The notes beneath the pieces were generated by a model that searched no databases, was not told the origin of the DNA, and was given only the letters and a program-made list of their open reading frames with translations. The position numbers and the translations under genes were made by a program. A DNA stretch of 64,000 bases from Watersipora subatra. Lineage: Eukaryota; Bryozoa; Gymnolaemata; Cheilostomatida; Watersiporidae. The stretch spans positions 22,967,344-23,031,343 of the forward strand of contig NC_088717.1 in the NCBI RefSeq assembly GCF_963576615.1, written 5' to 3'. Of this stretch, positions 1-64,000 are shown one piece after another (within the stretch, counting starts at the first letter, position 1; every line of letters starts with the position of its first letter).

Positions 1-3000
1 CAATCAAAGCCACAAGTACTGGCTTTTATTGAATCAGCTAAACATTCATTATGATATGCTACATGCATACAAAGAGTTGAAGTATTTTGATGGGTTTAGA
101 ATTTAGATTATAAGGTTCTTTATTCAGTGAATAAGCACTAATGCAAACAAAACTATGGCTGCCAGTTTTACAACATAACTCCCGGCAGGAAATACTATCA
201 TAGCCAGAGCTTATAATAAAAAACGGGATAATTTAATTATAATATAGCATTTAATGATGGATAAAAGAACTGAAAGTGTCAGTTACTTCTACTTGTTTTT
301 AATTTTAGAGAATAGTAGAACCTCATATAGCATTTTTCTAGGTACCACAGCAGCCAGAACTGATTTATAAGGTTTTTGCCACAAAAACTGGAGCTTCTTC
401 CACTGCTTGAGTGAGTTCTTTTTGGTGCAGGTTGGCTGAGCCATCAACAATTTTGGTCTTTAGAAAATCTGAGCAATGTCATTAGATAAATTGGTCTGAA
501 ACTTTAACGATTAAATATGATCTTGAATACACTAATGACAGTCTAGTGAGCAAGTCAGCCTTGCATCTCTATTGAATATTTGTGCTTGAAGATATACCAG
601 ATGGTGAGAAATTGAAAGACAAGCTTCTTTATGAAGTTAGGTGAGTCATCAGTGAGTGTGAGGACATATTGCCAGGATCTACAATAGGGGTAGGTTTGGA
701 GGAAATTGTGCATCTTCCAAAGTTGAGTAACGTTTTCATCCACTGCTTTGCTTCAGAATTAAGTATTGTTTGGTTTGAGAAATAAAGCCATGCTGTAGCA
801 TCAGTCAGTAGAATGGGGTAATGGGAAGATTACTCTCCAGTATCCAATGCCATGTAACACATTTTTAAACTTTTTTGAAAACACTGGTGAGGATACAGGT
901 GGAGCTGTGTAAATACGCCCGATGAAGAGAACACCAAGTACATCAATTTTATATGGTTTTGTGGTACTGAACTGTACAAGACGCTGAACGGTATTACACG
1001 CATATTAGCTAATTCCCCTTTTTCAGGCTCAAAAATAATCACGCATGAGAGTAGAGTGCTTGAGTATACATTTGCATATAACTGGCACAGTCGCAGCCAA
1101 GGGCTATTCCGCCATCTCAGAAAAGTGCAAACCTTTTATATGGTTGGCCTATGACAACAACAAGTATTACATAAGTTAGTGTGGTCAAACTCTTGATGGC
1201 GATTACATAAGTTGTGGTAAAACATTATTTCATATATAAGGAAAATGATATGATTACACGAATTGTGGTAAGACATTATTTAATACACAAAGTAGATGAT
1301 AATAAACAATTAAGTATAGATATACATACAGCTACTGCTACCAAAGACTACTAAATTAAAGTATAAGTTTTTTCCTAAAATTCAGCAGGCTCACTACAAC
1401 CACCACAGAACCTAGTGAAGAGAGTATTGAAACAGTAACCCAACGCCTCAGCGTGAATGGGTGATTCTTAGACACTACAACCATTATTACGGTGAGCTGA
1501 TGAAATGTTTATAAATAAAATGACTATGTTTACTTGTGTGTTAGCATTTAACAGGAGCTATCAGGGCTGTATCGTTCATTTTTAGGATGCCTCTGCCAAC
1601 GTATTGCGTAGGCCCCTTAGACAACTTGTGAGGGCTGTAGACCCAAGCGGCCAGCGAGGCGGGTTCGGGAGGGGTGCAACGCCCTCCTGAATATCAAAAA
1701 ACCTTTACAGAACACACAAAAGAAACCCTATCTGAGAGCAGTTTTAATTGTATTATTGCAACTTATACAAGTGAGGATAATACTAGAAAAATTCTCAAAA
1801 ATCATCAAGAACGCTGTGTATCGCCTTCCGTACGATTTATTGAATACATGTCATGTGGTATGTAAACTTGTTCAAGGGGTAAGAAAGCAAAATATTATGA
1901 TTATTAATTAAGATATGATAATAAACTCTAAACATCAAATCTATAAATAAAAGACTAAAGATTATTTAAAAATGAATATTAGAAGGTTTGCGATTCTGCG
2001 GAGAAAAAATAATGGTAGAACAATAAAACTAACTTAAGCTATCTAGATCTATAACAAGAGCACCAGTCACTGAGTGACTCAAAATTCAACGCGATGTCAG
2101 AGTTCGTTCCTGAAGATTATTTAAACTTGAAGATGGTTGATGTTGAATTTAACAAAGTTAGAGATTCTTCTCACGGCTTGGGTGATCAGGTTTGGTGCTA
2201 ATGGTACTATCCCCTTACCCATGGATAAACAGGTTCAACGAGTGAACATAAAATAACAATTATACAAAAAATATTGCCATGCAAATATAGATAATAATAT
2301 GCTCACTAGACAAAAAATTATAGACGTATAATACGTGACTAGAGCTTGTCAAGCAGATATTAAAAAAAACACAAAATTACGAAAAGTTTAAATCGGTTGT
2401 TACATGTATGCGGCCTCAGACAATTCTGAGTTGAATTTCATGCAATAAAATAGATGTTTTCACGTAAAGAAAATGTAAAAGAATTAGCAAGCATACTCGA
2501 TATATGAGCAGTAAGAAGAAAGCTCGCGGCAAATTTCTTTTTTTTTTTAAGTTTCAAGATAGTTCTAAACAAGTCTGCTTCGCGCAGCGTTGATATAACA
2601 AATATAATAATAAAGAAAACGTTTCAAATATCATTTGCAAATTGTAATGAGTCAAGTGGCTATCGTCAAAATATTTCGTTAAACTGCAATAAGGCTAGTA
2701 AAGCCAACCAAGAATTATTTTACATTATCCCGTAAGTAACTGGCTTCCCATAGCTATCAAAATAATGATCTTAAGTAGAAGAAAATATTTTGAAAGTCCA
2801 TAATTTTTGGTTGTCGTCAAAATAGAAATTCTTCGTCAGTTCAACAGCGTCTAGCTCATTAAAACTTATTCATTATCATTTAATATGTGAATCAAGAATG
2901 GACAAAACCAAAATGTCTGTTTTCCGTTCCTTTCTCAGCAGTAAACAATGTTGTCGAAATGGATTCACTAGGTTTGCAACCACTAGTAATATTCTGAAAA

Positions 3001-5607
3001 CAGGCTCTGCATGATATGTTCGCACCTTTCGTCCGAACATTGTCGACACTAAACAACAAGAAAATCACCGTTTGGACGTTATGGATGCTGAAATTTTGCC
3101 TCTGCACAGCAGAGGCTGCCTCATAGAGCAATACGGCTCTGGGAGCTATGAACCTATAATGACAAGCATCAGTGGGCTAATAGAAATGACTTACTCGGTC
3201 CATGCCTCGGAGTTAGAAATACATACACTGTTATTTATTAGAGTAAAACTTGCCAATGAGTCAATACGCACTATTACTGAAAAATTGTCGAACGTGTACT
3301 AATATTCATCATAAAATATCTTTGCTTTAAAATTATATTCTTTCATAACAAATGTATAACATTATGTATAATAGAACGTTTATTCTGCATGTAATTGAGA
3401 ATAAATCTTCAATTGCGCTGCCATTATAATATCATCTTTATGCATTCTGTTCTCAAATGTTAAATAGAAAATAGATTTCTGGGGTTTGAATAACACTTTG
3501 CTATAAATGTTATGGTATGAGGTATTAGGGCCAGTAAGACTGACCAATGGAGGCTTAGCAGTTAAACTCCTGACCCTTTTAAGATGATGCAGGTCATGTG
3601 AAAGGAAATTTTGGAATTGATCAGTATGCATAGTCGTGTTAAAAGCTTTTCGTAGTACATACTATAATGGCATTGCAAGTTAGTTCGCTTGCAAGTCACG
3701 ATTGTACAGTTGAAGTTTGTTGAGTTGAATTTTGCAAAATTAAATTTAATAAAGTTAACATTTTTCGAACTCAATCGGAAATTAATATCTTTTTGGAAAA
3801 ATTGTCTACTTTTTTTAGAAAAAAAGACAACTCCATATTTATCTAAACGTAATACATATGTGCCTACTTGTCTGTTATCTAAAACATGATGGTCAATTTT
3901 ATGACTGTGGGCCTATCAGTCTCACAATAAACCCAGATGCTAATCAAACAGAGCCATTCGGGGAGACGCCACTTTCTTCGCGACATGCAATTACAATATA
4001 CATACTGAGACTCAATAAAACCGCAGACGATTTTTCATTCTTTGGTGGATCAGAATGTGCAAACATTGGAAACATTTTATATGTGTAAATAGTGTTATGT
4101 TACAACAAAACGCCTGTTGAAACCTTTTTTTACATACAAAGGGTTGCAAAAAATAATTTATGTGGGCTATGAAAACATTACATAGTTTTGTGTCATAACC
4201 TCTCATGTCATGACGTGATGACGGCTGAAAGTTGATTAATTTCCAGAATTTTCAGAAGCAAGTGAGTTAGTAAAAGTGTTTTTTCATATTTGATAAACTT
4301 CATTTTTAAAATCACATATATGGAATAAAATGTATGCAGCAGGAAATGTATTTCTACTCAGAAGTCTGTAGCAATTAGCTTGCTGACTGATTAGTTTCCC
4401 ATGATAGTGATATGTCAGTAGATATGTGTACTGTGTGATTTTCTCAGATTAAGCTATTAAAACATAGTCAGCCATTTTGTCCTAGGATGCTTACTCTGCT
4501 TATCTGAGTTCCTTAGTGTATAAAATTGCTACTCATGTTTAGAAATTTCTGAGCTTAGGAAATCCATAACACTACGTCAACAAATTTACCATTCTTCATT
4601 CAAATACTTTATTTCTTATAGATTACTGATATACTCTTTAGTTTCCGCACTTCAAAGATACATTGGCCTTAAGTTTATCGAGAGTTTATTTTCCTGACAA
4701 GTTTTGTCCATTTGTCAATCAATGAGCTATCAGTCTAGTTTTAATAGTAGGTACTTCTTTAGTGTTTACAAGTCTGTAATTTTTATGATGTTCAACTGCT
4801 TGAGACTCGATTTGTGCATTGTATAATCATGACTACTAGCATAACTTGCTTTTATTTTTAGACTCCGAGTGTTCTATTTCCTTATTATAACCCTTTCTGT
4901 TGTAGAGGTTTAGTACTTCATTAGGGGTCCATTTTAAGATAAGAAAATCACTATTGCCTATATTCTTGAATGTGTGCGATTAACTGTGCTGTCATATATA
5001 TGATCATAACATTCGGCACAGTATCTTTAGTGCCTGGTTATCTCATATTGATAAATCTAGTCCACAGTCACTCCACACATTGTGCAACTGTTTCCTGAGA
5101 GACTTCTTTTGAAAACTGTTACTTATTGTCTCATGGCTGCCTTTATTTCTATTTTCAAAGATGCATTTACTATTAAAAAATAAACTTGAAACTTACCCTA
5201 TCTCAAAAACCTAAAGTCATATTAACACATACGAATGTTTTGTACTAAGGCTTGAAAAGTTAGGGAGTGTAACAAATACGCCCCCACCAATTGAATATCT
5301 TCTTTTCAATTGGAGCACTTCCATTAGATTATTTTGACCAATAGATCTTTTGAGTATATTTACTCGTATGAGGATCGACGTCTCATCTATACATTAAATA
5401 GTCAATCCCTGACATACCTTAATTTTCATTTATCAGTCTTTTAGGGCATCCAATACTTGATATTAATAAATGACAAAAGATGAATGTGGTATAACTGCTG
5501 CAGTCAAATTAAATGGTACATACTGACTAGTGTAATCGGCCACACAAGCACTAAAACTAACCTTATATGGTTGCAAAGGGACCGACACAATAGAGACACA
5601 TGATGCT
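1..5607. other. AT-rich stretch without a recognised gene
   Basis: I see no recognisable gene here. Reading frames are short and carry no family motif. One minus-strand frame at 555-743 follows a plausible splice acceptor (GCAAAGCAG) and could be a terminal exon, but I cannot assign it and it may be chance. There is no structural RNA that I can recognise. Confidence 0.5.
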
Positions 5608-5609
5608 TA

Positions 5610-6487
5610 AAGGTTGACTTGCAACAAAATTCACATTACAGTTATTTGGTATCAAAAGATTCACCATGTCTTACTCTGTTATGTTGTAAGTGCCAAATAT
5701 GTGGACATGTGATTACAAGCCCTTAAACGCTCAAAAACGAAAAGCCGCCGTAGATTGGAATCTCCTTATTTCGACGATGTAACCACGAAATTTGGTTATC
5801 GGCTTGTCCCGTATGTTCTCCCGTGAACTGAAAGGCCAATACAAAGCTCAATATAAAACTTATCGTAGTACTAGGTTATGACAAACACTTCGGGTTTCAC
5901 CAACGACCCCGTATCAAATACAGATGCCCGCTACTTTACAGTTTTGTTTCAGCATTATTCAATCGTCAAGTCGTTCTCCGATCATGTGACCCAATACTTC
6001 GCAAATAATTTCTGCAGCACTTTTCGATTATCACAGGTGACCAACAGGCCCGTCTTGATTATCATACAATGATGTGTACTCCTTCGAGCTAAAGTTAAAA
6101 AGTTAAACGATTTTTTACAGTAAGTTATAAGATATCACTGCTAAAAGTGACAGCATTACGATGACGATAAAACAGACGCGTAAGAACAATAGACATAGTT
6201 TTATTGAATGCGTGAAGTAAGTTTGTGAAAATATTTCGACGAATAAGGTTGCAAGAAAGTGTAAACAGAAACCATCTCTCACAACTACATCACATTTGAG
6301 CCGTTTTTGAAAGAGAATCCAAACTACGGCAGTCTCGTGTGGCTGCGATCTTTTGTTCGTTTTTGAGTTTTTTAAAGCTTGTAATCACATTTCCACATAT
6401 TTTGCTCCTACAACACAACAGAGTAAGACATGGTGAATCTTTTCATATCAAATAACTTTAATGTGAATTTTGTTGCAACTCAACCTT
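5610..6487. mobile_element. MITE-like element with ~110-bp inverted ends and TA flanks
   Basis: The two ends are inverted copies of each other over about 110 bp. The left end starts AAGGTTGACTTGCAACAAAA and the right end finishes with the complement, with only scattered differences. TA dinucleotides at 5608-5609 and 6488-6489 fit a TA target duplication of the Tc1/mariner type. The interior (about 650 bp) has no transposase-like frame, so this is a non-autonomous element. A further piece of the same end sequence lies at about 13,565-13,620. Confidence 0.7.
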
Positions 6488-6489
6488 TA

Positions 6490-7672
6490 CACTCGAATGC
6501 AATAGCCAATATTAACTATAGCAAAAATAACAACTAATGACTTCATTTTACATGCACTTTACTTTGGAGCGTTTTAACTGAGATCAAGTTTTGTGGATTT
6601 TAATCTTAAAACATCCTAGCAGTCAGGTGACCTCAAAGATCTAAAACAATTGCAAGCGATAGAAAAATATTTGGTAGTTTTTGATAAATCTACAAAAATT
6701 TTGTGTAAGTTCATTTTCAAACTGGTTAAATTTGAAGAAATTTGTGCTCCAGCAGTTTATTTTATGGAGAGACTAAAAAGTCATACAGAAACTGCTCCGC
6801 GTCACCTGCTAATGTTGATGATTGGAAGTGATTGTTTAAACCATGCAAGTTGCAGAAATCACAGATTGTAGAGTCAACTGATGGCGTGGTATGAGGGATA
6901 CCTGAAAACGGTGTTATTAAAACTTGATATTCACTTGGATGAATGTTCTGATTGTATTCTGGCATGGTTCCCATCTTTTGAAAGATTGAAATTTCTCAAC
7001 GGTCTTTTGCTTGATCAGTTGAGTAGTAGAAGTAATGGTGAGTTTGGTTTACGATGAATTTTCATATGATCAATTTCGAAGTTGATATTTGCTAAAAGGA
7101 CATTTTTAAACTAAGGCTTTTTTAAAGAATTTAATCATTGCTTTGAAATCCTACAATGTGCTCCGCTTCATCCGCAGTTCATGATCACATACTGTAAAAC
7201 CTATATTCTAATAAAGCATCACTCTAACGGAAAGGTTGAAAAAACCGTAGAACCTGTATTCTACCTAAAGTGACCTAAACCTATCGTCACCCTTTAGACC
7301 TCAACTTATACCCTGAAATTTAAGATACATGTAGCACCACTAAGCCTCTGGGTAAAACATTGTTAGTGCCTTATTAGCCAACATCATTATTTTCTTTAAG
7401 CAACTCATCTGCTTCCCATGAGACAGCTTGCCTGATTCTCTTTGACTGATGCTCTTATATTGATTAATTTGCGTGTTTGTGGTATCACATCAAGGTAACT
7501 TATGATATAATGTTATGTATTTCTATATATTGTGCAGTAGACCCTCACCATATAAATTTAATTTGTTCCGGTTTGGCATCGTAAGGTGAAAATGTCATAT
7601 TGAGAGGTATAAAAACCAATACAAATTGTCTAATGCAAACACCCTCCGGTAGAACTTTGTACTATATACATA
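6490..7672. other. Non-coding AT-rich stretch
   Basis: No gene is visible. Around 7,540-7,620 the text resembles the end of a dispersed repeat (a conserved-looking block ending in GGTGAAAATGTCATAT), but no partner end was found nearby. Confidence 0.4.
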
Positions 7673-7836
7673 CTGTCGTGGATTTTACCGTGCCACTTTC
7701 ACGGTTTCCCACAAGCTGAGTAATCACGAAGACCGAGTTGTTTTCTGAGCATACAATGTATATTTACATAATAAATATAGTTGTCTTAATATAACAACGT
7801 CATGCATACATAAATATTACACAGTATAAGGATAAA

Positions 7837-9830
7837 GTGTCTCTCGTATGCAGGGAGCTGCGCTGCTTTGCCTGCCTCCTTATCGCGTCTGTTCTTTTAT
7901 TTGCTTCGTTCTTGCTGGCTCCGCCCACTCGCGGTTTTGCTTCCCACTATATGTTTGGTGGCTACGTGACCCACATTACTCCTGCCTCATTGCCGGTCCA
8001 GCCTTCGGGCGAGAAGGGGAGGCCTGGCCTGGCCTGTCACTTGGCCATCACACTGGCACCGGCTCTGCTCGCGATGCGTTTCCCTCACACTCTTCCTCCC
8101 AGGACTGGCCATGGGGACCATCTGACCGACGCCGGAAGGAGAGAGCATTTGGACCCCGAACTTGTGCTGTTGAGCCTTTTCTTCCTACTGGGAGATCGTG
8201 TCCTCCGGGAACATGGCATCCTGGCCTCGATGTCGAGCACCCCTAACGAGTCCTCGAGCCCGGATGGCCATTCGATGCCAACGGCGACCATTCTCTTGTA
8301 ACCGGTCGCAGTGGCCTTCTCGCAGTCGCCGGAGCTCCTCCTCTTTGAACCACTCTCCCAGCAAGTTTCGAAGTCGGTCCGCTCTGGTGGGTAGGGTTGG
8401 CACCGGCGGAAAGTTCTCCTTTTCCTTATAAGGGCGGGAAGGCCGTCTCTCTGCGGATCCAACCTTCTCTTCCTTAGGTGCGGGCCGCGATTCAGTGTCT
8501 TGCTGAAATATGTGATGACTCGCTCAACTCCCCCTTGTACCTGGGACAACACTGCACCAACTCCGCAATTACTAGCGTCCGTGTCCAGTATATACGGCTG
8601 CGTTGGGTCTGGGTAACCCAGTATGGGGGCTGAGGACAGCGCCTCTTTCAGCTTGTTGAATGCCTCTTGCTTCTTTTGGCCCAAAGACCAGGCCTCCCAT
8701 TTGCTGGTGAGTCGGTTCAACGGAAGGTCTGTGTCAGCACATACTGTCGGTAGTACCCCACGGTACCCAGGAAGCCTTGTAGCTTGCGGAGATCCCTGGG
8801 ATTCAGCCATTGCTAGACTGCCAGGGTCTTGTTTGGGTTGGTGGCTACCCTTTCCTCGCTGACTACATGTCCCAAGTACCGAACTCGTGGCTGCAGGAGC
8901 TTATATTTGGAAGGCTTGAGCTTTAGTCCAGCTCCCTTCAAGCGCAGCAATACTTCCTCCAGCCGTTGCAAGTGGGTATCCAAGTCTGGGGTGACGACGA
9001 TGACATCATCCAGGTATAGCAAGAGTGTCTTCCAGTGCAGCCCGCGCAGATGCCACTTCATAAACCGTTGGGACGTGGCTGGTGCAGAGGTCAGACCAAA
9101 TGGCAGCACCTTCCATTTCCAGAGCCCAGATCGTTTTGTGAACGTGGACTTTTCCTGCGTCCAGGGGTACTCGCTCACCAGGTCAAGTGTGCTAAAATAA
9201 TGGCTGCCGGAAAGGGCATCGAGGCTGTTGTCGATCCGGGGGAGGGGGTAGGCGTCCTGTGTGGTCACTGCGTTAAGTCGCCGGTAGACGACACAGAACC
9301 GCCATTACCCATCTTTTTTTCTCGGACTAATACTACTGCGGAGCTCCAAGCTCTCTCGGCTGGCTCAATTAACCCCCTGTCCAGCAGCTTTTGCACCTGT
9401 CGCTCGGCCTCTGTCTCTTTTTCCGACCCAAACCGGTGGGGTGGCTGTCAGATGGAGCGAGTACCTTCCTTCAGTGGAATAGAGTGCTCCACCTCAAAGG
9501 TACGACCCACATCCTTGTCTCCCCTGCTAAAGGTGTGCTGATAACGCACCAGTAGCTGCCCAGCCGTGTCAGCTGGTCCGGCCCTTAGCAGTTTTTCCCG
9601 GGAAACGCGTAGAGTTCCTTTAGGTGGGCTGGCACCTTAACACCCGGCATCACTTCCACGCCTCCTAAGGAAGGCCTGGATCCGGGAGAAGGTGGTTCGT
9701 CATCCACCTGATGGTCCTCTACTCCCGTGTAGCCGCCGACGACCGACCCTGCCCGCAAGTGATAGGGTTGGTTCGTGAGGTTGAGGACCTAGTGTGGTGG
9801 ACTAGCTTGTAACGTTATCAGAGGCTACGC
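7837..9830 (-). mobile_element. Fossil Ty3/Gypsy retrotransposon, reverse transcriptase and RNase H part
   Basis: This GC-rich island in AT-rich surroundings reads on the minus strand as a Gypsy-type polymerase. The reverse transcriptase part shows the YLDDV catalytic box and the LPFGLTSAP motif. An RNase H part follows, with TDAS and the downstream YFSKTL motif. It is broken, with several interruptions, and only part of the polymerase is present; gag, protease and integrase are not recognisable. An LTR may lie to the left at about 7,674-7,960 (it begins TGTCGTGG), but I could not find its partner. The base composition contrasts strongly with its neighbours. It is a decayed copy of moderate age. 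Confidence 0.85.
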
Positions 9831-9831
9831 A

Positions 9832-11300
9832 ACTGGAGGTTATTTCACAAAATGGTTAGGCAGCGAAATGTACCAAACACTTAGTTGAAAGCTGTATTTG
9901 CAAGTGCCAATACTGACAAAAGCAAAACTGCTTCCGCTAGCTTGGAGGTCATCAATAATATACTGAAAAGGTCAAGTACGCTTGTGATCCAAACACTGGT
10001 CATGGGGCGTGCTGGTTCGGAGAAGCCACTGAGTTGGTGGCTACTGGTAACAGTAGTGAGCTAGATGCGGTGCCAGTTCGGGTAGACTCTCATTCCGGTT
10101 AAAGTACAATGGAGGCTATACCTATGAGGTCAAGCTTTGGAGTGGCTATTGTTTCAGGCAATGATCATCTGGTGGAGGAGTTTCACGGCTTGGACTGGGA
10201 AGCGCTTGCAGAAGTTCCCAGAGAAGCAAGACCAGGAGGGTAATGGCAGAAAAGAGTAAACCATTTACTGATGGCAACTTCATCAAATAATGGATAGTAC
10301 ACAGCAAATGACTTGTGCTCTGAGAGTCAATTTTTTTCAAGTATCAGCCTCCTAGCAAGTTTAGTAGTATTCACAATAGAAGAACTTGAAGCACATAATC
10401 TGCATAATTTTTTTATTAAATAGTTCAATACATCAGCCTTGCCTTTCAAATGAGCCTATATTCAATACACAAAGAATAATAGAACTATGAAAAACAGGAT
10501 AGCAAAAGTATGTCCTGCAATAAAAAACACTTGGTTGTGATTTCCACAATGTGATGTCATAATTATCATTTAGCCTTAAATCATGGATCCCTTTTGCTGC
10601 TGCCATTAAGGCTGTGCTTTTCTGTGACAATCGGTGCTGTTAATCACAGAGGGTAAAATATATAAACAATATATTTCGGCATAAATGACACTTGGACCAA
10701 TAATTGTTAAACCTAAAACAGTCATGTTTTGAGCTTGTTACTGATGGTAAGGGGTCTCAATATGATTTTCTGATTAAATTGCTTTGCATTCCTTTGGTGT
10801 TGTGAAATAAAAGAGTTACAGAAAGGATAATACTATTGAAATAATAAAAACCGGTGTTGATTTTTGTATCAAGTAATACTAAAATGCAATATCATAAATT
10901 AAATGTTTGATCATGGTTACTGATTAATTCACATATTATAACTAGAAATTCCACTGTCATACAGCCCACGACCAAAGTGATATTGGAAAAAAGAAAGGGT
11001 ACTGATGGTTGAGAAATGCAATATTAGCAGTCAAATAGGATAACTGCAATGGTAGCTGTAATGTACTGGGTGTTATTATATACAACAAATAGCAATAATG
11101 AAAGGAAAAGATTATGTGTTTATATCTCTCCTCCTGCAAAAAAAGAAATGCAATATTGGCCAATATTAGAAGTAAAATGCACTGATATTATTAGAATAAC
11201 CAATATTATTTATATAGTAATAATAAAAAACCAATGCACAATTTTGTTTACATTTCAAAACGGCATAGCTAACAATATCACGAAGTTGTGATATTTATAT
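9832..11300. other. Non-coding stretch
   Basis: I see no gene, RNA gene or clear element. Frames in this part are short and low in complexity. Confidence 0.4.
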
Positions 11301-11301
11301 A

Positions 11302-11561
11302 AATTTTTAGAAAATCTGTACTACGTAGTCATTGTCCCGTAGTCATCCAAACTTATAATTAATTATTGCAATAATCTCATTAGAACCGTTAGAAAAAATA
11401 TCATCGTCATGCCTTTACTTACACTGCGTTAGATTTTTAGAAAGTCTGTACTACGTAGTCATTGTTCTGTAGTCATCCAAACTTATAATTAATTATTGTA
11501 ATAATCTCATAAGAAACGTTAAAAAATGTCATCGTCATTTGCTTTACTTATACTGCGTTGG
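11302..11561. repeat. Tandem duplication of a 130-bp unit
   Basis: Two adjacent copies (about 11,302-11,431 and 11,432-11,561) share the block CTGTACTACGTAGTCATTG followed by the same downstream sequence, with a handful of substitutions. It looks like a simple local duplication in non-coding DNA. Confidence 0.75.
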
Positions 11562-13239
11562 ACATCAATTAGAATGGGAAAGTATTCAAATGTGTCGGCA
11601 AATGAAAATGAAAAAATTGAAATCGGCAAAAATGAAATGATTTCTGTACTCCTATGTTAATTGCCAAAACCTTCGGCAATTCGACAATGCTATAGACTGG
11701 TGAAAAGTGCACATTATTTTTTCGTGAACTGTGCAAGACTTCATCGTTTTATTATCTGTCCCTCGGCGTTTCAATTTTTGGTCTTAACTTTTATTAAACC
11801 AAGCTTTTCAAGTGTTTTGTGGCGATTTTCGTTGAAATTAATCTGTCTATTTGTGAATAATCCGATCAGATGGGTAAGTTTTAAGATAATACCGACGGTT
11901 TACAAAGACTTCGTAACATATTTAAATAGGTTTAAATGTGTTTTGTATCGTTATTATACTTTAACGACTTTACATAACGATGCTTAAATTTGTTGATGAA
12001 ATTTCTTGACGAGGGTTCGTCTCATTGTTGATGAATAATTTTCGTAAGTTGTGTGCACATGCATTTATCATAAAAACTCCCACACTTTGCTCCGCTCGTT
12101 TGGTCGTGGGATTATGATATATTATGTTACCATATTATTATTTATCAGTTGTAACAGTGATGTCAGACTTTTGGCCCTACAGCCCATGAGATCAGGTCGT
12201 TTGTTGTTAATATGATAATGACTTTGACTTAATTAAGTTGTGGTAATCTGAGATTCTCTGCGAAATTGATAATGCCCTGTGATTGGCTGCTGAAATATAT
12301 TGTTTATAAAGTTCACCAACACATAGAGCGCTAATAATAAACTAAGGTTCTAAATAATTAACAATGGCCGGGGATCGTGCTAACGCCTACCCAACCAATA
12401 CAAACAGATGTTCTGGATTAATTAATTATGCTTCAATAAATTTGCTGTCGTTGTTAAAGGTAATGAAATCACATCGATTAAATTGTGACCTGCAGTCGCG
12501 TGGCCCTAGGACTATATGTCAATTGCACTTTCGCGAGATCACGCAATGCTTGAAATTAATTAGTCTCAGTCCATGCCCATCAACATCACAATGAAAAGAG
12601 AGGACTAGTGCATAATATCTTCAGGAAAACATAGTATGGTGCTTAGAATCTGAGTCTTTACCATAGAAATAATCTGTACATGGAGAGCTAATGACACTGA
12701 TTCCTTTTTCATCTTATTTGGTTATCTGGAGTTGTCCTACCTTCGCCTGCCACTGGCATCATTATCGTAGTTCATAAATACATGTATAAGCAGTCAGCAA
12801 TAAAATAAGCGGTACGAGTGCACAACACCGAATATGAAAATTGTGATATCACAATTTTCAAGCCTATACCATTGAACATTTCTGCGGTAGAGCTCTGGCG
12901 AAATCCTATAAAGACCAACCAATGTTTGTCTCACCATGTCAAACAATGGCTCATTCAAAAGCCAAGATTCTGATAAATTGAAATATATGATAAAAAATTA
13001 TGTAATTGATGTGCTTCAAAGAGAAAATAGTGCTGCAAATGCATAAGAGAACGAAACAGTTTGTGGTGTTATTTGGTGCTGGATAAGTCGACTGGTTTTC
13101 TAAGTACGTTACATCTGCTCGTTCTCATTTGCAATTCTATTTTTTACTTGGAGATAATGGAATAGTTGGCATCTGTTGGCAGCATGCATGTAACAACAAT
13201 TGAAAAATACATTTTCTAGGTTCTGCAGAAAACCTTGCA
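11562..13239. other. Non-coding stretch
   Basis: No gene is recognised. A 76-residue frame at 12,364-12,594 (plus strand) has no recognisable motif and no splice context that would make it convincing. Confidence 0.35.
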
Positions 13240-13622
13240 AATTATAGTCTCTCAAATGGAAATAGCTTTGAGATATTATTATCGATTAAGGACCAACATG
13301 GCTGAAGTGTGGAAGGAACTTTTTGGACACATATGGACTCTGAAGATTTGCAATTTTTATGCGCTGTGTTCCTACACTGGATTATACTGAAGTAAACACC
13401 CTAAGGAAAAGACTTAGATTTTGGACACCAAAACCATCTCTTTCTGCCGTAAACTATATTTGAGGACATTTACTCACTCAATCATCGTTAGTTTCAAACT
13501 TTCCTTCAAGAAATTGATTCTAGTCCCTCCTCACTTTATTACACAACAGTGAATAAATTGATATTTTTGAAACTTTTGATATCAAATAACTCTAATGTGA
13601 ATTTTGTTGCAAGTCAACCCTT
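13240..13622. repeat. Dispersed repeat copy, first of two, with MITE end attached
   Basis: About 320 bp from 13,240 is closely related (roughly four bases in five by eye) to 16,808-17,130. Shared blocks include CACATATGGACTCTGAAGAT and the tract around AACTATATTTGAGGACAT. Directly after it, 13,565-13,620 matches the right end of the MITE at 6,430-6,487. The nature of the 320-bp repeat is unknown. Confidence 0.65.
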
Positions 13623-13979
13623 AACATGAACGATATGAAAAGATAATGGTTAATATTGGTGGAAAAACCAGAGTTATCCCCTCTTCAAAATAAAGAGAGT
13701 GGACAACTCCATTAAAAATGAATAATATATTGATAAAATATCGGCTTCGATATTCATATCGGTTTAAAAACTGACCAAACATAAAATCATGCACTGAAAT
13801 ATATCGTTACATCAAATGATATTGTTTTCTCGAGCAGCACTAGTTGCATCATTGCTAGAATCGATTACGTTGGGCACTCATCATAAAACGATGTCGGAGC
13901 AAGAACTCCAAACCAAACTCCAAATCCCAAACCTCAACTGACTGTGAGCGATTTTTGCAGTACATCACACATCTATGCA

Positions 13980-15080
13980 TTAATTTGAACGATACTGTGC
14001 AAGGACTTTTATAGCCAGTGTTGATATTTATTAGAGCATATTATTTTTTTAAATATTAAAATTTGATGGCATATTTTTATTTTGTATTCATATTTAAAAG
14101 TGTTGCATGAAAGCTCATTGCTGCCATCGATATGTTTGCTAGTTCGCAGCCCAAACTGGTTTTTATATCCAGTAAAAGAGGAGCTATGAGCGTTGACCAA
14201 TAGAAAACCATCTTTAGAAAACGGCAATGGTGCTGTCAACTAATATGCTTTAAAATTGAAAATTTATAAGTTTTCAATAATAACCTATCAAATGCCACAA
14301 ATGTATATTCAAGAACAAGTGACATAAACAAGCTGTATCTATAATACATATAAAGAAGCAAAAAGTTACATTTTTGAAACAAAAGTATTTGCATCGAATG
14401 CTCGGCAAGTTGCGGTATGATTGTTGCTTTACTTTTGACCTATCCCTTCAATAGTTTCTAGTGTTTTCTAAATTCTTCCACACTGCTGAACTAGTAAATA
14501 ATAGTGTCCAAACAATTTTAACAGAACTCAATGCGTTGCCTTTCAGAATATGTTTTTAACGGCATTAAAAACAACTTAGCTACATGTACAGTAAGCTTGC
14601 GGTGTACCTGCTAAGCAGAGGCTCTTGCCTCAAAACAATAGTACATAATTATTATATTGTAATTGATAAACCATTTTCTACATTTTTGCGGTATAATGAC
14701 TTAAAAAAATTTTAACTTGAAGGTTAAACACAGAATGACTATTAGCTTGATACAGTTGATTCTATGGTGCTGCTTTCCAAATAAATAAACTGTAAAGCTT
14801 TGGAGTTGAAAACTGAACTTTGATACAGACAGCAACTACAAAATAATTGTTATTTATGTAACCAAGTCATTATTAGTACAATTTTGTAGACACTTTTCTA
14901 CAAATCACTTGATATTACGAGTTCGTAGAATATTTGATCAAAGAATATTAAAGTACCAGTCAAATAGAGCTGGTGTTCCATTACAGTGGCGCTCTATCAT
15001 CAACCATTATGCAGTGGTGGTCAAATAGAGGTGTCATTCAAATGAAGGTGGTGCTCACATAAAGGTTTTACGGTAATTGA
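13980..15080. repeat. Dispersed repeat, inverted relative to the copy near 19.5-19.9 kb
   Basis: Sequence between about 14,009 and 14,420 reappears on the opposite strand at about 19,530-19,870. The shared marks are TCAAGAACAAGTGAC and the stretch around TTTGCATCG. The 3' part near 15,040-15,080 ends in CAAATAGAGG- and TTTTACGG-type text that also occurs near 20,210-20,230, which suggests a cut-and-paste non-autonomous family. I could not define exact ends. Confidence 0.45.
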
Positions 15081-15397
15081 CTCAACTTTTACAGGTTAAG
15101 GCTAGCTTTATCTTCAATACTGTATTGTTTGTTTTAAGCATACGTTTATAATTTTGTAAGACCTCCATGATATAAAGCAATTGACTCAATATAATATATA
15201 CTGTAAATCTCCCTAAACTCATACTATAATTGTTATACAATAATATCTATAAATATTAATGATATTGTTGTAGTAGGTACATAGATAACTTTAACAAGCC
15301 TACAAGTATTAACAACACTTAGCATGAGAAGGAATGCTGCATGTACATGAGTGTGTAGCTATTTCAGATTTAGTATGAGTACCTTCGTATGCAGCTT

Positions 15398-16020
15398 CTA
15401 TCCTGGCAGTCTCGTGTGACATGAGATATCGTCAGTTGTGGTGATAATGTACAGAGAATATGTACTTATGCAATTTTTTCCGCCATATCTTAAAGTGATC
15501 AATTGGTGCTGATGTTAAAGTGCCAGTTTCCATAACTGTAAGTTGTGAGTTTGAATCCCCATTTGTGTGATCTTTTTCCTAATCTCTAACCATGGCCTTG
15601 GACAGACAGACACTTATTATAGTGAAGACTATTACCTAGACAGTCTCGTGTACTGTGGAAGATCATCAGGTGGGCTGATAAATTACAGAGAGTAACTATG
15701 TGCACAATTATTCCAGAGTGCTGTAGGGTGGTTGATGATTGGTGCAGCTGTTAGAGTATTGGTCTACCAAGCAGAAAGTTGCGAGTTTAAATCCTATGCA
15801 ATCTTTTTCAACCTTACCTTTAACCATGGCTTTGGATAGATGGACACGGCTCTTACTATAGTAAATAATAATGCATGGAAATAAACACTTTTTACAAATT
15901 ACATGAATTAGCAAGCCAATCGCAATCAATTCTACATCGTAATCTGTGTAAATGAGAATTGTTTCCTCTTTTTTATGACCCAAGAGTCATTTTCATGACT
16001 CACAATTATATTTCCTTACT
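15398..16020 (+). repeat. Two tandem copies of a tRNA-derived SINE-like repeat
   Basis: Two units, about 15,398-15,639 and 15,640-16,020, begin with CAGTCTCGTGT and run through a tRNA-like block. That block has an A-box-like stretch (ATTGGTGCAGCTGTTAGAG in the second unit) and a B-box-like stretch (GAGTTTGAATCC, GAGTTTAAATCC). Both then share CTTTTTC, AACCATGGC and a TTACTATAGTAA-like 3' part. This is the layout of a tRNA-derived SINE. The B boxes are imperfect, so these are old copies. Confidence 0.6.
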
Positions 16021-16289
16021 GCGCTAAGTTGATTTGTTGTGTACGGTTTGTAGAACTTCTTAAAGCTTATTTAAACTGTCTGATAGAGATATAGGTAGGT
16101 ACACCGCTGTCGGTATTGGCCAGTATTGTTTCCTACGGCTTTTTCAGCAACTCATCAATGACACTAGTGTAACGCAGATCTTCCAATAGCCACAATTCTA
16201 TCATGAGTAAGACCAAAGGAGACGCAATGTCAACATGGATTCACCAATAGCTTGATCAAACAACCAAGCTATTAGCCTTTAAGCCTCAC

Positions 16290-16680
16290 AGATTAACAGC
16301 TAGATCAATTGGTGCAGTTATTTCAAAGCGCTGAAAGCGGGTCGATTGGTACAGCTGTAGGTATATCTACCAAGCAAAATGTTGTGAGTTCAAATCCTGT
16401 ACAATGCAATCTTTTTCAACCTCCAACCATGGCTTCGGATAGATGGATACAGTTCTTACTATAGTAATTAATAATACCTGAAAATAGATGCTTTGTACAA
16501 ATTACACGAATTAGCAAGCCAATCACAATCAATTTTACATGACAATATGTAAATGAGAATTGTTTCCTCATTTTTATTAGCCAAGAGTACACAACTCTCA
16601 TTCATATTTAATTTAATCACTGCGCTACGTTTAAATGTTGTGTTAGGTTTGTAGAACTCTTTAAAGCCGTCCTTTCTTTT
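16290..16680 (+). repeat. Third copy of the tRNA-derived SINE-like repeat
   Basis: This unit matches the copy at 15,640-16,020. It has the tRNA-like block with a better B box (GAGTTCAAATCC), then AACCATGGCTTCGGATAGAT and the same 3' tract through GCAAGCCAATCACAATCAAT. Its 5' head (CAGTCTCGTGT) is not recognisable. Confidence 0.6.
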
Positions 16681-16807
16681 ATTAAGAATTATGTTTTAAA
16701 CAAGTAGTCATCTGAATGGATTAAAATCATTTTATTTTTACTTGCTAACTCTGCAGCTGTATAACCCACTTCCTACTTCACCCTGTTATTTACTTCTACA
16801 CCGAAGT

Positions 16808-17130
16808 CTCTAGAAAACTTTGCAAAATTAGTCTCAAATGGAAACAGCTTTGAGATAATATTATCGATGAAGGCAAAACATGGCTGACATGTGGAAGGAA
16901 CTGGTTAGGCACATATGGACTCTGAAGATTTGCGAATTCTATGCGCTTTGATCCTACACTGCATTATTCCGCAACACACACTCTAAGCAAAAGACTTAGA
17001 CTTTGAACATCAACACCATTTCTTTCTGCTGTAAACTATATTTGAGGACATGTGTACTCAATCATCGTTAGTTTTAAGCTTTCCTTCAAAAATTGATTCC
17101 AAATTCTTGTCACTTTATTACACAACAGTG
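16808..17130. repeat. Second copy of the dispersed ~320-bp repeat
   Basis: Same orientation as, and diverged from, the copy at 13,240-13,560. It lacks the MITE end that follows the first copy. Confidence 0.65.
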
Positions 17131-18345
17131 AAATGGCTCAGCTTGAGTAAACTCCTGTATAGTTTTCACAATCTTCAGCACAAAATAGCTATTTTTAACT
17201 TAATAAGATAGAGCTGATCCGCAGCTGTCAGATCTGATTTGGCTGTTCAAGTGGTCATTGTTAATCAACATTACATCTCACTTGAACAAAGTAAACTGGA
17301 AGCTTCAAGGAAAGGATAATCTCGCTTACGACCTTTACTGAGCCATCAATGGAATTGGAATAAAACTGTTAGTGTTTAAAACACAATTTGAAAAAAAAAT
17401 GCTTTTGATTTTCACAGTCTTAATTAACCTTGCACCTCAATCACCCATGAGGCTAACCTCGATATACTGACAAAAATTATTTGTCACTTAAAGAAACCTT
17501 TTTTGAAAAGATTTGCAGATCTCTACGGATCTGAGCATCCATACTCCGATCCGACTAATCGGAAGAATCCATTTGATTACATTTTTGTTGTAACTGTTGA
17601 AATACAGATGGAGCTCAATGATTTATAAGATAATGACTTGAAAGAGAAGCTTGGGGAAGATAAACTTGTTGTATTTTACAACTACATACTTAATAAAGAG
17701 TTCCAAAAACTTGAAACCGTTGCCACCATTGTTAGGAACAAGTCGTCTGAGAGCAAATATTCTCAGAAATGAAGTGTGTTAATACAGCATATATTGAACA
17801 CTATTGACTGATGGATATGAAGTAATGCTCTTGATTGGATGCAGAACTAAACATTGATAATATCTTAAAAGCCAAACATCATTTCACAAATCTCATTAAC
17901 CTTTTTGTCTGCTTAGCTTATAAAATATGGATATTTACACAGTATGTCTGGTCTAACTATCATTTTGTTAATTATCCCTTTTAGATAGTTATTTACTAAA
18001 GTAAATAAACAAGTTGGCTGTTGTTATTGTCCGTTCATTGCCCCGTCACTCAACCGTGATTAACATGGAATGCAAACAGAGTCTTTCTTCTTTTCCCCTC
18101 AGCTTCTTACCACTTGCAAGTATTGCAAGTATTGAACAGACTGATAATGAGACCTGCGCTTGTTTAGTTATCAGGTACATAGTAAAAGGTTTGGTGATCA
18201 ATGAACAAGAGTAAATATCAAATTCATGAATGTCTGGTGAATGGATGCAAGTTAATATGTGACATACATAGACAAAGTAAGGAAACAGTGTGCTGCATGA
18301 AACTGGCAGCAACTAGTTGGCAGTAGTCTGAGAAGTTGAAAATAC
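17131..18345. other. 3' flank of the ROCO-caspase gene, non-coding
   Basis: No gene is seen. This lies downstream of the caspase stop codon on the minus strand, so part of it could be 3' untranslated sequence. I did not find a convincing polyadenylation signal close to the stop. Confidence 0.4.
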
Positions 18346-18489
18346 TCATGCTTCTCCATGGTATCCAGGAAACAGGTAAAGTTTTCTTTGCCTCGTCAGT
18401 GTACTGAAGTCAAAAGGCATTTGACCATAACAGCTTCTTGGAAACTTGCCGGCTAGATCTTTTGTTTGGTTAGTAACATTTTCCCGAAT
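18346..18489 (-). CDS. Caspase small subunit, C-terminal exon with stop
   Basis: This 144-bp terminal exon has the acceptor TTTTTTGTAG and enters in phase 0. It encodes IRENVTNQTK through YGQMPFDFSTLTRQRKLYLF and stops five residues after PG. The QMP-x(3,4)-STL-x(3,4)-KLYF ending is the standard caspase C terminus. This closes the catalytic domain at about 283 residues, a normal length. Confidence 0.92.
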   Translation of the reverse strand: MRENVTNQTKDLAGKFPRSCYGQMPFDFSTLTRQRKLYLFPGYHGEA

Positions 18490-21400
18490 CTACAAAAAAC
18501 AGTGTGGGTAAAACAATGTTTTTTCTTTACTAGAGATTTGTTTTATTAGGAGATAAAGCAAAGACAGATACATTAAATACAATTACATGAGAATTGTAAA
18601 ATATATTTCAATCATACTGAAGGTCAAGTATGAGTTATTGCTGAATGTTAGAACTAGCATTTGCTTTGCAATGACTGCACAGCTACGTACGCTGATGATG
18701 GAGAACTTATGCACAATCTTTAGACCTTGACATTCATATACTCAAATTTCTATTATATAGCTTGCCATCTGATTATATAGCTGTGTATTTACACAATATT
18801 TCTCCAGTTTATTTCAGTCTTGTTATGTATTTAATGTATTTAAAAGTGATACACGATACAATTTCTGGAAAATGTTCCTATTACCAACAACCTAGGTAAA
18901 CCATGGTATGCTGAGTTGGACCTATCAGTGTATTTCATCCCAAGTAGTCCATGAAATAATGGTAATTTTTGCTGCTCAGTCCTTGCTGTAAAATCTTTAT
19001 TTGAATGGCATCCTTTACTTGACCACCACTTTGGCATTGTTGATCTTTACAAACCCATAATAGCAAGTGATCAGTAGAAAAGTGTCCACAAAATAATGCT
19101 AATAATGTCTCAGTTACATTATTTACAATCAATTATCTATTGGTTACTGTTCATATCTAACTCAAAAACTTATGAGATTCTTAAACTTTGAAAGCAACGC
19201 TATAAAAATAATTACTAACTGTATCAGGCTAATAGTAGTTTCCATTTACATTACAATTTCCAAAACCCATTTACAATTACGATGGATTTCATACTTCTAT
19301 TTTCAGACTATAACTTTTGCCTAGAGTGCGTGCAGCTTAATGTTTATCATTATTTTTGCGAAGCTTTCTAAATAGCAACACGAAAGAGTTTAGCTCTGCT
19401 ATAAAATGGGTTGAACAGCAATATAACCTAGTTTGAGAGAGCAGAAGAAGGGTTGAGGCAAGCAGGCACCGAAAAGTATTGAATAACCAAAAGAAGATGA
19501 AATGATTTCACATGAAAGCCACAATCAGAATTCTACTTGCCGAGCAAACGATGCAAATATTTTTGTTTTAAAAATGTTAATTTTGGTTTCGGCAAGTATA
19601 ATAAATATGGTTCATTTAAGTCACTTGTTCTTGAATATATATTTTTAGCATTTGATAGATTACAATTGTATAATTTATAAATTTATAGGCTTATATCATA
19701 TAATCGAAACTTGAATTACAATGGATCGACACTCATAATTATTTTGCTATTGCGCATGAAAAGCTAGTTTTGGCTGCAAACTGTAGCAAACATATTAATG
19801 AGTGCAATGAACTTTAGTCCAACATTGTTAAATATAGTTATAAAATAAAAACCATGTTTTCAAATTAAAAAAATTGAAAGCTCCAATAAACCGCAATGCA
19901 GTTTGTACGATAATTGTAAGTTATCGCAAGAAATAGAGAGGAACTGAGAGAGATATTTCTCAGTTTCTCATTGCATATTTATGAAGAGATCTATGACAAG
20001 CTGGATGTAAGTTATAGCAGGTTTATTGCATCAAAAACATTGAATTTTCTCAGCTTGAAAGAGGGTGGAAAATATAGATGACATTCACTTAGCCAGTAAA
20101 TGGGTAAAATTCAGCTTTCCAAAACAACTAAAATGCCAGCTCCATTTGAACATCACCTTTAATAAAATGCCACTACGGAGAAAGGGGTGAAAAATAGTGC
20201 GCCATGGCATTCAAATAGAGGTTTTACAGTAGTTACTTGAGGGTGATCGGGATGTCTTAATGCTTGAATAAATACAGCAAATGGCTCTTTACCTTTTCTT
20301 TGTGAGACAATCATACATATATAACTACTATTTGTTAATAGCAAATCCTGTGTGGCAACCTAACTCATGGCTCTAGGAGCTAAAGTGATGCGTATTTCTA
20401 GACAAGCAAACATAAAAACATTCCAACCTTGATAAATGTTAAAATATACTACAACTAGCCTTGCTACCCGGCATTGCCCGGGTAATAAAAAATCTTTGGA
20501 CAGAAAATTGATTTGTATTTAACATAGTTATAACAAAATTTGCCACTCTAGCATTCAAACTACATATCATGAAAAAAGGGTGTAATTTTGTGTAATTGAA
20601 ATAAATTAGGAGAGAAAATAAAACCAACTGTAAAGGTTTTCAAACTTTTTCAGACAACTGTAACTTTCAAACTTCATGTCACAAGTAAAAGGTTTTCAAA
20701 CCATTGTAAATTTAAAGGTTCATAACTTTCAGCGACGTAAAGCTTTTAATAACGTATTGTGGAACTTATTCTAGCGGAACTGTTCTAGCGTTGCTAACCG
20801 AGTTTTTCGAGATCCGAAATAATTTTTCACATTAAAATAAAATTATGTAGATTTTAATCCGTTCCAAGATGAAAGAAGCTTGGGTAAATTCAGATGTATA
20901 CTTTGATAATGTATTTTTGCAACATTTTGCACCATAAGCTGTACTGTACACTGGATACTATAAATAGAAATGGGTATATATAAATCGTGTTTAATTTTAA
21001 TAAAATGTTTTATATTTATGATGATGGAAAAATAAAGCAAAAGTAAACACTTTGTACGTTTGGCTCTTAAAACATCTAAAACATTAAAGGTTAAGATACA
21101 ATACTAAAATGCAAAAGTTTTTAATGAAACAGCAAAAAATGCAACTGATCGGTTACATCACAAATCCTAGGAAAAAGAAAATATAAACAGCAATGGCCTG
21201 TTTACTTTATTATCTTTAAAGGAGACTCATCCTCTAAAACAATTTAGGTAACTCGACTGGAAGGGCTATTTCCCTAGCAAATTTTTTCGGTAGAGGAGGC
21301 GTCATCCTCCATGGTTTCTCCCTTTTTGTAAAGAATTTATGAAGCGTAAAATGCTAATCCGTTTCCAAGCATTTCCGGAGCTTTGCTAGTTGCAATGCGC

Positions 21401-24400
21401 ATGCTCCAGTTTAGTCGAGAACCAAATTTATGTTTAAGCTCCGAGGCAAACAAATCTTAAAATCTTTGTTGAAAAACCCAAGGCTAAAATAATAGAGCAT
21501 GTGCATGTTGTATATTTTATATGAAAGCGTATCTGATCACTATGGCATTCTAGCTCAATGGTAGAGCATCCGGATAAAACACTCGTCAATGCAAAAATCG
21601 TTGTGAGTTCCAATCCATCAGAATGTGGAATACAAAGGTTTTAAGATCTATAGCCGGAAAACCGACAGATATACGATACACGACGACGGACGGACATACT
21701 TTGAGAAATATATAGATATTACAACTAATTCCATTAAGACAGTCAATGTTTTTCAGCTTTAATCTTCAAAGACAATACATACAACTATAATAGACCGACC
21801 CGGGTGTTTTAAGATGTCTATAGTCTTTAAATAGTTGTGAAATTTTTCTGGCAGAACAAATTCTAGTCAGTAATCTAATGACTCTTGTATCAACATTGAA
21901 TCATTTTTATCCATTGTAAACTCTCTCACAGCAACACAATTTAATTCATGATTTATTAGTCTTTAGTTTCCCTAGCAACAGAATATACATATAACTAGTA
22001 CATTTTAAGCACTGCATGAAAACTTTAAATAATTAGTTTAACATTTCATTTTAAATATTGCTAGTTCCTTTAACAATACTTTTTGAAAATGTACTGATTT
22101 CACTAAATGTCATACTTGCACAATGAATACAAATATAAGATTGGTGGACTCACTAATTTGAAGAGAGACTCGACATCAGTATCATGAGAATGCTTGTAGA
22201 ATCCATAAACCAGATTAGCAATCAGGAATGAACCTCGATCATCTCTTATAGATGCGTACACTGGAAGTATTTGATAACAGATACTTTCGCTAATGAAAAT
22301 AAACAAGATTATCAAGAAAAAGTAAAACTTGGTTATGCAGGATACATATCATTTCATGTGTACTACAATAGAAACCAGCTGACTTATAGCAGGGACAGCT
22401 AGATTGATGAGACAGCATGATGGTGAGTCAGGTAATACATGGAATGGGCAATGGGTGACTTGACCACAAATTAGGCGGCAGAGCCTTAAAGCCCGGTTCC
22501 CATATACGCCGCAAAGCACCGGCGACAGCGCCGTAGGCTATTGCAGTAAATTGGGAACCTACACGCCGCGGATCGCAGTGCACCGCCGGTGGATGCCGGC
22601 AGTCAACGCAAGAGTTTGCGCATGTTCAAATTTTGCAAACGGCCGCAGGCAAAACATTCCCGAAATGCACTATACGAGTAAAGGTCACCATTATAGGAAC
22701 GGCATGGCGAGCGAAAATTTTATTTGATTACATAATTACATTTTGATTACATTATTTGTTTACGATATTATTAACGATGTGGCTTTATGTGAACATATCC
22801 CGCAGAGCCTAGTGTCGCAAGCGTTTTACTGCGCATGTTACCGCCAGAGTCTAGCAATCGATATGGGAACCAGGCTTTAACTCTTTCGGGACGAATCACG
22901 TGAAAGCCCCTCAAACGGGCTATGTCTCAGAGGCCGAATCACGTAAAAGCCCGTTAGAAATCAGTCTACGGTAGACCTTTTTTAAAATATTTTATTTTTT
23001 AAGAAAATAACGTTTAAAAATAAAATTAATTATTTCATCAATTTCAGTAGGTTTTGTAGTAATGTTTTGAAACTGAAAAGTAATCCCTAATACGCATGTA
23101 CAAGAAGAACACGTTGCAAAAAATTGCTCTTCCTTTTTGGAAAGCTAGTCAACATGGACGGACGTGATTGCTCCAGCTCAGCCAAAAAAGTACGTTTAGA
23201 TGAAGACATCAACTGGTTCGAAAGTGAGGAAGAGGATATCAGGTCAGAAGAAAGTGGGGAAGACGATGCATGTGAAATAGAAGATCAACAGAGTGAATCT
23301 GATAGCGAAAATGAGAGTGAAACGGCCGGCGATGAAACAGGGAGTATTTACGGCTTTCAAAGAGGAGCCGACTTAAAACCCAAAGATTGCATTTTGATGA
23401 AAGCTTGGCAGGAGTAAACAGTCGAATTCCTGGACAGATAATTATTCTTGATAATTTAAAACTTTTTATCACATCGGCCATCATGAATGTAATAGTTAAC
23501 GAAACAAATAAATATGGCCTTCAAAATCATCGCGATGCCTGGGAGCCTGTCGATGACAAAGATATTTGGCGAGTTTTTGGTTTAGTTGTGCTCATGGGTA
23601 TTGTCAAAAAGCCTACTCTAAAATCTTACTGGTCTACCCGTCCCCATTTATCTACGTCAATATTTGGGAAAATAATTTCAAGAGACAGGTTTTTAACGAT
23701 TTTAAACTGTTTAAATTTCACTGACAACTCGGAAAACCCTGCTGGCAATAAATTGTTCAAGCTAGGCAATGTGTTATCTATGATATGTGAGTGGTTATCT
23801 TCTGTTTTACTGCCAGGTAAATTTATATCTATAGATGAAAACTTGCTGGCTTGGAAAGGACGGCTTAGCTTCAAACAGTATATTCCATCTAAAAGATCCA
23901 GATTTGGAATTAAGATATTTGCTCTCTGCGATGCTGTCTCTGGCTACGTGCACAAGCTGTCTGTATACATAGGTGATGAGCGAGAGCCAGCTGAAGGTAC
24001 CAGCAGAGGAGTCACCCACAATATAGTAATGAAGTTAATGAATGGTTTGCTGAATACAGGTCGTTGCTTATATATGGACAATTATTATAATTCGCCAGAG
24101 TTAGCTGCTGAACTTATAAAAAATAACACTCATGTTTGCGGAACTCTGCCTCCAAACAGAAAAGGTGTTCCTAAAGATTTAAAATTATGTAATGGAAAAA
24201 CTATTAAAAAAGGTGAAACAACGAGTTTTTCTAATGGTGATAGTATGGTTGGCTGTTGGAGAGATAAAAAATTTATTTGTGTAATTTCAACTATGCATAA
24301 AAACTTGGAAGTCGTAGATACAGGCAAAGTAAATTATAAAGGGGGTAAAATTTGCAAACCAGCTGCTATTTTGGATCACAACAAATACATGGGGGGAGTT

Positions 24401-27400
24401 GACAAATCAGATCAAAACTTGCATTATTATAACGCTGCGCGTAAAACCATGAAATGGTACAAAAAATTATTTTTTCACTTATTAGATATTTGTGTGTATA
24501 ATGCAGTCATAGTTTATAGAGTACATAGCGGCTGTAAAATAACTGACCTAGAGTTTCGAAATTAATTGAACAGATATTTGAATACACTGGATCTTGCCGC
24601 AAATACACTAGTTCCTGCGCTTCAACTTCTTCCCCTTATCGACTAGTGCTAAATAGTCCAGGAAAAAATAGAAAACCAAAATATAGAGTTTGTAAGTGCT
24701 GCTCAAGGCGAAATGATGACGGCACCCATAAACGAAGCGAAACTAAATTTAGATGCCTAGCATGTGGAGTATCTTTGTGCGAGTCATGTTTTATTCCTTA
24801 CCATGCTAGATAAATTTCTTTACAAATTGTAATTTATTTAGTTTTGGCAACTGTTTCATTGCTTTGTATTTTTAGCTTTTGTACATACATTTGCTGAAAT
24901 GTCATCTAGTCTATTGTATTTGTTCTGCATTGCATTGATATGTTGTATTTGTTCTGCATTGCATTGATATGTTGTATTTGTTGTCCATTGCCCTTTTCAG
25001 GGCAGCCAACTAATCAAAAGAGTTCAGTTCACATATTCTGCAATGTAGCAGATTGATTTCTCCATGATTTGCTGTGTCTGTTCATAATAAATGTTGCTTC
25101 TTGTCTGTTGCTGCTTCACCAAATGTGTGAATACAGGCTCACCACTCAATTCTTCTTGTACACAAACAGTTAATCTTTGCTGCAGCGCATATGAGTCTGT
25201 GCAATGAGTTGATATGCAAAATTGATACATATATAGCGTCAAGAAATACATAATAATAATTTGACAGCAAAAAATCATAACTGCAAACATATAGAGCACA
25301 AGATGCTAAGTTTTCACAAGCTGTCTAGAGGAAACAAACTCAGTCTGTAGAAAAATATCTCAGCTTTCAGATGCATATTCATTTGCAGCTTTATGCCAAA
25401 TTGCACGAGAGTTATAGCAAGGTTTGAGCTGCCTTGTTGGGCGACTGTTGCAGGGTTATCGACATGGCGTCACGAACATTTTGAAGGTCTTCACCCGCAA
25501 TGCACCGAAGCTCCTAATTCTACTTTTAATGCACTCAAACAATTTTTTTTTGCAAACTCTTGCAAACATATGACACTGTGCAGATGCTTATAATAAATCA
25601 TTTTCACAGAGTTATTGCTTTTAAAATTGTATTTGTTATCGATATTTTATGGAAAAAGAAGTAAAAACTTGGAGAAATTAATAATTTGTCAAAAGTAATC
25701 ACAGACTATTTCCAGGAAATTATTGGCTGCCTGTTGAGAAATTTCTAAGCTGTCCAATGCATATTAATTTATAGCTCCATGTCAATTTGCATGCAAGTTA
25801 TTGCGATTTTTAGGCGGCCATGTCAGGCCTTCAATTTTTGCTTGTCTTATAGGTCGCGTACTGAGAATTTTGAGGGGCGCTCCTGTAATGTATCGGAGCT
25901 CATAACTTTACTTTCAAAGCCCTTAGATGACCAATTTTTTTTGCAAACTGTTGTGAACCTATGAATCCTTGCAAGTAGTATTTGTACAACATTGTCAATT
26001 ATTCGTATCAATTTGGAAAATGCAATGAAAGTTGGCACATGAAAATAAAAAAATCATCTCTTCAACAAATTGACACGTTTGCTGGAAAGCATTTGCAAGC
26101 TAATTGCATGCAAAAACAATGAGCTTGTAGAATAATTTCTCAGCTTTCTCATGCATGTTGATTTATGCCACTACTGCAGTTGTGATGTAAGTCACTGCAG
26201 TTTTTATGCAGTCATGTCGAAGGGTCAAATCGCCCTAGTAATTGCCCCCGTCAGCTGGTACTTTCCAAGCCGTAAGCCGACCGTCGCTAAAGGGTTAAAG
26301 CCTGCTACTGTATTAAAAATCCAGATTTGCCATCTGATACATTCTGACATACATTCTGATATATGGAATTGGCCATCAGAAACTATATAAATGACAAGGA
26401 TTCATCATCAAAGGCAGAAGTAGTTACAGTTTTCTTATAAATTATTTATATCTTAAAGTGCTATTAAATGCAAATTTATCCATCAAACTTCACCTAGAAG
26501 TTATTATCATGTACATTGGTGTGGTGAAGTAGAGGGTCGAGTTGACTTCTTTTACATTACTTTATATAAAGTACTGATTCACTCACTCATTCATTTGGTT
26601 ATTCATTCATTTATTCATTGATTCACTTATAATTCTTATCTGTACATTTTCCAATACTCCTTCATTCTCTTGTCTACTTAGTGTGTAGTGTCGAGCTTGT
26701 ACAAAGTATTTTCATAATGTAATATATTTTATATCATGCACCACTTTGAAGGGTTCAGAGAATTTAACACTAGTTATGGTTAGTTGCTGAATACTTTTTC
26801 TTATCAATGAACTATGCAGTCGCAGTAGCAATTTTATCTCAAATCCTTAAAGAAAAAGCATGCATCCTTAAACCCTTCAACAACTACATGTATATCGTAG
26901 TCTTTAATTGAATCTGTCACTTACTGTTAAAGCTAGCCTTGATCACAATCAAATCTTCCATGCTGAGATGTTTGATGGTACGATCTGATGTTGGGGGATC
27001 TCTGGAACGTACAGTTCGTGATTCTGTAAAATTTACTTGTTGGAAAGGCCAAGGGTGTTGTGCATCAACTACTTGTGATGCGACTACCAAACGATTGTCA
27101 TGCTGTTCTCCAAAGTCTTTTAGGACTGTAAACAAATATGAACTGGTAAATCATTCTCTTCTGTCTGAAATGCATCTAGTATGTTATTTGGTTTCAATAG
27201 ATTAATTATTTGAACTTTGTGCTTTTATTACATTTATATAAAAGTCTTACATCCAGCACACGCTTGAACAATCACCATCTTGGGTTTCCCAGCCATATGT
27301 CGGAACCGCTGGGGAGATAACAGGAAGTAGACATCATCGAGTTTGATCAAATTAAAATCACTTCCGCTTATCTGGTCATTCTCCTGCCCATGACTCATAA

Positions 27401-30400
27401 TCACAAGAGCAAACATGCCATAGTCTTCCATTTCCCTGTTTTGGGTCACTGACTCCACTGCGTCCAACATTTCCTGCACCAGAATAAGCAGCGAGCGTGT
27501 AACCTTTCAAAAACATCTAACGCTTGTCTCATTTTCCTACATGTCCGCCTCTCTGGATTTCCGTTGAGCTATGAAATATTCTTAATTAACTAAATGTGAA
27601 TAAAAACTGCTTTAAACTGATGAAAACTATTGAGGTGAAGAATTAAGCCCTTAGATTAGAATCTATTCTTTCGTGTAGAGACTTCTCTGGAGTTCAAGCT
27701 CCTAGAGGGCTTCTCCATTGCTTCACTTTTGGTCAATAATTAATACACATCAATTATTGTTCCATCAAAAAGTACTTCTAAAATTGCTAACTAACCGTTT
27801 CATTTAATGCGGAATATTTAAGTATGTCAATTCATTATTTAAAGTGTAATGAAGTATTTCGGTAAAAAATGTTTTATTTGAATTATTAATGCAGTTTACT
27901 CTAAGGCTTATCTGATAATTTAGTGAGTGAATCAATTTTAAAAAATCAATTCAATATTTCAATTATTAATGCGCAAATTTGACAAAAAAATTTGGTAATT
28001 TAATGCATAGTTTAATTTAATCACTGTTTAATTCATTAATTTGATTATAAATGCTAATATTTTACAACTTAATTTGTTAATTTACTGCATATTTATATTT
28101 GAACATGAATTAACTTGTTAATTTAATTTTTAACAGCATTGTTTTTAAAGTTAATGTGTTAATTTAATATATAAGTGGAGCAAAAACTAATCCATCTAAA
28201 TACAATTCTATATATTTAAATAAAAATTCTATACATTTATATAAATATTCTCTACATTTATATACATGTTCTATGTGGCTAATAGTGTCTTGTTAATACA
28301 TAATTGTGTTTGTAAGAAATAAGCAATAACTTATTCAATTGTAAACACAATTTAACAGCCAGAGTTGTAAACAATGATCTTAGAGGTAATTTGAATTTTA
28401 TACTATAAACTAATCTGATCAATATCTAATGATGGAACTTAAATCAGAAGACACAAATCAGTCAATTATTAGCAGAAGTAAGCTTGTGGCACACTGGGAA
28501 ATCTAGCTATTAGAGAGTTGTGTTCTCACAAACTGTACACCAGAAAAAAGACTGTTCAGCAGTGCTGGGCAGATTTTTAGGCCAGAAAAATGTAATTTAG
28601 GAGATGACACATTCAAAATGTTAATCAATTACCATAACAATTAGTGTTACTATTACCAGATCTAAATTGTTACAATTTAATTATTATATGAATATATAAC
28701 TTTTAACCATAGTTTACCCTGCCAGATGAACTTTTTCGCAGAGTTAAATTTCGTGAAAGTTGTCTTGTTATGCGTATCCGTGGACTAAATTATTGGCGGA
28801 TGAAGACATTCACAAACAAATTAATCTGTAAAAGCAGCTAGCAATAAAGTAAAACCTCCATGTGTGTATTTCACGTGTTTAGGTTTCTATTTAGCTAAGG
28901 AATTTATGTCGATCATGCTAAACTATACATTTTTGGCTGTATCTCGAGGTTTCCATGAATGTTCATCGATTTGGAGGCTTTTGGTGAACCAAAAAATTGT
29001 GGTAAGTTATGAGTTTTTTCACCGTAAATAATTGCAGAAAATATTTTTTTTCGATGATGACCCCGCATCGAACTCCGAATAACTTGTGCCAACCTTGAAC
29101 AATTCTGTAAAGAAGTGTGAAACATTGGCAATGAGCTTAACTCAAAGCCCCAGCGATGATTTAAATTTTTTTTAGAACTCAGCTACGTTTACTAACTCTG
29201 CCTAGCGGCTAGTTTTTAATTTTAGGTGGTAGTTATTCTCCCTTGCGTTAAAAAATAAAACTAATTATTCACGAATTTTAAAACTTTGCAGATTTAACTG
29301 CACGCGAACTTGTGAATTACTAAATTCATCAAATATTTTCATATTGCAGGGTATAATCTATATTGATTTTTTCCGAATATTTATTTTATATTTTTAACAC
29401 TAATTTTGGTTTGGCAAATCTATAGCCACTGTCCGGAACTGTGGTTAGTCCTATTTAGTGTTTTAATTGGGCCTTATATTTGCTAAGCCATGTTTATTAA
29501 GTTCTTCTGTGGTTACCAATCTCTGGGGCCAGGGCCAAGAAGACTGCTGACGCTAAGGTGAAGGACGAAAGGACCAAGCCGAGACCACTACCGGGTAAAC
29601 AACACGGCCTTCGGTCGGCTAAGGGTTGCGGACACGACCCTCGGTAATGCTTCCGGTCGGCTAAGGGTCATCTGTCAATTTGGCCCTACAACCAAGGGGC
29701 AGACCAAGCCAGGAGCTATATATGCCACAGAAGCGATCAATAGCAGAGCACCTGAAAGTCTCACACTATGCAGTTGGTTACATGCATATGTTTATTGAAT
29801 GTTTGACTGTAACTTTGTATGCGTAAATGTCTAATATGTCTAATAAAAGTATTTGCACATGAAGTTTATTTTACTTAACATATAACAACAGTTAACATTC
29901 TAACTTTCAAACTTCATATGAGAAAAGGGTTTTGTACAATTTAAATAAATTAAGAGAAAAGATAAAAACCGTGGAAAAGATTTTCAAACTTTTTCAAACG
30001 ACTGTAACTTTCAAAATTCATATCATGAGGAAACGTTTAGTGTAGGCCAAATAAATTAAGAAACAAAATAAAACAACTATAAAAGTGTTCAAATGTAAAG
30101 GTGAAATAATTAACAAGTAATGGCTAAACTAAATCTGCTTGGCTAAGATAAAAATAAAAGATGATTTGGGAATGATACAATTAAAATGAACTGAAAAAAC
30201 TAAATAAAAATCCTGATTACATTGAATTAATAATAACAATTTGTGCATAGAAGTGTGTGTGTATAAAAAGGTTAGTGTTCCAGCAGAAGCTATCCATTGA
30301 AACTTTGAATAGGATGATACTGATACCTCTCGATAATGGTACAAATGTAAAAATGAGATATCGAACTGTCTTTCTGTCTAGTACTTTGTCTGACCGAACG

Positions 30401-33400
30401 GGGAGAGAATGTAGGGGCTATCCAAACTTGACAATAAAATTGTCAGCAAGAAAAGTATTAGCCTTTACTGATTTAGCAATCAAACTTTACAAAAATCTGG
30501 AAATAAAAGTTTAACCCACATTTGAAATTGAAATAGAACATTAAAAAATTACGAATTTAAAAAATAGGTGATAGCAGCAAAAAATGAATTTTTAAACAAT
30601 TTCAAGAAACAGCAAATGCAAATGCATTGATTAATAATCAAAAGTACACATTTGTCGTGAATTTTTGCACTGTGTGCGTGTAGATATGGTATATAATAAG
30701 AGTAATGGAACGCTAAAGACTGTATAGCTCAGTGGTAAAGTGTGTGGTTTGAAACTTATAATCTGTTGCAATCTCAGTGAGTTCAAATATAGCCTGCAGC
30801 AAGCTTTTTATTCCAAGATATTAATAGCTACAAGTGGGCTGGCAGATGTCTAAACATACGACGACAAACTTTGAGATTTATATATTAATATATATATATA
30901 TATACATATATATACATACATATATATACACACATATATATTATATATACACAATATATACAGTGTGTATATAGTGATATGATGAAGATATGATATGATG
31001 AAGCACATATGTGCCTCAGTTGGTGCAAAAAAAGTTGAAAATAATTCACAACATGAAATGAAAACTTAATGCATAGTTTAATTTCGTTGCAACTATGGCT
31101 AACTAATACAATTATTAGTGAGATTATTGATTGAAATAAATTTGGTATTCTAATGGATAAATTAATTTATTACTATAATTTGTAATGCGAATATTTTTCA
31201 GCTACACATAATGTGATAATTCAATGAATAATTTAGTTTTTATACTGAATTTAACTAATTCCATTATTAATGCAATTGTTTTGGAAACTAAGTGGCTGCA
31301 ATTAGTTTTCAATGCAGTGGTGAAACTAATTTGACAATTTAATGAAAAGTTCAACTACATGTCAAATTTAATTATCAATGCATTATTTGTTTGACAAGCT
31401 TAATAATTCAAAGTTTAATTAGTTTTATACCAAAGTTAATTTGTTAACTTAATTATTAAAGAAAGAAGTTTCATAATTAACCTATAATTTAATGCATAAC
31501 TGAATTTAGACATAAAATAATTTGTTATCTCAATAATAATGCAAGTTCACAAACCCAAAATAGGTTAATTGAACCAGTGATGCAATCTTAAACTGTTAAT
31601 AAAGTATTAATTTAATCAGTAATGCAATCTTAAACTGTTAATAAATTATTAATTTAATCAGTAATGTAATCTTAAACTGTTAATAAATTATTAATTTACT
31701 CGGTAATGTAATCTTAAACCGTTAATAAATTATTAATTTAATCAGTAATGTAATCCTAAACTGCCAATAGATTACTACTTTAATAGCAATTTCTACCATC
31801 AGCCCAACCCTGGCTCAAGCATACCAGGTGTTCAACTGAATCACAAAAGAGATAGATCACACTCATAAAACATAGGTCTTGATTACCTACAACACAGGTG
31901 TCAATCAGATGGCCCGCGGGCCACATGTGGCCCGGCCCGTCATTTTATGTGGCCCGCGAGAGCTTAACTCATTCGCACCTGACCGGAGTTAACGCCCGTA
32001 TTTATAATGTTGCTAGGCACCCAACGAGAGTTATCTTACTTCTGAAATTTATCTATTCCTTGTAACGTTATTTTTAAGTTACATAATAATAATTTTGATT
32101 AGTCAGAAAGAAAGTTTTCTGGCTAAAAAAACAAACTTACAAATATGCCTCAATGATGTCTCTGGCTAAAGTTATAACTAGAGTACGACTCATATTTTGA
32201 CATCTGCTAAACCGAAAATCATCACGGCACATTAAAATTTATCGTTCGAGATCATTTTTTTCAACTCCAGAAGTAGATATGCAGATTCAGAAGAGGTAAT
32301 TCAGTGAGACTGCATAAATCAAATTGAAACATTATTTTTAATGTTTCAAAGTTTTTTTTAACTTTTAATTTAATCAATTCAAATCGTTATGCTCGAATAA
32401 AAATGCACATTTTAAGCTGTCACTCAAAGTCAAACTAAAGTTATTATTCAATCTCGATAGGATCATATTGATTCTTAGATTAATTTAAACAGTAATGTAA
32501 TGTTAAACTGTTAATAAATTATTAATTCAATCATTAATGTAATCCTAAACTGCCAATAAATCACTACTTCAATAGCAATTTCTACCATCAGCCCAACCCT
32601 GGCTCAAGCATACTAACTGTTCAACTGTATCAAAAAAGATAGATCACACTCACAAAACACAAGCCCTGATCGCTTATAAGATGTTACATGCATTTGGTAA
32701 GCTGTGCGACAAAAGAATAGAAATAGACACCTCCAAATAACAACATGATTTCCTATTAACCCTAGCTGTTCCTGACAATTGTGTCAGTAGTCTTGGTTAA
32801 ATTGTCCAACAATAGGAAGGCTTAAAACTTCTTAAATATATCTAAATACGCTCATAATTCAACTCGCAACAACGCATGGCAAACGTCACCAAATCCAAAA
32901 AAATGTTTTCACAGTTCGTCAGGTTGAAACCATAAAAATTCGCACAACTTAAAAAAAAGCGTCTAAGTCTTTACAGTTGCATCATATCTATCAATCACAT
33001 GTTCATCATCATTTTATTACTCAAAATAATCAGCCAAATTATAGTTTGTCTCATAAAAATCTTCATCTGCATCATCATCTGCATCCATGACATACAAACA
33101 AACAGGTCATATCAATTTTTTTCACGACATCGTCCTAGTGGAATTATTATTACGATGAAGGAAGTAAATAAATATATTTGCAAACGATTGAAAATGGAAG
33201 CAAAATTTCTGGTTTAACACCCGCCGCAAGAATTAATTTGATTGGTTCACACTGTCACTTAAAAACAGCATTTGTAAACAGATGTGTGGATGCCGGTATT
33301 CCGCCTGCTAGGGATTCTGACGCCCTATGCGATGCCACACCCTAGATAAGCTGGAATACAAGTTGTTAAGGTTCAAAGGGTTAACAAACAATTATGAAAA

Positions 33401-36400
33401 ACATAGATTTGATATCATACCTTGCTAGTTAGATTTTCTCTTGTTTCAACATCAAAATGGAGATGACCAAACATTTCCTGCATATGTTTAACATCTTGCT
33501 CTGATCCATGTCTGTAAGATGTCTCTCCATGAACATCATGGAACTCATTGTTGTTGATTATCAGCACTCTTCCTCGAGGGTTTGTCATCTTGTAGACCTG
33601 AGAGAGACTTACTAAATTATTGACCAAAAACTCATAGTAGAGATATTTATGATTATATAATGTTGAAAAATGTATGTAGATTAATTCCAAAGCTAGTTAT
33701 TTAATATGTTATCTTGAAAGCAATATATTTAACAAACAATGAGCACATATACAATTCTGACTACCTTAACAGGGTTGAATATTAGCTATAGCTACAATAA
33801 GATAGTAACTGCAGTAGTGAATATAGCACATGTAGTACTAAATCACTTGTACTACATATAAAATAGAGCTTTCAGTGAATGGATGAAAGAGATAAATGTA
33901 AAAGCTAAAAATAGATTTAAAACCACTACAAATATTTGAGTCCTATAAATAACTTTATTATCTTACAAAAAACCTTCAAAAATATTATCTTCTCGAAAAT
34001 CTGAATATTTTATTTCAAATAGTCAAACAAATGAGAATTTAAATTACTAATTGATACTATTTTAGTAATATATAGTTTATAACATAATTCAGGTACTTGC
34101 CGCGTCGGTGTTGTGGAACAAGTCTTTGATCTCTGCTTTATTTGTATAAGTCGGGCTGCCATCAGAGATAGCTTTACATACATCAACAAATGATAGGCCT
34201 ATCAGACTAGGGCTTCCATTGAAAGCAGAAGGGCGGGAAGAAGTAGTGCATGGTTGAATGATGCAAGACACTAAAACAAATAGAAGGGTAGATTTTTACA
34301 ACTTTTACACAATGACATACATGTAGTTACTACTTGTAGAAATAAGATTTAAAGAACTAGAATATGTCATCTTGCTATGATAATAAAAATGAACCTACTC
34401 AGTATTCTCTATGAAAGATTATTATTCAATAGTCTTTATTATCATAATAATAATACAACTTTATAAAAAGCCAGCGTGATTGGTTTAACTGAACAATGTT
34501 GTTAATGTAGGAAATCTGCCACATATGAATGCTAACCTGATGCTGTGGCTGTTTGTTTTGCTGACACGTATTCCTTGAGTTTCCTTTTCTTATCCTCTGA
34601 CAAAGGCTGACCTTCAAACAAAGTCAGAAATTAGTTGTATATCTTGTTTTTGAGTTGAATATAATCAAGTAGCAGAAATATTTACACTTACTTGGAAACT
34701 TGAAGACTGAAGACACAATTTCCCCGGTACATACTACATCTCTCATCTTTATGTCTCTAGGGTCTGGCTGCGCGCGTGAAAGAAGACTCCAAAAAGGATT
34801 GACGACCTTTTTTGGGTGCTGCTGACCAGTTAGTCTGCAGTGGGCGCAGTAAAAAATGCATACCAACGGAGTTGCTCTCCAGGTTTCTCGTAGATGTTTA
34901 ATGGCCACGTTGACAGTTTCTTTGAGATAGTTCCACGCTTCATAAAATTCTTCCACGTTAAAAGCAACAGTGGCTGTTATCTTTCCTGCTTTAGCATCGT
35001 GGGTAAAGTGAACTCGGGATTTATCAACTGCAATTGATACACCATTGTGATGCACGAGAGGTGTATTGTACGAGTCAGAGTACAGCTCCAAAAGCCTCAC
35101 TGTCAGCTCATGAAACACATACTGTGGAAGTGCCAATCCTTTACACAAAATATCTGTCTGAAACTGTAAGTCAAGCTTCGTCGTAGGCAAGGTTGATTGA
35201 AACCCTTGAGCAAAATGAGGAACTATGAATTTGGAATCGTCAATCGAGAGAGAACCAAACAAAATACGAAATTTTGAAAGAATTGCCAATGCCACCTTTT
35301 GCTCATCATCTCCAATAAATGCTGTCTCAGTTTTTATTAGGTAAGCCAGCAGCACCAAGCTGATCACTCCGGTGGCTTTAAACTGGCTCACAGACTCCTC
35401 AAACTCTTCTTCGCACAAAGGCCCAGTTTGAAATTTGCAGCTTTTGAAGTTTTCTCTTCGCTTGTCCCACTTGGAATCACCATCATGGTCATACAAGACA
35501 TTTAGCAAGTCTGTAACAGCAGATATCTTGTGGAAGACATGTTGATCTAGACCCTCAATGTCGTTGTACCAAAGAAGCTTACCACTCAGATGCAAGTATT
35601 TGATTATCACCTCTAGCTGCTTCTTTACAACACCATGTGACCCATGAACGTTGTCAAGCAGCGATTCAAAAGTAGTGAAATGTGACTTTAGAGTACTCAT
35701 CACATCTTCCACTTGTTTCCACAGTCGAGGCACCTCCGTGACATATCGTTGGCTTTGCTCCAACAGCTGAGCCCTCAGTCTTGTGAACTCGTCTGAATAT
35801 TCACGTCCTACTTCGAAAATCCTTTCTGGGGTGAACAGGTCTGTGTCTGCTCCAAAGCTTTTAATGCGGCAAAAATTTGCTTCCTCAAGTTGATTCTCTT
35901 CATCTCGAATCTCATTGCGTACTCCGTTGCAATATTGTAAAAGCTTCGTTTTTCCTGCTTCAAACTTTTCTTCATCCAATAAATCTTTGTGGGTCAATAC
36001 GAGAGCCGGGGGTAGCATGTTCGGATGCGCTATGTAAAGATGGGCCATCCAGTCGAAGAAAAGAGCTCGAACAGACATTTTTGGCCCAACTCTCTCCGAT
36101 TCTTTTACATACATATCCATATTGACTACCACGACTGGGATGCAATTTTCTCTGAGGGTCAGCCTATACGCGTGGTGGTAGATTTCTTGCCCTCCAAAGT
36201 CAATAAAATACAGAGATCTTTCACCAAATGAAACTTTTTCAAAGTTGAATACTTTTGTAGAAATTTGTTCTGGGGAGCTCAAATTTTCAGTTAGAATTCG
36301 TGACCCTTTCTGCATAGTCTTGATTAGACTGGTTTTGCCTGATCTGGATTGACCAATAACTGCAACAGTTGCAGATATCATCTTCTCCTTTCCTCCTGCC

Positions 36401-36661
36401 AGATCTTTGTAGTACTGCTGTATTGCAGAAACACCTTGCCATGCAACAATCCAAGGAGGGTTTTGTAGTGAGGCACAATCTACTAGCCACAAGTATCGTA
36501 GGTTGCTCAAAGATAGAATTTGAGAGCCAAGAGCAATTAGATTGTAATTGTATGTAAGATCCAGTGTGACCAGCTCCTTCAGCTCCCCTATCTCTGGAGG
36601 CAGTTTGTCAATTTTATTTGAGGAAAGGTTGAGATCTTTGAGCATCTTCAGTTTGCCAACA
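18346..36661 (-). CDS. LRR-Roc-COR GTPase fused to a caspase (eight exons placed, 5' end missing)
   Basis: Eight exons can be chained on the minus strand: 36661-34692, 34611-34537, 34270-34101, 33597-33421, 27473-27251, 27125-26925, 22260-22154 and 18489-18346. Each junction has a splice consensus and the codon phases agree across all seven introns, giving about 1,021 residues to a stop at 18,346-18,348. Domain order is LRR end, Roc GTPase, COR, a linker of about 80 residues, then caspase p20 and p10. All caspase key residues are visible: Arg in YRHGSEQD, His in MSHGQ, Cys in QACAG, Arg in ASIRDDRGS. The best resemblance for the caspase part is caspase-8 (VYKM..PRG.VLIINN). In known families the prodomain is CARD or DED; here a ROCO module takes its place. 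More LRR exons must lie upstream, but I did not find them. One junction uses a GC donor. The domains are solid; the fusion is inferred from phase and order. Confidence 0.8.
18490..20453. repeat. Intron sequence with an inverted dispersed repeat
   Basis: This is part of the last caspase intron. Sequence at about 19,530-19,870 is the reverse of 14,009-14,420, and 20,115-20,235 carries the CAAATAGAGG-type end also seen near 15,050. No exon is visible. Confidence 0.45.
20454..21720 (+). repeat. Long dispersed repeat with a tRNA-like block, copy 1
   Basis: It begins with a CTACCCGGCATTGCCCGGGT palindrome. The middle contains TTTTCAAACTTTTTCAGACA- and GTAACTTTCAAACTTCAT-type text. A tRNA-like block at about 21,545-21,620 has the A box TAGCTCAATGGTAGAGC and the B box GAGTTCCAATCC. 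The 3' end is CGACGACGG...CTTTGAGAAATATATAGAT. Copies at 29.9-30.9 kb and 39.4-41.4 kb have the same order of parts, so the tRNA-like part belongs to the unit. It lies in the last caspase intron. Confidence 0.6.
22154..22260 (-). CDS. Caspase small subunit core exon
   Basis: This 107-bp exon has the acceptor AATACTTCCAG and the donor GTGAGT. It reads YASIRDDRGSFLIANLVYGF and on to DTDVESLFKL. ASIRDDRGSFLI is the small-subunit signature (S-x-R-x-x-x-GS-x-F-I in the family), including the second S1-pocket arginine. The incoming base from the previous exon completes the first codon; the exit is phase 0. The gap to the previous exon is 4.7 kb and contains a piggyBac element and a MITE. Confidence 0.9.
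22490..22876. mobile_element. 387-bp MITE with TTAA target duplication
   Basis: TTAA at 22,486-22,489 and at 22,877-22,880 flank inverted ends of about 15-16 bp: AGCCCGGTTCCCATAT on the left, and ATATGGGAACCAGGCT on the right. The interior is GC-richer than its surroundings and non-coding. TTAA duplications are typical of the piggyBac superfamily. Its right TTAA is also the left TTAA of the piggyBac element next door. Confidence 0.75.
22881..26294 (+). mobile_element. piggyBac element inside a caspase intron
   Basis: TTAA lies at 22,877-22,880 and 26,295-26,298. The left end CTCTTTCGGGACG and the complement of the right end, CCCTTTAGCGACG, agree at 10 of 13 positions, and a piggyBac transposase lies within. 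No TTAA with a matching end occurs nearer to the transposase stop. The last kilobase contains three diverged copies of a ~350-bp unit (about 25,310, 25,690 and 26,050), recognisable by CAGCTTT, ATGCATATT and TTGCAAAC. A related piece lies near 19,960. The right boundary is less certain than the left. Confidence 0.55.
23154..24813 (+). pseudogene. piggyBac transposase with two frameshifts
   Basis: The start is taken at the ATG at 23,154 (MDGRDCSSSAKKVRLDED), followed by the acidic N terminus usual in the family. The catalytic core lies at 23,387-24,565, where all three aspartates of the DDD triad are visible: SIDE (residue 150 of that frame), LYMDNYY (231) and GGVDKSD (339). The cysteine-rich C-terminal domain (CKCCSRRNDDG, CLACGVSLCESC) continues to a stop at 24,811-24,813. 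The acidic part and the core are in different frames (shift near 23,390-23,415), as are the core and the Cys-rich tail (shift near 24,560). Otherwise the frame is open, so the copy is young but probably inactive. It lies opposite to the host gene. Confidence 0.88.
26925..27125 (-). CDS. Caspase inter-subunit linker and start of the small subunit
   Basis: This 201-bp exon has an acceptor ending TTTACAG and the donor GTAAGTG, with one base carried in and one out. It encodes the linker after the active site, with several Asp residues (for example PPTSDR and SMED) that could be cleavage points, and then MEDLIVIKASFN. That last part matches the strand that opens the small subunit (D-x-L-x-x-x-A/S). 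The piggyBac element sits in the intron that follows. Confidence 0.88.
27251..27473 (-). CDS. Caspase large subunit, catalytic His and Cys exon
   Basis: This 223-bp exon has the acceptor ATTCTGGTGCAG and the donor GTAAGA. It carries ALVIMSHGQEND with the catalytic histidine at exon residue 28, the block HMAGKPKMVIVQACAG with the catalytic cysteine at residue 72, and a GSD segment as in other caspases. The active-site pentapeptide is QACAG rather than the commoner QACRG, QACQG or QACGG; the fourth position varies among real caspases. AGKPK before the active site again matches caspase-8. One base carries over to the next exon. Confidence 0.94.
27474..29507. other. Left part of the 5.9-kb caspase intron
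   Basis: AT-rich and without exons that I can recognise. From about 27,880 to 28,160 it is dominated by irregular TTAATTTGTTAATTTA-like repeats, which resume at about 31,040-31,560. Confidence 0.5.
29508..29889 (+). repeat. Possible solo LTR
   Basis: This GC-richer block begins TGTGGTTACC and ends AACAACA, so it has TG...CA ends. It contains a TATA-like GCTATATATGCC near 29,720 and an AATAAAA signal near 29,840, in the order expected of an LTR. No matching second LTR, coding part or clean target duplication was found. Confidence 0.35.
29890..30890 (+). repeat. Long dispersed repeat with a tRNA-like block, copy 2
   Basis: Related to 20,454-21,720 and 39,390-41,410. It shares CTTTCAAACTTCATATGAG-type text, the tract AGTGTGTGTGTATAAAAAGG and TGATACTGATACCTC-type text with copy 3. 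The tRNA-like block at about 30,720-30,795 has the A box TAGCTCAGTGGTAAAGTG and the weaker B box GAGTTCAAATATAGCC. The tail is ACTTTGAGATTTATATAT, followed by a TA/CA microsatellite to about 30,965. Confidence 0.6.
31567..31760. repeat. Short tandem array, ~42-bp unit, about four copies
   Basis: The unit contains TTAAACTGTTAATAAATTAT followed by TAATTTAATCAGTAATG. The array and the sequence after it (to about 31,890) are partly repeated at 32,470-32,680. Confidence 0.7.
31740..32680. repeat. ~150-bp direct repeats flanking a hAT-like fragment
   Basis: About 31,740-31,890 and 32,525-32,670 are close direct copies; both contain ATCAGCCCAACCCTGGCTCA. Between them, 31,893-31,975 has the GGCCCGCGGGCCACATGTGG block that many hAT-type non-autonomous elements carry near their ends. 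The other hAT end is not found. A TTAA-bounded stretch (31,974 to 33,384) may overlap this, but its end similarity is weak. Confidence 0.45.
32681..33420. other. Intron remainder, non-coding
   Basis: This is the last part of the 5.9-kb intron before the first caspase exon (read on the minus strand). No gene or clear repeat is seen apart from the TTAA at 33,381-33,384. Confidence 0.4.
33421..33597 (-). CDS. Caspase large subunit, first exon
   Basis: This 177-bp phase-0 exon has the acceptor CTCTCTCAG and the donor GTATGA. It starts VYKMTNPRGRVLIINNNEF, which lines up with the opening of the caspase-8 large subunit (VYQMKSKPRGYCLIINN). The segment YRHGSEQDVKHMQEMFGHL carries the p20 arginine of the aspartate (S1) pocket and the usual R-x-G-x-x-x-D pattern. 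It ends ENLTSK and continues in the exon at 27,473 without a frame change. The intron after it is 5.9 kb. Confidence 0.93.
34101..34270 (-). CDS. Linker exon 2, pre-caspase segment
   Basis: This 170-bp exon follows the acceptor TTTGTTTTAG. It encodes a Ser/Thr/Pro-containing segment and ends in FHNTDA. The only donor that keeps the caspase frame is a GC donor, GACGCG|GCAAGT. The GT five bases further on would shift the frame. GC-AG introns are a known minor class with exactly this strong consensus. The segment occupies the place where initiator caspases have the linker before the large subunit. The Asp in NTDA could be a processing site, but that is inference. Confidence 0.65.
34537..34611 (-). 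CDS. Linker exon 1 between ROCO and caspase
   Basis: This 75-bp exon lies between the acceptor TTTGAAG and the donor GTTAGC. It reads SQPLSEDKKRKLKEYVSAKQ and a few more residues, a charged and probably helical linker. One base carries in and one base carries out, which fits both neighbours. The first codon is completed by the last base of the ROCO exon. No known domain is visible. Confidence 0.7.
34692..36661 (-). CDS. ROCO exon: LRR end, Roc GTPase, COR
   Basis: One 1,970-bp exon, entered through the acceptor TTATGTTGCAG and left through the donor GTAAGTG. It opens with about two LRRs (LKDLNLSSNKIDKLPPEIG). Counting from its first Met, the Roc GTPase has a P-loop GQSRSGKTS at residues 98-106, a switch II DFGGQE at 149-154 and THKD in place of NKxD at 218-221. 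A COR region follows from about residue 290, with KYLHLSGKLLWYNDIEGL near its start, and a cysteine-containing tail ends the exon. MFHAS1-type LRR-Roc-COR proteins are the nearest relatives I recognise. The Roc domain binds GTP and COR mediates dimerisation in the family. No kinase or ankyrin part is seen. The exon ends mid-codon (one base), which matches the next exon. Confidence 0.92.
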
Positions 36662-36808
36662 CTGCAACATAAAGTGTCTTAATACACAAATCTGGCCTAT
36701 TAGATGATATCACAAAGCTACAATTGTAAGTCAAAACATACATGTAAATGTGTTGATGGAAAAATATGTACCTAATATTATATTAGTCGTTTAGACTAGC
36801 AAGCAATA

Positions 36809-36904
36809 CTCGCTAGCTAAGAGATGATGAACTATGTAATCTCGCTAGCTAAAAGATGATGAACTATGTATTCTCGCTAGCTAAGAGATGATGAACTATG
36901 TAAT
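36809..36904. repeat. 32-bp tandem repeat, three copies
   Basis: Three adjacent units starting CTCGCTAGCTAA and containing GATGATGAACTATGTA differ at one or two positions. They lie in the intron just upstream of the ROCO exon. Confidence 0.85.
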
Positions 36905-37820
36905 CTGCTTTCTTGTTCAGGTTAGTTGTTAAAACATTCAATTGAAGAAACAAGAATGACTAACTGATTAGCGTTTTATATTACCATAACAGCACTAGTC
37001 AACTACTGTCACTCATGTGGTAGTATTTAGGGCAAGTGTCACATACATAGGCCATTTTTTTCTATCTTTTGTGATCATAATTTTCTGTCAATTAGTGAGC
37101 AAACATGTCCAGACATATATAAACATGACTTTTTTTATAATTGAATCTTCTATCATGATGATATGGGGCATACAAGTAGATTTTTCTGGTTTGGTGTGTG
37201 ATGCGTGGGACAATAGGTCATCTTCTCTCAAACTTTACCACTCATTCTGAAATAAGTATTGATTTTCTTCTGTAATCAACACAAGAGTAGATTTTTCAGC
37301 ACAGGTGTTTTTTCCTTTTGCAATTTTTCTTTACTGTTCAGGCGACCAAAGAGCAGTTTGTCCAGCGTTCCACAATTTTAGTGCATTTAGTTGCAGCCTG
37401 TTCTTCCTAAGCTTTCTGAGGTAAATCTTTTTTATTTATAATACAATTTTGGGCTGCTATGCACCAACCAAACTGAAAATATAGCAATTTTGTGTTTTAT
37501 AGGTACATGTAAATATTTGTGATGCATGGGAAATCTTTAATAATATGAAGGTGTCTGCCTTTAATTGAGATTTTATTTTGATACCCTGCATGTGAAAGCA
37601 ATGTTAGATATTCCATGACAAAAAGCCATTTTTTTAGAAAAATGAAAAATTGGAATTAATTTGCTAGGTTTTGTAACTCAGAACATGAAGTCTGTCAAGA
37701 TTACCCTACTGATACACACACTTGGCGTGATTCCGTCAAACCTTGAGATAGTCTTTAAACCAAATGTATGTTTTTAAAGTACGGTTACAAAGATTACATC
37801 GTATGGCCAACATGCTATAG

Positions 37821-38377
37821 ATGGTATTGCGGGAAATCATCAAACAACAGATTTTAATGGCAGTGTACCAGAAAAGGTATGTCGTAAACTCGACAAAGTC
37901 ATTTGCAGAAGCTGCAACAACACTAATTTCCAAATCAGCAAAACCAATAAAAATATTCTCTATCTCAAAAGATAAGATGACTGAAACAGCGCAGATCTGC
38001 AAAGAAATCAGGTCCATGGTGCCTCTAATCCATGGCATTCCATCATGCCATCGCATAGCAACTAAAAAAGATAGTGACGTTGTTCTGATGGAACGGTGTC
38101 CTTCCCCTGGCAGCCATTTCCACATACACAGAGCAGCGAACCTAATCAAGAGGTAGCCACAAGAGGTATTTCACAAACTCCAACGCAGTTTTCACCACAA
38201 ATGCTGGTCGCATTGGCCTATGACTCTGTTGTCAACATTGGAGAAATGCTCATAGCGGAAGCCAACAAAAGTATCTACACTATAAAGTACATGCGCGGTG
38301 AACGCAAGAAGTTCATGTGGCCAAACCCCAATGACAAAAAACTACCTAGACAAACTTTCTTTTTAAAGCATCTCTAG
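37821..38377 (+). pseudogene. Unassigned decayed reading frame
   Basis: Two overlapping plus-strand frames (37,821-38,156 and 38,096-38,377) stay open for longer than their surroundings. The second has a protein-like composition, with VNIGEMLIAEANKSIYTIKY and RGERKKFMWPNPNDKKLPRQ. They look like one ancestral coding stretch split by a frameshift near 38,100-38,150. I do not recognise the family. A dispersed element or processed copy is more likely than a living gene, as there is no start or splice context. Confidence 0.35.
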
Positions 38378-39389
38378 TTATTGCAACAGCGAGAACTATC
38401 AGGTCACTGAAATACCTTTTTACTAGCAAATCAGGAAATAATAATAGCAGAATATGACGATTTAAAACAAAATTCTTTACTGTGTAAAAGTCTGACAATC
38501 TTTGAATTTTGAGTTTTATGTTTCATGTTTATGTAAAATGAGTATAATATGTACTAATTTTTTTATTATTAGTTGTTTAACCATATGTACATACATAAAT
38601 GTTGTAACCCCAAATCATGATAATTTGTTGTTTAACAACTGAAAATCGTTGAAAAATTCTAGATTTTTCATAATGTTATTTGTGTCCCGCACGTCACAAG
38701 TTGCCTTCTTTCTAACCTCACAAAATCATTAAACCTAGGCCTGAAAACAAAACAGTACATATTTCTAGTAGAAAGATAGTAGAAATAGTAGCTTGTTGAA
38801 CAATAATGCCATGAGTCAAAAACTTCAGAAGATTTTTGCATTTGATCACAAATTAATTGTATTTCTTATTATTCTATTATTATTTTTATAATTCTATTAA
38901 TCACACCAGGTTTAATATTTAATAACTTTTCAGTTCATTGCATGAGAAGGATGAAATCTCATTCAGTGATAGTTGGTGTCAAGTGATGCAAAAAAAGTCA
39001 AAAGTTCACATCTTGGCTGTAAAGTATGCAAAGAAGCATTCAAATGTCCCGCGCGACACAATCATGCCCAAATGGCTTTGCCCTTTACCATGTTACTATT
39101 ACTCTACAAAGTGACTTATAAACCTTATCACAGTAGTAAACTAACAGGTTTTATTTGGTACATAAACCATGTACTAGCTAACTAGTTTTACCAATTATTA
39201 CATTGAGAATGTACCAAATAACTCCGTGTAACAAAAAAACTAAGTGTTGAAACTTTAATAAAACTCAGACGAGAGCCTCTGATAACTTTCTTTGTTCATA
39301 TTCTACATGAGTCTGGATTGTTGACAGTGCTATCGCCATGACAGGGAACACCGGGTTACAGTGTCCCTGTCTTACCAACAGTAACAGTG
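38378..39389. other. Non-coding AT-rich stretch
   Basis: No gene or clear repeat is visible. Confidence 0.4.
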
Positions 39390-41410
39390 TTCAGGGGTGA
39401 AATAATTAGCAAATAATGGCTAGAGGGTCTATTTCTCTGAAAGGATAAATGATTTGATACTGACACAATCGATGCAAAACTGAGAAAACAGAATAAAAAT
39501 TATGAATATGTTGAATTAATAATGAAAATTAGTACAGAGAAATGTGTGTATAAAAAGGCTACTGTTCCACCAAAAGATATCCAGCAAAATTTGGAATACG
39601 GCGATACTGGTACCTCACGATACTGGTACAAATGTATAGCAGTAAAGCGCAGGAAGGTACCTTGTTTGACCAAACGGAGATAAAATGTAGAAGCAATTCC
39701 TACTCGAGATAATACACCGCAAAACTGTCCGTGTGAAAAGTTTTTAGCTATTACAGTGTTAGCGATTGCCCTGAGGAAGAACCGGATAAGTAAAAGTAGA
39801 GAAAATCTTGATGTAGAGTAACCACACATTTGAAATTGTAACGTCATACTGGAAAAGTACAATTAAAAAATGAATTTTGTAATAATGGCTCGTAAAAAAT
39901 TCAAAGGAAAAACAGATGCACAAGGTAATATTAATAATAAAAAGTACATATTTAGCTCGTAAACTGCAATCATGATAATGATAGATATAATAGTTGAGAA
40001 TGATAAGCACGGTATAGCCTAGGATAGAGATGCCCCGATTCTAAATTCACCAGCCGATTCAGATACCGATCCGATATACCGATCCTAATTGAAAAATAAT
40101 CCGATTCAGATACCGATTCAGATCTTTTGTGTTGCATAGAGAGTAGCTCATTTTATTATGCAAATACAAACATAATGCAAAGAAAACATGAATATTATTG
40201 TATTTATTTGTTTGCATATATGGAAAAAATATATACATAGGCCTATTCACATACTGACATACCGTGCATGTAGTAACAAAACAGTCCATGTTTCTTGTAA
40301 TTTGTAAATAAAGGTAATTACTGTTAGTGGTACAGTTCTATCTGTGATAACGAAGTCTCTCTTCTATTGTTAGATGAACTGCTGTGCCTGTACAAGTTTA
40401 TAGCAAATCAATGTTTCCTTTAAAAACCGTTAGTGATTCAATTATCTCAGTAAGACGTCTCTTTTCTTCCATCATTATCAATGTAGCCAAGCGTCCTGAA
40501 GGGGGATTCCCTTGCAACAGATGTTGGAGGACAGGCTACATACCGATACGCCACTGGGGTTACCGTTTTTTGTACAATACAAACGATCCATTGTATCGTC
40601 AGGATCAAGAGAGTGATAGATAACTTTATGCGTCGACTGTTTAAATTACTTTCGTAATGCTAGTAAATAGAAATATTACACTGTGTTCTTGTATCCCATT
40701 TTTGTTATCTTGTTCGTGATTGGAGGTATTGAGTGAGATAGTGATCAGAAAACAATCAAAAACGTCATTATTTTTTAATAAATACCTATCTCAGCTATTC
40801 ACAATTGACTTATTTAATCATTAAATATTTAAAAAAAGCAAAATATACTACTATAAATAGAGATCATACAAAAGTCTGTTAAAAAGTCTGTTAGCCATAT
40901 TTGGTGCGTAAACATATCTGGTGATTGCTTGCAATAAAACCTATCGCTGTAATTGGGAAATACCACACTTTTTGTTTACGTTCTGGCTAAAAAGTATCCT
41001 TCGCTGTGTTGATCAGGCTATAGACATGAAATAAATTGTGTGGCAGGCCTGAAATTCATTAAGTAAAAGTAAGAAGCTTACAGCTGATGAATTTTTATTA
41101 GTATAGCAGGTTAAAATACAGTTCTCTGCTAAATGGTTGATCTGTAAAAAGTATCGGCAGGTTCAGATTTTTTAAGAAAAGATCGGCCGATACCGATTCA
41201 GATACTTGACACTCATATCGGCACCGATACCGATTCCGATACCAAAATCGGGGCAACTCTAGCCTAGGAGTTACATCGCCTGTTTGTAGACTTTCCATTT
41301 GGAAGTTGTGAGTTCGATTCCTGTGCCATGCAGACTTTCCATTGCCCGATTTTGATCGCTATAACTGGGCATAGACACGACATACTACATACAGACTGAG
41401 ATTTATATAT
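39390..41410 (+). repeat. Long dispersed repeat with a tRNA-like block, copy 3, split by a hAT element
   Basis: The 5' part (39,390-40,024) shares GGTGAAATAATTA, GTGTGTATAAAAAGG and GGTACAAATGTA-type text with copy 2. The 3' part (41,262-41,410) has a good B box (GTGAGTTCGATTCCTG) and the tail ACTGAGATTTATATATGT. A hAT element at 40,025-41,261 interrupts the A box. Confidence 0.6.
40025..41261. mobile_element. Non-autonomous hAT element, 1,237 bp
   Basis: It is flanked by a perfect 8-bp duplication GCCTAGGA (40,017-40,024 and 41,262-41,269). The ends are imperfect inverted repeats: TAGAGATGCCCCGATT on the left, AATCGGGGCAACTCTA on the right. The subterminal regions are full of CCGATACCGATTC-like repeats on both sides, as in many hAT elements. 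No transposase frame is seen. Confidence 0.85.
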
Positions 41411-41700
41411 GTACATAGACTGGTGTAGTTTACTAGGATTACAACAGGTTTATAATATCTGCTCAGTAATATTTATATAGAATATAAAACATGTTGTGAT
41501 CAATTCTTTCTATTTACTATATGAAGATTTTAGATCATTTTACTGTTTCAATAACACAATATTTGTTTAAAATAGTGTCATACTATTTGAGAGCAGCAGA
41601 GTGTTTACTGTGAGTGGGACTTCTTTTCACTGGTGGATTTAGTGTTCCATTTTAAACTATACTATCTGATGATAGTATGGTTTAACATGGATCCATTTTG

Positions 41701-41717
41701 AGATATATATATATATA

Positions 41718-41769
<52 letters not shown>
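41701..41769. repeat. TA microsatellite
   Basis: An almost pure TA run that ends directly at the left terminus of the first Polinton-family element. The run continues on the far side of the element (52,347 onward). Confidence 0.9.
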
Positions 41770-41771
<2 letters not shown>

Positions 41772-42168
41772 TAGTATAGTGAGAGCAGATCTACACATTT
41801 GTGCACTTAAAGTTGGATTTTGGGTACATTTTAGCCCGAGAACCTCGGAGAATGGTGTTGTCTGATGGAAAGTTTGGGGGGGTAGGTGTGTGAGTGTTGG
41901 GAGCTAAGGTTATGAAGTTTGAGAGGAATTGTGGGAAGGATGCGGTGCTGGTCGAGAGGAATTGTGGGAAGGATGAGGTGAAGAGGGCGATGGTTTCGGG
42001 TTTCGATGCGATGGGTTTGGGGTTCGGGTGTCGACGAGTTGAGCGATCGATCGTCGAATGGTTGGGGTTGGGTTGGCGACCGGTGGGGTGAACGGTGTTA
42101 TGTCGTTTCGGTTGAATGAACGCTGATGTTGGACGAGTTCGGGCGTGTCTATTCGTGGAATCGGTTAA
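41770..42168. repeat. Element 1 left terminal inverted repeat
   Basis: About 399 bp, the inverse of 51,944-52,346. It contains a short internal duplication around GAGAGGAATTGTGGGAAGGA (two copies) and a G run whose length differs between the two arms. Open frames that cross it are by-products of its composition. Confidence 0.9.
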
Positions 42169-42262
42169 GTCTCCCTTCGTTATAAAACTCTTTAAAGATG
42201 AGTAATAAAAAAGGGGAAAGTCGAATGAATTATTCATTATGAAAAATTTCTTTTGAGAAGAC

Positions 42263-42901
42263 ATGAAGAGTCTATATAGAAAACTAGATGATATAATTCA
42301 AATTTCTCCAATACTATTTATTAGTTTTGGATTTTTTCCGGTTAACGGTGAATTTTTACGAAATTTAATTCAATTTGAACATAACCCCTCGGATTGTACT
42401 TATGGTATAGCTAGTTATGAAATTATTCAAAGGTTGGGAATTACTGAACGACTTGTTCAATGGGCTTATCCATCTTCACGATCAGCGAGATATTGTGTAG
42501 GCAACTCAGCTCGTTCAAACTTTTGTGGATGGAGATCAATGCCTATTAAGTTTGTTTGTTATCATCCACAATTCGAAGAAAATAATGGTAGATTTACAGC
42601 TCCAATTAATTCTTCCACTACTCGATCCACCATCAGAACTACACATACATCCAGAATTCCTACCACCACCACAACTACACTCGCTAGTACAATTCCTACT
42701 ACCACCACAACTACACTCGCTACCATCATTCTAGCAAGTGGAATCACAACTCTTCCATCATCTGAAAATCTTAAGGGAAATATAACTAATACCCCTCCAA
42801 GTAATAAAGAAAGAGGCTATGGAAATGAAAGTTTTTCTGTAGACAAATTACAGGATGTCGAAATTTTTTATCATAATCACATGCTGCTGCTAAAGTTGTA
42901 A
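42263..42901 (+). CDS. Element 1: Thr-rich, probably secreted or membrane protein
   Basis: A 212-residue frame, the only long one on the plus strand of element 1. It starts MKSLYRKLDD and has a hydrophobic stretch (ISPILFISFGFF, about residues 14-25) that could be a signal peptide or anchor. A compact part with four cysteines follows (around PSDCTYG, RYCVGNS, FCGW and KFVCYH). A Ser/Thr-rich tail contains two copies of IPTTTTTTLA, a mucin-like composition. I do not recognise the family. A surface or attachment role would be a guess from composition and from its placement away from the structural gene block. Confidence 0.55.
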   Translation: MKSLYRKLDDIIQISPILFISFGFFPVNGEFLRNLIQFEHNPSDCTYGIASYEIIQRLGITERLVQWAYPSSRSARYCVGNSARSNFCGWRSMPIKFVCYHPQFEENNGRFTAPINSSTTRSTIRTTHTSRIPTTTTTTLASTIPTTTTTTLATIILASGITTLPSSENLKGNITNTPPSNKERGYGNESFSVDKLQDVEIFYHNHMLLLKL

Positions 42902-43104
42902 TCTAATTTTCATGCTTTCCTAAATTTTTATTCCACAATGAAAATGATATGTGAATATTGTATTGATTTTATTTTAATAATAGTATCTTAAAATATACAA
43001 TAAAATATAAATTCTCCATCTTTGGAGATGAAGATTTTATTTCTAAAGGTTCTATTGATTTGCAGATATATTCATTCAAAAAAAAAAAATCTTTTTTATA
43101 AATA

Positions 43105-43741
43105 CTAATTGTCAGTTTTCTGTGGAGATGAAGAGCTTGTCACTTCAGAATATTGTAATTCTTTCTTATCGAGAAAGAAGTATGTGCTGCTTGACTCGCT
43201 TTTCTCATCATCTTCTTTTTGTTTTGCATCATCACTGTTTAAATATATAAAACATTGAGGAATGAGAAAGGATGAAATAAATGGATAACTATATATCTTT
43301 GGTTTTAAAATTCTCAAAATCTACTTACCAAAATATACATTGAGCTAAGCCATCGTATACGTCTTGTCCACATGTGCAGGAAGGTAATCTGTCTATAGGA
43401 TAATCCAATGGTAAATCCAATTGCAACTCCGTTTCACTATTTTGAGAGTTTGTTTCTTTCGAGATGTTTTTTCATCACTTTCCTCACCATCTTCTTGATA
43501 CCTGTTTAATTTTTTGAAAATCCATTGAAAATTGAGAAAAGATGATGTATATAAAATGAATAATTATATATTCATATAAAACTTTAGAATTTAAAATTTC
43601 AAAATGTACTTACCAATGTACACATTGTGCTAATCCATCATATACATGTCCACATGTACAGGAAAGTAGTCCGTGTGTACAATATTCCCATGGTGTAGCC
43701 CAAATTTGAACACAACTATCTGTACATTTCCCTTCTGACAT
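43105..43741 (-). CDS. Element 1: cysteine-rich small gene, spliced, decayed
   Basis: Minus-strand blocks with cysteine motifs, each ending in a strong GTAAGTA donor. The first block (43,741-43,614) begins at an ATG and has CTDSCVQIW, then SCTCGHVYDGLAQC. A second block near 43,500-43,330 repeats SCTCG...VYDGLAQC before another GTAAGTA. An acidic, Ser-rich part lies at 43,105-43,250. The motif C-x-D-[ST]-C-V-x-I-W recurs in the first exon of element 2 (61,438 onward), so the two genes are related. The spaced Cys and His suggest zinc binding. The element 1 copy appears broken. Function unknown. Confidence 0.5.
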
Positions 43742-43884
43742 TTTACCCTTCTCAGAATTCTGTTAGCTTATGAAGAGTGTTATGATAATAATGATTTGTT
43801 CTCGATTGCTTTTATAAAGTTGAGCATCTGTAAAACGCTTGAGTGAGTTTAATGAAAATTTATAAATAGATTACAAAACATTTC

Positions 43885-44200
43885 TCTATGCTTACAATTT
43901 CGCGAAAATGAATTTCGCGAAATTACACATATATATTATATAGTCAACTTTCGCGAAATTGGATTTCGCGAAATTTCACATTATATATATTATATAGTCA
44001 ACTTTCGCGAAATTGAATTTCGCGAAAAGTGAATTTCGCGAAATTGGATTTCGCGAAATTTCACATCATATATATTATATAGTCAACTTTCGCGAAATTG
44101 AATTTCGCGAAAAGTGAATTTCGCGAAATTGGATTTCGCGAACTTTCACATCATATATTATATAGTCAACTTTCGCGAAATTCAATTTCGCGAAAATCTG
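43885..44200. promoter_or_regulatory. Cluster of 14 TTTCGCGAAA-type palindromes, element 1
   Basis: Fourteen copies of TTCGCGAA sit about 17 bp apart in pairs or fours, separated by TATATATTATATAGTCAAC-type spacers. The cluster is just upstream of the cysteine-rich gene (minus strand). TATA-like boxes point both ways (ACTATATAAGCATTG at about 44,255 on plus; CTTTATAAAAGC at about 43,810 on minus). The palindrome matches the E2F-type core TTTCGCG. A bidirectional promoter or an iteron-like origin would both fit. Confidence 0.65.
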
Positions 44201-44209
44201 TTTGCTATT

Positions 44210-44892
44210 TTCGCCTCATTAATTCCTTTGGACACACCCATCATTCTTCAATTCACTATATAAGCATTGCATGATCTGATGGAATATTCTGCCTCATTAA
44301 CCATCTCTTGATGCCTACTTATATTTGAGAATTTGGGTCGATCGAGCGTTGATACCATAAGGCTTGTATGCTTCAGCTAGAATTCGGTTAGTCGGCTACT
44401 CGCGATTAAGTTCGTTGAGTGTCGCTGTTTTCAGGGGCTGTGGAATTCTCCTGTTTGGTTTGGCTTAACCATTCCATAACAGCCTCTCGACCAGTAAATA
44501 GATGAAGATGATGAACTAGTAAAGAGGCATACATGGATTAATATGTGGATTATTTTGAGGATAACTCCAACTCAGCGTGAGTATATCAATATATAAAACT
44601 TATATCAAAAATGTTACGTTATTGAATCATTGGCTTTGCCGTTTCCGGTTAGTGCATGCGCACGCAGTTCTGTTTTTATCTTCGAAGATGCGTTACACGT
44701 TTTTCTAATGCTCTTGTATTGTATTCCTTATTCACATGTACTATTGTTCGTTATTCATAATATACGTTCTACAGCATTAACTACACACATATTCAACAAA
44801 AAAGGTAAATAAAATTCGGTTGTATTTTTTACCAAGTTTATTTCGATATAAAGTATATATGTATATTCAATTGTAAAATATAGAAAAAAATT
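44210..44892. other. Element 1 non-coding stretch conserved with element 2
   Basis: No gene is clear. About 44,210-44,610 is closely similar, inverted, to 60,640-61,090 in element 2, except for roughly 50 extra bases there. Conservation outside a convincing frame hints at an untranslated RNA or regulatory role, or at a short minus-strand frame around LVHHLHLFTGRE. Confidence 0.45.
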
Positions 44893-45462
44893 TTATGTCA
44901 GTTCTTCTAGTAATTTAACAATTTGGGAAGTTCCTTGAATATGTACATTGTCAATACCTTCATTTTCTTCGTTATTAAGACTTTTACTAATTTTTCCATT
45001 CCAATCATATCTATCTAATATAGTTTTTTGAACTACATGATCTCGTGTATCTTTTTCAGAAATTTTTAGCATAACTGTTAGAAAATCTTCTATTGAACAT
45101 CCTCTGCTCCAAAATATTGCAAAGAGAAGACAGTAATCTCCACATGTTGTTGAAAGAAAACCTTGGAGTAGAACATCATTCCATTTAATTAACTTTATTC
45201 CAGAAAGTTTTAAGATTTGAGCGACATCTGGATATGTTGAAGGATCTCGTCCTGTTGAATCGAAATAATTAATTTCGGATTTTGTTCAAATAACTCCTAT
45301 CCAGTGTTCTCCTGGTTGATAAGAATAGTGTGTGTTAAAAATATATATTCCTTCATTCGATAAAAATTGTTCTATAAATTCATTTCTTGCACAGACAGCA
45401 AAAAAATGATTATTAGTCATGTGATCTTGGGAAAGAACATCGAAAATATTTGCTGTATTCAT
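44893..45462 (-). pseudogene. Element 1: adenain-like cysteine protease (broken)
   Basis: This stretch follows the major capsid gene with two bases between them. It shows the two marks of the adenovirus-type maturation protease found in Polintons: a His-Trp segment (GEHWIGVI) and a Cys segment (STTCGDYCLLFA). In viruses of this type the enzyme cleaves capsid precursors. It appears to carry about one break. The C-terminal part has a close counterpart in element 2 at 60,285-60,555. Confidence 0.75.
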
Positions 45463-45464
45463 CC

Positions 45465-46808
45465 TTAGAATATGCTTCCACCACTGAGTCGAACACTAAA
45501 GTCAGAAGCGATTTCCATCATTCCATCTTTTTGTATATATGTATTAAGATAGACATTTTCTGGTGTTGCAACCCGAAAACCGATATCGATTGTTAGTGAA
45601 ACATGTCTCATTAAATGAAATCCTTCGGATGAGAGATCTCCTGTCAAATCGAAAGCGTATATTGCAAGTCCAGTTTCATATTCACTCAGTCCAATTCCAC
45701 TTCCTTCAGAAGAAAGATCTTTTCCCATTGCGTTTAGAAGTTGTACATATGGTCGAGTATACATTCTATTTACAAAATTTGGAGTATATCGTTTTCCAAA
45801 AGGTAGTCCATCAATTTGTAGTTCTACATGACTCACATCGTAATGACCAAATTTGAAAGGATTACGATTGTATGATCCATTTTCTCCATCGTGTGATGAA
45901 AGTGAAACAAGTATTAAATTTGGTCTAAGTGTGTTATCAGCAATTTTTATTTGAGTATGGGTTAATCCAGTATTCACATTATAAGATCTGGTGTATACCC
46001 GAGAAAGAGGATACTTTGCATTAACACCATTAAGTAGTTTTTCGTTATGTAAAAGCTGAATTGTTTGGTTGATTTTTAATTTTCGAAGATGAAGTACACA
46101 TTTCGTCAACTTTACTTTTCCCCCTCCTCCAGGAGTAGCTGTTGCTGCCATCAAACAATAACTTGGTTTACTTCGGTCTAGTTCTAATTTACAATTCAAT
46201 CCTGGAATGAGATATCTTTCCTGTTGAAAAATGCTAAGATGGAGTCGTCCAAAAAACTCAAATGAGTTTGAACCTCTAATAAGATTCTTTCTTGCTGTAG
46301 CCGCACTATTATCGAATTCCGCACCATCTTTTGCAAGATTATCATCTTGAAACCATCCTTCTGCTTTTAATTGGTATTGTTTTGCTTCTCTGCTATTATT
46401 GAGAAGGGTTTCTATGAACGATCTCATAGGATAATCACTTGAATGTTCAACAACAGATCCATTAATTTTGAATGTTGCTGTTTTGATTAGCGAATGAAAA
46501 AACGCATCCCCTGGTACAACATTTACATTAGCAGCAGTATTGTCTAAATTGGAACCATCGTCCTTGACTACTTTTCCTTCGATTTGCAAATATGAATTAC
46601 TTAAATCGATATAGTGATCTACATCTCCAGGTATTTCAATTTCAATTGGCCCATATTCACTGAGACGTGACGGAGCTAATTCACTATAATATCCGCGCTC
46701 CACCGAACTATGTGTGCCTGGAACATCAAATATACCCAAACTTTCGTTTATCGTAAAAGGAGAACCCGATATTTTTAAACCTGTTGAACCAATCTCTCCA
46801 GAACTCAT
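45465..46808 (-). CDS. Element 1: major capsid protein
   Basis: A 447-residue open frame starting MSSGEIGSTGLKISG. Its length, its position before the protease and its sequence style (IEIEIPGDVDHYIDLSNSYL near residue 60, FHSLIKTATFKINGSVVEHS near residue 110) match the double jelly-roll major capsid proteins of Polintons and adintoviruses. It lies in a minus-strand gene row between a small basic protein and the protease. The assignment rests on remembered family features. The frame is open. Confidence 0.75.
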   Translation of the reverse strand: MSSGEIGSTGLKISGSPFTINESLGIFDVPGTHSSVERGYYSELAPSRLSEYGPIEIEIPGDVDHYIDLSNSYLQIEGKVVKDDGSNLDNTAANVNVVPGDAFFHSLIKTATFKINGSVVEHSSDYPMRSFIETLLNNSREAKQYQLKAEGWFQDDNLAKDGAEFDNSAATARKNLIRGSNSFEFFGRLHLSIFQQERYLIPGLNCKLELDRSKPSYCLMAATATPGGGGKVKLTKCVLHLRKLKINQTIQLLHNEKLLNGVNAKYPLSRVYTRSYNVNTGLTHTQIKIADNTLRPNLILVSLSSHDGENGSYNRNPFKFGHYDVSHVELQIDGLPFGKRYTPNFVNRMYTRPYVQLLNAMGKDLSSEGSGIGLSEYETGLAIYAFDLTGDLSSEGFHLMRHVSLTIDIGFRVATPENVYLNTYIQKDGMMEIASDFSVRLSGGSIF

Positions 46809-46883
46809 CTTTCACTATTGATGTATGTCAATGAAATGAACTAAAAAATATTGAGATAATAATATATAAAGCATTTTCAAATT

Positions 46884-47267
46884 TTAAAAAATATTTGGAG
46901 TGGCTTTTCTCCGTCGCTTTGCAGGTTTGCTACGGTTATTTAATTTTCTTTTCCCAGGTTTTCTAACTCTTGGAATTACTACTTCATCTGTTTCTTCTTC
47001 TTCTTCTTTTGGTCTCTCTACCATGTTATTAAGATAATTGGATGCAGCATCTAACCCTTTTTTCCCTAATGAGATAGCCGTTTTTTTTGCTAGAGGCGCA
47101 ACAGCTTTTGCTAATTTTTTAAATATTCCTGATAGTCGTCCATTTCCCATCACTCTCTTTCCTTTATATGGTGTCAATCCGCCATTTCCTGATTGATTAG
47201 ACGTGTAATATTGAATGTAAAAGTTTTTTGAGTCTTCTGGAGTATATGGAATTAATATGGAATTCAT
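46884..47267 (-). CDS. Element 1: small basic, membrane-active-like protein
   Basis: A 127-residue frame that overlaps the next upstream gene by four bases. The N-terminal part contains NGGLTPYKGKRVMGNG, with glycine motifs like maturation-protease sites. The middle (SGIFKKLAKAVAPLAKKTA) would form an amphipathic helix. The tail is strongly basic (GKRKLNNRSKPAKRRRK). This recalls adenovirus core or pVI/pX-type minor proteins, which Polintons also carry. That parallel is inference from composition and location. Confidence 0.6.
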   Translation of the reverse strand: MNSILIPYTPEDSKNFYIQYYTSNQSGNGGLTPYKGKRVMGNGRLSGIFKKLAKAVAPLAKKTAISLGKKGLDAASNYLNNMVERPKEEEEETDEVVIPRVRKPGKRKLNNRSKPAKRRRKATPNIF

Positions 47268-48025
47268 TGTTTCTTTCTGAAATGAACCGTTAGTATAACC
47301 TTCCCTCCATCAAATGGTACTTTTTCTCCATCATCACTTGTTATAAGGGTCTCTATCACATCAGTAGAAATTTTATCCACTTCAACGTAATGCGCTTGAC
47401 TGAATTCTGTATAAACTCGAGAGAACTTCTTTCCACTTACTGGGACAACTCGTAGCAATCGTACATTTGCATCTCCAACGAGTCTGTTACTTACAATTGA
47501 TGAATATACGTATAATGATGTAAATCCATAGTTGATATCCGGAGATGTGATGTTTCCGTGTTTTCCCACATTATAAGTTATCTTCGGATCTAATCCTAAG
47601 ATATTTGCGAAATCTTGTGAAAACGAAACCTGAACACTCGAATCTCTTACATACAACATAGATTTGTTGGATATTTTGTCGTATTCGAATTCTATAGTTG
47701 GATGGAGATTGAAGGGTTTTAGAACATCATGAGTTCGTTGAATTACTTCATCTATATCTTCGTATCTTCCATTTCCAATTTTTATGTCGAAACGACGAAA
47801 TCTCCCATTAAGTTCCGCTTTTGTGATGCTTATTATTCCTTCTACTACATTTGGCCAATTATTTAAAAACGATATATCTTTTAGAGCAACTTCCCATTGT
47901 CCTTCTGTAAAATCTACATATCTGGCTAGTCTAACTGTAAAGTTTGAATTAGTATTTTTAGGAAAGTCACTAAAACTAGCATCAGAAGGAAGAGTTACGA
48001 ACTCCGACATTTTCAATTCTTTCAA
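47264..48025 (-). CDS. Element 1: minor capsid (penton-type) protein
   Basis: A 253-residue frame starting MKELKMSEFVTLPSDASFSD. The motif LPSDASFSDFPKNTNSNFTV and the following VDFTEGQWEVALKDISFL are typical of the single jelly-roll minor capsid proteins of Polintons and of many invertebrate genome annotations derived from them. It ends four bases inside the next gene and follows the integrase by 27 bp, so it belongs to one compact row. Confidence 0.75.
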   Translation of the reverse strand: MKELKMSEFVTLPSDASFSDFPKNTNSNFTVRLARYVDFTEGQWEVALKDISFLNNWPNVVEGIISITKAELNGRFRRFDIKIGNGRYEDIDEVIQRTHDVLKPFNLHPTIEFEYDKISNKSMLYVRDSSVQVSFSQDFANILGLDPKITYNVGKHGNITSPDINYGFTSLYVYSSIVSNRLVGDANVRLLRVVPVSGKKFSRVYTEFSQAHYVEVDKISTDVIETLITSDDGEKVPFDGGKVILTVHFRKKQ

Positions 48026-48052
48026 TGAAGTTCAATTCCTTATCATCCTCTT

Positions 48053-49111
48053 TTATTTAACAAAATCTCTTTCATTGACCCAGCTATTGAATGAATCAGG
48101 ATATCCCATCCATTTAACGAGTATTTCCTTTGTTCTTCCTCGTTTCCGAGATTTGAGAATTTTCTCAATTCGAAAAAATACGGGTTTTTTTACTTTCTGT
48201 AGTTCATCTTCATAAAAAGTTCCATCAACCGGTTCGTTTGCTAAATCACGTAATTTATAGATAATCGGTCTTTCAAAATCAAGCACTTCTGTAATTTGAA
48301 AAACTTCAACTGTCCAATTTATTGTGAAACCTCTTTCGAAAACTGTTCTAGCTTTACTAATACGAACGTAATCATCAATATTGAATTTGGGAGTACTGTC
48401 AGAACTATATTCTCCATTTTCATAAATCCTATTCCAGATTCTTTCTTGATTTTCATAATTTACATCATTCGGTTTTATTCCTAATGTTGTGTGAATAGTA
48501 TTGTTATATGCTTTTACCATTTGTGGTAAAACATCAATATATCTACGATCATCCGAATATGTCATGAATCTATACATCTTCACCCGTAATGTTTTGTTGA
48601 ATCGTTCTATGATGGAAGCTTTAATTGTCTCATTCTCAGATGTAAACCATTTTACTTTATTTTCTTTCAAAACTTTTTTGACATCTCGATTATTAAACTC
48701 TTTTCCTTTGTCTGTTTGAAAAACTCTATAATTAGTTCCATCCAATACTTTTTTTAAGGCTTTTGCTACCAATATACCTGATTTGTTAACAAGAGGCTCT
48801 ACCCATGCTTTTCTTGAAAAAACATCAATCATTGTAAGTAAAAAAGTAATTCCATCATTTTCAGCTCGATGAGATCTAACATCCATTAAATCAGCCTGTA
48901 ATTGTTCACCAACTCCTGCAACAATTGTAGGTCTTCTTCTAAATTTCGTTTTTATTTGTTTGTGTAACGTATAAGCATCTTCACCACTTAACCAATCTCT
49001 AACTTCTTGTTCGCTTTCTTTTCTCCGAAGTGCTTCATTCAGTTTTCGTGCTCCACCTAATGAAGATGGTAGATCCGGGGTATAATAGAATTCATTTAGT
49101 AAGTCGTCCAT
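48053..49111 (-). CDS. Element 1: retrovirus-type integrase with C-terminal chromodomain
   Basis: A 352-residue frame. The catalytic core has the D,D-E triad in LQADLMD (about residue 75), FQTDKGKEF (about 135) and KASIIERFN (about 165). The C-terminal 45 residues (FRIEKILKSRKRGRTKEILV, then KWMGYPDSFNSWV) form a chromodomain, which in related elements recognises modified histones and may steer insertion. It overlaps the next upstream frame by 16 bases. The family is that of Polinton and Ginger integrases. It cuts and joins element ends to target DNA in the nucleus. Confidence 0.9.
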   Translation of the reverse strand: MDDLLNEFYYTPDLPSSLGGARKLNEALRRKESEQEVRDWLSGEDAYTLHKQIKTKFRRRPTIVAGVGEQLQADLMDVRSHRAENDGITFLLTMIDVFSRKAWVEPLVNKSGILVAKALKKVLDGTNYRVFQTDKGKEFNNRDVKKVLKENKVKWFTSENETIKASIIERFNKTLRVKMYRFMTYSDDRRYIDVLPQMVKAYNNTIHTTLGIKPNDVNYENQERIWNRIYENGEYSSDSTPKFNIDDYVRISKARTVFERGFTINWTVEVFQITEVLDFERPIIYKLRDLANEPVDGTFYEDELQKVKKPVFFRIEKILKSRKRGRTKEILVKWMGYPDSFNSWVNERDFVK

Positions 49112-49971
49112 TTTCCTCTTGTTCCTACATAAGGTTTTCGTGAAGACGATCTATTCGAATTGGATTTTGATTTATTTGATAAATTCGAGTTCGACTCTTT
49201 GATAATTTTTTCAAATAAGTTATATTGTTTCTCAAATGAACTTGGAGAAAAGGGAGAAGATACAATTGAACTATCTTTAACTCGAATCTTTCTTTCAAGA
49301 AGATTTCGTAAGTTCTCAGGTTTAATCTCTCCTGTAGATCCTGTTATTTTCCCGGTTAAAGAATCATAATTTCCAGACTTTTTCAATTTTTCCAGAAGAT
49401 TTTTCGCTTTAGTTCGATCTTGTTTCGAACCGAAGTCTTCAACTATTGAAGAAATGGAATAAGATCTAGAAGAATTTGACGATGGTTCTTCTTCGTTTAA
49501 CTTCGGTGGTAATAATGTGTCTTCTTTTTTTGGCGATTCTTTTAAAACTGTAGAGTCTTGAGATGAATTATCTTCGGGTAATTCAGGTGTATCTTTCTTT
49601 AGAGTTTCTTTTGAATTTTGTGGAGCTAAAGGTGTTTGTGACATCATTGAAATCGGATTTCGAATAGTCGGAGACTGTTGAATTGGATAACTCCGAATTG
49701 AATTCATTTCATCTAAAAAATTTTGAAGTTCAGCTGCATACAAATTAACTTTGTTATAGTCTGAAACAGTGTTATCGTTATTAATTTGACGCATCCTATC
49801 TCTGGTCTTCTTAACCTTACTTACTCTTGGATTTTCTAATGGATTGAAACGAAGTGACGAACTATAGCCATCATTGATAATTTTTGAATCCTGTTGACTT
49901 TTAAATTGGTTCCTTTTGTACTCGTCTTCAGAAACCAAAAAAAATTTTTTTGTATACTTAGGAAAGCTCAT
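49096..49971 (-). CDS. Element 1: low-complexity structural or scaffold-like protein
   Basis: A 291-residue frame. The start MSFPKYTKKFFLVSEDEYKR resembles a protein seen beside capsid genes in other Polintons (a short F-LVS-x-x-EY opening). The middle is Ser-, Pro- and Glu-rich and probably disordered. A small conserved-looking part lies at about residues 185-230 (AKNLLEKLKKSGNYDSLTG). The C-terminal is Ser-, Asn- and Lys-rich. Function unknown. Confidence 0.6.
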   Translation of the reverse strand: MSFPKYTKKFFLVSEDEYKRNQFKSQQDSKIINDGYSSSLRFNPLENPRVSKVKKTRDRMRQINNDNTVSDYNKVNLYAAELQNFLDEMNSIRSYPIQQSPTIRNPISMMSQTPLAPQNSKETLKKDTPELPEDNSSQDSTVLKESPKKEDTLLPPKLNEEEPSSNSSRSYSISSIVEDFGSKQDRTKAKNLLEKLKKSGNYDSLTGKITGSTGEIKPENLRNLLERKIRVKDSSIVSSPFSPSSFEKQYNLFEKIIKESNSNLSNKSKSNSNRSSSRKPYVGTRGKWTTY

Positions 49972-49986
49972 CTTCCTGCTGAATGA

Positions 49987-50208
49987 TTAATACAAGTTGA
50001 GGGATGGCTTTATAATCCGTTTCAATAATCCTTTTCCGTTTTGCAAAATCTTTCGTTTATATTTAAGAGGTTTGTTTTCATCGATAATATTCATCAACTC
50101 CTTTTTATGTTGACTCAGAGAATGGTATTGATTTTTCGTTAAAGGTACATTCCCATATATAATATTTTTAACAATTTCAAGTAATGTTCTAATTACTTCT
50201 TCTTTCAT
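49987..50208 (-). CDS. Element 1: small protein, paralogue of the next upstream gene
   Basis: A 73-residue frame with LTKNQYHSLSQHKKELMNII and KRKILQNGKGLL. It lines up with LTDAQYKALSRQSKNIARLI and KKQLLQKGGFLS in the frame at 50,322-50,690, so the two look like a diverged tandem pair. It lacks the glycine-rich hydrophobic tail of its partner. The family is the small basic Polinton protein with an L-T-x-x-Q-x(3)-L-x(3)-K pattern. Function unknown. Confidence 0.55.
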   Translation of the reverse strand: MKEEVIRTLLEIVKNIIYGNVPLTKNQYHSLSQHKKELMNIIDENKPLKYKRKILQNGKGLLKRIIKPSLNLY

Positions 50209-50321
50209 ATGAGGTAAAGCAGAACTTGCAAGTTCATCGGTAAGACTGTTCAGTATTTGCAGAATTACTCTGTTTTTTTTTCATTCTCTTAGAAAGTGGA
50301 GAATTATCCATGATAACTTAA

Positions 50322-50690
50322 TTATTTTCTTCTTCGTGTTTTAAACAATCCTCCGAGCAATGGTTCAACTAATCCTGGGAGTATAGCACCCGCGATCGGA
50401 CCTAGTAAAGCCGATAAAAACCCTCCTTTTTGCAAAAGTTGTTTCTTTTCCAAATTCGATGTTCTAGGACTAATCAGTCGAGCGATGTTTTTACTTTGTC
50501 GACTCAAAGCTTTATACTGAGCATCAGTTAGTCGTTCTTTTCTTTTAATGAGTAATTTCACACAATCAATAATTGCTAAAATTAAATCCGTTTTAGCATT
50601 TTTAATAATCGATTGTTGAGAAGAAATAGAATCTCCAACTAGAGATAATAAAGTTAGTAAATTTCGTTGAATTCTTTTTGTTTCAGCCAT
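50322..50690 (-). CDS. Element 1: small protein with Gly-rich hydrophobic tail
   Basis: A 122-residue frame. The N-terminal half is helical. The conserved part LTDAQYKALSRQSKNIARLI is followed by LLQKGGFLSALLGPIAGAIL and a basic end (KTRRRK). The QKGGFL site resembles a protease processing point. Polintons and adintoviruses commonly carry such a gene, perhaps for membrane or core interaction; the exact role is not known to me. Confidence 0.65.
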   Translation of the reverse strand: MAETKRIQRNLLTLLSLVGDSISSQQSIIKNAKTDLILAIIDCVKLLIKRKERLTDAQYKALSRQSKNIARLISPRTSNLEKKQLLQKGGFLSALLGPIAGAILPGLVEPLLGGLFKTRRRK

Positions 50691-50826
50691 ATCTATGTGA
50701 TAATTTTAGTGATGTTATAGTAATCACTCAGAGGAAGATACAGAAGTGGTATGGTGAATATTTAAAGAGAACTTGGAATATATACTTGTTTTATTTAATT
50801 ATGGAATACAAATCAAAATCGTTTGC

Positions 50827-51510
50827 TTAATTAGGCTTATAAATAATCATAGGCGTAGAGTCAACAGGAGGGAAATTTCCCATAATTCTCATTGTATCAT
50901 CGGTTTCTTGTCGGAGGTCCAGTCTCATGAAGGAATATGGTGAAGATGTTGCATCTCGGTAGGATTCCTGAAAATATTTAACTTGTCCAGGAAAAACTTG
51001 TTTTCCTAAAAATGTGATTGATGTAGAATCCCTGGGGTTTTTTCCTATAAAAAAATAGTGACTATTCAGCGAAATTGTTCTAAGTTTACCAAAGAATAAG
51101 TTTTGTGTAATAGTAAAAATACTAATATTTAGATGGTGACTTTCTCGAGTATACAAATTGTTAGCCATCTTGATATTTGATGATAATTCCTCCATTAGAT
51201 CATCAATGATCATCCATCTATTTTCTCCATCTTTGGGAAAAGTACTCGGATCTTTCAATCCTTCATGAAATTCCACTCCTTTCATATCCTCAAAAGCTTC
51301 CTGCCATATTCCATAGCAATATATAATTTCGATTGGAGGAGGAGTAGATATTAATTGAGATTGTTCAATCAACCGTTTAACGAGTTGAGTTTTTCCTGAT
51401 CCTGTTGGTCCTGTTATCATAGATGTGAAAGGAGAATGTAACCTCACATCAATTGATTGTAGTCCGTCTTTCTCCATGTTTTGATAATTACTAACATTTG
51501 AAGTTTTCAT
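50827..51510 (-). CDS. Element 1: genome-packaging ATPase (FtsK/HerA type)
   Basis: A 227-residue frame. The Walker A motif GPTGSGKTQ lies near residue 34 and a Walker B-like segment, RWMIIDDLMEEL, near residue 98. A sensor-like ITQNLFF comes at about residue 135. Size and motif spacing fit the A32-like packaging ATPase of Polintons, adintoviruses and related double-jelly-roll viruses, which drives DNA into the capsid. It lies five bases from the membrane-protein frame that opens the row. Confidence 0.85.
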   Translation of the reverse strand: MKTSNVSNYQNMEKDGLQSIDVRLHSPFTSMITGPTGSGKTQLVKRLIEQSQLISTPPPIEIIYCYGIWQEAFEDMKGVEFHEGLKDPSTFPKDGENRWMIIDDLMEELSSNIKMANNLYTRESHHLNISIFTITQNLFFGKLRTISLNSHYFFIGKNPRDSTSITFLGKQVFPGQVKYFQESYRDATSSPYSFMRLDLRQETDDTMRIMGNFPPVDSTPMIIYKPN

Positions 51511-51515
51511 TTAAA

Positions 51516-51857
51516 CTAATTATAATGATGAGGAGATGTTTCAAAAATCATACTTTCATTATTCACAAGATTTTGAAAAAATACTTCTACATAGTTCACA
51601 GTAGCATTCATCTTTTCTCCTGTAATCCGAATAAAAAAATATTCAATCAAAGATGAAGCTACAGTTATTGCAATTAATATTAAAACCACTCCAAAAAATT
51701 GAAGCAAACTTTGTCGAAGCGGTTTTGATGTAGATTTAGTGATGTTATCAAAATGATTATGTAATAATACAGCCTCTTCAACTAATCCATCTGTTTCATC
51801 TTTTTCTTCTTCACAAGAATTGTAAACTTTAGAATTATCCTTATGAATAGTTTCCAT
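51516..51857 (-). CDS. Element 1: small single-pass membrane protein
   Basis: A 113-residue frame and the first gene of the minus-strand row, just inside the right terminal repeat. It has one transmembrane segment (FGVVLILIAITVASSLIEYF, about residues 54-73), a Glu-rich N-terminal part and a short outer part. Family not recognised. Confidence 0.55.
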   Translation of the reverse strand: METIHKDNSKVYNSCEEEKDETDGLVEEAVLLHNHFDNITKSTSKPLRQSLLQFFGVVLILIAITVASSLIEYFFIRITGEKMNATVNYVEVFFQNLVNNESMIFETSPHHYN

Positions 51858-51943
51858 AATTTTATATTCCTTCTAGTTGAACTTCTCAATGATATAATGT
51901 TCATATATGTAAAACTCTTAACTTATAAATAGTGAATGGACAG

Positions 51944-52346
51944 TTAATCGATTCCACGAATAGACACGCCCGAACTCGTCCAACATCAGCGTTCATTCAA
52001 CCGAAACGACATAACACCGTTCATCCCACCGGTCGCCAACCCAACCCCAACCATTCGACGATCGATCGCTCAACTCGTCGACACCCGAACCCCAAACCCA
52101 TCGCATCGAAACCCGAAACCATCGCCCTCTTCACCTCATCCTTCCCACAATTCCTCTCGACCAGCACCGCATCCTTCCCACAATTCCTCTCAAACTTCAT
52201 AACCTTAGCTCCCAACACTCACACACCTACCCCCCCCCCCAAACTTTCCATCAGACAACACCATTCTCCGAGGTTCTCGGGCTAAAATGTACCCAAAATC
52301 CAACTTTAAGTGCACAAATGTGTAGATCTGCTCTCACTATACTACT
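51944..52346. repeat. Element 1 right terminal inverted repeat
   Basis: 403 bp, the inverse of the left arm (longer by the C run). It is followed by TATATA, the second copy of the target duplication. Confidence 0.9.
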
Positions 52347-52495
<149 letters not shown>

Positions 52496-52551
52496 TATGT
52501 GGTTTACACTGTAAAGTAGAGTGCTCAATAATTGAGTCAATTAGAGCTGTG

Positions 52552-52661
52552 TATGAAGTTTATTAAAAACTACAGGTTAAAATCATTACTACTATTAGTT
52601 TCATGCAATCGTGCATGAAACTAATAGTAGTAATGATTTTAACCTGTAGTTTTTAATAAAC

Positions 52662-52667
<6 letters not shown>
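52552..52667. repeat. Perfect palindrome, 56-bp arms and 4-bp loop
   Basis: The left arm 52,552-52,607 and right arm 52,612-52,667 are exact complements around the loop ATCG. The arms include ACTACAGGTTAAAATCATTA. It lies next to TA microsatellites on both sides and would form a hairpin or cruciform. It may be a tiny fold-back element or a copying artefact. Confidence 0.85.
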
Positions 52668-52695
<28 letters not shown>

Positions 52696-53101
52696 TATAT
52701 AAATTAACTTCTATTTCCTTGGGTACTAAAAATCCAGTCTTTCAATCGTGATTACAAATAGAAATGACACTTAGTTATCAGTATAACTACCTTATGAACT
52801 AAAGAGTAATGACATGCATCTATTTTCTTATCTCAAATCAAGTGGAATGTTCATCTGAACTCAAGCCAGGCCTACCAACAGCCCACCATCTGTATGATGG
52901 ACTGTTGAAACACTGACAACTACACATTCTAATCACTCAGCATGCAATACATTATATAAGCATTTATTGTGAGAAATTGATAAGTTTTGCTGATTTCATA
53001 GTTTTAGTCTCTAGTAAGAGCCTTTAACCTGTAAATCATATAATCCCATGACATCTTCATGTTAAACCTTTATTTCTAAGTTTATAGTATCTGCTCACTA
53101 A

Positions 53102-53157
<56 letters not shown>

Positions 53158-53889
53158 AAGGTTTGTCATTATATGTCATTCCCTGTCTGTGTAGCCATAG
53201 CTAGCAATATCTTGGAATGAAATTTTACTTCATGCTGGATTTGAACAATTAGGGAAACTATACAACTATTCCCATTGTTTTAGAAGAAAATACAAATTCT
53301 TTAGAATTTTAGGAGAGGCCTTTCTCTCTCTGTGGTCTTTTACAAAAGTCAAATTTCCTGTTTTGCAGCCATTAGCCTTGTTGTACTTACAGGTTGACTG
53401 TCTGAGGCTTATATCAGATACACTCATCATTATTTACCACCCTACTATACCGCTGTGTTACTTGTAACCATAATTATTAAATATTCAGTTTAACCATTTG
53501 ACAGTCTGTTGACAGTAAAATGTTACTAAATTTATTATTTTAGCAACATTCTAGGAATGAATTTCAGGTGTGTGAAAAGTTCATACAGCCAATGTGAAAG
53601 TGAGACAGGTGCAACTATATCTTAACTAGCTGAAGTGACTTCAAGATTGTCAGAGGTAAAAGTAAATCAGTCAACTATATTTATACTAGTGATAGTATCA
53701 AGAGTTGAATAACTTGATTACAGTCATATGAAATGGTGCTGGAGACTGATTAGCATTCAATTGTTTCTACCTTTATTCATACATAATATGCACCCTGCTG
53801 CTGCATCCACCAGCTGACACCAGTGATATATTACTGATGACTGACTAGAACATGTGTACAAAGTTCATCACAAATCTGTCATAAATGTA
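52668..53889. other. Spacer between the two Polinton-family elements
   Basis: Non-coding. It holds TA microsatellites at about 52,668-52,700 and 53,104-53,155. I see no gene. Confidence 0.6.
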
Positions 53890-54379
53890 AGTAGTATATA
53901 GAGAGCAGATCTACACACAAAAGTGACGGATCCAGCGGGGGGTAGGAAAAAGGGGGTTGTGAATTAAATTGGCTAGGGGTGTAGATTGAATCGTGTGGAG
54001 TTGAATGAGATGTTGGGGTTTGGGGGGAAATTGTGGTGTAGAGTAGGGGGTTGAATTCGAGGGGTTACGGATCCGCTCCTGGCGTAATCGGCGGATTATC
54101 TGTGGATGAGTCATCGGATTAGCGGGGGATGAGTCATCCGATTGAACGCGGATTATCGCGGGATTAGTCGGGAGAATCGTCGCGGATTAGTCGGGCGAAT
54201 CGTCGCCGATTATCGGTGGAATAGTGGGGGTGAATATCTGGGACATCGAGGGCTGGATGGTTTTCCGGAGTGGATCTCGCGGATTATCGAGGAGAGCGAG
54301 AGATTACCTAGCGGATGAGTGAGGGGGTTAATATCTGGGACACCGAGGGGTTGATTTTCCGGAGATTGTTATATATTTG
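53890..54379. repeat. Element 2 left terminal inverted repeat
   Basis: 490 bp and much GC-richer than the surroundings. The inner part (about 54,070-54,240) consists of short GGATTAGTCGGG- and GAATCGTCGC-like repeats. Frames crossing it are compositional. Confidence 0.92.
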
Positions 54380-54770
54380 AAACATTGAATATATATGAGA
54401 AAGTGTTTATGTACAAAGTTATTTTTTGAAGATTTGATGATTTTGTAATGTTGAAGCTCTTGAATGGTTAAGAATTTTAAGGAATTTATTTTCGGTTTTT
54501 TTTTGTATTTTTTTTGTATGTAAGATTGAAATTTGTTGGAGAAATTAATATGTTGAATGAAAGATCAGTTTTATTACAAAATTATTCACTTTAAAAGATA
54601 TATTTATATGTATTATTCAGTATTTCCATCATCATTTTGTTTCAATAAAAATAAAAAAGTTTATGTTTAACTTGAAATATATGAAAATATTCAAGTAGAT
54701 AGGACACAATAAAGATAATATAGTATAAATGAAACATTGAATATATACATAAGAAAATGTTCATGTACAA
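54380..54770. other. Element 2 left unique stretch
   Basis: AT-rich and non-coding, between the terminal repeat and the first satellite array. It contains two ATTGAATATATA-like repeats (about 54,380 and 54,730). Confidence 0.5.
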
Positions 54771-57700
54771 TCTTTATCAGTACTTTATAATAATTGTACA
54801 TATACTTATTCTCTGTACTTTATTAACACACCTGATGATCTCTTACAGCACTTTATAATAATTGTACAAATACTTATTCTCAGTACTTTATTAACACTCC
54901 TAATGATCTCTTACAGCACTTTATAATAATTATACATATACTTATTCTCTGTACTTTATTAACACACCTGATGATCTCTTACAGCACTTTATAATAATTG
55001 TACATATACTTATTCTCAGTACTTTATTAACACACCTGATGATCTCTTACTACACTTTATAATAATTGTACACATACTTATTATCTGTACTTTGTTAACA
55101 CACCTGGTGATTTCTTACAGCACTTTATAATAATTGTACACATACTTATTCTCTGTACTTTATTAACACTCTTGATGATCTCTTACTACACTTTATAATA
55201 ATTGTACACATACTTATTATCTGTACTTTGTTAACACACCTGATGATCTCTTACAGCACTTTATAATAAATGTACATATACTTATTCTCTGTACTTTATT
55301 AACACCCCTAATGATCTCTTACAGCACTTTATAATAATTGTACATATACTTATTCTCTGTACTTTATTAACACTCTTGATGATCTCTTACAGCACTTTAT
55401 AATAATTGTACATATACTTAATATCTGTACTTTATTAACACTCTTGATGAACTTTTACAGCACTTTATAATAATTGTACATATACTTATTATCTGTACTT
55501 TAATAACACTCCTGATGATCTCTTACTACACTTTATAATAATTGTACATATACTTATTCTCTGTACTTTATTAACACTCCTGATGATCTCTGACAGCACT
55601 TTATAATAATTGTACATATACTTATTCTCTGTACTTTATTAACACTCTTGATGATCTTTTACAGCACTTTATAATAATTGTACATATACTTATTATCTGT
55701 ACTTTATTAATACTCCTGATGATCTCTTACAACACTTTATAATAATTGTACACATACATATTCTCAGTACTTTATTAACACTCCTGATGATCTTTTACAG
55801 CACTTTAGAATAATTGTACACATACTTATTCTCTGTACTTTATTAACACTTTTGATGATCTCTTACTACACTTTATAATAATTGTACACATACTTATTCT
55901 CTGTATTTTATTAACACTCTTGATGGACTTTTACTACACTTTATAATAATTGTACATATACTTATTCTGAGTACTTTATTAACACTCTTGATGTTCTCTT
56001 ACAGCACTTTATAATAATTGTACATATACTTATTCTCAGTACTTTATTAACACTCCTGATGATCTCTTACAGCACTCTATAATAATTGTACATATACTTA
56101 TTCTCTGTACTTTATTAACACTCTTGATGATCTCTTACAGCACTTTATAATAATTGTACATATACTTATTCTCAGTACTTTATTAACACTCTTGATGTTC
56201 TCTTACAACACTTTATAGTAATTGTACATATACTTATTCTCTGTACTTTATTAACACTCTTGATGATCTCTTACAGCACTTTATAATAATTGTACATATA
56301 CTTATTCTCAGTATTTTATTAACACTCTTGATGATCTCTTACAACACTTTATAGTAATTGTACATATACTTATTCTCTGTACTTTATTAACACTCCTGAT
56401 GATCTCTTACAGCACTTTATAACAATTGTACATATACTTATTCTGAGTACTTTATTAACACTCTTGATGTTCTCTTACAGCACTTTATAATAATTGTACA
56501 TATACTTATTCTCAGTACTTTATTAACACTCCTGATGATCTCTTACAGCACTCTATAATAATTGTACATATACTTATTCTCTGTACTTTATTAACACTCT
56601 TGATGATCTCTTACAGCACTTTATAATAATTGTACATATACTTATTCTCAGTACTTTATTAACACTCTTGATGTTCTCTTACAGCACTTTATAATAATTG
56701 TACATATACTTATTCTCAGTACTTTATTAACACTCCTGATGATCTCTTACAGCACTCTATAATAATTGTACATATACTTATTCTGAGTACTTTATTAACA
56801 CACCTGATGATCTCTTACAGCACTTTATAATAATTGTACATATACTTATTCTCAGTACTTTATTAACACTCCTGATGATCTCATACAGCAATTTAGAATA
56901 AGTGTACACATACTTATTCTCTGTACTTTATTAACACTCTTGATGAACTCTTACAGCACTTTATAATAATTGTACATATACTTATTATCTGTACTTTGTT
57001 AACACACCTGATGATCTCTTACAACACTTTATAATAATTGTACATATACTTATTCTCTGTACTTTATTAACACTCTTGATGATCTCTTACAGCACTTTAT
57101 AATAATTGTACATATACTTAATATCTGTACTTTATTAACACTCTTGATGAACTCTTACAGAACTTTATAATAATTGTACATATACTTATTATCTGTACTT
57201 TAATAACACTCCTGATGATCTCTTACTACACTTTATAATAATTGTACATATACTTATTCTCTGTACTTTATTAACAATCCTGATGATCTCTGACAGCACT
57301 TTATAATAATTGTACATATACTTATTCTCTGTACTTTATTAACACTCTTGATGATCTCTTACAGCACTTTATAATAATTGTACATATACTTATTCTCTGT
57401 GCTTTATTAATACTCCTGATGTTCTCTTACAACACTTTATAATAATTGTACACATACTTATTCTCTGTACTTTATTAACACTCTTGATGATCTCTTACTA
57501 CACTTTATAATAATTGTACACATACTTATTCTCTGTATTTTATTAACACTCTTGATGGTCTTTTACTACACTTTATAATAATTGTACACATACTTATTAT
57601 CTGTACTTTTTTACCACACCTGATGATCTCTTACAGCACTTTATAATAATTGTACATATACTTATTCTCAGTACTTTATTAACACTCTTGATGATCTCTT

Positions 57701-58330
57701 ACAGCACTTTATAATAATTGTACATATACTTATTCTCTGTATTTTATTAACACTCTTGATGGTCTTTTACTACACTTTATAATAATTGTACACATACTTA
57801 TTATCTGTACTTTTTTACCACACCTGATGATCTCTTACAGCACTTTATAATAATTGTACATATACTTATTCTCAGTACTTTATTAACACTCTTGATGATC
57901 TCTTACAGCACTTTATAATAATTGTACATATACTTATTCTCTGTACTTTATTAACACTCTTGATGAACTCTTACAGAACTTTATAATAATTGTACATATA
58001 CTTATTATCTGTACTTTAATAACACTCCTGATGATCTCTTACTACACTTTATAATAATTGTACATATACTTATTCTCTGTACTTTATTAACAATCCTGAT
58101 GATCTCTGACAGCACTTTATAATAATTGTACATATACTTATTCTCTGTACTTTATTAACACCCTTGATGATCTCTTACAGCACTTTATAATAATTGTACA
58201 TATACTTATTCTCTGTACTTTATTAATACTCCTGATGTTCTCTTACAGCACTTTATAATAATTGTACACATACTTATTCTCAGTACTTTATTAACACTCC
58301 TGATGATCTTTTACAGCACTTTAGAATAAT
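54770..58330. repeat. Satellite array A, 68-bp unit, about 52 copies
   Basis: The unit runs CTTGATGATCTCTTACAGCA, then CTTTATAATAATTGTACATA, then TACTTATTCTCTGTACTTTATTAACACT. Copies differ by a few bases, and groups of two to five variants recur as blocks (for example 55,970-56,110, 56,440-56,580 and 56,620-56,760; and 55,320-55,640 against 57,040-57,360), which shows higher-order amplification. It is non-coding, inside element 2. Confidence 0.95.
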
Positions 58331-59910
58331 TGATAAAAGCTACTGAAGATACAATAAACAAAGCTAGGATTGTGCTAGTCCATGTTGATATACAAGTGAG
58401 CAGTGATTATAAATGTATATATAATATTAAAATGTAAGTAAGATAAAAACTACTAAAGATACAATAAGCAAAACTAGGATTGTGCTAGGCCATGTTGATA
58501 TACAAGTGAGCAATGATTATAAATGTATATATAATAATAAAATGTGAGTATGATAAAAGCTAGGGTTGTGCTAGTCCATGTTAATGTACAAGTGAGCAGT
58601 GATTATAAATGTATATATAATAATAAAATGTGAGTAAGATAAAAGCTACTCAAGATAGAATAAACAAAGCTAGGATTGTGCTAGTCCGTGTTAATATACA
58701 AGTGAGCAGTGATTATAAATGTATATATAATAATAAAATGTGAGTAAGATAAAAGTTACTGAAGATACAATAAACAGAGCTAGGATTGTGCTAGTCTATG
58801 TTAATATACAAGTGAGCAGCGAATATAAATGAATATATAATAATAAAACGTGAGTAAGATAAAAGATACTGAAGATACAATAAAACAAAGCTAGGATTGT
58901 GCTAGACCCTGTTGATGTACAAGTGAGCAATGATTTTAAATGTATATATAATAAAATGTGAGTAAGATAAAAGCTACTGAAGATACAATAAACAAAGTTA
59001 GGATTGTGCTAGGCCATGTTAATATACAAGTGAGCAGTGATTATAAATGTATATATAATAATAAAATGTGAGTAAGATAAAATCTACTAAAGATACAATA
59101 AGCAAAACTAGGATTGTGCTAGGCCATGCTGATATACAAGTGAGCAATGATTATAAATGTATATATAATAATAAAATGTGAGTAAGATAAAAGCTACTGA
59201 AGATACAATCAAAGCTAGGATTGTACTAGTCCATGATGATATACAAGGGAGCAGTGATTATAAATATATATAATAAAATGTGAGTAAGATAAAAGCTACT
59301 GAAGATACAATAAACAAAAACTAGGATTGTACTAGTCTATGTTGGTGTACAAGTGAGCAATGATTATAAATGTATATATAATAATAAAATGTGAGTAAGA
59401 TAAAAGCTACTGAAGATACAATAAACAAAGCTAGGACTGTGCTAGTCCATGTTAATATACAAGTGAGCAGTGATTATAATTATATATAATAATAAAATGT
59501 ATTATTATATATACTCACATTACTCACTCTCATTTTATTATTATATATATATTTATAATCACTGCTCACTTGTATATTAACATGGACTAGTACAGTCCTA
59601 GCTTTGTTTATTGTATCTTCAGTAGCTTTTATCTTACTCTCATTTTATTATTATATATACATTTATAATCATTGCCCACTTGTACATCAACATAGACTAG
59701 TACAATTCTGCTTTGATTATTGTATCTTCAGTAGCTTTTATCTTACTCACGATTTATTATATATATATATTTATAATCACTGCTCCCTTGTATATCAACA
59801 TGGACTAGCACAATCCTAGCTTTGTTTATTGTATCTTCAGTAGCTTTTATCTTACTCACATTTTATTATTATATATACATTTATAATCACTGCTCACTTG
59901 TATATTAACT
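58331..59910. repeat. Satellite array B, 110-bp unit, with an inverted second half
   Basis: About eleven direct copies (58,331-59,500) contain AAAAGCTACTGAAGATACAA and CTAGGATTGTGCTAGTCCAT. About four copies of the same unit follow in the opposite orientation (59,507-59,910). The switch point lies in TATATAATA-rich sequence. The whole could fold back on itself. Confidence 0.92.
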
Positions 59911-60240
59911 CTTTCGCTACCACGTTAATTGTTGACCAAACGATTATTCTGCCCAAGTTAATTCAAACGGATTTTCTAAAAAATCCGATATACCGTTAGT
60001 ATTTAAGCAATATCTCAAAAAATGAAAACATATATCGTTTTACTTTTAAATGTATCTTATTCAGAACAAAATTCTCCACAAGATAGGTGTAAAATTGTTT
60101 AGCAACTCTTACTCTCACAAAATTCCTGACGCTTTTCTTTGCGTTGAACAAACTCGGTGTGTTTCTTATTGTCATGACGATAACGGTCTGGTTTTACCGC
60201 TTTTGAAAAAATAATTAGAAATGGAATTGTTGAACCAAAA
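59905..60240. repeat. TTAA-bounded repeat end, partial
   Basis: TTAA at 59,905-59,908 followed by CTCTTTCGCTACCACG resembles the ends of the TTAA elements at 22,881 and 61,637. A matching right end is not seen before the protease remnant, so it may be truncated. Confidence 0.4.
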
Positions 60241-60284
60241 ATTTAGTTGCACGTCATTGGCAACAAGGTTGTTTCATTGGAAAC

Positions 60285-60555
60285 AATTATTTCAACAACA
60301 TGTGGAGATTACTGTCTTCTCTTTGCAATATTTTGGAGCAGAGGATGTTCAATAGAAGATTTTCTAACAGTTATGCTAAAAATTTCTGAAACAGATACAC
60401 GAGATCATGTAGTTCGAAAAACTATACTAGATAGATATGATTGGAATGAAAAAAAATTAGTAAAAGTCTTAATAACGAAGAAAATGAAGGTGTTGACAAT
60501 GTACATATTCAAGGAACTTCCCAAATTGTTAAATTACTAGAAGATCTGACATAAA
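60285..60555 (+). pseudogene. Element 2: C-terminal remnant of the adenain-like protease
   Basis: It reads STTCGDYCLLFAIFWSRGCS and matches the C-terminal part of the element 1 protease (44,893-45,462) closely, in the opposite orientation. The N-terminal half with the catalytic His is absent and replaced by other sequence, so this is a fragment only. Confidence 0.8.
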
Positions 60556-60639
60556 TTTTTTTTTCTATATTTTACAATTGAATATACATATATACTTTAT
60601 ATCGAAATAAAGTTGGTAACAAATACAACCGAATATTAT

Positions 60640-61090
60640 TTACTTTTTGATATAAGTTTTATATATTGATATACTCACACTGAGTTGGAGCTATCCTCAA
60701 AATAATCCACATATTAATCCATGTATGCCCCTTTACTAGTTCATCATCTTCATCTATTTACTGGTCGAGAAACTGTTATGGAATGGTTAAGCCAAACCAA
60801 ACAGGAGAATTCCATAGGTAAACCTAGAAAAACAATCAAGTCGAATGCCAAGGCGCTTGTCCACACAACAGCCCCTGAAAACAGCGACACTCAACGAACT
60901 TAATCGCGAGTAGCCGGCTAACAGAATTCTAGCTGAAGCATACAAGCCTTATGGTATCAACACTCGATCGACCCAAATTCTCAAATATAAGTAGGTATCA
61001 AGAGATGGTTAATGAGGCAGAATATTCCATCAGATTATGCAACGCTTATATAGTGAATTGAAGAATGATGGGTGTGTCCAAAGGAATTAA
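60640..61090 (+). other. Element 2 stretch conserved with element 1
   Basis: Close inverted counterpart of 44,210-44,610. A 60-residue frame at 60,721-60,903 (LVHHLHLFTGRETVMEWLSQ) is open, and its first part is shared with element 1, but about 50 extra bases here change its end. Coding status is unclear. TATA-like ACGCTTATATAGTG (61,041-61,054) faces leftward. Confidence 0.4.
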
Positions 61091-61099
61091 TGAAGCGAA

Positions 61100-61330
61100 A
61101 ATAGTAAACAGATTTTCGCGAAATTGAATTTCGCGAAAGTGAATTTCGCGAAATTACACATTATATATATTATATAGTCAACTTTCGCGAAAGTGAATTT
61201 CGCGAAAGTGAATTTCGCGAAATTGGATTTCGCGAAATTACACATATATATTATATAGTCACCTTTCGCGAAATTGAATTTCGCGAAAGTGAATTTCGCG
61301 AAAACTGTTTAGCTGATTTTACAATTTCGT
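61100..61330. promoter_or_regulatory. Cluster of 10 TTTCGCGAAA-type palindromes, element 2
   Basis: Ten TTCGCGAA sites have the same spacing and the same TATATATTATATAGTCAAC-like spacers as in element 1. A TATA box (ACTATATAAGCAACG, about 61,377-61,391) sits between the cluster and the ATG at 61,438 of the spliced gene. Retention in a reduced element suggests that it is needed for propagation or expression. Confidence 0.7.
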
Positions 61331-61437
61331 GAACATAAATTACACAAATTTAATGAACCATAACATTGCTTCTACTTACTATATAAGCAACGAGAAAGAA
61401 TAAGTTTTTCATCTCATTTTATTTATAATAGTTTACA

Positions 61438-63295
61438 ATGTGTGCTCGAGACAAAAACGTGGATAGACTCCTAACTCAGACAAATTGCATCGACACGTGT
61501 GTGGAGATATGGGGCTACTGCCCTTGGGGTAGAGAGGTAGATCCTGAAAAACAGAAGGCTTTTCGAAACAAGATCAAGCTTCAAAAGAAAGTAAGTATTA
61601 CATTATAATATTTTACTAAATTATATTTTTCATTAACCCTTTCACTGCCGTAGACGCATTAATGCGACTTTCCCAGCCATTGCGTAGTTACCTCATTTTA
61701 TTATTCGTTGACAGCATAACCCACGGTCTTTCAGACTTTTATGAAATTGACAGTGTTGTCTGAAGATTTGTCTATAAAATTAACCTAAAGTAACGAATCA
61801 ATTTCAAACTTTTGTTAGAGAACTTCTAATTTTATAACGAACATTTTTTGTGTGAGTTCATTAATTACCGCGCGCGAGTCAGAAAACAGGTAATTAGTAA
61901 TGTTGATGGCATTATAGCCATTTCAGATTCAGATTTTCGTGATTATACAGATAGTTAAAGCAGCAGCACTGTCTCTGAGAGTAGTGAAAGTAATAATTTT
62001 GTGAGAGTAAGAAACACGGAAGATCGTTTTAGCTTCGCATCGATCATAGCATCACACAGCTTTATCATCGCACAAAGTATAGATTCGTTGAATTTTTGCA
62101 TAGCAATGATGGCTACAATGTTAGCAAATTAAAATATGTAACAAAATTGTTCTGAATAGAGATTGAAATTGGAAAAAATACTGTTTACATACCATGAAGC
62201 AATATCGGCAATTTTCGGTAAAATGGCTGGTACTTGGCAAATACCCAAATTTGTACATGCTCGGCAGTGAAAGGGTTAAAGGAAACTTGAGAATATAAAC
62301 TACATATTAAATATATTTCGAATTATAGGGTTTGCTTAAATGAAACAATTAAATTATACAAAGTAATTTGGAAATTATTGTAGAAATCATTGGTCATGCA
62401 GCAGCAAAGAGAGGAGTTCTTTCGTAACTTCGATGTTACATTGACTTTAAAAGTAAGTATTACATTATATTTATTTCGTCTAATATCGTTGTATAATGAT
62501 AAAACATGTAACTAAAGATCAAATACATTCAACAAAATTCACTCCAATTGGTATGTAGGAATGTTAAAATGAGTATCAATCTGTGAAAACAGTAATTAAT
62601 ATTTTGTATAACTCCACTTTAAAACAAAAGGAGTTGGAATTGAAATTCAAAGTAAGACCTGACTGTGTTTTAATTTGTCTGCATGTTCTACTCTGACTAT
62701 AATCAATGCAATTGTAGGATCCTGGGCATCACCGAACTAAATATAGTCCTTTTCGGAGAAGGCTTTATGAATTTGAATCTTCAGTAAGTAGTACATTATA
62801 TTTATTTCTTTATTTTAACTGAATATCCTCCTCTGTCTGTGTGTCCTAGTCTGACTATGTGATGTAACATATTTGTTTTTCTTATTGTCTGTATGTCCTA
62901 CTCTAGCTGATTGCATATCCTATTCTGTTTGCATTACATCTTGCATATCATTCTATGATTCGATGACTAATGCAATTGAAATTTACAATTTAAGTTGGAG
63001 TCCATTGTGAATGTAGAGTCTACTATCTCAGCAAGGTTATAGTAATCCATCCTGACTGTAATCATTGCAATTGCAGGCTCCCGTATCTCAACAGGAAGAT
63101 TCCATTCAGAAAAAGGATGGATCTTCTTCTTCTTCAGTAAGTATTACATTATATTTGATTTTTAGTTTGAATGAATGATCTAATCTGATTGTATGTCTTA
63201 CTTTTACTATATCTCACTAAAAATAATGTATGTTTTGATTGTAGACAGTTCATTCTCATTCGACAATGAAAGAAGAAGAAGAAAATTGGGATTGA
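61438..63295 (+). CDS. Element 2: small cysteine-containing gene built of short exons
   Basis: Five short open blocks are bounded by good splice signals: about 61,438-61,590, 62,384-62,452, 62,718-62,783, 63,077-63,136 and 63,245-63,295 (ending in TGA). All are whole-codon blocks (phase 0). The first has CIDTCVEIWGYCPW, matching C-x-D-[ST]-C-V-x-I-W in element 1. Each of the first four is followed by a donor box close to GTAAGTATTACATTATA. Acceptors are TTATTGTAG, GCAATTGTAG, GCAATTGCAG and TTGATTGTAG. The later blocks are Gln-, Arg-, Ser- or Glu-rich without a known domain. A 639-bp MITE sits in the first intron. Family and function unknown. Confidence 0.6.
61637..62275. mobile_element. 639-bp MITE with TTAA duplication inside element 2
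   Basis: TTAA at 61,633-61,636 and 62,276-62,279 flank perfect 14-bp inverted ends starting CCCTTTCACTGCCG. There is no transposase frame. It lies within the first intron of the spliced small gene, so it inserted after element 2 acquired that gene, and it is probably mobilised by a piggyBac-type enzyme. Confidence 0.85.
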
Positions 63296-63417
63296 ATGAA
63301 ATTCAAGAAAGATGTATTCCAAAACTTTCCTTTTTAAAACGAATGACAGAATGATTTTGAATTTTTTGTAACATTTATAGTTTATATTTTATAATAAAAA
63401 CTTATCTCTCATTCAAC

Positions 63418-63907
63418 CAAATATATAACAATCTCCGGAAAATCAACCCCTCGGTGTCCCAGATATTAACCCCCTCACTCATCCGCTAGGTAATCTCTCG
63501 CTCTCCTCGATAATCCGCGAGATCCACTCCGGAAAACCATCCAGCCCTCGATGTCCCAGATATTCACCCCCACTATTCCACCGATAATCGGCGACGATTC
63601 GCCCGACTAATCCGCGACGATTCCCCCGACTAATCCCGCGATAATCCGCGTTCAATCGGATGACTCATCCCCCGCTAATCCGATGACTCATCCACAGATA
63701 ATCCGCCGATTACGCCAGGAGCGGATCCGTAACCCCTCGAATTCAACCCCCTACTCTACACCACAATTTCCCCCCAAACCCCAACATCTCATTCAACTCC
63801 ACACGATTCAATCTACACCCCTAGCCAATTTAATTCACAGCCCCCTTTTTCTATCCCCCCGCTGGATCCGTCACTTTTGTGTGTAGATCTGCTCTCTATA
63901 TACTACT
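63418..63907. repeat. Element 2 right terminal inverted repeat
   Basis: 490 bp, the inverse of 53,890-54,379 with a few substitutions. It is followed by AATGTA, the second copy of the target duplication. Confidence 0.92.
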
Positions 63908-64000
63908 AATGTATACTAGCATTTTTTCAAATAAGAACACTTCCTATGCATATCAAAATTGCATTGACATTATAATTGAAATTTAATAATCACTTAACTT

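Follow-up and report, generated by a model that had tools for sequence, protein, structure and literature searches.

Results

The window, a stretch of 64,000 nucleotides, is part of Watersipora subatra chromosome 10, and the fusion locus described here occupies positions 36661-18346 on its minus strand. Eight minus-strand exons join in one unbroken frame into a predicted protein of 1,021 residues that ends at a TGA (18348-18346); the phase agreement claimed for them in a preliminary description was borne out, and the junctions named there (34,692/34,611, 34,537/34,270 and 34,101/33,597) proved right in the sequence. The joined protein carries, in this order, the last LRRs, Roc, COR, a linker and a complete caspase with catalytic His and Cys. 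The earlier claim that LRR-Roc-COR is joined to a complete caspase domain holds at the DNA level, at which the locus is a single gene with the order LRR-Roc-COR-caspase.

The Roco part is encoded by exon A (34692..36661, on the minus strand like every feature below), which contains the last LRRs (about 36660-36466), the Roc GTPase with its P-loop GQSRSGKT (36354-36331) and the motifs DFGGQ and THKD, read in alignment, COR, and a CxxC motif. Exon B (34537..34611), an in-phase cassette of 75 bases, and exon C (34101..34270), which ends in the pre-caspase motif KAEIKDLFHNTDA, encode the linker, and both exons and the motif align with fused paralogues of W. subatra. The caspase begins in exon D (33421..33597) with the p20 start, VYKMTNPRGRVLIINN, and the pocket Arg in RHGSEQD. 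It continues through exon E (27251..27473), which holds the catalytic His in MSHG (27392-27390) and the catalytic Cys in QACAG (27260-27258), exon F (26925..27125), with a p20/p10 linker containing several Asp and the start of p10, exon G (22154..22260), with YASIRDDRGSF of p10, and exon H (18346..18489), with the p10 end KLYLFPG and the stop TGA. For exon G, an acceptor at 22289 was rejected because it breaks the frame; the phase-keeping acceptor is 22260. Repeats and a piggyBac-type transposase were seen in and around the gene.

Pfam matched Peptidase_C14 to the joined protein with an E value of 8.8e-37 over profile positions 1-230 of 233. Roc scored 27.6 bits on the joined protein and 28.5 bits on exon A (cut-off 27), while COR-A reached 22.8 bits, short of the 35.3 that Pfam requires. 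The LRR families likewise missed their cut-offs (LRR_14, 34.4 versus 40; LRR_8, 25.9 versus 27), because exon A holds only the last repeats. With a Roc domain that has nucleotide-binding motifs and a COR directly after it, the protein belongs with the Roco proteins. The COR assignment is backed by the predicted fold of the paralogue P0001, which matches CtRoco LRR-Roc-COR and the Roc-COR of LRRK1/LRRK2; the list of fold matches was filled by LRR matches to residues 1-252, so that the caspase part was barely tested by it. In the paralogue model, the linker (residues 835-900) and two parts of the caspase (1026-1079 and 1139-1176) lie under pLDDT 50. Some relatives carry altered switch-II residues (DYAGH and DYGGN), and GTP hydrolysis may therefore differ between members.

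The catalytic His and Cys, p20, p10 and pocket Arg place the C-terminal domain among the caspases (Peptidase C14A), and it would be predicted to cut after Asp. MSHG and QACAG lie 44 residues apart, RHGSEQD and YASIRD are present, and the catalytic His, the Cys and the p20 pocket Arg were found in all eight proteins compared. Among solved structures, CED-3 and caspase-3 are the closest in sequence, followed by Caspase Nc, caspase-9 and caspase-6 (best 60 of 180 and of 208 matches). Caspase-8 did not appear among these best 60 of 180 and of 208, and the label "caspase-8-like" given to the domain earlier is unsupported; the VYxM at the p20 start may resemble caspase-8/10. As the preliminary reading had implied, Pfam at E 0.01 matched neither CARD nor DED in the joined protein, P0001, P0002, P0003 or P0005, and the place of the CARD or DED prodomain of an initiator caspase is occupied by Roc-COR. 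PF00619, which we take to be the CARD, is carried by the Lingula protein P0034. Neither NACHT nor NB-ARC was matched at E 0.01; the NTPase is Roc, which sets the protein apart from the NLRs.

We then compared the locus with database gene models. Among the W. subatra proteins listed, 11 have Peptidase_C14 and 17 do not, and three of the latter (P0054, P0040 and P0050) reach the p20 start or the linker and then stop. Seven named models (P0001, P0003, P0027, P0030, P0031, P0036 and P0037) run through the fusion, and fused models occur on several chromosomes. The model of the window gene itself, P0010, has 638 amino acids and ends inside COR, without the caspase. Possible transcripts ending after COR, which the preliminary description had held against a fusion, are partly visible as models: P0010, P0006 and P0008 are truncated and P0009 runs out of frame, while other models are fused.

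P0010 starts on a 62-residue exon (37869..38056) in phase with the Roc-COR exon. No LRR was seen in this exon by eye and its open reading frame had no Pfam match, and we doubt that it is the genuine start of the gene. The LRR exons assumed to lie further upstream of exon A could not be recovered by tblastn within the window. These features raise the possibility that this copy is damaged or marginal, having lost its LRR exons, gained a new first exon and kept only a truncated Roco product, so that the family would be real but this member would not be a working receptor. The non-LRR first exon of P0010, the 103 bases that the model splices out of COR, the failed upstream search and the repeats and transposase all fit such a history; against it, all eight exons are open, their splice sites are usable and the catalytic residues are intact. 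We consider decay of this copy a serious but unlikely explanation.

The organization of the locus recurs across the family. In all 15 other chromosome-10 copies, the Roc-COR, linker and caspase exons were found in the same order on one strand. Exon B was found and open in 15 of 16 copies and exons C and D in 16 of 16; exon E was seen only for L012 and L024 within the stretches examined around the copies. L020 is a decayed copy and L019 has a stop in exon A, whereas in L013 the 32 apparent stops in the exon A frame stem from an indel near the start of that exon, and its 561 Roc-COR residues can be read without a stop.

Across the genome, a caspase exon lies no more than 20 kb downstream, in the same orientation, for 77 of the 78 Roc-COR exons scored, and none of the 78 has one within 20 kb upstream or on the opposite strand. 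With the Pfam caspase list alone, 51 of 78 were paired at this distance (3.9 on average and 9 at most in the control), a second caspase search raised this to 75, and exons D read at L014 and L017 brought it to 77. With the caspase positions shifted, the pairing averaged 8.0 and never exceeded 17 of 78, and with the strands flipped it was 0; on this comparison, a chance juxtaposition of unrelated exons is rejected. The totals are lower bounds, since 78 of 183 Roc-COR candidates and 150 of 494 and 150 of 274 caspase candidates were scored. Judged by this layout, the Roc-COR-to-caspase loci of W. subatra number at least 77, including at least one that has decayed, and each is arranged to encode one predicted LRR-Roc-COR-linker-caspase polypeptide. 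A rough count gave at least 177 caspase exon clusters, which may split or merge genes; 82 have a listed Roc-COR exon no more than 20 kb upstream and 95 do not, suggesting that many W. subatra caspases may be unfused.

These data also bear on whether an LRR-Roc-COR gene and a caspase gene are merely adjacent. P0010, P0006 and P0008 are modelled without a caspase, and an ATG in exon D (VYKM) could start a bare caspase. However, exons B and C contain no in-frame ATG and align with a linker inside the fused models, and the same-strand pairing and the fused models on several chromosomes also count against two genes. We regard this explanation as very improbable and close to refuted.

Selection on the parts of the gene was estimated from pooled pairwise dN/dS values, uncorrected for relatedness, in 11, 11, 10 and 11 of the 16 copies for exons A, B, C and D, respectively; copies with indels or stops were left out (L012, L013, L019, L020 and L022 for all exons, L018 for exon C). 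On this basis the linker exons are under purifying selection (0.24 for exon B in 11 copies, 0.33 for exon C), and within exon A the LRR part (first 95 codons) reached 0.75 versus 0.28 for Roc and 0.31 for COR, as expected of a sensor. Among eight fused proteins, Roc-COR and caspase distances were correlated (Mantel r 0.86, a value reached in 3 of 5000 permutations).

The Roco and caspase parts meet at an unusual junction. The splice after 34101 is GC-AG, with the donor GCAAGT (GC at 34099..34100) in place of a GT, a feature that the preliminary description had passed over. If this donor goes unused, translation would add AST and stop in frame (34089..34091), and an AATAAA past the stop (34009..34014) is a candidate poly(A) signal of a Roco-only transcript. 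A GT four bases past the GC was rejected as the splice site since its use would shift the caspase frame. All 16 chromosome-10 copies have the GC donor and a stop at the fourth read-through codon, and 14 of 16 have at least one AATAAA within 200 bases of that stop, at varying positions. By eye, we read GT at the same junction in four loci of other clades on other chromosomes.

The donor might be used part-time, mostly yielding a Roco-only decoy or regulator that ends in AST and yielding Roco-caspase when splicing is raised, which would make the caspase an optional module. The conservation of donor and stop, the frequent AATAAA and the GT of the other clades fit this idea, as do the models: the read-through is exactly where P0006 (copy L021) and P0008 (copy L016) end, and P0005 (by sequence, copy L023) uses the GC-AG splice, skipping exon B. 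However, the copies are close duplicates, and common descent alone may account for the shared donor and stop. GC donors can be overlooked by gene predictors, and this would give the same truncated models; P0009 (copy L025) splices instead at the GT four bases on, losing the frame of the caspase; and in the four other-clade loci the GC donor is absent. We hold a splice switch to be possible but not the probable explanation.

Discussion

The reading that we favor, and think fairly probable, is that the locus belongs to a multigene family of one-piece cytosolic LRR-Roc-COR-caspase receptors in which the state of Roc-COR activates the caspase. The LRRs would meet a ligand, and the Roc GTPase cycle would alter the COR-mediated monomer/dimer state. 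Two C-terminal caspase domains, each on a linker that is of low confidence in the paralogue model, would thereby be brought together and turn active; self-cleavage and cleavage of further substrates would then set off cell death or a defence response. The covalent fusion would stand in for the CARD/DED adaptor step of an inflammasome or apoptosome. We infer this mechanism from what is known of how Roco proteins and induced-proximity caspases behave. A bacterial Roco protein is described as mainly monomeric when GTP-bound and dimeric when nucleotide-free (PMC6337361). The on-state may therefore follow hydrolysis or loss of GTP rather than GTP loading.

In NLR inflammasomes and the Apaf-1 apoptosome, a sensor and an NTP switch activate caspases by induced proximity. 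The W. subatra fusion is proposed to work likewise; it differs in that its sensor and protease are covalently joined and that NACHT, NB-ARC, CARD and DED are absent from its Pfam matches. LRRK1 and LRRK2, the latter the Parkinson's protein, resemble the fusion in placing a catalytic effector after LRR-Roc-COR, and the paralogue model matches their Roc-COR fold, but their effector is a kinase and not a caspase. Another peptidase, IPR009003, which we take to be trypsin-like, also occurs with Roc-COR. It is the C-terminal domain of three members of brown algal ROCO group 3, which have a Roc-COR and a peptidase that is not a caspase, in algae whose expanded LRR-Roco family has been proposed to comprise immune receptors (PMC11378527).

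MFHAS1-type Roco proteins have the same LRR-Roc-COR order, and many of the models bear the NCBI name MFHAS1 homolog; descriptions of MFHAS1 give it no domains beyond LRR-Roc-COR, whereas the Watersipora proteins add a caspase. The oligomeric state of MFHAS1 is reported to be influenced by nucleotide (PMC6337361), and its genes are described as confined to deuterostomes (PMC4104024), so that the label on the W. subatra models, known from database names, may be automatic. The nearest known architecture appears to be that of the amphioxus LRR-caspase hybrids, in which, as in the TNFR-caspase hybrids, a receptor domain is joined straight to a caspase bearing a QACxG site; the proposal made for them is a shortcut by which recognition leads to death, with reference to work in which artificial dimerisation activated caspases (PMC2575513). 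GTPase and Roc go unmentioned in the available portions of that paper, and the hybrids as described there would differ in this from the W. subatra fusion. Roc-COR is likewise tied to cell-death domains, CARD or death domains, in Roco proteins of placozoans (PMC4104024) and of Lingula (P0034). These proteins carry an adaptor domain where the W. subatra fusion carries the protease.

Bryozoans are colonial, and large LRR families with variable LRRs, as the dN/dS values indicate, suit allorecognition as well as immunity. The fusion might thus serve developmental cell death or self/non-self recognition between colonies and not antimicrobial defence, a role that we judge somewhat improbable.

The earlier impression that no established family has this order stands: we found none in open-access papers or protein searches. 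No account of Roc-COR-caspase appears in the available text of Roco reviews and of bacterial conflict-system and immune-repertoire papers (PMC6337361, PMC7159879, PMC4316618, PMC8195603, PMC9334734, PMC11378527 and PMC4104024). The W. subatra genome paper, in which chromosome 10 measures 61.08 Mb and poly(A) RNA-seq of specimen tzWatSuba4 is described (PMC12902671), and the Flustra genome paper (PMC13326412) contain no match to caspase or immun- terms in their available portions. Six TLRs are reported in Membranipora and none was found in a Bugula transcriptome (PMC8609888); given the former, a general account in which bryozoans lack TLRs is unsupported. Amphioxus is reported to have 45 caspases, sea urchin 31, Hydra 17 and human 12 (PMC3196919); our rough count in W. 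subatra came to at least 177 caspase exon clusters.

We tentatively suggest, as an extension that is less likely than the core reading, that the one-polypeptide LRR-GTPase-caspase receptors of W. subatra number from dozens to more than a hundred, that this form is the norm among the 78 scored Roc-COR relatives, and that their LRRs vary while switch and executioner are conserved. They would form an intracellular immune or self-recognition class in which the fixed GC donor of the chromosome-10 clade decides whether the protease is attached. The fusion would give a protease read-out for Roco monomer/dimer switching, which is still debated for LRRK2 (PMC6337361). If our reading is correct, these proteins would be a natural "apoptosome in one chain" whose GTP cycle directly controls a caspase, one molecule could both detect a trigger and start the killing step, and the family would represent a lophotrochozoan receptor repertoire that bypasses the usual adaptor domains.

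Gene structure and domain content of the window gene

All eight minus-strand exons that the preliminary description had assembled into an LRR-Roc-COR-caspase fusion were recovered, and joined in phase they encode 1,021 residues: exon A carries the last LRRs, Roc and COR, exons B and C form a linker, and exons D to H encode the caspase. The reading frame closes with TGA at 18346, and the seven introns have AG acceptors throughout and GT donors save for one GC at 34100-34099. The window spans 22,967,344-23,031,343 of a 61,084,640-base sequence in a 783.7-Mb assembly; the accessible text of the genome publication (PMC12902671) reports a genome of 783.70 Mb for the bryozoan Watersipora subatra, with chromosome 10 at 61.08 Mb. 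The caspase domain was complete, as had been claimed (Pfam E value 8.8e-37, profile positions 1-230 of 233), and its catalytic His (MSHG) and Cys (QACAG) are 44 residues apart, compared with 43 or 44 in seven fused paralogues. For the LRR-Roc-COR part, the Pfam assignment held for Roc, barely above its cut-off (27.6 bits versus 27), but not for COR-A (22.8 bits versus 35.3) or the LRR families (LRR_14, 34.4 versus 40), which fell under theirs.

The linker between the Roc-COR and caspase parts

Sequence comparison indicates that the Roc-COR and caspase parts of the window are one gene, with the linker, the related copies and the genome-wide pairing in agreement. The COR-caspase interval in four named fused models (P0003, P0027, P0030 and P0031) aligns with exon B and with the final part of exon C, which argues that the bridging exons belong to the fusion and are not intergenic noise. 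Chromosome 10 has 17 occurrences of exon C, including a partial repeat that lies within another copy. In all 15 other copies found on chromosome 10, a Roc-COR exon (decayed in copy L020) is followed on one strand by exon C and then caspase exon D, and exon B is present in 14. With the window included, all 16 copies have open exons C and D; pooled dN/dS, based on 10 or 11 of these copies, was 0.36, 0.24, 0.33 and 0.41 for exons A, B, C and D, respectively. The same order of Roc-COR exon end, exon C and exon D was found at four loci on other sequences of the assembly (C8, C3, C9 and C6), where three loci show exon B and three show exon E; the linker-caspase junctions, read by eye, have a GT donor.

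All 16 chromosome-10 copies have GCAAGT as the donor at this junction. Model P0005, assigned by sequence to copy L023, uses the GC splice. P0006 (copy L021) and P0008 (copy L016) run through it and terminate three residues on, while P0009 (copy L025) uses a GT four bases past it, joined elsewhere. Read-through leads to a stop in all 16 copies, followed by AATAAA within 200 bases in 14. The GC donor could, as a splice switch, decide whether the product is Roco-only or Roco-caspase; the pattern could also reflect descent among close duplicates, together with gene predictors that overlook GC donors. GC donors recur within the chromosome-10 clade, since copy L016 has a second one at the end of exon B (TAG/GCAAGC).

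Pairing of Roc-COR and caspase exons across the genome

We scored 78 of 183 candidate Roc-COR exons, of which 77 have a same-strand caspase exon at most 20 kb downstream (75 from the searches alone). No caspase exon lay within 20 kb upstream or on the opposite strand of any of the 78, and widening to 30 kb added a single upstream one. With caspase positions randomly shifted, on average 8.0 and at most 17 of the 78 were paired; when strands were flipped, none were. The converse is not true: among 177 caspase exon clusters, 82 had a listed Roc-COR exon within 20 kb upstream and 95 did not, in part because scoring covered only 78 of the 183 candidates. Caspase matches are dense at 13.0-19.2 Mb of C9 and 36.7-40.2 Mb of C6, and the clusters without a listed upstream Roc-COR exon include 29 on C9 and 19 on C6. 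These may be further fusions past the 78 scored exons or a separate caspase expansion.

Among the matches listed, 11 proteins named from W. subatra carry Peptidase_C14. Seven (P0001, P0003, P0027, P0030, P0031, P0036 and P0037) run from the LRRs well into p10, two (P0002 and P0038) lack the front part, and two (P0005 and P0029) end early within the caspase. A further 17 W. subatra Roco models among these matches have no caspase assignment, three of which (P0040, P0050 and P0054) terminate in the linker or at the start of p20. The 17 include P0010, the model of the window gene itself. It matches the window Roc-COR with 100% identity across 76% of the query region, has a non-LRR first exon (38056-37869, minus strand) and splices 103 bases out of COR. 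With fused and caspase-less models side by side, the annotation of W. subatra is therefore mixed.

Origin of the fusion

Pairwise distances for Roc-COR and caspase were concordant across eight fused proteins (Mantel r = 0.86, a value reached in 3 of 5000 permutations). Both trees pair the window protein with P0031 (support 0.98 and 0.99, with long branches); P0001, P0027 and P0037 were placed differently in the two, one of the nodes having support of 0.03. Overall, this favors a single fusion that was then duplicated, rather than several separate fusions. A conserved acidic motif, approximately SD(L/V/I)SDvExEGYCDE, lies in the pre-caspase linker of P0001, P0003, P0027, P0030, P0036 and P0037; it is weak in P0031 and unrecognizable in the clade of the window, and is a possible cleavage or docking site.

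Mobile elements and repeats in the window

The caspase intron between exons F and G contains a plus-strand DDE_Tnp_1_7 transposase (PF13843; 23336-24562; E value 1.6e-90), presumably piggyBac-type. A minus-strand Polinton/adintovirus-like block at 44896-51510 includes an integrase with a chromodomain (48059-49150), a weak Adeno_IVa2-type ATPase (50833-51510) and large open reading frames with no Pfam match (45471-46811 and 47270-48031). A sharply bounded GC-rich block at 8001-10000 (55% GC versus 34-36% in its surroundings) encloses a minus-strand reverse transcriptase (PF00078; 8819-9304), which we assume to be Gypsy-like. About 52 copies of a 68-bp satellite, G-poor on the plus strand, occupy 54770-58332 (GC skew of -0.44 at 56001-58000), and 110-bp arrays come next, at 58332-59909. 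The palindrome unit TTTCGCGAAA forms two separate arrays 17 kb apart (43898-44196 and 61114-61303), with 15-bp and 81-85-bp periods.

Comparison with known systems and proposed function

The available portion of PMC11378527 describes LRR-Roc-COR as old and widespread; it names kinases and TIR as domains of other Roco proteins and, for brown algae, a peptidase whose class differs from that of the W. subatra caspase. Excerpts from other studies describe placozoan Roco genes with CARD and death domains (PMC4104024) and LRR-caspase and TNFR-caspase hybrids in amphioxus (PMC2575513); the Lingula protein P0034 bears PF00619. The preliminary description knew of no established family with this domain order, and we likewise found no account of Roc-COR joined to a caspase in the accessible parts of the open-access literature, nor any named protein outside W. 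subatra combining the two among the protein-search matches. These searches depend on shared five-residue words, and the candidates scored numbered 527, 7992 and 7993, so distant Roc-COR-caspase proteins can escape them.

The predicted structure of paralogue P0001 (mean pLDDT, 76.7) has an LRR-Roc-COR part resembling CtRoco, LRRK1 and LRRK2, with pLDDT below 50 in the linker (835-900) and in caspase stretches 1026-1079 and 1139-1176. As far as the available text of PMC6337361 goes, the monomer/dimer state of Roco proteins varies with nucleotide, CtRoco being mainly monomeric with GTP and dimeric without nucleotide. Dimerization can activate caspase catalytic domains artificially fused to dimerizing domains (cited in the accessible part of PMC2575513). 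In W. subatra, a conserved switch and a protease with intact catalytic residues are covalently linked at the DNA level. As would be expected for a recognition surface, dN/dS is highest in the LRR part, at 0.75 (measured over the last LRRs, which correspond to the first 95 codons of exon A); Roc has 0.28 and COR 0.31. We infer that the LRRs would bind a ligand and shift the Roc cycle, which would draw the caspase domains together as a dimer and may thereby activate the protease, leading to cell death.
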